From assembly GCA_022496805.1 (NCBI GenBank), contig CM040103.1, positions 2,560,001-2,624,000 on the forward strand: DNA of 64,000 nt, written 5' to 3'. Below, piece after piece: positions 1 to 64,000 of the stretch. The notes beneath the pieces were generated by a model. That model was not told the origin of the DNA. It was given only the letters and a program-made list of their open reading frames with translations, and did no database searches. Each line of letters begins with the position of its first letter. The stretch's first letter is position 1. Both the position numbers and the translations under genes were made by a program. Source of the DNA: Pohlia nutans (lineage: Eukaryota > Streptophyta > Bryopsida > Bryales > Mniaceae).

Positions 1-1464
1 AGTCTCACCTCCGAAAGCTCGTGTCCTACCGCGTGGAGCGTTACTTCTATGACAAGCTCTCGTCCGCCTTGGGAAACCCGGCGCGAGTGGCCAAGCATTA
101 CCCCGTCGCCCGTGACGACAGCCTGCTCCTGGAGGATCTGGAGGTCGCGTTTCCCGTCTCCCCGGGCAGCGGGCTGGGGTTGCACCGCGCGCGTGCCGTG
201 TTGAAGTGGCTGGCCAATTTCCACGCTACATTCTGGGGTTTCCAAGATGAAACCCCAATGCCGCCCCCGTGCGAGGGAGTAAAGGAGGCGCAGGGCGTGT
301 GGGTGCAGGGCGGGTACTGGTACCTTGACACGCGACAGGACGAGTACGCCTGCATCGGCCGTGACTGGAAACCGTTCCTGTCCCAATTCCAAGTGGTATA
401 ATTTTTTTTTCAACACTAATTTTTCCTTAGGCATGAAAAGTGTTAAAATTATATTCTGATAAGTCAAATTGTGCATGAAATTTGAGTTAACCGAAAAGAA
501 GCCCATCTAACCTCCCTTTTTGCTCTACTTCTAACCTCTTTTTTGAGCTTTACTTGGGTTGAATAGTGTCGTGTCATAGATTGTCCCCTTGTGGGCCATG
601 GGCTTGGAGCTTTGGTAGAAGGTGTGGGAGTCATTGCGAGGTGTGGAGAATGATGACAGTGGCTTGTTTTAGATTGTCTCCCAACTCATCATGACTTAGT
701 TTTTGGTCTATTTATATTTCAATATGAGTTCAAGAGGAATTCAACACGAGTTTTCTAAAACTTTCCTCTTTGAGCTGACTTGTTGGTTAACTCTATTGTA
801 GTTTGATTTTTTGTGAAGGATAAAAATAAATGATTCTTGAATTTACACTGTCACTGTAAGGAAACAGAACGCTTCTCACTGCTATTTTGAGCCATTCTAG
901 AGTTCGTGAGTGCTTTTGGTCACATAGGAGAAGACCTTCCTTAATAATTTCAGTTAGTGAAAATTGTCGGGTTTTCTTGTAATTTGTTGCTATGAAGTAT
1001 ACCAAATGATGACGAGAGTTTGACAGGCCGCGGCGAAGCTGAAAACGGACGGGAGAGGGAGGACGCTCATTCACGGGGACTGCAAGGCGGCCAACATTCT
1101 ATTCTCCACTAATTCGGCTGTGTGCGCGCTCTACGATTTTCAGTACGTCGGGGGCGGGCTCGGGGCGCAGGACCTTGTGTACTTCCTTGGCACGAGCGTC
1201 GATGGTGCCATTCTGCGCAAGAAAGGAGGCGATGAGGAGTTGCTGCGATTCTATCACCAGGAGTTGATGCTCGCGCTCCATGCTCGGAGTGCTGCAGATG
1301 CGAAGCTCTTCACTTTTGAGGTTTTGAAAGAACAGTTCGAGGTTGCGCTTGTCGACTGGATGCGCTTCATGGCTGGATGGGGACGGTGGGGCAATGCGGG
1401 CTGGGTTGAAAGCAATGTGCGCTCCATTCTCAAGAAATGGGCCGACGCTCCGGACGCCTCTTAG
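1..1464 (+). CDS. CHK/EcKinase-like small-molecule kinase, 3' part
   Basis: Partial gene; its 5' end lies before the window. Exon A runs from the edge to 395 and exon B from 1027 to the stop at 1462-1464; the junction (GTG|gtataa ... gacag|GCC) is phase 0. Exon B encodes HGDCKAANILF, the Brenner-type HGDxxxxN catalytic loop of aminoglycoside/choline-kinase-fold enzymes. About ten residues on comes YDFQYVGGG, whose DFQ replaces the DFG of protein kinases, as in the CHK kinase-like (EcKinase/DUF1679) family. Exon A carries the usual upstream LLLEDLE and WLANFHATFWG segments. Members phosphorylate small alcohols or amines; the substrate cannot be read here. The GC-rich exons contrast with the AT-rich intron, which holds a TTAA-flanked element at 487-790. 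A more distant phosphotransferase of the same fold is the main alternative. Confidence 0.75.
487..790. mobile_element. TTAA-flanked MITE, family C copy 1 (kinase intron)
   Basis: A 304-bp element starts TTAACCGAAAAGAAG and ends CTTGTTGGTTAA, with TTAA at both borders. A second copy in inverted orientation lies at 58438-58740, and the two align over almost their whole length. No coding capacity. The TTAA duplication resembles piggyBac or Kolobok insertions; the superfamily is inferred only from that. Confidence 0.75.
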
Positions 1465-2932
1465 AGGAAGCCCACAGTACCTGGCTCTATTTCCTAAACC
1501 CCTAAACCAGCTCCAGACGTATGTTTTGCCATCGAGAGGAGCCTGGCTGGTATTTTTGAATGTCAAATCGGTACTTCAAGTTTTAGCAAACTAGTGGGGA
1601 TGCTCTTATAGCATTTCCATTGTTTAGATTGGTATCTCTATTTTATTTCGGTTGAGATTGACCTCCGTAACTATCTTCTGATACACCATGCAAAATATGC
1701 AAAATAGTGTGAAGAACCCCATTGATTCTTTTAGAGTTTCGAGTATTCTTTCTTTTGTCCAACTTAAGTAGAAATACCATGCTTAAGTAGAAATACCAGA
1801 AATCGAAACATCCTCAATGACTGTGTCATAGACTTCCATTGGAACCGTGTTGTAGATTGACTATAAACCATTTTTTGAGAGATTAGTTTCAACCAATTGG
1901 CTTTTGCGTTTGCTCTATTTTGGATAAAGTGGTGGAGCAATCAATTTATTGATTAGGGCCAATCCATTATTGATTTAAGATAAATCTAGAGCATGAGAAG
2001 GGGTTTGACAAACTTTCTACTTTCAAAAATTATAGATTTTTTTAGATTTGGCAAAAAGTAATACCGGTAGTAATTACTTCATCTCTTATGAGTTATTCTT
2101 CTCTATTTAGGAAAAATAAGTCATTGATCAAATTCCCATTTCTAAAATGCAAAATATCTTATTTTCTCGCTTTATAATATTTCTATCTTAGTCTTGACTT
2201 CAATTTTATCCTCTTGAGTGGAATTTAAAATCAAAATGCTAGTTTTGAATATGTTGTTTGGCAATCAGTTTTTTGAAGTCAAATTGGGATCTCAAATTTT
2301 AGCAAGAAACTTGAAGATACCGGTGATTGGTGGAAATGCTCTAAACCGGTATCTTCAAAATTTTAAGTTTAGTGGGTTGAATGCACGGGAGAACCAATCT
2401 TACAACATTTTGCTCGATTGGCAGGGCCTCACACGATGTGAGGCGCCCGCATTTTGTATTGGAATTTACCCCAAGAGATTTATGGTCAGATTTTGGTTCC
2501 TTGGTGGAGGTTACTGGGGTACTTCTAGGACCAGAATGGAGGGAGAACCCTATAAAAACAAATAAAAAATGAAAAAAAAAAATGAAAAAAAGAAGAAGAA
2601 AGAATGGGGGAGAACCGTCGGTCCCTTGAGCTATCTCCGAAGTGCCCGCCGTGCCACTTGGCGAATCAAGGTGTGCCCAGTCGGACCCGCCACCTGGGTT
2701 CCAGGGCGGCCACCTGGACGCCAGGTCCGCCGCGTGGCAGCCAGTTTCCACGCCTGCAGTAACCATTGTCTCAATCGCTTCAGTCAGTCACAGAGTCTTC
2801 GTCGTCGGCGTCGCCATGAGATGATCGGAGCATCAATGAGTTCCTTAACGATTTGATCATCGTCGCAATTGCTTTTGATTCCAAGTCTTTGTTAGATTGT
2901 TGCATTTCTGGCGCTTCGTGAGCATTTGAGCG
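1465..2932. other. intergenic region between kinase and SLH gene
   Basis: No gene seen. 1465-2560 is AT-rich; similar short stretches containing the words caaattt/cggta and TTTTAGCAA occur near 1565 and 2285, suggesting decayed repeat sequence. An A-rich tract with scattered G lies at 2566-2602. From about 2605 to 2930 the base composition turns GC-rich, consistent with the promoter and 5' UTR of the SLH gene that starts at 2933. Confidence 0.5.
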
Positions 2933-5900
2933 ATGGCAGCACTTGTGGCCGCCAAGCCGTTGTCGTTGCGCCCTGCGTTAGGGTTTGGCTATAGCGGACG
3001 GCAACAGCAATTCAGCCTCAGAACTCGTGTTGCAGTGCCGCGGCGCAGATTACCGCCTTCGCTGCGCTGCAGTGCCGAGGAGAAACCCGAACCCGAGGTC
3101 ACTGAGAAATCCGAGGTGAAACCCGAGGCCGCGGAGAACAACGGCCATTCTGCCATTGAAGAGGATTTCGGGGGATGGAATACCGTTGCACCTGAGCCGG
3201 AGTCTGAAGGGAGCTGGAAAGCCGGTATGTCTATCGATCCTTTCTTGCCACTTTCTTTTTTGGTCACAATGTCGTGGCGCGATTCAACCTGACACTACTT
3301 GATGTCTTTTTTCACCATAATATTTCGCATAGGTTGTGAGATTCGAGAACAGTAATTTTACGCTTCGGATTGCCTGAAGCTCGTGTGTCTATGGATCCTA
3401 TCTTGTACTTGTAAGTTTGGTTATTCGTTTTGATCACAATGTCTTAGCGTGATTGAATCTGTTGGAGACTGGAACTTCTTTAATCATCTTATTTCGCATA
3501 GGTTGTGAGATTCGAGAAGAGTAATTTTACGCTTCGGATTGCTTGAAGCTCGTGTGTCTATGGATTCTATCTTGTACTTGTAATTTTCGTTTTGATCACA
3601 ATGTCTTAATCTGTTGGAGGCTGGCACTTCACGAAGTTTTTTTATCATCATTTTCCGCAATGGTTGTGAGATTCGAGATCGTATTTTACGCTTCGGATTT
3701 CCTGAAGCTGGTGTGTCTATGGATCCATCTTGCACTTGTTATTTTGGTTTCTTGTTTTACAATGTTGTAGCGTGATTCTGTCTGTTGGAGACTGGCACTT
3801 CATAATTTTTTTTCGCAATGGTCGTGAGATTCGAGATCGCATTTTACGCTTCGGATTGCCCGAAGCTCGTGTGTCTATGGATCCTATCTTGTACTTGTAA
3901 TTTCGGTTATTCGTTTTGATCACGATGTCTTAGTTAATAGATATAGTTTGTTGTTGGAACCTGGCACTACATGATGTTTTTTCTATCGTCGCATTTCGCA
4001 ATGGTTGTGCGATTCGAGATCCTATCTGAAGACGTTGTTGAGTAATTTGCGCTTCGGATTGCCTGAATTGGTTTGGCGGAGGTATCAGAGCGAGGAACTG
4101 AGTGATGCCTGGCGATGTTGAATTCTGGTGTGACGGAGCTGGAAGAATGGAGTGCTACTGGATTGCAGTATTTAGAATTTCCCATGTACTCGTTGAATAG
4201 CTCTCTGTCTATCGCTGTGTAGACTGCTTTTATCCCATGGCTAGCAAGTCACAGGATCCCGGTGTAGATGAAGTGCATATCAATTTGTGGTTGAAGATTT
4301 AGAGTAGCGTGTTTTGGTTTCTTCTCGGAATTAAGTTGGCTGACACAGGCCCGTTCTTCAGAATCTCGCTGTTGTGTTTGACCGTCTCTCGTTCAGCTGA
4401 TTAACGTGATGGAACTCGGTCGGAAAGGCCAAGGAAACTCCCACTGGAGCGTAAGAGGGGAAGTGGATACGAGGGAAGTATGAAGAAAATGTTTCTTGTC
4501 TGTAAATCATTAAATTATATCTATTAACTCGACGCACGTGATGCAGGTGCCCTGCGATTTGGAGCAGGCGTTGTGCTGGCTCTTGGCATTTCATTGGTTT
4601 CGTACTCTTATTTTGAAAAGCAAGGTCTGTCACGTCACTTGTGTAATGCCTTAAAACTTTTCTGATTCAGCTGAGATGATAATAATTCCTCATCCTATCG
4701 TGTTTTCTTAGTTACTGTAGAAGTTGAGCTTTCATTTTCAATAATTTAATTGTTCGGAATTTAGTCATTGTTGTCTTCAGGAGCATCGTTGTTGTAATTT
4801 TCTTGATAATTTTCACTTACTTGTATTGCTGAGACCACATTTGAATTGGTGTTGTAGGCAAGAAATCCACACAAAGTCCGCCTCCTCAGACAAGTTCGCA
4901 AGAGTCCAAAGTATTGGATGAAGCTCCTCCGCAGCAAGAGAAAGCATCGAAATCTTTTTCACCTGGGCCTGACTATTCCAATAATGATGATGATGATGAT
5001 GTGACTTTTGATGATTATTCCAAAAAGGATGACGGTGACGATTTTGATGAGGAGCTTGAAGATGTTGACAATGTTGATAAGCAGCAGGATCGGCTTAATG
5101 AACTTTCGGTAAAGAAACAAGATGTTACATCGCAATCGGATCAGAATGATGCAAAAGAAGCCAATGAATCTAACTCAGGTATTAACAAGTATGACCTGTG
5201 GGCTCCTTATTCTGAATCCGGTTGGCAGACTACAGGTGTCTATCAGAATAGGGTGGGAACAGATATTGTTATTTAGGACATCTGTTGTGAGGATCTGAGG
5301 CTGAACAACGAAGATGGCAGGCTGGAGCTGAGGATGTGCGGGGTCCGTACTCAATTTAGAAAAAAACTTAGAAAGCTTGTATTGGAAGTGCGAACTATTG
5401 TCCTAAAGGATTATTTGCTGTGAGTGTTGGCCCGTGCTGGAGATGTTTGTAGTCGATGAAGAGCGTGCTGACAGAGATTTGTCATTATTTGAGGTCAAGT
5501 TCTTATGGTTTCGGTTGCTTAACAGATACACAGGGTAGGGATTGGAAGGTTGTGGTACCCGCTCTTGTTGATCGCATGCATGAGCTGGCATTATCAGCCT
5601 TGCAAACTTTGAAGGTAGCTATCCTCATTCCTTTTTGATAATATTTCTGTGGAATTGCTAGTGTACCCACTTTTCCCTTGTCTAGTGTTTCCCTTGCTGC
5701 TTCTCCCTCAGAAATTCTTTATAGTAATGCACTTCGAGTTAATGTTGGAGTCCACTTTGCTCTTAGTACAACTTTGGGCATCTGCTGTTTTGCGTAATCT
5801 TTCAATTGGACATTTGTGCTCTTTGATACCATTTGACATAAGGAATATGTTCGAACTTGTGGTTTTCTTGGATTCGATCTACATGCAGATTGTAGAAGAT

Positions 5901-8821
5901 AGAGTCGACCCTGGAGCCGTTTGTACTCGGAGAAATTACGCACGCTGGTTGATTGCCACTAGCAGTATATTGACGAGGTAAGCAATCATTCTATGCGCTG
6001 TTTCACGTGCGCAAAGCCTTCTTGCTCTTAAGAAATGAGTTACATGAGCAATCTGGTGTTTGTGGTTTATGTCTATCAGTCTTTTTCCTGATTTGAAGTA
6101 AGTAGAAGTGGGCGTTGAAGAGCAAGAAGTTTGACCAAGCAAGAAAATGCGGACTTATTATTGAGGATATTCAACTGAGGGTGCACTGGCTGTCTGCTTT
6201 GAATCATGTTGCCCTCAAGGAGATGGTTATAACGTACTTCCTTGTTGGATGTGTAGGAGTTCATCCAACAAAGTGCTTCCCGCCATGTACATAGAAGAGG
6301 AAACAGAACTTGCTTTTGATGATATTACCCCTGAAGATCCTGATTTCTCTGCCATTCAAGGTATGGACAATTGGACATCTTACATGTTACAATTGCAACG
6401 ATTGAAAGTTTCCTTAAGCAGCGCATGCGGTGTGGAGGTACTCATCAATTATATTAGTCTATGAAATGGTTACGGTTCAGGTTGTCGAAGATGGTGATTG
6501 TTGCACTCTGACGGCTTTTTTAATCTGATTTTGCGGGAGTACAGGTCTAGCAGAAGCAGGGCTGATTCCTAGTAAACTGTCCGTCATGGATGCACACTCT
6601 GGTGAAAGTGAACCTGGTGTGGTCCTTTTCTCCCCTGACAGGTATGCCCAAAGAGTAAATCGTGGTCGCTTGACTTGTTCACATCTCTGTCATTTGTGGT
6701 AAAACAGGTTTGTTATCTGCTTACACTTAACGATTACTCGGGACTTGAAAGCACCTTATTTTGAGAATGAACCATACCGCATGAGCGATGGATGGAAGTT
6801 ATGAAATTGATTTCAATATTGCCATTGATTTTTGTACAGTCCATTGACGAGGCAAGACCTTGTGTGCTGGAAAGTTGCTCTTCATCATCGCTCTCTTCCA
6901 GCTATTACTAAAGAGGTAACTTGTCTTTGCTTTGGCATTTGTATCAACCAGTCTAGTCATTTTGTTTTGGCGTTATAAAAATGGATGGAGATCTTATTGA
7001 GTACCGCAAATATCTTTTAATGGATTGTAACCATTCCAGGAATTTCAAGTACAATCAGGCTTTATGGACGTGGACCGCATTGAGAGCAGCGCGTGGCCAG
7101 CTATAGTGAGCGACCTATATTCAGGAAACACTAGCATCATTGCTACTGCTTTTGGTACAGATCTTACTCAAGTTTTCATTACAAAAATCACGTAATGATT
7201 TACCCATATGCAGCATCTGTGCACCATAATTTTGTATTTGAACTCGCACCTTACAGCGAAATTGAGGGTGTCTGTTTTCTAGGGTTTACAAGAATGTTAC
7301 AACCTCAAAAGCCTGTAACAAATGGTCAAGCTGCGGTTGCCCTCGCATATGGAGATTCATCTGAGCAACTTGGGGAGGAGATAGCAAGGCTTGAAGCTGA
7401 GAAGTTGGCAGATGAAGCAGTTGCGGCAGACGCTTTCATGGAGGCTCGTACGCAGAAGGAGGTAAAGGCTCTTTTTGAGGGGGAAATTGGGATTGAGAGG
7501 AAGCAAAGAGAAGAGACTCAGAAGCAGTTGGAGGAAGTAAAAGCCATGTTAGAAAAGGTTACAGCAGAGCGAGAGTCTGAGAAGGATTCTCTCCTGAAGA
7601 GTCAGGCAGCTGTTGAAGCGCAGAAAAGCCTTTTGCGTGAGATCCAGCAAAGAGTTGATGAGCAACTGCAATCTCTCGCTGCCCTTCAAGTAGAAGTTTC
7701 TTACGAGAAAGAGAGACTTGAAAAACTCACTGCAAAAGCAGATGAAGACCAACAGTCCGCTGCCAGATTGAAGATGGATATTGAGGCAGAGAAGAAATCA
7801 CTGATTCTTGCAAGGTAAAGCACAGATATACTTGGATATGTCTTCTCATTTGGAAGTCCCAGAGCCTTTCTTCTATTTTCATGTCAATTATCGAATCAAT
7901 GATTCAAAGAGGGTTGTCTTAAATAGATTACATTGAAGGAACATGATAGCAAACGAGGATGCTCTCAGCTATATTAATTTGATGTAAAGGTTGGTGCGAT
8001 TTTTTCTGGAATTGCTTTACTCTCAAATGACCTTCTCTAAAATGATATCCTAGGATACCCTGCACACTCATCACACATTCATTGACTGTAGCAAACTTAT
8101 CACACATTCAGACAGTTGTCATAGTGAAAAAGTTGGGACCCCAGGTGCTAAGATTAAGGAGGTTTGAGTGTATGCATCATGGCATTTAGACTTGGGACTG
8201 TGTTTTATTATCCTGGATCTGCAGGTTCTATGTTCAAACCGCGTAAATTTGATAATAAAAATGTGACGTTCGTTCTTGTTTAGTAGATTATGGGCTGAAG
8301 AGGAAGCCGAGAAGGCACGGACACAATACAGAGTCCTGGAAGAAGCCAGGGAACGATGGGCAAGTCGTGGGCTTGAAGTTACTGTTGACAAGACTATCGA
8401 CGAGGACAGCATTCCTGGGCCAAGTTGGCGCTACAGTGGAGGTAATACCGAACTTGAAAAATTGCTTCACCGTGCACCCATTCAAGACGTGATGGACAAA
8501 GGGGAAGATCTGAAGACCAGGGTCAACAAATCTGTGGTGCAGTACTGGCATGCAATCTTGGAAATGCTCAGCCGGTTTTACCAGAGCATTGTGGAGTGGC
8601 TGGGGGCAATTAGGTGGAGGATATCCGCTCTATCACAGGACACTTTCACATCCGTCAGTCACAGGGTGCAGGACACCGGGTCTGTTGTCGCCGAAAAGTT
8701 TCGCGGTGCACAAAGTTCAGTCTCGGACATATCTGCAGGTGCTGTAGACGGAACGAAGAGACTTGCTGATGGATGCAGAACGGAAATTGGAAAGATTACC
8801 CAACGCTTCAAGCACGATTGA
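2933..8821 (+). CDS. plastid SLH-domain coiled-coil protein (At5g23890-like)
   Basis: Twelve exons in consistent phase: 2933-3224, 4547-4624, 4858-5235, 5453-5493 (least certain), 5534-5614, 5889-5977, 6257-6360, 6545-6641, 6840-6915, 7040-7154, 7283-7814 and 8284-8821 (an adjacent acceptor at 8287 is possible). The product is about 806 residues. Order: a Ser/Arg-rich plastid transit peptide ending near RCSAEE; one membrane segment (GAGVVLALGISLVSYSYF); an acidic low-complexity region; SLH-like segments (CTRRNYARWL, ELAFDDITPEDPDF, IQGLAEAGLIPSKLS, FSPDSPLTRQDLVCWK, GFMDVDRIES, KPVTNGQAAVAL); a long coiled coil (EEIARLEAEKLADEA onward); a conserved WAEEEAEKAR stretch; and an amphipathic tail. 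Architecture and motifs match the plant family typified by Arabidopsis At5g23890. SLH domains bind cell-wall polymers in bacteria; in plastids the role is not settled. The start (gcgATGG) gives the targeting peptide. Confidence 0.88.
3210..3935. repeat. tandem repeat spanning exon 1 donor of SLH gene
   Basis: Five units of about 160-170 bp, anchored by GTGTGTCTATGGATCC at about 3383, 3553, 3711 and 3869; the first unit is the true exon-1 donor itself (GTATGTCTATCGATCC at 3225). Each unit also carries GTTGTGAGATTCGAGA and TTTTACGCTTCGGATT. A further partial unit lies near 4045-4070. The array lies in intron 1 and the copies look moderately diverged, so the amplification is not brand-new. Confidence 0.85.
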
Positions 8822-10566
8822 GTTTTGATTTTGGTTTCGTCTCAGATCCACAATCGGCTGGCGACCTAGAGCATGTATGCATGCGAGCTTCTTCAATCCG
8901 CAGGTGTGAGTGGTTCCAACCTACCTCTCTTTGACTGTGGGTGGTCCACTTGAAAATAACTTGACCAACCTAAGTTAGATCGCTGCATGAACCACATGCA
9001 TGCCTGCTGAAACGGTCCGTGGCATGTAGAGTATCGTTCAGCAGAATGTTAATTAGGCCTGCCGGGGAAAGTTTGCATTGCAGGTATTGAGGACAAATTG
9101 ATTTACAGTAAGGAGCTTTGTGAACCAACACCTTTTTTGTATATTTTCCTGTCACTTGAGATGATGTGTGTACTGGACTGGACAACTTCAGAAAACAAAA
9201 CATTGTCAAATGATGATTGCCCATAAGATGGAAGATACTATTTGCGTCACTTTAAGAATTTGAACATATATAAGTGTAAGATTTTTGGGAGAGGTATAAA
9301 GCTGTGGAGAGGTTCTTGTGTACGAATAGCCAAGTCAGTTTTTTGTCACTATGTATGAATTTCTTATGCATTTTCAAAGCGGAAGGTTGTAGACCCATTG
9401 AATGGAAATGGAAACGGAAACTAGCAAAGAGTGGCCGTCGACGTTTAACCAAGTCATGCTAGTCACTTTGAATCCTAATAATTTTTGTATATGTTATCCA
9501 AATAATGTATTCTTAGATGTGTTACAATCCTCTTTAGTTTGCTAATAATTTAAAAAATATATCTAATCATTATAATTATAATAAAAACTATGCTCCACAC
9601 TTAAAATGTGACAAATAGGTGTAGGGGATCTCTCATAATTATTGTTTATAGAAAAATACAATTTCAAATTGACATTAGGCTGGTTTACTAAGAACAACAT
9701 GCACTAACAGAAAATTACCTTCTTTCTAATCCTTTTCTTTTTTTTCCTTAAGAACGTCTTATTCTCTCTTAAGATATCATTGTTTTACAATTTACCTTAA
9801 AATTTGCTTTGAAACATCTTTTTCTTCGAAATTATCCCAAAACAGCTTTATACCGGTATAAGAAGTAATTTATCTTCAAGTTTTCCTTCAAGCTTACCTC
9901 AATCACAACTCACTGTTGCATTATTTCTTCAGGAAAACATGTTCGCTGTTGATTTAAATCTCTTGCTTAGAATCAGCATGTAGCAGCTTCATATTCTTAT
10001 TTCTGAAAATTTTCTACTCTTAAGCCTATACAAGTCTATCTGGTGTGGGCCATTTTATACTTCGAGCAACAATAATTTTTTTGTATCTTGCATTCACACA
10101 TTTAGAATCTATGAATGATTTGATGACAACACTATTTGAACAAACTCCTATGATACAATGACAAGAAGGGCGCTTACCTTAAGTGGAGGCTCAAGGTGAT
10201 AAGCAAAGTGAATGAAGGAAAGGCAATGGGCATGAAGGCTACTGAATGTTATGACCTCGGTTGTTACAAAATAATTGAACATAATTAATAAATGCACTAG
10301 TAGAAAAGGTGGTGCTCCTCAGGGAGATGCTCATGCAATTTTTGTGCATGCGTGGAATTGGGCACTACTTGCCTAGGCATCTCCCTCGACAATGCTACCT
10401 TTTCTACCAGTGATGTGTCAATCGATTGCTTTACTAAATAGGCCCACTTAAATTCAATGCTTTATTTTTTTGGCAAACCTCAACCAAATTCTCCCTAAAA
10501 ATTACGACTTATGAACTCAACAATGTTTAAAAGAAAAAAAGAAAAAGAAAAAGAAAGAGGCACTGC
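8822..10566. other. intergenic region between convergent genes
   Basis: The 3' UTR of the SLH gene probably occupies the first few hundred bases. The rest is AT-rich and has no convincing open frame. It contains a CACTA-type MITE at 10295-10412. Weak inverted ends (GGCTGGTTTACTAA at about 9679; its imperfect complement near 10430-10445) may outline an older element around that MITE. Confidence 0.5.
10295..10412. mobile_element. CACTA-type MITE, copy 1
   Basis: A 118-bp foldback element begins CACTAGTAGAAAAGG and ends CTTTTCTACCAGTG, flanked on both sides by ATG (10292-10294 and 10413-10415). The CACTA...TAGTG ends and the 3-bp target duplication fit the CACTA (CMC) superfamily. It has no coding capacity. 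Relatives lie at 12984-13091 and 23047-23166. Confidence 0.85.
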
Positions 10567-13500
10567 TTAGAACCAGGGGTTCTCAGTCGAAATCTGAAGC
10601 TTGCGCTGATTCTTCACTGGACTGTCCCATACCATGTCCTCAATACGCCATATAAATTCGCATTTGTCTGGTGGTTTGGGTGGCATCTGAAACAATTTCC
10701 CAAGACCATAATACACAAGCATAGTCAGACATGTAGATTACTCATTTGCCAAATAATTAATGGACATGCCAAATAATTAACATTAATATTTTTGCCAAAA
10801 TCAATATTTGGCATGACCTTTACATTTGCCAAATAATTAATGTTAAAAGGACATGCCAAATATTATTGTTAGAAGGACATGTTGATTAATTCATATTTTT
10901 GCCTAAATGATCTTTCAACAAATGTCAAATTCTATGAATATTTTTTAAGATTCTATATTTTATCATAGAAAATAATTTCCTAAGGACATGGGATTCTCTT
11001 TTTATATGTGTATTTTCTTTGTCGACCCTGATGACCAGGTGAGGTATTAGGAACATGTCATCTAGACCATTAAACCACACCAATTGTAATGCCATTAAAG
11101 ATAGTTTCAAACATAAACTTTGTCAATTGTAATTATCTGGGTAGGTTCTCTAAAACGTTGGAATATCTGTAGATGTCGGATTTTCTATACTTATATTCAA
11201 TGCAATTGCTAATTCTGAAAATAATAATTTTCTATGAACTCAGAATCTTCAAAGTAAAAATAGCTCAAACTTTTCAAAAACTCTCAAAACCACAGTATGA
11301 TTGAACAAGGTCACAAATTCTTTCCCTATAGAATTTGCATAGAAAGTTGTAGCAAAAGATCATTGATATATGGATGAGAAAAATTGAATGAAATCTGTAC
11401 AATCAAAAGATGAACACTTGAGCAGTTAAGGGTTAATATGGCCATTGAAACAATGGAAGTGAGGTGAGAATGAGGGTACTCACTGCTTTTCCTCCAGGCG
11501 GGAATGATTCATTCCAGTACTCTTTCAGCCATCTCCATTCTCCATTCCAAAACACCGGTCGAGAATACCATTTTCTGCATAAGGTTTAATCATTCAAACA
11601 TCAGAGACTTTTCTCAATGTGAGAACTTCGACTATTCGCAAGGAGGCCGTAGTAGAAAAGAGGCACTTAATTGGGCACCAAAGAATAGTTTCAAAGTGTG
11701 GTGCTTAAGGCCCATATTGTCACCGAGTTAACCCCTAAACGTTCTCACCCCTCTTTAGGTTTAATTTTTTTTTTAAATGTCTTATAAAGTGTAACTAAAG
11801 AGGGGTATTTTGAGCTTAATATATAATAAAAGTTGGACATGATGAATTTTTTTATACATCCATACAATTGGATCTATGATTCCTGTCACCAATATTTTTG
11901 AATAAAACTTGAAATTCAAAATTCGAAATTCTTTTGTAATCTAATTACAAATAAGATATTGACAATCTGTGAATGAATTTTTTTTTGATTGGTTGAAATG
12001 TAACACTCTAAGTGTAGTGACTTTTTGAGAATTTTGGTTTGTTAATTTTATGAGTTGACTTTTTAAAAGTACTTTTACTCTGAAATCTTTGAAATTTTGG
12101 GTGAATCACTACAACATGAATCACAAATCATCCCCTTTCTAATCGGATCACGCATGCATGAACCTAACTTCTCAAAAAATATATAGTGAAAACTCTGCAC
12201 TGCAAAAGTCAATGACAATTGAGAAAACTGTGTTTGATTTTGTACATCGTCCACTTTCTAGACAGTTGGACGTTTAGGGGTTAAGTGACCAAAGTAATTC
12301 ACCCCCAAAAGTGTATAATGATTTCCTGTTCAAAAAATCCTACAAACTTCAACTTTTGCAACAGACTGCTTAAACTTTCTTTTTGAATAAGTGATATGGT
12401 CAAATGCTTTATTTTGTACATTGGTGGAAAAGCGGGACCATAAGAAAAAATCACATACGAGACCTATGTGTTGCACCTTGGCCCGAGCATTTTAAGGTTT
12501 AGGGTTAAGAGCGTACTCAGGAATCATGACTCTGGGTTTGTATGTTGCATCTTCGTCATCGCAATTGATGTGGCCATGCATGGTGGATCGGAATTGGTCG
12601 TACGTCCAGTGGAATGAATCAAGTGTCTCCTTGGAGTGCACTCTGTGGAAAACGGGTTCACCCATGAACACTTTCTCTCGCTTCTCCTGCACCATGACAA
12701 CACAGCTCAAGTTAACTTTTACTTTTGTTTAACAAAATGTTACTTTTATAAGTGCATTTACTTAGAAATTACCTTCTTTTTTTTTGGTACATGGGTCAAA
12801 AAGGGTTGGTTAATTTCATTGTTCCTATTATTGTTCATAATTGATTTTGGTGAGCACTGTTGAGGATATAAATGTACAATCACAACCAATGGCAAGAACA
12901 TCAATTCTATGTCATCTTTGAAACCCATAGCCGGTGATACGTGTTAAAAAGATAGCTAGACTATGACCAAACAGAGAAACATACACTAGTAGAAAAGGTG
13001 GCGCTCCCCAAGCAAATCCACTGTGCATATGTGGAATTACGAACCACATGCCTGAACAACTCCGTTGGCAATGCTACCTTTTCTACTAGTGAGGACAGAG
13101 CAAAGAAATGGAAAGAGCAGAGGGACCCCTTCGGGACCTTTTACACATGGAGGAAACCGCCCGTGGAACACCCAAAAAAAAAAAAAAAAAAAAAACGTAG
13201 GAAACCACCAACTCTATATCCAACCCATACAAATTTGTGGTAATTTTGATAACATCTACAATGTAGACACACCACTCTCAAGCAATTGTAAGAACTCACC
13301 TTTTTCTATTGTAGATGGAAAACTTAAATTTTCTTTTTGACATTCATTATAAAGAGCATGCATGTTGTTTAATAATTGTCCTAATATCTTTTCAAGAATG
13401 TTGACGTAACTCAGAAAAGAATTTTGAAGGCAACTGCTTTAAAATAAATGTTATGAACTCAACATAACATGCAATTATTCTTTAATTTTTCCAGAAACCA

Positions 13501-16500
13501 AAGTGTAGTCTTTTAAAAACCAGTTTTTAAATTTTAATAATTAGAGATTAAGATGAAGAATGTTCACAAACCTTTTCGAGGTCATGCTTGATGGGGTCTA
13601 TGATGTTCTTGGTACTGTAGTGTACAGAATGCTCTTTGGACTTGGACAACTCAAAGGGGTCGTATGTCTCATTGATGATGTCTCGGAAAATCCTCCTCTC
13701 ACCAACAGCCTTCGCATACCGATCTTGCTCATACCCTGCATGCCTCGTCCATCTAAATTGGGTTACGGGCTCGCTTAACCCCTGAACGTCCTCACCCCCC
13801 TCCAGATTTGGAGAACACAACCTCAAATATGCCATGAATGTGATCAACAATGTTTTCTTTTCCTAGCTATATTTCGTCAGATTTCTCTACAATATATGGC
13901 ATTTCTCTTTTGCTAAGGGAAAAAATGAGAAGATTTTGATTTTCTTTGCCAGATTTTCTCTATATTTTTTTGTGAAGAAAGCTAGATTTTGTGAAGAAAA
14001 CTACCAAAATATGAAGAAACTCTATCAAAATATAATTGTAAGCTTAAGATTTTCCCAAACATTATTTCCCAATTTTTTTTTACGCCGCCAGTTAGGCTTC
14101 AAGAAAAAAACAAACACAGGAGTAGACGGAGTGTGGTAAGGAGACGCACGTAGTTTACTGGAGATGTGGCGGGGCGAGAGTTTGCGGAGGTTTTCGCTGA
14201 TCTGGTCCTGGATGTTATGGTACACTTGGTGCTCCCATGACTTGTACAGCCCCGCTTGCTTGTCCGAGTGGCAATGCTTCTCACGTGTGAGCAGTTCATG
14301 GGTGTCCTTCATCACGCCATCCTCGTTGGCCATTCCCCCAAACACGTCTTTCATCAGCTTCTGGAACTCCGCCTCCTCCTTGGCCTCCCGCAATGCTTGC
14401 GCTTTCAGAAACGCCTGCATACACGGCCTTAGCTTGTCATTTCATTCTTTCGGGACACATGTAGTATCGGGAACCTCACCTTGGCAAATGTACCCCCTGG
14501 CTACATTCTACAGGGGATGATACTCGGGAAGTTCCCGATAATACATTCTAGCTAGCCCATTCCTTCAAATCGATCTATTCTTCATAGACACTACAAAGAG
14601 AAGGCGTCGCCTTTCACTCCTGTGAGTCAAACGGCGCCACTTCGCACTCACCAGATTATTGGTTGGACTTGGTGAGTGCGATTCGCCATGTAGGTCAAGC
14701 ATGTATAGTAAAAAGCAAGGATCCTCGAGAGTGAGAAACAACGCCTCTGCTGGTAGTGAGACTAGATAATCTTTGAAATTGGAGAAGCTAGATTATTTAG
14801 TCTATCGTGTCAACTTCTCCTATTGAATCACAAACATTCACTTCATGTACTTTTGGTTGATCTAAGGGCTTTCATTCAACAACAACGTTAGAAGGAATAA
14901 CTTTCTTTTGACCCACTAACCAAAACACTATAGAGCTACTTCAAAATCACAACATTTGGCATTATGAACTGGATATGTTGGAGAAGATTGTTGGACATAA
15001 TGCCAAGTTGTGATATTGAATTACAAACGTTTCACTTGATGTCTTTCTAGGTGATCCTATGGCTACCATTCAATAATAAGAGTACAAGAAAAAACCTCCT
15101 TCTAATCCACCAACTAGAACACTACAAAGTTATCTCAAAATCACAACTTGTACCAGAAGAAAAGCTATTGATAATCCATAATCTACTATATAACATATAC
15201 ATTCCATGCATGCACACATTTAAAATGGTTTCACCATTAGAACTGTCGTGCCAAACTCCGGCTAGGGCCAACCTAGTGTTCATATGTTTAAAACAAAGAA
15301 TGAAACTAACACGAATTGCGTTAAAATGCCTTTATACTAAGGCGTGTTTCTATTATTGCCCACACAAATTTTTACTAGTTTTGGTATTATGGTTGTATGA
15401 GCTTCATATTAATATAATAAAATTTCTTTGCCTCATAGGCAGCATAAGACAAGACAAGTACAATATTCTAGGATTTGGAAGAGACTCAGCTTTTGAAGGT
15501 AGAGCCATAGAAACTAGGCCGAGAAACTGACTCACAAATATAAACATTTCTAAAAAATGTGACTGCGGATGTCTTTTGCAAAAGGAGGTTGGGGCAATGA
15601 TGATGAGGAGACTAGCAACTTGTAAGGAAACTAGGAACATTATTGGGATGTATTTATAACATCTTTGTAGTTATGCGTTATGACACATGAATGTTGTTGC
15701 AACATGTTAGAATGACATATGCATGTGGTTTCACTGCATTCTACAACAATGTTACGCACTCTTACACAACATTATGTAGCCCTAGTCAATTTTACTCTCC
15801 ATAACAATGCCAAGAGTTCTTTTACTCTCAACAAAAGTCCTTTTATTCCTGACATGAGTCTGATTATTTCAAGCAACAATCTCTTATTTTGATTTAAGTA
15901 TTTCTTTTTTGATTGCCATCTACATTGAAGAACTGTAGAAAAAGGAAATGAGCTCTTACATCTTAAGGTAGATGACCCAATAACCGACGTGTACCATAAA
16001 CCAACAATATCTTTAACAGGTGTTCATTGAAAGCTTCAAATTCTATATCAGTACTAGATTTGCGGGAAAAGTGTTAGGCCATCCACTATATGGAAAGTGT
16101 TGTTCTAAGCACATGTGATGTAATGACAAGAGAGAAGGGTTAGTAGAGCCAAATGACCTCATACTCCTTCTCGGAATGATTGACAAGGTCGCGGGGCATG
16201 GGCCGGCCCGTCCATTTGCGACACATCCACCCTCCTCCCTTCTTCCTATGAAGGCGCCCCTCAGGATCCACAATCCTGCAGAAATGCTGCACACTTCATG
16301 TGGTCAAGGCATTGACATACATACATAAAGTCACATGCATCTCAAAACCTTGTTGCCATGCAACCTTCAAAACCTCGTCAACACTTGCTCTTGTGTCTAA
16401 AGTACCACCTTCACAACTCAAACTATATATTCTACATATATATGTATGTATATGTATCTATGTATATTTTGTCCATCCCTGCAGTTTTTCTCACATGCAT

Positions 16501-18452
16501 GCACTCACATCTTCTCTACTCTTTTCAAAATGATGTAAACCTGCACCTATCAACTGTTTTCTTGCGCTACACGAGAAATGCAATCATGAGGAAGCAATAC
16601 TTTCTGATCCACCAACTCTCCATGGCATTAAGTACGTCATCTCCCCTCCATGTTTAAAAATGCAACTTTTGGATTCACATCACGGAGTTGATTAAAATTC
16701 AAGAGTACTGTCATTGGAAGAAAATCATGGTATTGTTTGATGTGCTTCCAACAACAATACTCTCAAGTCATTTGAAGGAAATCTAGACAGGCTCAATAAA
16801 ATCTAGATTTGTATCTTGTATCATGTGTGACATTCTGATGCGCTTAGATCCAAAAGTTTGAAGGTTTGCTGAGTCAAGTGCCAGAGATGCACTCTCAGTA
16901 CTTGAGTTCACTCCTTTCTCTTCCATGATCTGTCTTCTTGGCTTGGCACTAGAGTTAACAGAAAAGAAGAGAGAATACACGCTAGGTAAGGTGAGTTTGA
17001 CCCGTATATAAGGCAGCCAAGCAAACTAGCATGGTTTCCAGAGAATCCAAAATAGAAAGGAGGGTGCACTAGTTTTGCCATCACAAAGGTGACGAAACTG
17101 AGCCTAAGGTGAGTTCACAAAGAGCCAAGGCTTGGAGGCTAGGAGGCTAATTTGAGATTAGGTGAGTTCACAGAGAGTCAAGGCTTGGAGGCTTGGAGGC
17201 CAATTTGAGATTAGGTAGCTCTGACAACTTGGACTAACTTGCAAAGCTCATATCTAAAATTGAAGTTAGAGGGTGTTGGGTATACTATTTGCATTGATTT
17301 TGGTTACACTCAAAGAGGACATAGACTATGCTTTCTTGATATTTTGGGGGTCACATTACTGTTGTGATTTTGGTTAACTCAAGTATCTTCAAAAAGCCAA
17401 ATAGTGTTCATGTTGCACCAATGACCCATTGTTCGGTGGGCACTGGCTCATTGTCAAGACAAACAGACACTTTATTCACGCTCGCCTTGAAAAAGGTCCA
17501 AAGTTTCTACTAGCAACAGATGTGTCATTTTTCACTTACTATAAATGAGAAAGGAATGAAACTACGCCAGGCACATGGGTTGTGTCAATGTTGGTGAGTG
17601 GTTTTGGTCACAAAAAGACAAAAATCTAGGCACAATATTCCAGTCACTGTTCATTGTTTCCACAAAATGGGGAATGAAAAACAACAGTTATGCTACTACA
17701 CTAAGTAGGTAGATTAGTGTTAGATACACTAATTTACATAAACGTGTTGTAAGTTTTTACTGTTGACCAATTTTTTTACCCTCTATATTGGTCAAGATGG
17801 GGATCTTTCAATAGTATTGGAATCAATGACTTTAGTAAAAACTAATTTCGAGAGTAAAAATCTATAATATTTTCAAATCTTGTAAATATCCAACACTAAT
17901 CTACCTGTCCATGTTGAGAAATAGTGTCTGCAACCGGATTTTTTTTTTTGATGAATTGGGAAAGGATGGAATAGTTACCTTTTTGTCCCCAGAGGCCACA
18001 GCTTTGTGCAACCGGTTGTGCGTGGGCGGGCCAGGCTTCTCGCCCTTGCACTTCTGCGGCACCACGGAGTAGTGCGGCACGCGCTGCGTCCAGTCGCGCG
18101 CGTCGGGAGCCAGCGCGTCCACGTACGGCGCGCTGGCGTCGCGCTCGTCCAGGGGCTTCAGGTGGTTGCTCCGGTAGAAGGGCTTCCGAAACTCCCCGAA
18201 CTTCACCGTCGTCGTCCCGTCCGGCCCCACGCCCACCTCCGGCCGCGCCGCGAATCGCAGCACCTTCTTCGTCCCGTACACGCCCGGCGGCCTCCATATC
18301 CCCTCCGGCTGGGAGATTCGCACCGGCCCGTTCGGGTACCACGGCTTCGGCTTCGTCGGGTCCGGGTCCCAGACGAACTCCGGCGGTACGTAGTCCGGGT
18401 CCCAGGAGCCTCGCTTGTCCTCCTTCTCCTCCTCGTACCCCGGCTTCGGCAT
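10567..18452 (-). CDS. unrecognised 467-aa Trp/Pro-rich protein, seven exons
   Basis: Exons in transcript order: 18452-17979, 16286-16158, 14414-14159, 13735-13572, 12686-12517, 11574-11484 and 10686-10567. Every junction is GT-AG and the phases agree (0, 0, 1, 0, 2, 0), so the model is well supported although I do not recognise the family. The protein starts MPKPGYEEEKEDKRGSW and is rich in Trp, Pro and charged residues (VPPEFVWDPDPTKPKPWYP, IWRPPGVYGTKKVLRF). The middle exon is helical (REAKEEAEFQKLMKDVF, then KSWEHQVYHNIQDQI). Exon 6 has VFWNGEWRWLKEYW and the protein ends STENPWF. There is no signal peptide or membrane segment. The style recalls axonemal microtubule-associated proteins, a weak impression only. 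Exon 1 is very GC-rich. Introns hold several MITEs, and the 5' end is tandemly repeated upstream. Confidence 0.75.
11728..12284. mobile_element. TTAA-flanked MITE, family A copy 1
   Basis: A 557-bp element with TTAA at both ends; ends read TTAACCCCTAAACGTTC and GGACGTTTAGGGGTTAA, a near-perfect inverted repeat. The interior is AT-rich and non-coding. Relatives at 25204-25784 (same orientation), 38320-38894 and 41926-42499 (inverted) share internal sequence, including AATTACAAATAAGATATT. It sits between exons 5 and 6 of the Trp/Pro gene. Confidence 0.88.
12984..13091. mobile_element. CACTA-type MITE, copy 2
   Basis: A 108-bp element begins CACTAGTAGAAAAGGTGGC and ends CCTTTTCTACTAGTG. The flanking triplets are ATA and AGG, so no target duplication survives. 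It lies in an intron of the Trp/Pro gene. About 80 bp downstream is a run of 22 A residues (13174-13195). Confidence 0.8.
13775..13812. mobile_element. solo end of a family A TTAA element
   Basis: TTAACCCCTGAACGTCCTC followed by acccccctccagatttgg matches the left end of family A (11728, 25204). No partner end is found within several kb, so this is a truncated remnant. It lies about 40 bp upstream of the exon 4 acceptor of the Trp/Pro gene, where it could overlap branch-point or pyrimidine-tract sequence. Confidence 0.6.
14632..14688. repeat. GC-rich hairpin in intron
   Basis: TCGCACTCACCA at 14642-14653 pairs perfectly with TGGTGAGTGCGA at 14670-14681 across a 16-base loop, and the flanks extend the pairing (GGCGCCACT / GATTCGCC). 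It is isolated in AT-rich intron sequence. It may be a foldback transposon end or simply an RNA hairpin; no function can be assigned. Confidence 0.5.
14819..15145. repeat. diverged direct duplication in intron 2
   Basis: Two similar blocks of about 130-140 bp, at 14819-14960 and 15017-15145, share the order TTCACTT.ATGT, CATTCAA.AA, AAAACACTA.A and TCAAAATCACAAC. They lie in the intron between exons 2 and 3 of the Trp/Pro gene. No coding potential. Confidence 0.55.
17108..17213. repeat. 53-bp direct duplication
   Basis: Two tandem 53-bp units (17108-17160, 17161-17213) starting GGTGAGTTCACA and containing AAGGCTTGGAGGCT, with only a few differences. They lie in the first intron of the Trp/Pro gene and look like a young local duplication. 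Confidence 0.8.
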
Positions 18453-19530
18453 CTTGCCCTCCTTTTACACACTCTGAGAATAACCCTTCATTTCAATTCT
18501 TTCCTCCCAGTTCTTGCATTGCAAACTCATCCTACATTTCTCACAACAGGGTCATTTTAACCCCGCGAAGAAGCCTGAATTGGGTCTCATGATTTTCTTT
18601 CAGCACTTGTGAGTGGACTTCTTCTTTTTGTACAAATTTATTTCTGTCTTGAACCCAACACGTAATTAAACGATCTTCACCTCCTCATACCCCGGCTTCG
18701 GCATTTTGCCCTTTTACACAATCTGAGAATCCTTCATTTCAATTCTTTCCGTGCCAGTTCTTGCATTGCAAGCTCTTAGAACGTTATCCTACGTTTTTCA
18801 CAACAGAGTCAATTTAACCCCGCGAAGAAGCCTGAATTGGGTCTCATGATTTTCTTTTAGCACTTGTGAGTGGACTTCTTCTTTTTGTACAAATTTATTT
18901 CTGTCTTGAACCCAACACGTAATTAAACGATCTTCACCTCCTCATACCCCGGCTTCGGCATTTTGCCCTTTTACACAATCTGAGAATCCTTCATTTCAAT
19001 TCTTTCCGTGCCAATTCTTGCATTGCAAGCTCTTAGAACGTTATCCTACGTTTTTCACGACAGGGTCATTTTAACACCAAGAAGCCTGAATTGGGTCTCA
19101 TGATTTTCTTTTAGCACTTGTGAGTGGACTTCCTTTTTGTACAAATTTATTTGTCTTGAATCCAACGCGTAAAATGATCTTCACTCATTCTGGTGATATG
19201 AAATTTGAATTACAATCTGAATTACAATTTTCACGATATGATTGATTGAGTATGTCATTTTAAAACCATGAATATATTCTGGTTCCTTTAGGGGTTAATA
19301 CCATGAAATCTCTTTTTTAACCCCGCGAAGAAGCCTGAATTGGGTTTCATGATTTTCTTTTAGCACTTGTGAGTGGACTTCTTTTTGTACAAATTTATTT
19401 CTGTCTTGAACCCAGTACGTAGAACGATCTTCACTCATTCTGGTGATATGAAATTTGAATTACAATCTGATTGATTGAATATGTCATTTTAAAACCATGA
19501 ATATATCCTGGGTCAATACCGTGAAATCCC
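18429..19530. repeat. tandem array repeating the start region of the Trp/Pro gene
   Basis: Units start at 18429, 18681 and 18938 (252 and 257 bp apart), with a shortened fourth unit from about 19190. Units 2 and 3 repeat, on the minus strand, the gene's ATG and next codons (MPKPGYEE) at 18702-18704 and 18959-18961 and read into a stop within a few codons. Each unit also contains the 5' flank and the left part of a TTAA element (TTAACCCCGCGAAGAAG at 18557, 18814 and 19317, diverged at 19071). The promoter-proximal segment and initiator codon have therefore been amplified as a block. Confidence 0.88.
19071..19298. mobile_element. TTAA-flanked MITE, family B, within the tandem array
   Basis: A 228-bp copy runs from TTAACACCAAGAAGCC to GGTTCCTTTAGGGGTTAA. 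Its interior (CATTCTGGTGATATGAAAT, ATGTCATTTTAAAACCATGA) matches family B at 61888-62125 and 62626-62863. The truncated left halves at 18557 and 18814 show that the host DNA was duplicated in tandem after this family inserted. Confidence 0.75.
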
Positions 19531-20773
19531 TTTTGTATGAAGCTCAATCTCGTTGATTAGATAGAGAGATTCGACGCATCGTAATTGCTGCCATGATATA
19601 AATATCCTCTTTGGCTGAAGTTTGTACATGTGATCGGGAGCTTCGAGTTTGTGTGTGTAGTTTGATGTGGATGCTTTTTTTATGTAATTGGTTGTTGTCA
19701 TTTCAGTCGAGTTTGAACTCTCAATGATCGCCGTTGCAGTGAAATCTCTGTTGATTTATTCCTGCCATCATCCCAGTGACATAGTCGGCTCACTTGTTTT
19801 GTTGTTATCTGTTTTTGTGTCTGTTGCCACTGATCTCACAGTTTAATTAATGGGCGAGCTTCTTTGGTTGCTTTTTCCTGGATATATAATTATACACAAG
19901 TTTGCTGTTGTCATTGAATTCATGTACTTGGTTTTCGGATCATGTCGATCTCTCTCTTATCTCAAGAAAGCCATGGGCCAAGATTCTATGGATCCTGTTC
20001 TCTCAGCTCTTGCTTCGGAATGACACAAAGAATGCAGCTTCTGCACTGGAGTAGAAGCCCAAGGCAAAATCCAATATGGCACTTGCTTAAATGTGCTCAT
20101 ATTATATTTGACACCACGTAGAAGTTAAAACCTGTGCATCGATTGAACAAATGGCCGAATCACGAAGCTGAGCTTTTCTTTTTCTTCAGCTTCCTTGAAG
20201 AAATAAAAGTTTCCTCTCGTTACAAGCTGGGTGACGATGGAATTTTAGCAAATTCGTGATTCCACGACTGAATGAATCTTCCAAGAAAGAAAAGCACAGA
20301 TATATTTACGCAGGAAATGGAAGTGGCTGCAAGGAGAGCTAGCTTGAGTAAATGATGAGCACAAGAGACGGATCATGTACAATATCTGCAGGTGAATTAT
20401 AGAACCATAGAATTAATTCATCTGCAGATATATGAGATCTGCAGGTGAAGTGTAGAATCATAGAATTAATTCATCTGCAGGTATGTAAGATCTGCAGTTG
20501 GTGGTCCTCCGGAGGGGAGCAAATAATGATTGATGGCTGAAGAATATGAGCTTTCGATATGGGGAAGTTAGAAGGGGAGGCGGCCTGCAATATTGAGGCG
20601 AAAGGTTAGGGAAGGCTGGCGGCAGTCAGTAGTAAAACGGCCGGCGTCGTGTAGTGAGCCGGCCGGTACTTCACGTGAATTGCCGCCTGCAACGGTCCGC
20701 ATAATCCTGCGGCCTTGCGACTTCAATCCCAACCGTCTTGTACAACCTTTCATGAGAAGTAGACAGTGTAAGG
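19531..20773. other. intergenic region upstream of the Trp/Pro gene
   Basis: No gene seen. A tandem pair of about 53-bp units (ATCTGCAGGTGAA...CATAGAATTAATTC) lies at about 20384-20490. A GC-rich patch at 20575-20720 contains CCGGCCGGTACTTCACGTG but no convincing open frame. Confidence 0.5.
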
Positions 20774-20996
20774 TTAACTCCTAAACGTCTGAGCGTGCCT
20801 TTGCGGCCAGTAGAATATGTTGTATTTTGGTTGTATTTGGAATGAATCCACACCTTCAACGAGTTTGAGTTCAAAAGAGAAGTTGAAATTTAGATCGATG
20901 CGAGCTACTGAGATCGTAATTTAGAGTTTCTTGTTGGTAGCAAATCCCAATTATACGACAACGTATATACTATCCCATGGGACATCTAGGGGTTAA
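20774..20996. mobile_element. TTAA-flanked MITE, family D copy 1
   Basis: A 223-bp element starts TTAACTCCTAAACGTC and ends GGGACATCTAGGGGTTAA. The interior (TAGAATATGTTGTATTTTGG, ACGTATATACTATCCC) is shared with 21016-21249 and, inverted, with 61664-61891. Non-coding. Confidence 0.8.
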
Positions 20997-21015
20997 GGGG
21001 TACAGTTGTCGTTAG

Positions 21016-21249
21016 TTCAACCCTTACACGTCTGAACGTGCCTTTGCAACCAGTAGAATATGTTGTATTTTGGCTGTATTTGGAATTAATCCACACCTTT
21101 AATGGGTTTGAGTTTAAAAGAGAAGTTGGAATTTAAATCAATGCGGTTCTAGTGAGTTATTGAGATCCCAATTTAGAGTTTCTTGTTGCTAGAAAATCCC
21201 AATTATACAATAGTGTATATACTATCCCCATGGGACATTTAAGGGTTAA
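21016..21249. mobile_element. TTAA-flanked MITE, family D copy 2
   Basis: A 234-bp relative in the same orientation only 20 bp from copy 1. The left border is mutated (TTCAACCCTTACACGTC) and the right border is intact (GGACATTTAAGGGTTAA). The shared interior and adjacency suggest either two insertions into neighbouring TTAA sites or a local duplication. Confidence 0.75.
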
Positions 21250-21602
21250 CCCTTAAACCACAAAGCAAGCCCCATGGGCTTTATTTCCAAGGAATCTTGC
21301 TTCTAGTAGGAACACTACTTAACTCCTTCGAACCATACATAGATCATTGGATGCACAACAAGGTGAGGCATCTGATGTGCTCAATTGCTACAACAAATTT
21401 TTCCGTGCTTGTTTGCAATGTCTAAATCAAAGGTTTTGGAGGATCATTTGATTCTTGCCCAAGTACTCAATTTATTCCTCATGTGCTTGTTCCTTTGTTG
21501 TGATTGGTCATGCACCCATGCCCGGCCTAAATATATAACCCTTATTCTTTTAGAGATCCTCCGGTTGCCCACCAAGGACCTGAAATGTCGTTTAAGGGTT
21601 AA
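21246..21602. mobile_element. TTAA-flanked element abutting family D copy 2
   Basis: A 357-bp element from TTAACCCTTAAACCACAAAG to ATGTCGTTTAAGGGTTAA. Its left TTAA is the right TTAA of the element at 21016-21249. The interior is unlike the other families seen here. Non-coding. Confidence 0.65.
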
Positions 21603-24010
21603 GCATTTCAACCTACATGGAATGCTAATTTTTAATGATAGAAAATTGCACCTCATAAAACTTTGGGTTTAATAACCAAGCTCAATTTTTAATTAATTTT
21701 TTCATAATGTATGATTTTGTTATAAATTTTCAGTTTTAATATGCATAAACCACTATTGATGTTAGTAGGTGTACCAATAACAGTTTTTCATTTCTAATCC
21801 AATTAGATTGCTAACTTGGTATTCATAATTAATGCTTGTGATAACTAGATTGGGAACTCTTGAAGTTGAAACTGGTACTTTTATAGGTGACCGCAATTGG
21901 TACCTAATAGTTTTTGGTGCTTCTATCTTACCTGTACACTCCTAACATTAAATTGCTTCCTCATCCATGCAAGAAATCTTTACTCATGCCTAAATGCCTG
22001 CAATGAAAACATGCATATGTTTAGACTTTGGTGTGGGGTCTTGAACAAACATACTTTTCATTCACCAGCTTTCCAAAACAGTAAGAGGTGTCACACCTCT
22101 TCAATCCGAGAAGTTTGAATCTGTGAAGATTGAGAACCTATGGAAAAAGTCGTGGAGCCAACCTTGGCCATTCTCTGTGAAGAAGTTGTACCTCCCTTTC
22201 AAGCCGTGTGAAGAATGAGAATGGCCATGGCTTCTCAATCTTCTTCATGGCTTCTCAATCTCCATGCCCATTCTCCACCTCTAGAGGACAATGAAACTTC
22301 TCAATCTTCGGAGAATGGGTCCTCCACGATTCAAGTAGAAAATGTCACGTACACATTATTTGAAGATTGAGAATGGGAAGAAAAAGTTGTGATACCCTTA
22401 CTTCTCCATAGTCATCGTCATCTCCTTCCTTTTTGTTGCCATCACCTTATTCTTCCTCTTCGTGGTCACCTTCCACTTGGTTGTCTTCTTCTTCTTGAGT
22501 TCTTGGAATCATGATCTCTTTAAACTTAGAAAACTCCTTTTCTAATAAGAAATAGAATCGGACCTTTCGAAAGGATCTTGTTTCCAACAATATCCCTCAC
22601 AAATGGGTCCAAGTCATGTGGAAAAATTGGTCTCCTATTCCTCAGAACATCATCAAATGTTTTGTCTTGTAGGAACTGAGCCTTCATATGGAATGAGTCT
22701 ATAGCAAGTTGAAACTTAACTACCATCCTACATGTTTAGTTTTGGCGGAAGTTAAATTATTTTTCCAAATGCCAATTCTCTAGAAAATTAAAAGAGATAT
22801 TTGCCGAAATTTCTAAGAAGATATGTTTACATGGTTTCAAAGGGAATCTGGCTAGTAGAGATCAAAACCGCATGCATTGAGGAATTGATAGTTGGGAGTC
22901 AATTAGCACCCACAAGCTCTTGACTGTGGTCATTTTTTGTCTGTATTTGTAACCTACCGAAATTGAAAATAACTCCAAATTCAATGCCGAACTTCTTTTT
23001 CATTTTTAATTAAATATTCGGGAGCCAACTACTGAAGCTAAATAGGCACTAGTAGAAAAGGTGGCATTGCCGAGGGAGATGCCCAAGCAAAGTGGTATTC
23101 AATTCCACGCATGCACGGTGACTTTACCTGGGCATCTCCATGGGAGCGCCATATTTCTTACTAGTGAGGTTAGGACGGTATACACATTTGTTTTAGTAGT
23201 GATATCTACTTTTGGTGACACAACATTATCCTTGGAGAATGTTTGGTGCTCTCCCATGCCTAACACCCCTCCAGAACATTCATAATTGATCATTTCTAAA
23301 ATTACTATGCTTCTCGGCAGTTCGTCAATGAACTTTTTTTTTCAAAACAAGCATGTTTGAAGCTTTAAGATTTTGATGTATATGATGTTCATTTTGTGCA
23401 AACTAACAATGTATAAAGCTATTCTATATATTAACATCACAACTTGTTAAATGGTGGCTTTTGGTTCAAAACCACCTAGTTTACAATTTTGAAGATGATT
23501 TCTTCAACACTTTTTAGCAAAATTTAATAGGTCTCATCATCAAGATAGCAAATCTGTTCTTCAAGTTCTTGTCTTTCAACACCACTGCATCAACCATGAT
23601 ACGAATGCATGTCGGAAAGAGACTCAACAAAACAATGGGGGGGGGCATCCATGAATCTATGAGGCTATTGGCGTTGAAGTATAGGCCAATCCATTTCAAC
23701 AGGGGCTTTTGGGGTGTAAAGGTGAGGATGAAGCCCGAGGCCTTTTCACCCAAAGAGCCCAAGGTTAAAACGTATTAATTGCCTTGAATAAAGCACTCTT
23801 AGAAAATTACTTTCTGATATTCAGAATGGATGGATGAATTTGGATTATGCCCAAATTCCCTCGAGAAGTCCTAAGCCCTAATAATGAGTTAAAAGGCCAC
23901 ATAAAATGCATTCCCCGAGATGTATTCTAAATTTTTTTCAAAGTGCTTTATGAGATTAGAAGGCATAACCTTCCCTTTAACACCTTCAACATATGGTGTG
24001 CACTATATTT
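21603..24010. other. AT-rich intergenic DNA left of the large transposon
   Basis: Mostly non-coding. A 66-codon minus-strand frame at 22526-22726 (containing FPHDLDPFVRDIVGNKIL) has protein-like composition and is followed by a Glu-rich stretch, so it may be a remnant of a transposon or host exon; I do not recognise it. 22200-22330 has repeated CTTCTCAATCTTC motifs. A CACTA-type MITE lies at 23047-23166. Confidence 0.45.
23047..23166. mobile_element. CACTA-type MITE, copy 3
   Basis: A 120-bp element from CACTAGTAGAAAAGGTGGC to TTTCTTACTAGTG, flanked by AGG on both sides (23044-23046 and 23167-23169), giving a 3-bp target duplication. The interior carries GAGGGAGATGCCCAAGC and its partner on the opposite arm. 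Confidence 0.85.
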
Positions 24011-25203
24011 AGGGCCGGTTTAGACTAAAGCGAGAAGTGCACTAGTCGGTCAAAACGTTTTGTCCAAGATATGGTTATTTGAGGCAACCAATGGGATGCT
24101 AAACAAGATGGAAAGACAACAAAATAATGCCTAATTAAGATCAAGTTTCTTGGGCAACCTCAAAGCCTCGGACATGAAACTTGACTTGTGGAGAACTTCA
24201 ACTTGATTAAAATGCTATTTTTGTGAAAAAATTTGAATTGTACAATTATGAGCTTGCTATGTTACAAAAGATATTGTGATGGTTGGTTCATCCTCATTCT
24301 GGCTTCTTTCTAACTCCCTTGCAAAAAGTATTGCCACATTAGCAGCCATGCTATTTTCTCATTTATACTTGAAGTTCTCCACCGGATAAATCTTGGCCGT
24401 GGCATTAGAGAAAAAATGAACCCTCAAATGGGCCTCCAAGTTTTGACACTTGTAGCTATTTTTGGGGGGCTAATGGGGTAGGGTAAGGACCTCTTTTCTG
24501 ACAAGAAAGTGTCCATATTTTGGGTGAATTTTGGACATTACATGCAAATCTTCAAGTTTGGCAGAAGTATAATCCAATTTTCTATAATTCTAATTGTACC
24601 ACAGATGGGTACAAGGTGGAAGCCCATTAATTAAATCAATTTTTTTATTACACATGTCACTTACTGCTTAAATTTAAAAAAATATAGAATCTCAAAGTAC
24701 CACTATACTACATATAAGAAATCGCTCCTTGTACCTCAGCCCGTGACTCTCTTGAGTACGTGCAACATATTGACCAATCACATTCGACACATACTGCTAG
24801 CCTTGACAACACAAGGGTGTGCATAGATAGGGGAATAGTGGCTACTTTGAACACAGAAGGACAATTTATAAGCAATAAAGGGAACCCATAAAGAGAGTTC
24901 TGAGGACCCATGTGAAGGATCATTTTTTCTATAATGTGTAAACCCCAATTGGTGAATAACAAAATTTTCTCCAATCATATTGCTTCATTTCCCTAAAATT
25001 CTTAACCGGTGAACTTCTCCACCGTAAACACCGTATTAGCAATTTATGCACTTGAGCAAGTGCATTGTTGGATTTAATTGGTTGGAGGCAAAACTGGCCA
25101 TTGTAGAATATTTAACCCCCCAAAAATTTTGAGGTTCTCAATTGCATGGACTTTCATGTACATAATTCATTTGATAATACTGACACACATAAGTTACAAA
25201 AAC

Positions 25204-25784
25204 TTAACCCCTAAACGTCCTCACCTCTGTCCAATTTGGGCAGTTTTGCAAAGAAGCATTATAAAATGCAACTAACATGAATATTTAAAATTTGATGTAT
25301 GAATAAAAGTTATACATCTTGAATTTTAGATCCAATCTATACGGTTAGATCTCTGATTGCTATCACTAATACTTTTCTATAAATTTTGAAACATAAAATA
25401 AAAAATTATTCTGTAATTTGATTACAAATAAGATATTTACAATATGGGGATGAAATTTGTTGTGATGGCTTATAATGTAGTACTCTAGGTGTAGTGATTT
25501 TTGGAGATTTTTCAGAGGCTTAATTTTATGAGTTTTTTTCTTCAAAAACACTTTTAGACTAAAATCTTCAAAATTTTGGGTGAAACACTGCAACACAAAA
25601 TGAGGCATACATTTTTCGATCAAAAACTGTTTGCTTTTCGATCGGATCACACACACATGAAACTAACTTCCCATAAAAAATTCAGTAAAAAAATCACACT
25701 ACAAAAAGTGCATGACGGATGAGAAACTACGGATGAAATCTGTACATCATGCAAAATATGCATGGTTAGGCAATTGGGGGTTAA
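25204..25784. mobile_element. TTAA-flanked MITE, family A copy 2
   Basis: A 581-bp copy, same orientation as 11728-12284, with TTAA at both borders. The left end TTAACCCCTAAACGTCCTC is intact; the right end is diverged (GGCAATTGGGGGTTAA). It lies between the left end of the large transposon and the 3' end of its minus-strand gene, so it probably inserted after the large element arrived. Confidence 0.85.
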
Positions 25785-25933
25785 TCATGAAGCAACAAAT
25801 GATACGTGTAGTATCGTGATATTACAATTCGGAAAATGACCAATACAAAACATTATATTACACCCTTGTACATAAATTTGAAAGTCATGAAAATACCATA
25901 TATATAAAAGATATATATTTGGTCCTACGTAGT

Positions 25934-28900
25934 CTAATCTTGAGTAGTCTGAGGAGTTTCTGGAATCATGGTGGAGGATTGAATCCCAACCTCCTGTCCT
26001 TCTTCGTTCTCCAATTGATGTTGCTCAAGTTGTGTCCGAGTTTTTGAAGGGGTTCCAAGGTCACTATGCTCTAATGCACTTGTCACTATGGCATCCGTCA
26101 TTTGTGAAGGATCGCCTTCAAAAACGGAGTTGATCTCTTCATACTTGTAGTGTCCTATCTCTCCAATACGATGGTATCTCACACCATCAGCATCATAGAA
26201 CACTCCATCTTCTCCTTCAATCATATTGCGTTCTTGTAGGGCCCATCCAAATGATAACGATGGAGTGTCCTTCTCCACTGCTACTTCTGGTGTATGTAGC
26301 AATTATGAGGCCAATGCAGTTGTTTGCGAGGCACGTGTTACACGTTTGGTACACGGTTCTTCAAACATTTGCTCTGTTGCTTCTCCTTCATCATTAACCG
26401 GTTGAGCCTCGGTGGTGTTTGGTGAAATGTCATTTGCTTCTTTGGGTTGCTCCATTGTATCTTCAATGTTCTTTTCTCCCACTCCTCCCACAAGTGCCTC
26501 TAGGTCTAGTGCAGGATCCATATTGTTTTGTTGCACTTCAGAAGGACCTTCTTCTCCTGTTTGATAAAAGTTGGTACGTTGTTTGTCAACAGTATTATAT
26601 GAAGCAGATGACTCATGTTCCTCTGATGAGTCTTTTCGCGAGTCCCTGTTTGTGTCATATGTTACATCCTCTGAATCTTCCTCTGAGTTTTGTCTTTTTC
26701 CATGTTCACCTCGTTCCATTGTATCTTCAGAATGCAAATCTTCTCCTGCTGACCCCATAGTATCAACATCATCATCATTTCCATCTGAGCCATCTTTGTC
26801 GGAGGATTCATGAGGGCTGGAGTGTACTACTTGTGTTGTAGACCGTCTCCTTCCTACCATCGGAACAACATATTCTGGACCAACATCTTCTAAACCAACA
26901 TCTTCTTCATCTGGATCAATGTCTTCTGAATTTGGATTGACATCTTCTTGAACTACACCTTCAGAAACCACTGTTGTTGTTGTTGTCATTTGCATTTGAT
27001 TGCCAAACATAGTCTGCAATGTACTATGCAAGAACCGTGTCCGCGTGGAAGAACCGTCAAGGACAATAACTTGACTACCCACAAATCCATTATGTACTAT
27101 GTCTGCAATGGATGTCGTGATGCCTACTGCAACAAGTCCCCACTTCTCTGGCAAATACGCAAGGACCAATCGATGCAATTCCGTAGGACTTCTCTCTAAC
27201 CGGTCCTCCGCTCGCGGCATTCTACCGTCTGTCCACTTATCCTCAAAAACCACAGGTAGTTTGTTCATACCTCAACGTACATTTTGTGATACTCGCGATT
27301 CATGTGGGTGATGCATTATGATAGCCACATCTCCCAGGACTTGCACACCACGTTCTACTTGTCCACCGTGTTTGAGGTCGTGCACATAGGTCGGCACTGT
27401 TTGCGGTTGGAACATCCACACGCCTCGTAGCCAAGTGCATTCAGGAGACATTGCAATTAAATCTCTCATTCCCTGCTCAAAATATGTTCCCGCAAGAAAC
27501 AAGAACACTGCATTCCAACGTGTAATATTAATCATCCACCTTTACAATTGTCGTAATACTGTTTTATATTCCTCTTCACTCCAAACTGCTTCATCACTTG
27601 CTATGGCGTTTTGTCTGCAATCAAATATCCACAAACAAGGCTCTCCTAATTCTACACATTCCTTTTCAAAGAACCCCCCTCTGCATCGAATTGGAATTCG
27701 ATTTGCATTGTCCCCCCCTGTCGTACAAGGAATGGTGACTTGCCAATCCCATCGTAATTGTGCAGTGTGAGCAACATCACGGCGATATCCTTCGTACCCT
27801 CGTCCTCCTGCTACAATGTCAACATAGTGTTGCCTTATAAATGGAGGTATAAGAACCTCCAACTTTTGTAACCCCGAAACAGACCTCACACTCGGAGTAG
27901 CCCATGCCTTCTTCATGGACTTGTCAATAGCTTCCCCTAACACTTGAAATTGTCGTGCCCCTTCTCTGCCAAATCTTTCCACATCTATGGTAAAGAACTC
28001 TGACAAAGAACCGGGGGGCTCTTTCTGAGACTGCACCATCAGCCAACGGATCGCATTCCGTATTGCTTCTCGTCGTTGAATTCGATCTACTACCCAAGCT
28101 AGAGTACGCTTTGGTGGAGTTGTGCTTGTAGCACTATTGAAATAATACTTTTGAGACTGTCGTCTACCGTCCACAATGGGTTTAGCTGCCAACTCTTGAG
28201 CTAACCGAAAGTACTGTTGTTTTGGTACTCTTGATAGTGGTCTCAGCCATAGACCCTCCATTCTCCTACGATCCACTCGCACATCTACATTGGGATCTAA
28301 AGAGTGTTTTTTTGCGTACTCTTTCCATTTCTTTTCATCATCTTCGCTATACCAAAGTATACCTTTTTCATGGTCCTTGCATACCTGCAATGTTGCAGCA
28401 TAGCAATCCTCATTTTCTTGCCATGCGTGTCGCGTATATTCTAACATTCGCTTTGCTAAACTTCCAAGTGTTGTTGATTTTCCACTCAAAGGCACCGTCC
28501 AATGAAGTGCACTTGCTGCCATTGTGATTGCTTTTACCCTATTTGCATCATCTGTCCGTATATCTGCATTTGGTTTTCCACATGCACTCCATATAGCCCG
28601 CAATTTCACTAGATCTTCGTACATTGTTGTATAGAATTTTCGCTCAAATTCTTTTGCATTGATTCGCACTGATGCTTCAATGTAAAATCTCGGATTGTCA
28701 AACACCATAAAGCGAGCCTTTCTGGTAGCATATTTTGTGTCGAATTCGTTGTCCGACATTAAACCCATAGCATGCTCTAGTTGCGCTTGTTTACATGCTG
28801 CTACGATATGTTGCCCATCAATTGGTTCCCATATAACTCTGTTTTCCAACCACGAAATTCTATTCATGTTCATCATCCCTACATCACTTGTCTGGTGTTG

Positions 28901-30454
28901 CTTCCACACTGCATCAAATACATTCGTTGCATTCTCTGATGCAAATGGAATCTCTTTTTTATGCATTTCCCCGTTTGAGTCAATTACTTCCACCAAGTAT
29001 ACAATGGGTCGTAGTGTCAAATGTGAAATAAGAGCTTCGTCCTTCCCTCTGATTCGTTGGTACATTTCCCTCACTCGTTTCTCTGTCAAACAACGATGGT
29101 TAGTCTCTACATTCTCCACATTTCGAATGTGATCAATTGGAGCATGGAAAATAGCTTCCATCCCCCATAAATACCCAGCGCGGATATCGTCTTCGGATGG
29201 AAAAGTCACCACTGGACCTTTTGAAAATTCGGGGCGTTGAACTTGGGGACAACCTTCATCATTTGACGGTTCGTCTATATCTTCTCTTTCAGCATAATTG
29301 ATACCTTGCTCCAATTCATCGTCGTTTATGCGTGCACCTCTAGCACGTCTAGTACTCGGAGTGCGTACACCTCTAGTACGAGTGCGTACACCTCTAGCAC
29401 GAGTGCGTACACCTCTAACACGAGTGCGTACACCTCTAGCACGAGTGCGTAGACCTTCATCTCGCATGTTTGCCCTAGTAAAAGGAGCCACTGGTGTGCG
29501 TCCTTGAAGTTCATTCCTCTGAATCGTAGATGGTACAACATGAACATTAGATGTCAAATCCTCTGATACATACATATGTTGAGTGGATCCTATTATTGCC
29601 TCCGATTGTTGTCGAGTGTGCATTGCCATACTTCTTAGGACTTCACTGGTAGATGTAGCAATGTTCTGTTCTTCAGCTATAAAGATGTTTGATCCATGTA
29701 ATTGACCTTCATCCCCTCCAACATTGACAGCTGCATGATGCTCAGAAGTGCCAGCTTGTGATATCCCATCAGTCCTTGGTCTAACTCTTCGCGGTGCTGA
29801 ACTGGAAGGAGAGTTAGTATCTTCTGTCTCCACCCTTTCTGGTGATCGAATTCTTCTATTTCGTTCCGCAACAGGTACCCAATTGATATTAACTGCCCTA
29901 GCAAATACCCCATACACATGATCAGTTTCCTCCGGTGCACAAGGGGGAGCTGGTAGAGTGGCTCTCCTAGGTTGAGCATTACGTAAATCGTCATATGCAG
30001 TGTGTTCCATAAACTGCCGTCGAGCTCGTAATACATCTTGAGGTGTAAGGTTCAAAAACTTCTTCACAGCTTCTTCCCGTGCTGACTTCAACTCAAGTGG
30101 CATTGATGTCCATAGTTCTTTAAGCGGTTGCAAAACCCTCAATGGCGGGTCTACATCAAAACAAACTTGGGGTATAGGTGCCATCAATAATTTCCTTTGC
30201 ACTCTGTATTTTACCAAATCGCTATCCGGTGACGTCACAGAGAACAATACATACTCATTGGTTGCAGGGCTGATGTTTAGGATATGCCCAAACTTCTTTG
30301 CCAACGCACACCAATGTCTCCCTTCGATTACTGCATGCTCCGTGATCCATAGCATTGGTTGTTCCGACTCTTCTGCTGAAATCCACCATCCGTGCTTCAC
30401 CCATTCATTATGAGTTTTTGGAGCCATTTCTGAACATGAAGAACAATTAAACAT
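25934..30454 (-). pseudogene. ParB-like + DNA methyltransferase-like fusion with three in-frame stops
   Basis: One reading frame of about 1,506 codons is interrupted by TAA (27542-27544), TGA (27272-27274) and TAA (26303-26305) with no frame change; the first 970 codons are open. A likely alternative start is codon 10 (MAPKTHNEW). Visible parts: a Trp-rich N-terminus; a low-complexity region with GVRTRAR repeats (residues about 335-373); near residue 545 WEPIDGQHIVAACKQ, matching the DGQH/DGHHR core of ParB/sulfiredoxin-fold domains; near residues 935-965 a DNA-methylase-like block (CLWIFDCRQ, then WSEEEYKTVL); and past the stops RSPTELHRLVLAYLPEKWG followed by VIVLDGS, resembling the SAM-binding half. 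The catalytic (D/N)PP(Y/W) position reads DCRQ and the glycine loop is missing, so methylation activity is unlikely. An acidic Ser/Glu/Asp-rich region follows. ParB-methylase fusions are known in phages and some eukaryotic transposons; the role here is inferred. Confidence 0.6.
29335..29455. repeat. 21-bp coding tandem repeat
   Basis: About five 21-bp units (ACGAGTGCGTACACCTCTAG on the plus strand) encode GVRTRAR-type heptads on the minus strand inside the ParB-like gene. The near-identical units suggest recent slippage expansion. An Arg-rich basic linker like this could bind nucleic acid. Confidence 0.85.
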
Positions 30455-31736
30455 CTATCATTACTTCCCCCTATATACATGGATATAGTATGACTCCATT
30501 TTTGCAGTCTATCTACTATATGTTAAATTACAAATACTGAAAAAAAATTGCTAATTAAATAACTTAAAATTTCAAATTCTTATATATTTTTGATATACAT
30601 ATAGGTATATACTTTTATTTTTCTTCCAATATAGAAGTGTACACTATATAAAAAATTGTAGTTAATAAATAGTGTAGTACATAAAGAATATTCTAGATAA
30701 TCACGAGATTTAGAAGTGTTTGACTACTTATTATTTCAACAATAATCACAATGAGAACAAAGTGAGCTCTAAAATACAGAATTAACATCCAATACAAACT
30801 TCAAAGCTCCCCTACTTTCATAAAACAAGACCAAAATATACACAAAGTTCTCTACACAAAGATTTCTTCTAGATCTCTCTCAATTACAATTACCACTTTA
30901 AATAAATTTGTATGATACTTAACACTTAAAATAGACACATTCAACATTTTGAAACTCATATATGGCAAAATGCTCAATAGTTCATGAATATCAAAACCAT
31001 AAAGTAGAATATGAAGTTCATATATTTTTCTTTTTAATTTTTTTTTTCTATAGCACATTCAAATTAGTTTTAAATTATATGGACTTTTGTGAAAGGAAAA
31101 ACACATGAAAAATGTATGTATCTTAACTATCAAGATACTACACAAAGGAATAGAAAAATAATATGGAAACAAATAGGTCTCTAGTTCCATGTTAGCTATC
31201 TCTATGTCACATAGGATTCTTTATGACAGAAGTATGACATTTAAAGTGTTACAAATGTTACATATAAGTACTACTGATTACAAATAACTCACTTTCTACT
31301 ACTAGGCATCTAAGACATTTTTGTGATTTGACAATTATACAAACTATAGTGTATTTTTGGTCTACTAAGCAATAAATATAAATATTTATTGTTGAAGAAT
31401 AATTACAAATAATGAAACATGATTAAACAATAATAGAATTATAAAAAGGAAGCACTATTAAACAATAATGATAAATAATTATAAAAAATGGAGCATCATT
31501 AAAGAATAAAACATTTCACCTAGTTCGATCATAGTGGGCTCCTTATACTCATAGAGGTTAGCATCGAATGAGTTGTAGTACTCTTCAATCCATGGAAAAG
31601 TAGCAAAAATGCTAAACAATCTCTTGAAAATAAACTCATTGGTTGCATGCTATGCATAAATCCCAAGTCCTCCTCTAAAAATACTTGTTGTTACTAAGCT
31701 TATCGAAATTTTACAATAGATTTTCAATCTACCAAG

Positions 31737-32322
31737 TTTAAGCCCTAAACATCACAGGGTCAAATTTTTGAACGACTAACAGATTCAAACTCACTCTACA
31801 TTCTCATCAATGCGTGGATGAAAGTCATCCACTTTTTTAGAGATACTTCACCAATTTCTTGTCCTATCTATTGATTGAATTTATTGATACATGAATACAT
31901 TTAAATTTAAATTTCAAATGTAAAAGTCAGTCAAGTTGTTGACCATGCCAAGATTTCATTGACATTATTTCAAAAGTAGCCTTGCAAAAATGAGGTCATA
32001 GATATAAGGAACACAAAAATTTCAAAGAGTCACTGCGTTTAAGAGTATCTCATTTCAATTTCATTCCAACAAATTTTACTCAAAAATAATTAAAATTTTG
32101 TTCGTAATCAAATGTAGAAGAAATATTTAATTTTAACATTCAATTTTGTAAACTACATATTGGAGATAGTATTGGTGCATTGAACCGTACAAAGATTCTA
32201 AGAATCAAGATCTGGAACTTTCATTTGTATATTAATTCCACAATATTCTTCTAAATATTTATTTATGATGATATTTATGAAATTGTCAATTAGAGGGACA
32301 CCCTGGTACATTTAGAGTTTAA
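31737..32322. mobile_element. decayed TTAA-type element, family E
   Basis: The left end (TTTAAGCCCTAAACATCAC) and right end (CTGGTACATTTAGAGTTTAA) are mutated versions of the ends of the element at 61140-61469, and the two share internal AACAGATTCAAA and GGATGAAAGTCATCC-like sequence. Borders are approximate. Confidence 0.5.
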
Positions 32323-34691
32323 TGAAGTTACTCATAACTAAACCCTAACATTGACGATCCTATAAAACAACCCTCTCCAATGTTGCATAATATCTAAAGA
32401 ATGTTGGCGTGTCTTTATAATTCTGACATCAATAACACAATAACACAAACCAAAAACACACATGCATCGTTCCACACGCAAATTCTTCAACAGAACCTAC
32501 ATACCAAAACCACCCAACTATCTCTTGACAAAAAATAATCACTAGTTCATACGCTTTTAGCATTTCAACAATATTGCAGTAAGTCATGGGTGTAGATATT
32601 GTGTATCAGAATGAACCTGTGTATGAAAATGAATCTCCAGAAGAAAGAACTAGTGTTGAATTATAGAGGCTCTAGGACCCATAAAAAACACATGCTGATA
32701 TGCGGAGGTTGTAAGACCCATGAAATGATATATATTGGGATTCAAATAGGCTCCATGACACATGAAATAATATTCGCTTTGATAATGAGCCAAGCTCCAG
32801 GACCCACGAAATAACCAAATACCTGGTCATTTTGTTCACAATAAAACATTGTTAGAGAGCAACTACTATACGTATTAAGAAACATATAAAGTAGAGGTAC
32901 CCATAGCTAATCTATAGATTTCTTAGAAGCTGCTTTCATGGATCCATAATCCAATACAATTTAAAAAAAATACAACACAACGTTACCCAAAAACCAATAC
33001 ATTGTTGACCAATAAATAGTCACCATCATAGCATTCAGTAGCCTCTATAAGTGCTACCTTCCCACAACAAAATGATGTGGAATATCTCACATCACATCAA
33101 TAGCTATGAGGGCTGATGGCATTAACCAAGAGCAACCTACCATGGTGAATAGTACTCTATGATTTCTAAAAATATATATATATTTTTAAATTATAATTAT
33201 TATATGTGTTTATCATTTCTTGTATTTTTTAATTATTATTTAGAGAGTTTTTAAACTTCTTTCATTGTTTTTAAAAATATAATTCCATAGTGATATTTAA
33301 TTATTTTCGACATTGAGCTGGCAGGATAAGTTTCGCCCTCATCGAATCACCCCTCCGAAGCTCCGTGGGGTTGTAGAATTTGATAAAACATATACTATTA
33401 CCACAACCGAAATTTAGCGGACGAATCTAACAATGAAAAATCTTCCAAATCCTCGGTATTACACTTATAACTCTTTTATATCACCCATGTAGTAACAAAC
33501 GTACATGAGTCCAAAACTTGGCATCTGGAAAGTAGCCAATTACATGTGTACATACTTCTAGGACAACCCTAACTTGGAAAGGAAAGAGCTTTGCTATTAT
33601 CTACAGTTCAAGTAGGGGATACAAGAATCATCAGGCAACAGACCCCTCCTGTACCAACAACTTATCTGTTTATGTTAGTAAGTGGGATATTAATTGCAAA
33701 ATGTACATGACCACTGATCTTTGAACGAGAAAGGGGGTTGTTTCTTTCCCTTCAAAAGTATTCCGCATAGACACTCAAACTAAGAAATTCATATAGTGAT
33801 AAAAAATTTGATCTCAAGAGTTTGGCTCAATATTATAAACAAAATAATTTCTCCACATCTCCTAATGAAATGCTTAATTTCAGTGATAGGTACATCTCCC
33901 AATGAAATGCTTAAATAATTTCTCCACATCTCCCAATGAAATGCTTAAATTTTTATTCCATGCAGCATATGAGGTTAGAACAGTTCTTTTGGATTGTGCA
34001 GACACGATTTGAATTGAACCAAGTGACATTATTGGTCGCTAGGAGTACGTGATCATTTCGATCATTCCTTCTCCATTTCGTAATTTCATGCAACACGGTC
34101 TCATATGCGATTCCCTGTGTGTTCCCTCCGAGTCTCACTGTTCCCATTCAGTCTTGAAAGCTGCTTATTCACCGGTTTCATGCACTCACCTGTTCCCATT
34201 CAGTCTTGTAAGCTGCTTACTCACCTGCTTGTAAAAGGACAGTTTAACAACAGAGGCTCGGTGAAAGGACAGTCAACTTTTGAGGCTCGGTGAAAAAAGT
34301 GAGACTGCAAGGGAAAGGCACGCTCCCTGTGATGCTAGATTCTGAAATACACACTCATCTTCGATTGTTTGCGCTAGCTGCACTGAACAATTAAGTCAAC
34401 TAGCCGCTTATTCACTCCAGGAGCCACATCGATCGATTTCGTACTAACAATCAATTGCCAAACCTGCGATTCTTTACAATGCTAGAGCTAGAATCTGTCA
34501 TGTAGCCAAGGTTGTCGATCAGACAGGTGATCGATCTGTCATGTAGCCAGACTTTTCGATCAGACAGGTGATCGATATCGACATCTTCCGATCGTGGGTA
34601 ACCAGTCGCTGCTGCTATTTTTAGCCATTCTAGAGTGGGTGAGTGCATAGAACAAGGGTTTCCTCGAATTGAAGTGGCGGACGAGCGAGCT

Positions 34692-34881
34692 ATGGCTGAT
34701 GATTCCAGCAACAATATTCTAAGCTTGCGGAACAAAGTGGCAGTACGTGGTGCTAGGAGGTAGCGATGGGATAGGAAGAGAGATAGTGCTGACGTTTATG
34801 AAACAAGGGGCAAACGTGGTGTTTACGTACTTGAGCAACGAGGAGAAAGCGTTGAAGTTGCAGGGTCTCAGCGAATCGTGA
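34692..34881 (+). pseudogene. short-chain dehydrogenase (SDR) N-terminal fragment, frameshifted
   Basis: From the ATG at 34692 the frame reads MADDSSNNILSLRNKVAV; after a small frame-shifting insertion it continues in another frame as GGSDGIGREIVLTFMKQGAN, then VVFTYLSNEEKA, to a stop at 34879-34881. GGSDGIG is the TGxxxGxG-type NAD(P)-binding turn of classical SDR enzymes, and the GAnVvf..l step is also present. Only about 60 of the usual 250 residues remain. It sits inside the large transposon, so it may be a captured host-gene fragment. Confidence 0.7.
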
Positions 34882-35596
34882 CTAGTGAGTGAGTACCAAG
34901 CAAGATTAGGCGAGTCCCAAGTAGGAGTGAGTACTAAGCAGGAACGAGCGAATATCAAGTAGGAGTGAGCAATCTTGCAGAATTTGTGAGCTTCATGCAA
35001 ACTCTGGACTAGCTAGGGCTAAGAATTCCATCATTCAGAGATGCAACTGGGAACAAAAAACATGAGTTCAAAATCATAACCATGAGTTTGAAAACAGGTT
35101 ACCAGCGATGCACGCGTACTGTAAGAGCCATGAGCCTGTGGAGATGAGCCTTCCGCACAAACTTGGAGAAGTCTACCAGTGGCCCCTCCGTAACTCTTGA
35201 TGCTACCAGCCTCTCTCGCACGCTCTCCTTCACCCTAGCAAGCAGGAATATTGTCGTAGGATCACCACCAAAACCCACTGATCTCCTCCCTAAGCTTTCA
35301 ACCTCGACGCTTTTGATTCCTATTGTCAGTCACTTCAGAAATTCAGGAGTCACAGGCGACACAACAGACAAGAAAAAGTGGTCCTTTAGTGAGTCAAAAG
35401 AGACAACTACAGAGTCAAAAGCGTCAGGTTTGCTACCAGTTTTCAACAAGAAACGACTTTGCAGAAGAAGAAACAATGACTTTGGAGAAAGGTGGCCGAC
35501 TGTCAACGCAGTCATCCCTCCGGAGCTCTGTGGGGTCTTCCAGATGACGTTTTCCAAACTTGTTGAGTAATTCTCACATTGTAAGTTTCATATACT

Positions 35597-36574
35597 TTAA
35601 CCCCTCACCGCTTGAAGTCCAAACATGTGTAAAAGCTGACTTGCTTTTCAAGTCCTATAAGTCTAAATCTCAGTGAGGTATGAAAATCTCAACCGTACAA
35701 TATTGTAGTGTGCATGTTGTAGATGGTGTGAACAAAATTTGGGGTCATTTGACCGTATAGATTGAAAGATTATAATGTTTTAGTGTTGAAAAAAGATGCT
35801 GAAATTTTCTTAAAAACACATTTGGAGGTGAAATTCGATTTCTAAACGTACTCAAATGAAAAAAAATTAAACTACAAAGTGATTCAAACCAAAAAACAAA
35901 CACTTTGGTGAAAAAAATCTCATTCAATTGACTCATTGTGTCTGCAAAATTGTTTTGAAATGTCAAAAAACAGTGAAAAAAGAGGCAAAAAATCACATCT
36001 ATGTCTGAACCTACCTCTACTAAAATGCTTCTCAGTCACTCATAACCTCTTGGATTCATATGAAATTTTAACCTTATAAACAAGACTGGTATGCGCAACT
36101 TTTCCAACAAAAATTATTGAAAACGGACCATGTGTGAAGAAGTTATAAGCTGCCGAAGTTCATTGTAATGAAAAAATGTCTGGATTTGAACTTCGAATTG
36201 CTCCCAAACATTCAAAACAACTTGGATTGACATGAAAATTTCAGCACAATAACTAGGCTTTATTGAGAACAAAACCCAAATTTTTTTATTGAAAACAAAC
36301 ATTTGATGAGAAAGATACAAACCCCCAAAGTTGCAGCCATCATAATGCAGTGAGGTGAACTCAAATTGAACCTGTGAACTTCGAATGGGTCTCAAAAACT
36401 CAATACATCTTGAATTGATCTGAAAATTTTACCAATAAAACTAGACTAATATGCGCAACTTTTCCAACAAGTTTTATTGAATTTGGACATTGGATGCAAA
36501 AGTTACAGCACTTTGAATGTTACTGCCAGACTATGAGAGGACACTTTTCGTCCCCTCCGGCGGTGAGGGGTTAA
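35597..36574. mobile_element. 978-bp TTAA-flanked element with internal repeats
   Basis: The ends read TTAACCCCTCACCGCTTG and CCGGCGGTGAGGGGTTAA, an inverted repeat of about 14 bp including TTAA. Internally, three diverged units of about 120-180 bp contain TATGCGCAACTTTTCCAACA or similar (near 36090, 36250 and 36450). No coding capacity. Its ends resemble other families here only in CCCC and TTAA. Confidence 0.8.
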
Positions 36575-37125
36575 CCCAAAACTGTCCACACTATAAGTAC
36601 CCAACAAACTTCATCAATTCCTAACATTTTAAAATATGATATTTTCTATTATTTTTTTCATATCAGTTATTGGTAAACTAATTTACCCAAAAAAATTCCA
36701 TAATTATTTAAATAATAATGAATATTATAAGATCTTTCAAAGTTTTTTTGTTGTACAATTTATAGTAATTTTAAAAATACTTAAATAGTATGAACTTTGT
36801 ATTGTAGTGAAATAAAAATTTAAGTGAAAATTTTAGTGATGAACAACAAGGTGTAGGTGGGATGTTTGTTGAGCTTACATAAAAGAAATTTGATAGAAAA
36901 ACAATTTCTTCAGTGTATATAGGAATTGTAGGATTTTGAGTTGTAAAAAATGCAAATTTAACAACTTTGAAGAATGGTAAATTGGTCTAAAAAACAAAAG
37001 ATAGTCCCGAGGATAGTCCCCACACTTTTTTTTGGGGATTCTTTTCATTTGAAATTAGGCACTACGTCAAAATCAGTGTTTGAAATTAGTAACAACAAAT
37101 TCAACCACTGGATACAACCGACAAC

Positions 37126-37684
37126 GTAACCCTTAAAGGACAAAAAGTTTTTTTAATTTTTAAACAGTATGTTTACAACTTTCATTTCGTGCTTTTTTTT
37201 ATAAACTTCTTTTTGTGCATTATAGTGTACTCCAAAATAAATCACACTATATAATTTATTACTGTGATTGATGAATTTAGAAATTTTTGTCATTGCTCCA
37301 AAGTAAGTCATCAAAAAGTGTTGTTGAGAGTATTTCGGTTTTTCTACAATTTAGACGACGGATAAACCTAAGATTAGAAATTTAAAAGATCAAAAAAAGA
37401 AAATTTTATTTGATACATTATGGAAAAAAAATATGATTGAACAAAACCTCATGGAATCATGCATGTTACAAGTTTACTTGAATTCAAGATATGTAAATTT
37501 TTTGACTTATACATCTCACTTAATATTGATTGTTTTAATAATAAATACCTACAATAGATGGTTTGAGAAATTTAGGAGGAGGATGACTTTTTAATTTTTG
37601 CTAAAAACACTATCATAGAGATCAAAATACAATTTTTAGACCCTATGTGGCCCTCCCAAGGCCACATGGTCCTTTAAGGGTTAA
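37126..37684. mobile_element. TTAA-flanked element, 559 bp
   Basis: The left border is mutated (GTAACCCTTAAAGGAC); the right border reads GGTCCTTTAAGGGTTAA, making an inverted pair. The interior is AT-rich and differs from family B although the ends share the CTTTAAGGACC word. Non-coding. Confidence 0.65.
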
Positions 37685-38319
37685 TAAAGTATATCCAGTA
37701 AATGTTTTGTAGTAAAGAGGTTGATGTGAAGGGAGATTTGTAAGAACAAAAAATACCACGAATCCAAAAGGAGTTGGTTTGAAATTTAGGTATTAAGGTT
37801 TGTAGAGGCCATGAGAGAGCTTTTGGATTAATAATATTATATTTTGAGCATTGAAAAGTATATTGATAATATTATGTTTTGAGCATTGAAAATTAATAAT
37901 ATTATATTTCGGTTTTTCTACAATTTTTCTACAATTTAGGTCTAATTCAATACAATAGGCCTTTGCCCATCCTTACCCCTTTGTAGTAGGCCTTTGCCCA
38001 TCCCTACGGTAGCCCTTTGTCCATACGGCAGCCCTTTGTCCCCTACAACACCAACAATTTTTTTAATTCTATGACCGACTCATCAAGTTTAATTTCTAAA
38101 GCAATTTGAATTATGTCATTTCAAGGGAGACTCTAATCGAGAGAATTTTTCAAAGCTAGTGAATTACCTCAACATTGTCTTAGTGTTATAAAATTTGGTA
38201 TTTGGAGACAGTAATGATGTGACCTCCATCATTTCTTTTGTTTTTTTGGAAGTTTACAAAGGATAAACCAATATTAACTAATCATGCTAAGTTTTACTAA
38301 TCATAAAATTATTCAAAGG

Positions 38320-38894
38320 TTAACGCCTAATTGCCCAACCATGCATATTTTGCATGATGTACGGATTTAAAGTCTGTTTTCTCATCCATCATGTACTTTT
38401 TGCAGTGTGGATTTATTATCGAAACTTTTATGGGAAGATAGCTCCGTGCATGTGTGATCCGATTAGAAAGGGGTGATTTGTGAAATTCTTATGCCTCATT
38501 TCATGTTCTAGTAATCCACCCAAAATCTCAAAGATTTTAGTCTGAAAGTGCTATTGAAAAAGTTAAGTACTAAAATTAAGCAACCAAAAAATCTTCAAAA
38601 ATCACTACACTTAGAGTATTACATTTCAACCCATCACAACAAATTTCATTATTAGATTGACAGTATGTTATTGGTAATCATATTACAAAAGAGTGTTAAA
38701 TTTTAAGTTTGAAATTTAATACACAAATATTGGTGATAGCAATCGCAAATCTAACCGTATGTATAGAATCTAAAATGCATAGTGTGCAACTTTTATTCAT
38801 TCATCAACTTAAAAATATCCCTCTTAGTTGCATTTTAGTATGCAGCTTTGAAAAATTGCCAAATCTAATAAAGATGAGAACGTTTACGAGGTAA
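38320..38894. mobile_element. TTAA-flanked MITE, family A copy 3 (inverted)
   Basis: A copy of about 575 bp inverted relative to 11728 and 25204. It starts TTAACGCCTAATTGCCC, the complement of the diverged right end at 25784, and ends in a decayed form (GAACGTTTACGAGGTAA). The internal sequence is shared throughout. Confidence 0.75.
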
Positions 38895-41800
38895 TGCTGT
38901 TAAATTCTTAAAATAATATGTAATTTTCTCTTGGAAGCCTAACCGTATGAATAATTTAAATAAATTATGTCCTACATTTTGTATATTGAACCAAACTTCA
39001 TCAAACATCTGGAAGACACATATTATAACACATTTATGTTTTGTCCAGTACCCTCGGGCTTGTAGGGGTTAAAGTACTTGTATAATTATTTCTGCAACAT
39101 GTAATAGTTTTTTACTATTCATAGAAACAATATTCGTAGTACTATTTAAAATGGAAATGTAATTAAGTTATTTAGGATTCAGTTTACTAGATCAATAGTT
39201 TATGCAAAGTCTTCCAAATTTGTATGGAAAAAAAATAATCGTCCTCAAATTAAATTATTTTCAAGTCCATTAAATTAATCATGTAAATTTATGGGATGGA
39301 CATGAGTTTTTGTTTATTGTGGTTCTGAAATTGTTTTCAGATGCTATAAATTATAACGTACTCTACCTCCATTATGGGCAAAAAGGTTCTTAGTAATTAT
39401 TTTACCATAATTGGAATTTGAGGCACATATGTATGATTTGTTTTTAAATGTCGTCATTTTGTAGAAGTAAATTATAAAGTTTTTGGCATTGCTATAGAAA
39501 CACCGTTGCAAGTCATTCATCCATTGCAATTAACAACGGTCCATGTCAAATCGTGAATTGTACTAAATACCCTAATTGTCATTACTTTGTCATATTTATG
39601 GTGTAATTAATGAGATTCTAGGCAATGTAGTTCTTGAATATATGAGATTGTTTGCACAAACGTCATATAATTTTTTTATCTTGATAGAGTATGACTTAAA
39701 ATAATTATTGTTTACCTAACATAGGACAAACTACACTAGAATCTACTTTTAAAAGGATGCACCAATAGTAGTCCTTGCTATACATGCTCTTTAAGCATGG
39801 ATAAACTCTTTATTTTCAACGGTTTTTGAACTAGAGTTGTAATTCAGGGTACAAGTATTTTCTCTTTTGCATCCCAAACTGTGTTATATAATATCCAGGT
39901 TTTAGATAGAACGTTGCAAACAGTAATGAAATATGAAATTTGTTTTTGTGGAGGAATAGTTGCATGATATATCTGTATCATTGGTGGCATGAACTATGCA
40001 TACATTGTAAGTTTGTTAATGTTGTGACAGCAGAGGCGGTAAATTTCAAAATAAAGTAATTAGTTCATGCAAAAGTGTCACATGTCATGTTTTGATTGGC
40101 ATAGTGTGACATGGAAATTAAATTTTGACAACAGGTTGTCTGAATCAGACCCTTGCAAAGTGAAGCCCTTTATATGGTTGCAGTGGAGATCATGAAGTAG
40201 GAGTTTCGAAATGCTAGTTCAATCTCTGGCATCTTAGACGTACAGGTAAGTCTTCAAAACATTTTGAGCCATCTCAGTGAGACTAGTGTACAGTACAATA
40301 GATTTTTTTATGTGAATACAAAGAGAATGTGTGAATTTGTTTACATAATCATTAACGTTTAAATAACCAAGTGTTCTCACTAGGATATTTAAAAACATAG
40401 CAAGTTCTCACAATGTCAATTTTGATTTTACTATTATTGAGATTTTTAGTGAACGTGAGGAATTTCAAGAGTGTTGTCATAATATAATTTTTTTCCCACT
40501 GGATATTGGTAAACAAAGTTCAGTTGTCCAAAGACTTTCTTTCGTGAGGCCAAGTAGTTTAAACAACATTAGAGGAAAAATGAACCTCCAAGAGGGTCCT
40601 TTGAGTTTCACAAGCGTGGGTCTTAGTGGCCTATTCAAGGACAAAAACTCTGACTTAAATTAGTTACCATCTGATGTGAATTTACAATAGTAGGTTTAGT
40701 TGCGGAGAAGGTTAATTTCCATTTTCTTTGTGTATTTTAAAAAATATATTTTGTTAGGAAACTAGTGTACACATGCAGTGGATGGAACGTCTTCTGAGGA
40801 CTAAAAGAATACATAACATCTAAGACACTAACTTCTATCTTCAATGGAAATGATTTGACTACTCTCTTGTCATGATTATCTGTCCTGCTAAGAGTGGGTG
40901 GGTATAGGGTTTTACTTCATCTTCTAATTAGATACTACATTTAAATCTAATCTAGGATCCCTCTGGAAACTGTATGGAAGGGCTCTCTCGAGGGTCCATT
41001 ATTTCTTTAACTAATGCTAAACTACTCCAAAAGGTATAAAATTTGACACAAAAGCAAATGACATGATGTTATTTAGGATGGTAACAAAAATTGAAGAAGA
41101 AAAAATAAAAATAAAAATAAAATTAAAGAGAAAAAATCTCCGGAGCTCAAAAATTTCATTGCAAGAGGAGTCACAAAATTCTAGTGCGGTTGGGTAGGGT
41201 GGAGAAATTTAACTTCATTAAGAGATATAAATTGGAGAATTTGCAGTTTTTTGTAATTTTTTTTTTCCTACTTTGAACATAGAAAATAGTATTTGTCTTT
41301 GCCCTTTGGATTGAGATATTCCCAAAAAACCAAGCTCCCAATACAATTAAATGTGTTTGTCAATGGTTTGAACCTCCGTCATTTACAATATTGTTTTGAA
41401 TATGTTATATCATTCTCCTACTTATCAACTTTGGAATACAATTAACTAACATTTTGTAAATTGTGAAAGTGAAGAGCAACAAATTTCTGCAATGAAACAT
41501 TTTCAAAATAGGAAGAAAATTAGCAATTGAGAATTTTGGGCGGGTTTTAATTTCCTTTTATTTTCATGCAAATGTATATATCTTATAATCTATATAGTCA
41601 AGTATTGTGAACTTTTGTGTGCACAATCCTTTAGTTTTAAAAGTTCAAATTCAATTGTTGAATTTTGAAAAAAAGGTTTTTTTTGAAATTGTGCCCTAGA
41701 GCTTAGAAATGGCAGTATTGTAGTGTTTTCGAGCGAAACAGTTATGGTCCTTTAGGGGTTAAATTCCACCATGCATGAGCATTGTACTATGTGTCAAGAG

Positions 41801-41925
41801 ACCAATAAGAATATATCATTGTGAAGAAGAAGATAACATAACATGTGCAAACACTTAATTTGGATTTGATGAATTCATTTTATTCAACGTTATTGAAAGG
41901 ATTTTCAATGTAAAAACTTCATCAG

Positions 41926-42499
41926 TTAACCCCTACCTACCAGAATGTCCATGTTTTGGGCAATGGGCATATTTCATCTGTAATTTCTCATCCGTCATGC
42001 ACGGTTTGCAGTGTAGAATTTTTATTGTAGATTATATGGGAAGATAGTTTCATGCATATGTAATCTGATTAGAAAGGGGATGATTTGTGAAATTTTTATG
42101 CCACACTTCATGTTGTAGTGATTCATCCAAGGTTTTGAAGATTTCAGTGTAAAACTAGTCTAAAAAAAGTCAAATCATAAAATTAAGCAACCAAAAATTT
42201 CCAAATATCACCATACTTAGAGTATTACATTTCATCCAATCACAAAGGGTTTCATCCGTAGATTGTCAATATTTTATTTGTAATTGAATTACAAAATAAT
42301 TTTGAATTTCAAGTTTCAAATTTTATACAAAATTACGAATAACAACAATCATAGATCTAACCTTATGGATAGAAGGTAAAATCCATAACGTACAATTTCT
42401 ATTCATATATGAAATTAAAGATATCCCTATAGGTTGTGTTTTATAACGAATCTTTGCAAAACTGCCGAATTTGGAAAGGGTTCTCAGCATTAGGGGGTA
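41926..42499. mobile_element. TTAA-flanked MITE, family A copy 4 (inverted)
   Basis: Starts TTAACCCCTACCTACC and ends in a mutated border (CATTAGGGGGTACGG) where TTAA has been lost. The interior contains CTCATCCGTCATGCACGG and GGATGATTTGTGAAATTTTT, as in copy 3. Confidence 0.7.
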
Positions 42500-43237
42500 C
42501 GGTGTTTGTAAATACATTATCATATTTCATTTAAAATAATTATACATAGTGAGAAGCTTTTTGAACCAATAGAATGACTTTTAAATAATTTTGACAGGGA
42601 AATAATGTTATTTTTGAAAATAAAAAATTTGAGTTGTTTGGAACACTTTGTAATTGATATGCATTATTGTGAAGAAGTGCATGAAGCCAAGTAGACAGGC
42701 ATTGTATTTTGTTCACTACTACCACATAAAATGAAATTCTTCAATGTATATATTTGAAGAATTGAATAAAATAGTTGTGAACATGAGGTCATGGTACATA
42801 GGATTTGTCCATGTTAATAGTAATGTTTAGACATGTCTTATGAGTTGGTACACTGAAATCATAATATACCGTGGGTACATTCATCTATTGTAACAAATGT
42901 TCATCCAATTTGGATGAATTTTATCACAATATATTTGAAAAATAATTATTGGTACAACCTATTGTAAATCTGGTGGGCTAGCATATATATTGATTTTAGT
43001 GTGGTTATAGTAATTTTTCTAAGACACTCTTCTGCATGTGCAGGTGGGAAGGAATTTCATTCTCAAAAATGAGGGAAGCAATGAACAATGGAGCATTTGG
43101 AAGTCCCGTGGTGAACGCAAATGCCGCCAACAATGCAACTCCGTCACTGACTGTAGGACAAAGCTTGTACTGTTAGACTATTTGACGATGCAAATACATC
43201 GGTACATCCAAGAGCAAAAACACCACAGACGGGCACA

Positions 43238-46236
43238 GTGGAACTGTTAGGGATTGGAGGAAACATCGTTGGAAAAGGGGTGATAGATGAGAATATCAAA
43301 TGCGGGATGGAACTTCATGCCGTGAAATTATGTCCTTCCGAGGTATCTGTTAAGGTTGTACATGTTGTTGATGGTACAGCGTGGACGGGGGAGCTCGTTG
43401 GAGAACAATTACAACAATGTCTTGGACTTGTCATACGATGGGAAAGAGCACACATCCGAGCGGCAGAGCCGGTCATCGCTACTTCTATAGAATCTAGAGA
43501 AGGTCAAAAATTTTCCTTCCACACTATAGTAGCACCTCAGTACGAATTCCATGAAGAAGACATATCACTAAATCCATCAGATGATTCTCCAAACACTCCC
43601 TTGCAGTCTAGTTCACGAGACGGCGTATCTCCTGCAACGCAAGAATCGCAGTGTAGCCTAGACAACATGACATGTATAGAGGGGTTGCCAGTTGAAAGAC
43701 CAAGAAGAAAGTATTCCATGCCGAATCGAAGGAGGCACGAGCAACCCCTTCGAGATAGGAGGGAGGCACGAAGTCAGAAGGTGACTTTGAACAGCGTTGC
43801 AGCAGCGAAGGGAAAAGGTGGTTGCAAGAAGAATTGTTTGAAGGAAGTTAGTGAGAAATATATTCTTGATCAGCGCTACATGGTAAGGGGTCAAAAATTC
43901 AATGAACGGGCAACATGGATGTTGCAAATGTTGAACGCATTTTACTCTCGTACACAGGGGGTTAGGAAGGACAAGTACAACACAAAATTGGATGGAGTCG
44001 CCGTGTGCAATGCCTGCTATGCAACCACATTAGGATACTCTCAAAGGCGTTTCAAACAATTGAAAATGTCTCATCAAGTGTATGGAAAAGTTGCAGCTGT
44101 GCACGGGAACACATGCAAACTAAGAGAGCGTGCACAGATGTCGGCAGCACGTGAAAGCTTTCAGGAGTTCGTGAAAGAGGCATGCTGCACGCAACCAAAT
44201 CGACAGATACGGAAGAAGATTGATAACGTTGTTGTGCCATTGGTGTTACTCCCTATGAATACAACAAAGTTGGATGTTTTCCACTACGTGAACAAGGAAG
44301 TAAAGAAGATGGTGGATGGGAATCCGATATCGCTCTCGTCATTTTATAGGATGTGGCGGACTGAATATCCTCATGTACAAATCCCGCCGTTCTCTAGGTT
44401 TGCCAAATGCTACCACTGTTGGGAGTATAAGTGCGGAATCGAGGCAACCACCAATGCAGCTGCGAAAGTGGAGATAAAGAAGTTGTACATGGTGCACATT
44501 CGTCGTCAAATGGAAGAGAGACGAGACTATTGGACGTTCAAGAGGTCAGCGATTATAACCCCAGACGTATACATGTCTATCATTGTAGACGGTATGGACC
44601 AAAACACTACTATGGTTCCTAAAATGAGGCAAATAGTGAAGAACATAGAGTCACGGTTTGTGAAAACTCATTTGTGCGGGGTGCTTGTCCACGGGATTGG
44701 ATTGTATGCGGATGTGTGGATAGACGCACACCACAAATACGACAGCAACCAAGTAGTCACTACGGTCATGCACGTCATCAACGATGTGAAGCGCAAAAAG
44801 GGTAGAGTACCTCCTACTTTGCGAATTCAAGCGGATAACTGCACGCAAGAGAACAAGAATGTGTACATGTTTGCCCTTTGTGCTTCTCTAGTTGGGTTAG
44901 GAATCTTTCAAGAAGTGCAGTTGTGCTTTTTGATAGTGGGTCACACACACGAAGACATCGATCAGCGTTTCAGCATAATATCAAATACACTGAAGAGAAC
45001 AGACATTGACTCGTTGCAAGAGCTGCTACAACTGGTGGAGAAAGGAACGTCATATACGGAGGCGTTCGTGAGTGCACGACATCTGGAAACTGTTTGGGAC
45101 TGGAAGTCATTCATTACTCCTCATCTCCAAACAGGGGGTGATACATTGACGGGCATCACATTCCCACACCACATGAGGTTCTATATGGAGAACGGCATGC
45201 CTCGAGTACAACACAAACACTTCAGTGGAGACGCTTGGGGTCCGGTCGATGGGCACATGTGTTTACGTTCGTTGCCGAGTACTTCGCAGACGCCTGAATT
45301 AGCAAAAGTATTCGCAGCAGATGACAGGGAGTTGAGGGCATTGCAGGAGTTTATTGCGTATAAGGAGAGGTGTGTAAGTAGATTACAGTATGTAGAAAAG
45401 AACCTGCGAGCCATCGATGAGGCAAAGTGGCTAATGCAGTATCTTATAGAATTTCCCACAAAAGATAAAAGGGAAGAGAGATCCATACCGTTCTGGCCAA
45501 GCGAAGGAAGAGAGAGCGTAATTGAAAACGCACAGCCGGAGGAACTGCTTCAGAGCGGACAGAATTTGAATGCGATAATTAGATCAACAGATTTAATTTT
45601 ATCAACAATGCCTGATCCGGAAGGCCGAGGTTACTTTGGTCCTCGCAGAGGGCGGATATCAACGGTGTCTGTGAGAAGAACGCCACACCAGAACCGAGAT
45701 GTTGGAATAGGCCAAACATCAACAAGGATGCACACTTCTGGGACGGAGGATCCTTTTCCACCATTTGATCCAACTAATGACATCAAAGTGGGACAATTTG
45801 TGGCGCTGACCGTAGAACACAGTGAGGTACAAGCTAGAGTACCATTCTACGTGGGCAAGGTACTAGAGTTTGGACAACGCTCGCGGGCCTTGAAGATGAA
45901 GGTTTTGTGGTATTGGCCCATCATGCGGGTAGGAATGCAAAGGCTACAGGGTTCAAACAGAGAACGATATGCAACTGCATGGAAGCAACTTGGGAGCCGT
46001 CTGGTGAAAGACATGGTTGGGTTGATAAAGAAGCAGCTATATTTGCATGGGATGATGTTCCAATAAGAACAAGGACTATGTCTGAATCAAGCTATAATAT
46101 TCCGATCCATGGCGTCATGACGGAAACAAGGATCCGCATTCCAATTCATGCTAAACCTCATATGATAGAGTATATAGCGCTACAGCTGGAGGAAATGGAC
46201 AACATACGCTTGCAGAATGACATAGATGCTTATTAA
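43238..46236 (+). pseudogene. DUF7869-type RNase H-fold transposase-like gene, frameshifted near 3' end
   Basis: The frame opens at 43238 and the first in-frame ATG is at 43307; it stays open to 46066 (about 940 codons). The C-terminus continues in another frame to 46236: WYWP...ATAWK in frame one is followed by ATWEPSGERHGWVDKEAA in the next, pointing to one indel near 45985. Family-like features: VAVCNACYATTLGYSQRRF (about residue 255); SLSSFYRMWRTEYPHVQIP followed by a Cys cluster FAKCYHCWEYKC (about 390); and a probable RNase H-fold core with acidic residues in IIVDGMDQ (about 450), IQADNCTQENKN (about 530) and VGHTHEDIDQRF (about 567). This matches the DUF7869 class found in plants, algae and animals, which I infer to be a DDE-type transposase. 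A BAH-like segment (KVGQFVAL...VPFYVGKVLEF) sits near the C-terminus. An upstream exon is possible. Confidence 0.7.
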
Positions 46237-46680
46237 TTGACAAGATTATTTTCTATACAATACTATTCAGTGGAACATAGTATCAAAGTTTTATCTTAGA
46301 CAAAAGATAATAGAGTATACAATATAGCTTAGACTATGTGAATGCCTTCAGAATGACATGATGATAGTGTAGACAATGCGATGACATTTGTAATCTAAAT
46401 TGTTACTCTAAAATAACAATTTGCATGGTCAGTATGTGAGCTATGCAGCATTCAATGTGCATGCAACAATATTTGTAATCCTAGAGTCTTTTGCTCTATT
46501 CAAAAACTTTATATTTATTAGTGCTACATATTCTATACAATCAAGTATTGTGTACTTAGAAATTTACTCCCCCACAAATTGCAATGTTGAACTACATTGT
46601 CAAAACAGAAGACAAGTGCACTTTTAATTTTGCAAGTGCATGAATTGCTAATACAGTGTTCGTAGTCTAAACCAGCCCTT

Positions 46681-47983
46681 ATAAATCTCTGCATGTCCTC
46701 CTCTGCCAATTTTTTCACCAGTTGTCATATTAAAATCAATCAGTTGTATGCTTAGTAAAGAAAGTCCCTCCTGAAAACATTTTCATCCAAGAAATCAGAT
46801 GTGGACTCTACTTGCTCTAGTGACAATTCCAGGACTTTATCTCATACCCAAGTACATTTTTGTATGGCAGGGTCCAAAAATAATTTGAATTTCTCTATTT
46901 TATATGTATTGCCATTACAATGAGATATTTAGGTTTCTATGAGCCAAATTTAAACATGTTATAGTATACAAGATGCACTACACATACATATGAGTTTCAA
47001 TCCAAAAAAGAATACCTTCATTTATTTTTAATTAAATGAAAAAAACCCATTTTAAACCTTTACTTTAGGCAAAAATGAATACAACTTTTGAAACTTATAT
47101 TGTATGAAGAAAATATACAAATCGTCTGAAAAATCAAATATAAAAAAGAATCCCAATTTTTTTGATTAAAATATAACTGATTGAAATTTCAAATCATTTT
47201 GCAAAAAAAAATTCATATTGAAAAATTATATTAAAAAATATTAAATACTAAAACAAAATTGTAAAAGCTTAAAACTAGACTCTATTACCTTTCCAATGCA
47301 CTTTATGATTTGTGATTTGATGCATTTTTGAGCCCAAAGGAGCTTCTCAAAAATCATGGCTTTTAGCTTGGAGAACAAACTTGGATTATTTTTGAACCCT
47401 AGTGTACTCAATCCCACTGAATGGGGAGTTTTCCAAGGAAATAGCAAAAATCCAATATTTTACAAAAACTACCGGTTTTAGACAAGAACCCATCCGGTTA
47501 TTACCCATGTTTCATCTAGGTAGCACCTGAGTGTCACAAATTTCATCCGGATTTTAGCCTAAAACTATGAGTTTCAACCGATAATTTGGCAATTCCATTT
47601 GGTTGATTTTACACTAACTGCCAGGTCTCCCCGAACATCGCTCACTTCTGTCCGAGCAGAGTTGGACACCAATGAACTGCTCACATCAAACTGCATGTTT
47701 GATTGGTTAAGGTGGTTACCCCATTCTCAACTGGCGCCTTAAACCAACAGTTAGGGGCATTTGCTGCAATCAATGCTGCAATGATGTTGGTTGTAGCATG
47801 AGTTAAAGTTAGTAATGAGTTCTCTCTTGTTGATTTTAGTATATGTAAGTGTGGTTATGTATTCGTTGTTGTTGGTTTAAGTATCTTTAGTGTGTGCAAT
47901 ACAAATCTTCTTTGAACACAAACAACTCTACCTCTCGCTCTACCTATGTGATGTCAATGGGATGTGCCATATTTCTTGCCTAA
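46681..47983. other. AT-rich flank right of the large transposon
   Basis: No gene seen. A 25-bp segment at 47709-47733 (AAGGTGGTTACCCCATTCTC...) is repeated in inverted orientation at 48466-48490 with one mismatch, enclosing the PIF-like MITE. The pair may be the ends of a further element or a broken copy of another repeat. Confidence 0.5.
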
Positions 47984-48400
47984 AGGTATGTTCGCACCTA
48001 GCCTTAGAGGTGGTCTTACAAGGGGGTCTTACATCCTTAAAAAAGTGTGTGTTCCCACCTACTTTCTTTACTAATTACCAATCCTACATGGATGTACACA
48101 TGGCACACTTTTAAGAATGGGTATTAGCTAACATTTAGGAGGACAAAAAATATTTGAGCAATAGTAGGCAATTGTTAAGGGAGCACCAAAATAGGAAATA
48201 TTCTCTAGTTTTGAACACTAAAGAATGGTCTTAGCTAATGTGGCACTTGAGGGGCCATTATCTAATCCCCCTACTATTGCTAACACCTTTCCAAACCTCA
48301 TTGATGACACCTTTCCTACAAAGAAGGTATTTTTCCCAAAATTGTGGGGGTGTTAAATTTTTATCCACGGTCTTTGCAAAGACGAAGTGCGAACGGGCCT
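47984..48400. mobile_element. PIF/Harbinger-like MITE, copy 1
   Basis: A 417-bp element starts AGGTATGTTCGCACC and ends GTGCGAACGGGCCT, flanked by TAA on both sides (47981-47983, 48401-48403). The inverted ends and 3-bp TAA duplication fit PIF/Harbinger elements. A second copy, in opposite orientation, lies at 55499-56200. Non-coding. Confidence 0.8.
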
Positions 48401-48897
48401 TAACTCTAAAAAAAAATTTAAAAAATACTAAATAATATCAATGTCTGATATCCGTATTTCTTATTCAGTTGGGAATGGGGTAACCACCTTGGGGCGAATT
48501 GATGCATTGCGGTGCAGCTCGGCGTGGTTCCTATTGGATGGAGAAAAGCGGAATGCAGGTCTGCCAGTCACCGTGAGCCAGGCACAACGGGTAAAACTGG
48601 GGTACCACTTGTCACATGCCACTCCTCGCACTGCCACTTGGCACATCCCCATGGCCACATCCTCATCTTCCCCATGGCCCTTCCCCGGCTCTTCCATGCT
48701 CACCTATCTATGATATCAATGTTGTTTGTATTTCAATCTCTGCTCCTCAATCAATCCATTGCGTCGTTAGTTTCCACTCCATTATTTAGCTTTCCACCTG
48801 CAGACTGTGTACATTTATTTCCTCGCTTAATCAGTCCAGCTTCGCCTCAGTCTCATGTGCCCATCCACTTGCAGCAGCAGCCGCCTGTGATCGAGCC
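48401..48897. other. upstream region of the proline-rich gene
   Basis: From about 48465 the composition becomes balanced and C-rich (for example CACTGCCACTTGGCACATCC), consistent with a promoter and 5' UTR for the gene starting at 48898. No separate gene supported. Confidence 0.4.
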
Positions 48898-51080
48898 ATG
48901 GCGTCCCTCAGGTACCCCTGCATTGCCACCATTTCGTTGTGGAACCTTTTCATTGCACAAGAAGATTTTCAGTCGTTTTTGCACACTAACCGGTGCTAGG
49001 GTTCGGGTATGGCGAGGGTTTAACGAGTGTTTGTGCTTTGTTACAATGTAGTGCATTCTTCTGCTTTTGAATCGTACGCTTAGGGTTCTGGATTGTTGGA
49101 ATGACTCAATTAAAGCCAAGTTTCATAGGTTTGATAAGTAGGGGAAAAGTGGAACTTGGGTTTGTTTTGTGTAGTTGCGCATGTTTCATGGACTTGAACA
49201 TGAACAAATTTGATTGGTTAGGGAGAAGTTGCCATGAAGTCTTGGGCTTTAGAACCCTCTGTACTTTATGACAACTTCTCCTTTACTATAAATGTGGATA
49301 CTATAAATGTGGAAATTGATCCCCGAAGTCCCTAAAAACTTGTCTTTTAGTGAGATACTTCACCATGAAACTTGGCCCTTCTTTTGAATCATATGGTTAG
49401 GTTTTGGCTTGTTGGAATGGGTCAATTAGCATTGTTTAAATTAATCTTCTCCACCTGCTCAGAGTCGATAAATTACGAGATTATCATTCGACTGCTTCCG
49501 AGATTATCATTCGAACGTTGTTTCCTACTTTCTACTTGCAATTATGTGAAGTTTGGAGAGAGGGTGGCTTGCTTGTCCTCCTCCTCATACCTCGGCTTTG
49601 GCATCTTAATTAGCTTGCCCTTTTATACAGTCTGAGAATTCTTTATTTGAAGATGGTCCTCGTGCAAAAACATTCCCGACTCAATTCATTGCGTGCCAGT
49701 TCTTGCATTGCAAACTCTGGGTGACGTTGTTGTCCACTTTCTACTTGCAATTATGTGAATTTTTGTGGTAGGGTGCTGTAGATTTCGGGGGGTTGTGTCA
49801 AATTTTCAGCGCTGTGTGCTAGTCATTGAGAGATTCATAAGGATAGTAATGATATTTACTAAGTAGTGAAAGTACCCTCTTTACTACCTATTTTACTATA
49901 TGGGATATGCATTTTGATCATTTTACCACATTAACCCATAATAAATTGATCTTTTGCTACATATTAAACGTCCTTACTTACCTTGTGATTGTTCCTTGCC
50001 TGTTGCAGGGTATGCACCACCCAGCCCATTCTGTGGAAGCAGCTACCGGTCCCGTGTTCCGAATACATTGCTACCAAGAACAGCGCAGTGCTCGCATCAC
50101 CAGGCCGGCGTCTTCACAAGAGCACCCGGCCAGCGGCCTCTGACGGTTCAGTGACGTTGGCCGTGCCCAGCGAGGCCCGGCAACGGAACTCGGTCTGCGC
50201 CTACGATTTCCACCCGGAGTACTTCCCGGCCCCGCAACCGAGCTCGGCATTGATCTACACGCGGAGGGAGGTTTCGTCCGTGATCAGGCCCCAGATCGAG
50301 CCCAACATCGACGTCACGCCGTCGATCAACCCATCGCCGTCGGTGCCGGACCCGAATCTGCCCACGCCGTCGGAGACCCCGACGCCGGTGACGTTTCCGG
50401 AGTTTCGACCGGACTCCACCCCGGCCGAATCCCCGCCGTCGCCGTCGCCCGGCACCGAAGTCCCCGAGGTCCCGACCGAGGTCCCGCCGTCGCCGTTCCC
50501 CGAGCTCGAGCCCCCAACTAAGGGCCCCGAGTTTCCCGTCCCCGCGCCGGCGGAGATCCCCACCACCCGGCCCGTGGAAGTTCCCGTGCCGTCAATCCCC
50601 GTTGAGCTCCCCTTGCCGTCTCCGTCCCCGGGCGTGACGCCGTCGCCGTCGGAGTTTCCAGCACCGTCGCAAACGCCGCCCGAGTTCAGCCCCAGGATGA
50701 CGACGGCGGTAGACAGCGTGCCCCGCGGGCCGCCCATCCAGCCTCCGAATGGTAGCATCATCCCACCGCCCGGGCTGCCTGTGCCGATGCCGCCGCCGCA
50801 GTCGCAACCCGTGCTGCCGCCTGACGCCGCGCCGTCTATCCCTATTCCCAATGTGCAGATCCGGCCGCCTGGGGAGTCGCCGTTGCCGCCACCCGTGACG
50901 CCACCGCAGACGCCGGTGCCCGGCAACCCACCCGGCGGGTCACCACCTCCGTTCCCAGGCCCCGTGCCCACGCCGTCGCCAGGCCCTGGTCCCGGCCCCG
51001 GTAATCCCCCCGGCCCGCCCACACCCGGTGGCATCCCTGGCGGCCCTCCCAGCTTCCCGGGCCCTGGAGTGCCTCTGTAA
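48898..51080 (+). CDS. proline-rich protein, two exons
   Basis: Exon 1 48898-48992 (MASLRYPCIATISLWNLF...) and exon 2 50009-51080 join in phase 2 (CG|gtgcta ... ttgcag|G) for about 388 residues. After roughly 110 residues of ordinary composition (including ASPGRRLHKSTRPAASDG and AYDFHPEYFPAPQPSSALIY) the protein is almost entirely Pro, Ser, Thr, Glu and later Pro/Gly: TPSETPTPV, PGTEVPEVPTEVPPSPFP, and the end PGPGPGPGNPPGPPTPGG. Exon 2 is far more GC-rich than its surroundings. The N-terminus could be an organellar presequence or a poor signal peptide, so the location is open; a wall-type hydroxyproline-rich protein is one possibility. I do not recognise a specific family. Exon 1 is the weaker part. 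The intron contains a displaced copy of the Trp/Pro gene's 5' end. Confidence 0.6.
49569..49725. repeat. displaced copy of the Trp/Pro gene 5' end
   Basis: On the minus strand the copy reads ATG at about 49603 and encodes MPKPRYEEEDK, close to MPKPGYEEEKEDK of the gene starting at 18452. On the 5' side it continues with the same flank (CCCTTTTATACAGTCTGAGAAT, GCGTGCCAGTTCTTGCATTG). It lies in the intron of the proline-rich gene, 31 kb from the source, with an insertion in the flank relative to the source. Confidence 0.8.
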
Positions 51081-51309
51081 TAAGTTGCCTTTAAAACGCT
51101 CTGCAGGCTCATTCCTTGTACATCAGAGGTGTGTTGATTTTAGCTATGTTTTAGCTGTTTCTGTAATTGACGGATTTTTGGTTTTGTAATCTATTTCCAC
51201 TTGCATAGAAGCCCATTTCTGAAAGGATGGCATTCAAATGATGGAGAGCATGGTTATATTCCATAACCTTAGCCTTCTATGATATTATGCTGTTCTTGCT
51301 CTGAGACCC

Positions 51310-51347
<38 letters not shown>

Positions 51348-52708
51348 CGTCTTCCTCAAATTTGCTCATGCGAACCTTTCCCTTGTACTTCATGGTAATT
51401 GATGCTTTTTTGATATTAGTTGGTTTCAGAATGAGGTGCTTAATAAAATGAAGGCTTTCAATGTTGAATGGCGATGTGTACAGTCTTGTTGAACATGGTT
51501 TCCCATCTCTTGCACTTTGGTAAATTATGGCACTCTCTTATTGTGAGTCTCATCGCACTGGCTGGTCCTCTTGTTGATCACTGTATAAACATGATCATCT
51601 AATCAAAGGTGGCGATAGATTGGTCACTCATGAGGTCTGAAACACACTAATGGTACTTCAGTTCTATGAAAGTCATGATTTATTACTACAGCGTTCCACA
51701 TACAAGTTGTACCCATTTGGGATGTTAGAGCTGACCTGCAAAAGAAGGCATCTCAAAATCATGTTCTGAAACTCTCCAAGTGGAATCTAGTATTTTGGTA
51801 ACAAACCTGCAATTTTGCAGTGCAAGAATCACAATTAACACCCATACGAATGTCATTATTATGCTTATTGGAGTGCAAGCTTGTGAGGTTAGATTCTGCA
51901 ATGTGGTCCTTACATGGTGCATCTTGTAATACACATTCACAATCGCAAAACAATCGCCTTCTATTTACGAATTGAAATCAATCGCAAAACAATTGCCTTC
52001 TACTTACAAATTGAAATCGGGGTTCTGTCACCACCCTTCAAGGAGACATGGTCACATCCTCACTCAAAAGCTCGTTGCAGAAGCATGTGCAAAAATTGGG
52101 GCAAAAATTTGCACACCCTGTTATGAAATCATATGAAGTCAACCGAAGTAACGCAATCAAAATCAAACATGAATTGAACTACAGAAATGCAATCAAAGTA
52201 ACTTACATAGAACTGTGAGTCCTCGCATGCAAACGAAAACGGATGAATAACGGAACGAAAAAGGAAGCTTCTTCGAACTGGCCAAACTCCAAAGTGCAAG
52301 GAGAACTGCCAACTAAACATTCAAGATTTCAAGCACATTCCCTCTGGCTAATCCCTCTTAGGGTTTACCGAATTAGGGTTTTCATCACCATCGTTTTCGT
52401 CAGTCAGTTTCTTCATACATTTGTTTGCCACTCGGAACCTCTACTTTTCTGTGGCGGTGTTGATCGCTCAGTGAGTGTTTTTGTAAACGCTGCCAGAGAA
52501 CTTACGGTAGATTAGTGTGAGAATGATGCAGACTCCGCTTTAGGGTTTACTTGGGATCGTGATGCGTGTGTTTTTTCGATTGTTCGGAGTGGAGAGTATT
52601 TGATTAGAGTTCGAGAGTGACCGACCTTCTTTTAGGGTTTAAGGATTTTAGAGTGACCGACCGACCGACCTCTCTTGGGTTTTAGGATTTTTTTTTTTGG
52701 CAGGGGCG
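51081..52708. other. intergenic region between proline-rich and FAM210-like genes
   Basis: No gene seen. A (TGAT)n microsatellite of about nine units lies at 51310-51347. A short direct duplication (ATCGCAAAACAATCGCCTTC) occurs around 51943-51995. The last 350 bases contain several AGGGTTTA/TTTAGGGTTT words and a GACC run at 52653-52670, probably promoter and 5' UTR of the downstream gene. Confidence 0.5.
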
Positions 52709-53134
52709 ATGGCGGGAGCGTTGTCGGTGGCAGGTTTCAAGGAGCTGGTGGCGAAGTACGGCAAAGTGGCGGTGGGGGTGCACATGACGGTATCCGCCGT
52801 GTCAGTAACAAGCTGCTACGCAGCGATCAAGAGCAACGTAGACGTGGGGGCGGTGTTGCAGAGGGTGGGGTTGTACAGCGCCAGCATGGAGAAAGAGGAA
52901 GCAGACGACCTCCACAAATACGAAGCGATGGCGTCGGAGGAATCCGCTAAACCCCTAGAAGAAGAAGAGGATCGGCAGAAGGCGGTGCACGCTGCCGTGT
53001 CCGGAGGTGGAGCGCTGGCGCTGGCGTTTCTGTGCAACAAAGCGCTCATGCCCATCCGCATCCCCATCACCGTCGCCCTCACTCCTCCCGTGGCCCGCAT
53101 GCTGGCCCGACGAAACTTGTTCAAAAGCCCTTGA
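52709..53134 (+). CDS. DUF1279/FAM210-like membrane protein
   Basis: A single-exon 141-residue protein starting at ATG 52709 (gcgATGG context). It has the whole DUF1279 (FAM210) pattern: KYGKVAVGVHMTVSAVSVTS, then YAAIKSNVDVGAVLQRVGL, an acidic linker (LEEEEDRQKA), a second hydrophobic segment (AVSGGGALALAFLCNKAL), and the closing PIRIPITVALTPPVARML. Two membrane segments are predicted. Animal FAM210 proteins act in mitochondria; plant members are organellar or membrane proteins of unsettled function. No clear targeting peptide is visible ahead of the domain. The gene stands alone, and its 3' flank is tandemly amplified. Confidence 0.9.
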   Translation: MAGALSVAGFKELVAKYGKVAVGVHMTVSAVSVTSCYAAIKSNVDVGAVLQRVGLYSASMEKEEADDLHKYEAMASEESAKPLEEEEDRQKAVHAAVSGGGALALAFLCNKALMPIRIPITVALTPPVARMLARRNLFKSP

Positions 53135-53179
53135 AGAAATCTGCCTAGTACATATTCAAATCGACCTTGTAGAATACGC

Positions 53180-54300
53180 TAGCGAATCTGGTACCGAATT
53201 CCCTTTTTGTTTAGCTTCTTCATTGAAGATCTCCTTTGTTTTGTAAGCATTCTCAGAGCTCGTGATTCCGTGCCACACGATTACGGCATCTGTACACTCT
53301 TGATTGAATCAGTTCACTGAATTCTATTGCAATCCCGCTCACTTTTTGTTTTTGTAGTCCTAGAAACTGGCATCGAATCTCTCAACCAACTTGCATTGAA
53401 TTATTTTTTTCTTAGGTCTTCTTCATCAAAGATCTCCTTCCTAAACCCTAAACCCTAAGCATTCTCAGAGCTCGTGATTCCATGCCACGTGATTACGGCA
53501 TCTGTATACTCTTGATTGAATCAGTTCACTGAATTCTATTGCAAATCCCTGCTCAGGTGCTTACTTTTTGTTTTTGTAGTCCTAGAAGCTGGCATCGAAT
53601 CTCTCAGCCAACTTGCATTGCATTCTTTTTTTCTTAGGTCTTCTTCATCGAAGATCTCTTTTGTTTTGTAAGCATCCTCAGAGCTCGTGATTCCTTGCCA
53701 CATGATTACGGCATCTGTACACTCTTGATTGAATCAGTTCACTGAATTCTATCGCAATCCCTACTCAGGTTGAGTGAATCAGTTCTATTATACTCCTTAC
53801 TAAAGTGCTTACGTTTTTTTGTAATCCTACAAGCTGGCATCGGATCTCTTAGAGGCTCAATTAACTGGTATTGCATTCTCTTTTTATTTAGGGTTTTAGG
53901 GTTCAGGGTTTAGGGTTTAGGGCGTGGATTTACGAGCTCTTTCATGGAAGATCTCCTTTGTTTTGTAAGCAATTCTCAGAGCTCGTGATTCTACGCCACA
54001 TGATTATTTTCCAGAATGGCATTTGTACACTCTTCACTGAATTCTATTGTAATCCCTATCTAGGTGCTTACGTTTTTGTTGTAATTCTGAAAGCTGAGAT
54101 TTTATTTGCATGGGCAATATGAAGATTATTTTAGACTGTTGTTTTCTTTGGTATGTATCCAGAATGATGATCTTGGAATTAACTATGAACTTCTCCTTTA
54201 TTGTATGCATTCTCAGAGCTGGTGATTCCATGCCATCTGATTTCCAGAATGACATCTGCTCATCCTTAATCAGTTCACTGATTTTATATTGCAAGCCCTA
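53180..54300. repeat. tandem array of the FAM210-like gene 3' flank
   Basis: Five diverged units are anchored by TCTCAGAGCTCGTGATTCC at 53251, 53463, about 53676, about 53973 and 54211 (spacing 212, 213, 297 and 238 bp). The first begins directly after the stop codon region. Shared words are GAAGATCTCCTTTGTTTTG, CGGCATCTGTA and GAATCAGTTCACTGAAT. Telomere-type motifs lie inside units at 53440-53458 (CCTAAACCCTAAACCCTAA) and 53888-53922. Confidence 0.85.
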
Positions 54301-55495
54301 AGTGTACCGTAAGTTGGTTGCATTCATCTGCTGAATTATATCTTTTATGCAAAACACACGATTATGCGATTATTTTACGCCAAATCTGCTGAGGAAACCA
54401 AGTTATCTTTGAACCCAATTCAAAAACTTGAATCAAATGCATTATGTAGTTATGAAATTCTAACTTCACTCGGGTTCAACTTCAAGGGTCATTTAATCGG
54501 AACAAGTAATTGTGAAATTGGGCACTCACTTGCATCCATAGGCTTTATACTTGGAAATTCAAACACCCTTTCATTTACAAAATAGAAGCCCGTTTGTCCT
54601 TATCCTTTTCGATTGACTCCCAAATGCATTTGGCCCCAATTGTAAATGTATTATGGAAATCCCAAAAAAACCCTTGCGCACTTTATTAGGAATTAACACC
54701 TCAAGGATTGTATTGTATTTTTTTCAATTTATATGTGACAACTAAATAACATGATGAATGGTAAAACAAAAGAAAGTTGCGAAAACATTATTATGTAGAA
54801 TATGATATAAATCTTCTTTCAATCTATATTTTTTTGGTTTTTTCTTATGTTCTTAGATTGAATCTCTAATAGATCTATAACATTCTTGAACTTCCTTGGC
54901 TTGGTCTTTTAATATAGTGTTGTTGTAGAGGCATCATTCATCCCTCAACAATAGTAGAAATAATGCCTCTATAGTAGCATTGTAAACCTACAGTTCAAGA
55001 ATTTTTCGATAAAAAGAAAACTATAAAAGACACCAAGCATAGAAAAGTATTGCACAATCCTTTCATGATGACTCACGAGTGGCATACCATTAGAGAAAAT
55101 ATGGAACTACAGAAGGCTTTCAGTCCTTTGGAAAGTTGCAAAAAAAGGGGTAACCAAAAAACATGAAAAAACACCCAAAACCTGCCACAGTGCCAACCAA
55201 TGCTGCTGTTTTGTTTTTTTTGTTTTTTTTATTCTATTAATTTAAGAAAAAATGGAAAATTGTTCCGGACACGTTGCGCACAAGCAGGGCCGGTTAAGGG
55301 GCTTTTTTTTTTTCCTTGAATTTTTTATTGTTTTTTTTTTTGGCATAGTATCAATGTTATTGTAGCAAAGCCTATAAATTCCAACATGATAGCTCATGGT
55401 TGACCATGCTCATGAACACCATGAGAAAAAAAAGTTGGCATTTTGAGATTCTCTTACAAGCCATATTTCCTCTAATACTTACTATTTTAAAAGCC
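54301..55495. other. AT-rich intergenic DNA
   Basis: No gene seen. The region contains T-rich homopolymer runs near 55215-55235 and 55300-55340 and no recognised repeat. A 73-codon open frame at 54364-54585 has no recognisable features and is taken as chance. Confidence 0.45.
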
Positions 55496-55498
55496 TAA

Positions 55499-56200
55499 AG
55501 GCCTGTTCGCACTTGGCCTTTGCAAAGACTGTGGATAAAAATTTAACACCCCCACAATTTTGGGAAAAATACCTTCTTTGTAGGAAAGGTGTCATCAATG
55601 AGGTTCAGAAAGGTGTTAGCAATAGTAGGAGGATTACATAATGGCCCCTCAAGTGCCACATTAGCTAAGACCATTCTTTAGTGTTCAAAACTAGGGAATA
55701 TTTCCTATTTTGGTGCTCCCTTAACAATTGCCTACTATTGCTCAAATATTTTTTGTCCTCCTAAATGTTAGCTAATACCCATTCTTAAAAGTGTGCCATG
55801 TGTACATCCATGTAGGATTGGTAATTAGTAAAGAAAGTAGGTGGGAACACACACTTTTTAAAGGATGTAAGACCCCCTTGTAAGACCACCTCTAAGGCCA
55901 GGTGCGAACATAAGGTAGAGACACCCATAACCGACAGGTGACCAAAAACCGATATATTCTAATTTCTAGATTGTGAAAGAACAGATGTACCTCATTTGTA
56001 CATATCGGTTATGGGTTCTGAAGTACTTTTCACTTTGAAAAATTGTACAAATTTCAATATTGGAAAATAATTCATGGAAAAATTTGCATTCTCCGCAAAA
56101 ACTAACTTCCAACCCGGGAAAAGTATCACCCTATTAATAGCTGGTCCAGAAATAGTGTAGGTAGCTTAAGTTATCGGTTTTAGGTGTCTCGACCTTACCT
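55499..56200. mobile_element. PIF/Harbinger-like MITE, copy 2, interrupted
   Basis: An inverted copy of 47984-48400. It begins AGGCCTGTTCGCACTTGG after TAA (55496-55498) and reads to GTGCGAACATA at 55912, where a second MITE (55913-56195) is inserted. The last bases of the outer element (CCT, 56198-56200) and its TAA duplication (56201-56203) resume after the insert. The reconstruction restores the expected GTGCGAACATACCT end. Confidence 0.8.
55913..56195. mobile_element. TA-flanked MITE nested in the PIF-like MITE
   Basis: A 283-bp element with inverted ends AGGTAGAGACACCCATAACC and (complement of the right end) AGGTCGAGACACCTAAAACC, flanked by TA at 55911-55912 and 56196-56197. The TA duplication suggests a Tc1/mariner-type source. 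Internal ACCGATATATT and ATATCGGTTATGGG make it foldable. Confidence 0.75.
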
Positions 56201-56395
56201 TAATTGAGTGATGTCAGTGAGGAACCACACGGTATACCCTCTAATGTTTGGAGAGTGCAGTACAGAGTTCCTGGTGGAGATGCTCGTAGTGGCCTTTGGG
56301 GATGAGCTTCAACGCCGAACTCCCAACACACACAAGAGTTTGGATTTCGGGAACAATTGGAGGCCAGCGATGGTGACGATGCTGCTGTGAACGCA

Positions 56396-59300
56396 ATGGC
56401 AGCAGCATTGCCGTGTAACCGCATTGCTACAACTCTTCACAGCGCCCCATCCTTCGCTTCTGCAACCTCCAACAAACCTTCCTGCCCCAATTTCTGCAAG
56501 TTACCCCGTTCCAATCGTTCTCACATTGCAACAACGAACGTTTCTTGGGCGTCCAGACGAGGTGCGTATTCTTTTCCCTTTCCACTGCGAACATTTTTGC
56601 ACGATTGGGTCCCTTTGACAATTGCTGGAAGATTTCTTGTTTTTGCCTCTTCATTCGGTTTTCGCAACTCACACTCCTGACGTGATTGTCAATGCTGTCG
56701 CGTACACAAATCACCAGTGCGTTTTGGGATTCTGAGTTTTGTTAACCCCTAAAGGACCAAGGATTCACAGTTTTAACCCTTTAAGGACCAAGAATTCATG
56801 GTTTAAAAATGACAAATTCAAGCATTCATATAATGAAAAGAAAAGTATGATTCAGATAGGACCAAGTTTTATATCACCAGAATTAGTAAAGAACATTGCA
56901 TGTGTTGACCAAAAACATAAATAAATTTGAACAATAGAAATTTCACATAGAACCCACTCAAAACTGCTAAAAAAACATGAAGCCAAATTTGGCCTTCTTG
57001 GTCCTTAAAGGGTTAAAATGATAAATATTGTGATCATATTGTGAAAAATATAATTCAGATGTGACCAAATTTCATATCACCAGAACTAGTGAAGATCATT
57101 GCATGTGTTGGGAAAAAAACAAATAAATTTGAACATGAAGAAGTCCTAATAGGTCCTGTTAAAAAAACATGGAGCTCAATTTGGGATTCTTGGTTCATTA
57201 GGGGTTAACCCCTCTTCGGTCTCATTTTTTTCCTTGCAGTTTTGACCAATGCGTGCAACGCTCTTCACTGATTCTGGCGCTATAAAATATGGCCTCATCT
57301 GAAATCTATTATTTTCACAATACGGTGAAGTGAATTGGTCATTTTCAAACCTTGGCCCTTTAGTGGTTAACCTCATGTCTTGTTAACAGTTCATATGGAG
57401 ACTGTTTTGTTTGTTTCAGTTTTATTCATTTTTGAGCAATACGTGCAATGTTCTTCACTGATTCTGGTGATAGCTTCATCTGAATTACATTTTTTACAAT
57501 ATGATGAATTGAATTGGTCATTTTCAAACCATGAATCCTTGGTTAACCCCAAATTGAGTCTCAGTTTTGAGTGGGTCGTATGGGGACTGTTATTTTGTTA
57601 AGTTATTTTCTGAATTGAATTCGTCATATCCAAACCATGAGTCCTTGGTTCTTTAGGGTTTAGTTGCTGAGGTTGTGGGTTTGTGCGTGCAGGTAAAGCA
57701 ATTTTTTTCACTGATTCTGGTTGACATAAAATATGGCCTCGTCTGAGTCTTTATTATTTTCCTCAGGGAGTGCACTATTCAATAAAGCCAGGAATCACGT
57801 GCGTGCATCCCCTAATTAAAACCCCCTGTATACATTTTTCTTTTGGCTAAAATTAAGCAATATATGTACAAATCTCATAGCCTCAAAATACATTTCCTTA
57901 TGTACACATGCGCTAAAACTGAGGAATTTAACTTCAAGCCCCGTGTATATCTACTTTCCGTTGGATTGAAATATGTCTCTGATACATACATTTTGTACAT
58001 GCTTGTTCTAAATAATACCCTTGTTGTGCACGCATGTGTATAATTACAGTACTTGAAGAGTGCACTCCCCAGGTTATTTTCACAACATGATGAATTGTAT
58101 TGGTCATATTGAAACCATGAATCCTTGGTTCTTTAGGGTTTAATTGCTGAGGTTGTGGGTTTGTGCGTGCAGGTAAAGCCATAATTTGCAGAGGAGCAAG
58201 ATTGTGTGCCGAGGTGAAGAGTGAGGCAGTGGATGTGGTGATCCTGACAAATGGGCCTGGTGAGGTGGCGACGTGGGTGAAGCCAGTAGTTGCAAATCTG
58301 CGGCGGACAGCCCAGGACGATGCTATTGATATGCGCATCTCGGTATAATAACAACACACAACTGCATTTGATATTATGTTGTTCTCAAATCAAAGAGGAT
58401 TCCAATGCACCAAGAATGTTGTATTTGGATGCTAGAGTTAACCAAAAAGTCAGCTCAAAGAGGAAAGTTTCAGCAAACTCCTCTTGAACTCCTCTTAACT
58501 CATATCGAAATATAAATAGACCGAAAACTAGTTCATGATGAGTTGGGAGACGATCTAAAGCAAGCCACTGTCATTATTCTCCACACCTCGCAATGACTCC
58601 CACACCTTCTACTAAAGCTCCAAGCCCATGGCCCACAAGGGGACAATTTATGACACGACACTATTCAACCTAAGTATAGCTCAAAAGAGAGGTTAGAAGT
58701 AGAGCAAAAAGGGAGGTTAGATGGGCTTCTTTTCGGTTATCTCTACTATATGGAAAAGTTATAAGCGTTCAAAGTAGATGACCTAAAACCAACATGAATT
58801 TTGATGTTATAAAAGTTATAAGGTTTCAAGGAGATAACCTAAAACCATTAGGATTTTAAGATGGTATACATTCTGAAATCCAATATGTATTCATCAAGCA
58901 AGATTTTGCTGCTTGTCACAATTACTTTATTTTGACTGAATTTGATGTAGTTGGTTACATTTTAATGTGTTTGATGGCTACATGTAATACTAAGTCTTGT
59001 TCACTTTGAGGAGTATGTAGAAGAAGAATCCTCCCTAAAACCCTAGCCACGTTAAATTCTACTAACTATAAGGCCATTTAATCACTAAACAAACCTAATT
59101 CATATTTTCCTTGTGTCCACTAAACCCTTTAAAACGTTCATTGTAAGAACATATGGTAATATGTAGATTGAAAGAAGAGTGTTATGTTTGTATTGTGTTA
59201 GTACTCATCATGGTACTCAACTATTGTATAAAGTGAAAAAATATAATATTCGAAATGTAGTGCAAGGTTTTAAGAATTAAGGCAGTTTTAATGTAACTAG

Positions 59301-62300
59301 GTATTTCATTGTGTGTAGGTCGTTTTAGCACCGTGCCCACATGCCTCTGGTGGAGAGTTTGACTTGCTTCAATCATTCGAGGAGATTGATCGATGCCAGG
59401 TCTGATAATGTTATGCATGACAATAATCAGTGCTTTTTTTTGTTTTTGTTTTTCTTCTGGTGATATATTGCTAGTTTTGACTTGTTTGGGCCACTGTTAC
59501 AGCGTCCCTTCAGAAATGGGCAACTCAATAGTGGACAAGTAATACCGGAGAATGCATGAAAGTGTTGAATGTAATGGGTTATGAGTCATCCAAGTGCTTA
59601 ACGTTGCTGGGTATGTTCTGGGGTTGTTTGATGGATTGTTAGGGTTTAGGGTTTTAGGGTTTAGTGGTCTGAACCTGTTGTGCTGGATATGGTAGGGACC
59701 AGAAGGGTTTTTCTCACTGCTGCTTCTGGGTCGAACACGAGATGATTGGGATTGGCGCAAGCAAGGAGTGTGTATATTCCTCGGCGGCGACCAATTTTAT
59801 ACGGTATGTAAGAGCTCCTTCATATGTTTTTTTTTTTTTAATATTTTAGGGTTTAGGGTTAGATTGCACTAGTAGAAAACCACCCTCCAGAGATATTTCT
59901 GAACGCCTAATTTGGCAGGGTTTATATTAGAAAATTGTTTTAAATGGCGTTACAATTGGCAGGGTTTAATGCAATTAGGTTTTGGGGACTTCAACCTACA
60001 TTCTTTTGTGCAATTATTGTGGGTCACAAGATTGTGAGCATAGAATATTTATATTGTGAAGATATCTTCAACTTTTGGAGATGTTTTGACCCACAATATA
60101 TTTGGACACCATTGATACCTTTTCCCATGGGTTAGAGCATATAGGGTGGGTGATAGGAATTGGTAATGGAACTCCATGTTCCTATGACTGCTCATCAAAC
60201 TCAATTATGAGCAATAATAGGAACTATGAAATTAAACGCCCTTGCAAAAAGAGGCAATTTCACATCCCATACACTTGTTAAAGTAACACCTTGCTAAATA
60301 GAAGTAGAAGTGAACTTGATTTATGAGATTGTGGTGAATTTTTTCTGAATTTTTTTTTGAAATAGGGGCACTGTAATAGTTGTGAGCGATAACATGAATG
60401 GCTACACTGTTGCCAGTCTCTTAGATGGCTTGCATACGTACCAGTATAGTATGTAATGGAGCCAGTAGACATTACCAAAATTAAGTCAATGGCGCACCAT
60501 TGTAGTCTTGATATGATTCTCTTTTTGTTACATTCCACCTAGACTGGTGTTGTTGTGTATGGTGTAAGGCAACTGAACCTAAAAATGACAGTAATCCCAC
60601 TTTGTGAGTGAATGTTTAGTATAAAATTTGAGATGAGTGTTAGGAAATGTAATAGAATCACAATGCAAGTTGTTTCATATTTTTTCGACACTCCAAAAAT
60701 GTTTTATGGATTTTCAAAGTTGAGATCACATATTATTGTCACTAAATTAGCCTTAATTAAACACCCTTGAAGCATCAAATGCCTCAACTCTCATTAGTTA
60801 CCTCAAAGAACTTTTCAATTCCCATTAGATACTTGTGAAAACTATTGTTAATTTTAGAGACCATGAATGTTCTTTTTAGCGACGCTAAATGTAGTGTCAC
60901 ATTAAGGATGGTGTCACTTTTAGGGTCAATTACCTTATTGGCTTGGATATGCAGTACTGGCGTTTTTGATGAGGTTGTGTGAAGTTGACTAAGTTTTGTT
61001 TTTGGAATCCTGGCTTAGCTTGTCCTAGGATGGAGACTGGGTTACAAGACTCTTATATATGCAGAAGACGCAGCACGATGGCCTGGGTATGTGCCCACAC
61101 CTCTTTTATTTTAACCCTGTTAGAAATAACATTTCCATGTTAACCCCTAAACGACCCAGCGTCGAGAAACTAGATCACGAACAGATTCAAAGCCTTGCAA
61201 CTTTCTCATACAACCTTGGATGACTTTCATTGAAGTCACCTTTGTAAGCCTATTAAAATCTCTATCAATTACAATAAATCTCTTGTGATGGGGACCTGTT
61301 GATAATATTGGAGAGGCCTCCAACTACCAGTATGTCAGATTTGTTGGGTAGATTTTATGCTTGCAATGGTCCTCTCATGTACACCTCGTGTACATCTGAG
61401 CCATGCTAATATCTACTTTTGAGGCTAGCATCTACTTCTGTTCAAAGGGTTGGTACGCTTAGGGGTTAAGCTGAATGTGTTATGGATAAACAAGATAACC
61501 CCATTTTCACATTATCTTGTTGATTCAAGTACAATGTCAAGGCTGCTAAGGAATGTTATGTACCCTGGAATGGTCGAGACAGATAACGCAGGGTAAGGCT
61601 GTTGGTCAAGGCCGGAGGCCGAGACCAGCTGCGTTATTTGTTCGTCTCAAGCGTTCCAGTACGTTAACCCTTAAAAGGGGCTGATGGGGATAGTATATAC
61701 GTTGGTGTGTATTTGACAGTTGTTGTAAATAGAAAGTTTCAAATTGAGACCCCAATAGCTCATGAAAATCACGTCGACGTGAATTTTAACTTCACTTTCG
61801 ATCTTAAACCCATAGGAGGTGTGGAACTATTTCAAATACAATGGAATATTGGTGTATAATACTGGTCTGAAAGGGCTCTCTGGACCTTTAACCCCTAAAG
61901 GACCATAAGGCCACCAGGTGGCTGCTGTTTTTTTCAGTAATTTTGAGTAGGTCTTATGTAGATTCTTTTTTGTTAATTTAAAAAAAGAAATTATTCAACA
62001 TATGTAATATTCTTCACTAATTCCAGTGATATAAAATCTGGGCCCATTCAAATTATAATTTTCACAATATGAACCTTTAAACTTGTCATTTTAAAACCAT
62101 GAATCCTTGGTCCTTTAAGGGTTAAGAGTTGATAGATTTTAGGGTCGATTTTATCTTGTTAGCCGATTACAAAAATGTAACCTGCCACAGCCTAACCCTA
62201 AACGCTATGATAATGGGAGCAGATTGGTGGATGGATACATGTTGCGGTCACAGGAGCTTTTGGTAGGAGTGGCACAATGGGCTCGCAGCCGGTGCCACGT

Positions 62301-63566
62301 AGTGGGAGACTTGTTCGTGGACGCAGTGGCGGGTGCACCCGTCTCATCAGTGTCTTGGCTTTCCTCTCAGCAGTCTCAGTCCCTTGATAGAAATGCTGTC
62401 CCCATCGTTGGTCTTCTCCCTGGTTCCAAGGTATACTCACAACTCTGTTATATCACCTCTTTTATAGGTAATAAACGCACATGAGTTCCATATGGAAAGT
62501 GTCCAATCACATGTGTACACAATTACAAATACTCCCTTTGTCTGGAAATAACTGTCCTAGTTTTTGTCGTGTTTTAACTTGATGCTAAAATGTCATCGTC
62601 TCAGTACTCAAAAAATGGTCTATCTTTAACCCTTTAAGACCAACAAGGTCAAATTTGGCTTCATGTATTTTTAGCAGTTTTGAGTGGGTTCCATGTGAAG
62701 TTTCTATTGTTCAAATTTATTTATGTTTTTGGTCAACACATGCAATGTTCTTTACTGATTTTGGTGATATAAAATTTGGTCCTATCTGAATCATACTTTT
62801 CATTATATGAATGATTGAATTTGTCATTTTTAAACCATGAATTCTTGGTCCTTAAAGGGTTAATAGAAGTATGTAGTTTTTATGTCACTCTCATTGTCCG
62901 TCCCATTTGAGGTGTACAATGCTCGGAAAAAATGCCATAAATTAGGACAATCATTTCTGGACAGAGGGAATATTAGAATGTGATATTGGAGAGTGTGATA
63001 ACAATGAGTTCAGAGAGTAGCGCCTTGCATTTTCTAAACTGTTATTTAGTACAATTATTGGTGAACTAGAGCTTTCTGTCCTCTAGTTTTGTTTCCCGAG
63101 CTTTTGAAGCTTTTGATGCTGTCTGTTCTTATTTCAAGAACTGCTGTTGAAACATCACGTACCAGAAACATTTCTTCTTTTGTTACTAATGTGTAACATT
63201 TCTGAATTGTCTCTGGTTTAAAATAATGGAGTGTTGAATATGCCTGCACTTATACCTATATTTGAAACTTTACCAAAACTTTACCTTGGTGGTTAGTTTG
63301 AAAGGGAAGGGATTTTAGAAGATAGCTTGACATGTGATATTTTTTACTATTTTGTTTCAGGAAGAACCCTAGTTGTATCTATTATATAATACGAATTGTG
63401 CACACATGCTCACGAAGATGTTTTTCTTGCTGGAACTGTCGTGCTAAACTCCAGTACAGGCCACCAATAATTGTACTAAATAACAGAAGTTTGTAATTGT
63501 GCAGGATGCAAAATTGGCCATCGGTGTGCCCTATTTCATGGCGGTTGCAAACTCTCTACATCAGCT
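56396..63566 (+). CDS. plastid LpxB-like (cyanobacterial-type) glycosyltransferase-family protein, 5' part
   Basis: Seven exons visible, all in phase: 56396-56561, 58173-58342, 59319-59399, 59696-59803, 61019-61086, 62223-62430 and 63505-63566; the gene continues past the window. Exon 1 encodes a Ser/Thr/Ala/Arg-rich, acid-free transit peptide (MAAALPCNRIATTLHSAPSF). The mature part follows the cyanobacterial and plant family annotated as lipid-A-disaccharide-synthase-like: VDVVILTNGPGEVATWVKPV, then VVLAPCPHASGGEFD, DWDWRKQGVCIFLGGDQFYT, LGWRLGYKTLIYAEDAARW, CHVVGDLFVDA, NAVPIVGLLPGSK and DAKLAIGVPYFMAVANS. The GPGEV motif and the GLLPGSK segment place it in the GT-B (LpxB-like) fold. The substrate is unknown, and true lipid A synthesis should not be assumed. 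Plastid location is inferred from the transit peptide and cyanobacterial ancestry. Introns contain about ten transposon insertions. Confidence 0.88.
56742..57208. mobile_element. TTAA-flanked MITE, family B, interrupted by a relative
   Basis: The outer copy begins TTAACCCCTAAAGGACC at 56742 and ends TTCATTAGGGGTTAA at 57208. It is split at an internal TTAA by a second family B element (56773-57016). Removing the insert and one TTAA restores GTTTTAAAATGA, exactly the sequence found at this place in uninterrupted relatives. Confidence 0.85.
56773..57016. mobile_element. TTAA-flanked MITE, family B, nested copy
   Basis: A 244-bp element from TTAACCCTTTAAGGACC to GGTCCTTAAAGGGTTAA, a near-perfect inverted repeat of about 17 bp. 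It carries the family B interior (complement of CACTGATTTTGGTGATATAA). It lies in intron 1 of the LpxB-like gene. Confidence 0.88.
57205..57370. mobile_element. TTAA-flanked MITE, family B, short copy
   Basis: A 166-bp copy shares its left TTAA with the preceding element. It starts TTAACCCCTCTTCGGTC and ends GGCCCTTTAGTGGTTAA, with the internal family words CTTCACTGATTCTGGCG and TTGGTCATTTTCAAACC. Confidence 0.75.
57367..57660. mobile_element. decayed family B fragments in series
   Basis: Two or more degraded copies follow: one from 57367 to the TTAA at about 57542 (ending AACCATGAATCCTTGGTTAA), then one starting CCCCAAATTGAGTCTCAG and ending CTTGGTTCTTTAGGGTTTAG near 57662. Another fragment of the same right end occurs at 58060-58143. 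Confidence 0.6.
57604..57700. repeat. duplicated intron end with decoy splice acceptor
   Basis: About 97 bp here are repeated 480 bp downstream at 58084-58180, ending in the true exon 2 acceptor of the LpxB-like gene. Both read TGTGCGTGCAG followed by GTAAAGC, so the upstream copy (AG at 57691-57692) carries an apparently functional acceptor and the first exonic bases. Beyond GTAAAGC the upstream copy diverges from coding sequence. Confidence 0.8.
58438..58740. mobile_element. TTAA-flanked MITE, family C copy 2
   Basis: A 303-bp inverted copy of 487-790. It begins TTAACCAAAAAGTCAGC and ends CTTCTTTTCGGTTAT, with TTAA mutated to TTAT at the right border. It lies in intron 2 of the LpxB-like gene. 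Confidence 0.75.
59637..59668. repeat. interstitial telomere-type repeat
   Basis: GTTAGGGTTTAGGGTTTTAGGG and a further copy near 59848-59868 (TTTTAGGGTTTAGGG) lie in introns of the LpxB-like gene. They match the plant telomere unit TTTAGGG. Such short interstitial runs are common in plant promoters and introns and do not show a chromosome end. A lone CACTAGTAGAAAA end (MITE fragment) follows at 59869. Confidence 0.7.
61140..61469. mobile_element. TTAA-flanked MITE, family E
   Basis: A 330-bp element from TTAACCCCTAAACGACCCAG to GGTACGCTTAGGGGTTAA. A decayed relative is at 31737-32322. It lies in intron 5 of the LpxB-like gene. Confidence 0.8.
61563..61659. mobile_element. 97-bp foldback MITE with TA flanks
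   Basis: CCCTGGAATGGTCGAGAC and GATAACGCAG on the left pair with CTGCGTTATTTGTTCGTCTC and AAGCGTTCCAG on the right, around the GC-rich core GGCCGGAGGCC. TA occurs at both borders (61561-61562, 61660-61661). Single copy in this window. Confidence 0.6.
61664..61891. mobile_element. TTAA-flanked MITE, family D copy 3 (inverted)
   Basis: A 228-bp inverted relative of 20774-20996. It contains GGGATAGTATATACGTTG and ends GCTCTCTGGACCTTTAA, a mutated family D end. Its right TTAA is the left TTAA of the next element. Confidence 0.75.
61888..62125. mobile_element. TTAA-flanked MITE, family B
   Basis: A 238-bp copy, TTAACCCCTAAAGGACCA to GGTCCTTTAAGGGTTAA, with the internal CCAGTGATATAAAATCTGG and TCATTTTAAAACCATGAATC. 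It lies in intron 5 of the LpxB-like gene. Confidence 0.88.
62532..62970. mobile_element. Stowaway-like MITE, interrupted
   Basis: Left end CTCCCTTTGTCTGGAAATAA and right end ATTTCTGGACAGAGGGAA form the Stowaway-type inverted repeat (CTCCCTCCGT-like) and are flanked by TA (62530-62531, 62971-62972). A family B TTAA element of 238 bp is inserted inside, so the original MITE is about 200 bp. It lies in intron 6 of the LpxB-like gene. Confidence 0.85.
62626..62863. mobile_element. TTAA-flanked MITE, family B, nested in Stowaway-like MITE
   Basis: A 238-bp copy from TTAACCCTTTAAGACCAAC to GGTCCTTAAAGGGTTAA, with the same length and interior as 61888-62125. Both TTAA borders are intact. Confidence 0.88.
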
Positions 63567-64000
63567 GTAGGTTCCTCTCGTAACACAGCTTTCTTATGAT
63601 CATATGTGCTCTTCTGTCTATCTTTAGTACAATCCACACAAAAGTAGGAGAAAATTGGGTTTGTGAAAAAAATTCGGACACTTTCTTTAACCCCCTAAGT
63701 AAGTGCCCAAACTAAATATAGAAAGTCCACTTTGGAAGCTAATAATCGATTACAGTAACTTCCAAAACATATTTCTATTGTTAAAAAATGTAGGACATGA
63801 TTTCTTCTTTTTGTTGGTGTATTTTGTTACCTTCTAAAATAATTTATTTCTACTCTTATTTATATGGAAGCGATCAATTTTGTTCAAGTGGTAATCCTTA
63901 ATGGAAAAAAGTGTCCATTTCCATATCAAATGAATTTAGGAAGGTATACTAGTGAAGAGAAGAGAGTTTGCTCTACTATATTGAATGGTGTAGATGTATA

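Follow-up and report, generated by a model that had tools for sequence, protein, structure and literature searches.

A decayed 22.7-kb copy of a probable two-gene DNA transposon in Pohlia nutans, with a predicted DUF7869 transposase and a large companion gene

The 64,000-nucleotide stretch of Pohlia nutans DNA analysed here (the window) contains, with a probability that we put at roughly 0.7, a large cut-and-paste DNA transposon in a decayed state, whose two genes encode a DUF7869 transposase and an accessory companion. The original prediction of a transposon held in that real inverted ends bracket two large genes facing outward, with open reading frames of 970 aa on the minus strand and 969 aa on the plus strand. 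The sequence of the element comprises inverted termini, these divergent genes, nested repeats and lesions by which both genes are broken.

The DUF7869 gene extends over 43081..46236 (+). Its main frame is 43157-46066, its first residues and last part sit in other frames, and the frameshifts are located close to 43.16 and 45.97 kb. A public relative that is 96% identical (P0005) has a single uninterrupted frame, indicating that the window copy was broken by two frameshifts. Consistent with this, nearly all of the distance between P0005 and the window protein fell on the window branch of the tree, as expected of a decaying copy.

A Pfam scan of the plus-strand protein (P0001) returned the DUF7869 domain (E 9e-52, residues 499-688) and one sub-threshold match, and nothing else. 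The motifs DGMD, QADNC and GHTHEDID and the Cys pairs previously noted in this protein were all present. The predicted model contained an RNase H-like catalytic fold with three acidic residues at the right places, and the core was assigned to about residues 450-637 (44504..45067, +) from the model, its fold matches and the conserved acidic residues. D478/D481 lie at the end of strand 1 and were conserved in 25/25 sequences, D481 being in a loop with pLDDT below 50; D560 is at the end of strand 4 (22/24), and D600 and D602 follow strand 5 (21/22 each). E599 is less likely to be catalytic, as it was replaced by S or C in 4/22. Prediction shows the DUF7869 protein to have an RNase H-like DDE/D catalytic core and to fold like a DDE/D transposase. 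PDB sequence searches with the protein gave no convincing match (none at E 1; two weak, unrelated rows), and no relatives were found in viral contigs, phage records or prokaryote genome contigs.

The companion gene (26303..30454, -) has in-frame stops at 27542-27544 and 27272-27274. Its family consists of 10 relatives, 40-98% identical over the part searched. The IDGQH motif attributed to the minus-strand protein was present, and it belongs to the most conserved module of the companion (28787..28837, -; here VIWEPIDGQHIVAACKQ), identified by conservation of WEP(I/V)DGQH in all 10 members reaching the module among the 11 aligned. Two of the public copies were 97% identical to the window companion (P0004 and P0030), and P0030 was without a stop at both places where the window copy has one. 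Towards its end, P0004 leaves the frame shared by the others, and P0030 diverges at its two ends; these differences may be lesions or may reflect the limits of short contigs. A 21-bp in-frame tandem repeat encoding RTRARGV-type units was observed at 29359-29456, with fewer units in P0004. Companion relatives were not found in viral contigs. The fold model of the companion was poor (pLDDT 43); in it, the DGQH motif occupied a predicted strand-turn-helix and the C-terminal half a predicted pattern of alternating strands and helices.

The element also carries later or foreign pieces. A 581-bp nested repeat with TTAACCCC...GGGGTTAA ends lies at 25204..25784 (+), and further copies were found at 38320..38894 (-) and 41917..42478 (-), giving three inside the element; a fourth lies outside it, at 11728-12284. 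Those of the four 560-580-bp repeats that have clear borders were flanked by TTAA and ended CCCC.../...GGGG. These repeats represent a non-autonomous, piggyBac-like element that targets TTAA. Another kind of nested repeat, TTAACCCCTCACCGC...GCGGTGAGGGGTTAA (978 bp, 35597..36574), had longer TTAACCCCTCACCGC inverted ends and appears to be another non-autonomous TTAA-type element. The segment 34750..34878 (+) matched 2uvd_A in the PDB sequence search (E 9.1e-6, 35 residues) and is probably the N-terminal coding exon fragment of a short-chain dehydrogenase gene, either captured or from a nested host gene. Together with a 997-bp stretch in the left terminus, these additions bring the extra DNA to about 3.7 kb in an element of 22.7 kb. 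Outside the element, TTAACCCC...GGGGTTAA units were seen at 56742-57208 (467 bp) and 61140-61469 (330 bp), and the plus strand of the whole window had 15 occurrences of TTAACCCC. The rest of the window held an ORF with a FAM210A/B-like domain (52652-53134, E 8.7e-25), apparently a host gene and one that points to a eukaryotic genome, and inverted pairs of dispersed elements at 484-795/58433-58743 and 47987-48401/55498-55912, with identities of 94% and 97%. No Rfam family reached its gathering threshold anywhere in the window.

Several observations bear on whether the two genes belong together. Both lie within the same terminal repeats in the window, and near-identical public copies exist for both (P0005 for the DUF7869 gene, P0004 and P0030 for the companion). 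The tree of 24 DUF7869 relatives contained a near-window group of 5, a single sequence (P0013), a clade B of 7 and outer clades totalling 11; that of the 10 companion relatives contained a near-window group of 4 and a clade B of 6. On the protein trees, the two sets of clades look alike, as they would had the genes travelled together. This similarity between public proteins is the sole basis for pairing beyond the window. The 11 outer DUF7869 relatives yielded no companion, which may reflect later acquisition or a fast-evolving gene that was missed. The two proteins had no detectable domain in common, with none of 16 profile comparisons above 0.8 per cent.

The absence of a detected companion from the outer clades would also agree with a real transposon whose minus-strand gene has no role in transposition, having been captured as a passenger or belonging to a nested element of its own; the probable dehydrogenase exon fragment and the several nested repeats already contained in the element point the same way. 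This explanation was judged unlikely. The companion represents a conserved family, with six of its 10 relatives predicted as proteins of 1,205-1,344 residues, and its clade pattern resembles that of the DUF7869 protein. It also faces outward, opposite the transposase, and such an opposed pair of outward-facing genes is an arrangement known for two-gene transposons.

The minus-strand gene thus looks like part of the element, as the original prediction of an accessory gene would have it, but the ParB-methylase homology on which its description drew was without family, profile or motif support. For the 11 companion members, Pfam, NCBIfam, PHROGs and PADLOC listed neither a ParB nor a methylase family. 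The phage proteins behind the yardstick profiles were 18 adenine methylases and 31 ParB-methylases. In the positive control, the methylase and ParB-methylase profiles found each other at 99.8 per cent, and the negative controls gave 0.1-0.4 per cent. Against these yardsticks, the ParB-like, middle and methylase-like segments of the companion scored 0.1-0.5 per cent and the N-terminal segment at most 2.3 per cent; the ParB-like segment scored 0.2 per cent with the phage ParB-methylases, and the methylase-like segment 0.2-0.3 per cent compared with the 99.8 per cent of the positive control. The supposed place of a DPPY motif read DCR in 11/11 members. A (D/N/S)PP(Y/F/W/H) motif was absent from all 11 at any position, as were DPFxG and FxGSG, taken from the SAM-binding motif DPFxGSG. 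A PDB sequence search with the companion returned two unrelated weak rows only. The listed fold matches of its model included no methylase, ParB or DndB, and at a pLDDT of 43 they are uninformative.

By these comparisons of sequence and profile, the companion is not supported as a ParB or methylase homologue. A more diverged relationship, in which it is a degenerate protein of ParB/DGQHR-type and adenine-methylase-like halves serving end binding or self-marking, would draw on the invariance of WEP(I/V)DGQH within a predicted strand-turn-helix and on the alternating strands and helices predicted for the C-terminal half. The model offering these features is too poor to judge by, family searches and DPPY-type and DPFxGSG-type motifs failed in all 11 members, and the profile values (0.1-2.3 per cent) stand far from the positive control; we consider this explanation slightly less probable even than that of a passenger gene.

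The termini were delimited by pattern match and by alignment of the two ends. The proposed 17-bp inverted ends agreed exactly with their pattern and lie on opposite strands, at 24011-24027 (+) and 46663-46679 (-), placing the left border at 24011, as proposed, and the right border at 46679 instead of 46680. With as many as 3 mismatches allowed, the pattern matched the window at these two places only; in shuffled sequences the mean was 0.14 matches, and two matches were reached in 1 of 100 shuffles. A second inverted pair was found within the element, 25027-25054 with 46633-46660, the right copy directly inside the right 17-bp end and the left copy 1 kb inside the left end. Upon omission of the intervening 997 bp (24028..25024), the ends became collinear, with an ungapped alignment of 47 bp (42/47 identical) and a local score of 69, whereas the intact stretch scored 29. 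When the 3 kb inside the left end was compared with the inner 100 bp of the right one, the score was 46, a value reached in 0/300 shuffles (maximum 33); the best score among 19 other window tiles was 33.

Most simply, these alignments suggest a 47-bp terminal inverted repeat, continuous at the right (46633..46679, -) and divided at the left, through a later nested insertion, into an outer 17 bp (24011..24027, +) and a displaced inner 30 bp (25025..25054, +). The 997-bp stretch itself was without recognisable ends of its own, and the inverted repeat at its ends was not significant (score reached in 69/500 shuffles). That the two ends are unrelated small elements bracketing the genes by chance would suit a single known pair of ends with the left one split, but it is very improbable given the 42/47 ungapped inverted match, the failure of any of the 19 other tiles to reach the inner-end score and the end of the transposase gene only about 440 bp from the right terminus.

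Nine registers (-4 to +4) were compared for a target-site duplication, and one alone, in which the repeat starts at GGGC, gave an exact duplication of 2-12 bp. This was TTA, at 24009..24011 on the left and 46679..46681 on the right. TTA is a weak candidate for the duplication, since three bases in one copy prove little. No exact duplication of at least 4 bp was seen at any of these registers in this decayed copy.

In the two-gene transposon favoured here, the DUF7869 protein would bind the 47-bp termini, possibly with its Cys pairs as zinc ligands, excise the element, and cut and join the ends. Insertion would create a short duplication, perhaps the 3-bp TTA. Less surely, the companion would be an accessory that accompanies the transposase and binds the DNA of the element. 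It might be required in the transpososome as a further protein bound to the ends, or it might counteract silencing and so maintain expression of the element. The latter option has precedents, among them the VANC proteins of plant VANDAL elements. Another is provided by the TET/JBP dioxygenase genes carried by fungal transposons, including KDZ (Kyakuja-Dileera-Zisupton) elements, where several lineages have such genes and these likely aid escape from methylation-based silencing, according to PMC12730594.

A broader and tentative proposal, rather doubtful at present, is that DUF7869 elements constitute a superfamily, as yet unnamed, of giant DDE transposons in eukaryotes. In one of its branches the transposase would have a permanent partner, an orphan protein of about 1,300 residues organised around the DGQH module, which binds element DNA for end assembly or anti-silencing. 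DUF7869, a conserved domain without an assigned function, gains a testable job in the cutting and pasting of DNA. Should the orphan partner prove to be a regular feature of its branch, it would represent a novel type of accessory with a role like that of the dioxygenase genes in fungal transposons, and would offer a direct way to study how silencing is evaded, or distant ends are brought together, in giant elements.

Searches of the literature returned no paper on DUF7869. No KDZ transposon with ParB and methylase genes was described in the limited literature searched, and a limited search on adenine methylation, eukaryotic transposons and ParB gave no such element among titles and the starts of abstracts. 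The likeness of KDZ elements to the present element is that of a eukaryotic DNA transposon whose transposase is paired with a second gene. Kinship with KDZ was not supported, since the KDZ transposase domain was absent from the Pfam scan of P0001. A CxC3 hit in the companion scored 12.7 bits (E 0.11), below the curated cut-off of 26.6. Target-site duplications of 8 bp for Zisupton and a Dileera family and of 7 bp for Kyakuja are given in PMC12730594, whereas no exact duplication longer than 3 bp is visible in the decayed window copy. The companion also differs from the second genes of the fungal TET/JBP carriers in that no dioxygenase family was listed for it.

With retroviral integrases and mariner-type transposases the likeness is in predicted fold only, that is, an RNase H-like core with acidic residues at matching places. 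The DUF7869 protein differs from them in lacking a convincing PDB sequence match, in the spacing of 40-42 between the second and third acidic residues, and in its extra Cys-rich, N-terminal and C-terminal regions.

PIF/Harbinger elements contain two genes within short inverted ends, one for a DDE transposase and one for a second protein; their ends begin with GG and they make a 3-bp TTA/TWA duplication. The transposase described here differs in carrying DUF7869, the Harbinger-type domain being absent in the Pfam scan, and its companion (about 1,300 aa in the longer relatives) has no Myb/SANT domain in the 11 members checked. The element resembles PIF/Harbinger in the pairing of a transposase with a second protein within inverted ends and in ends that start with GG; its TTA is a candidate counterpart of their 3-bp duplication.
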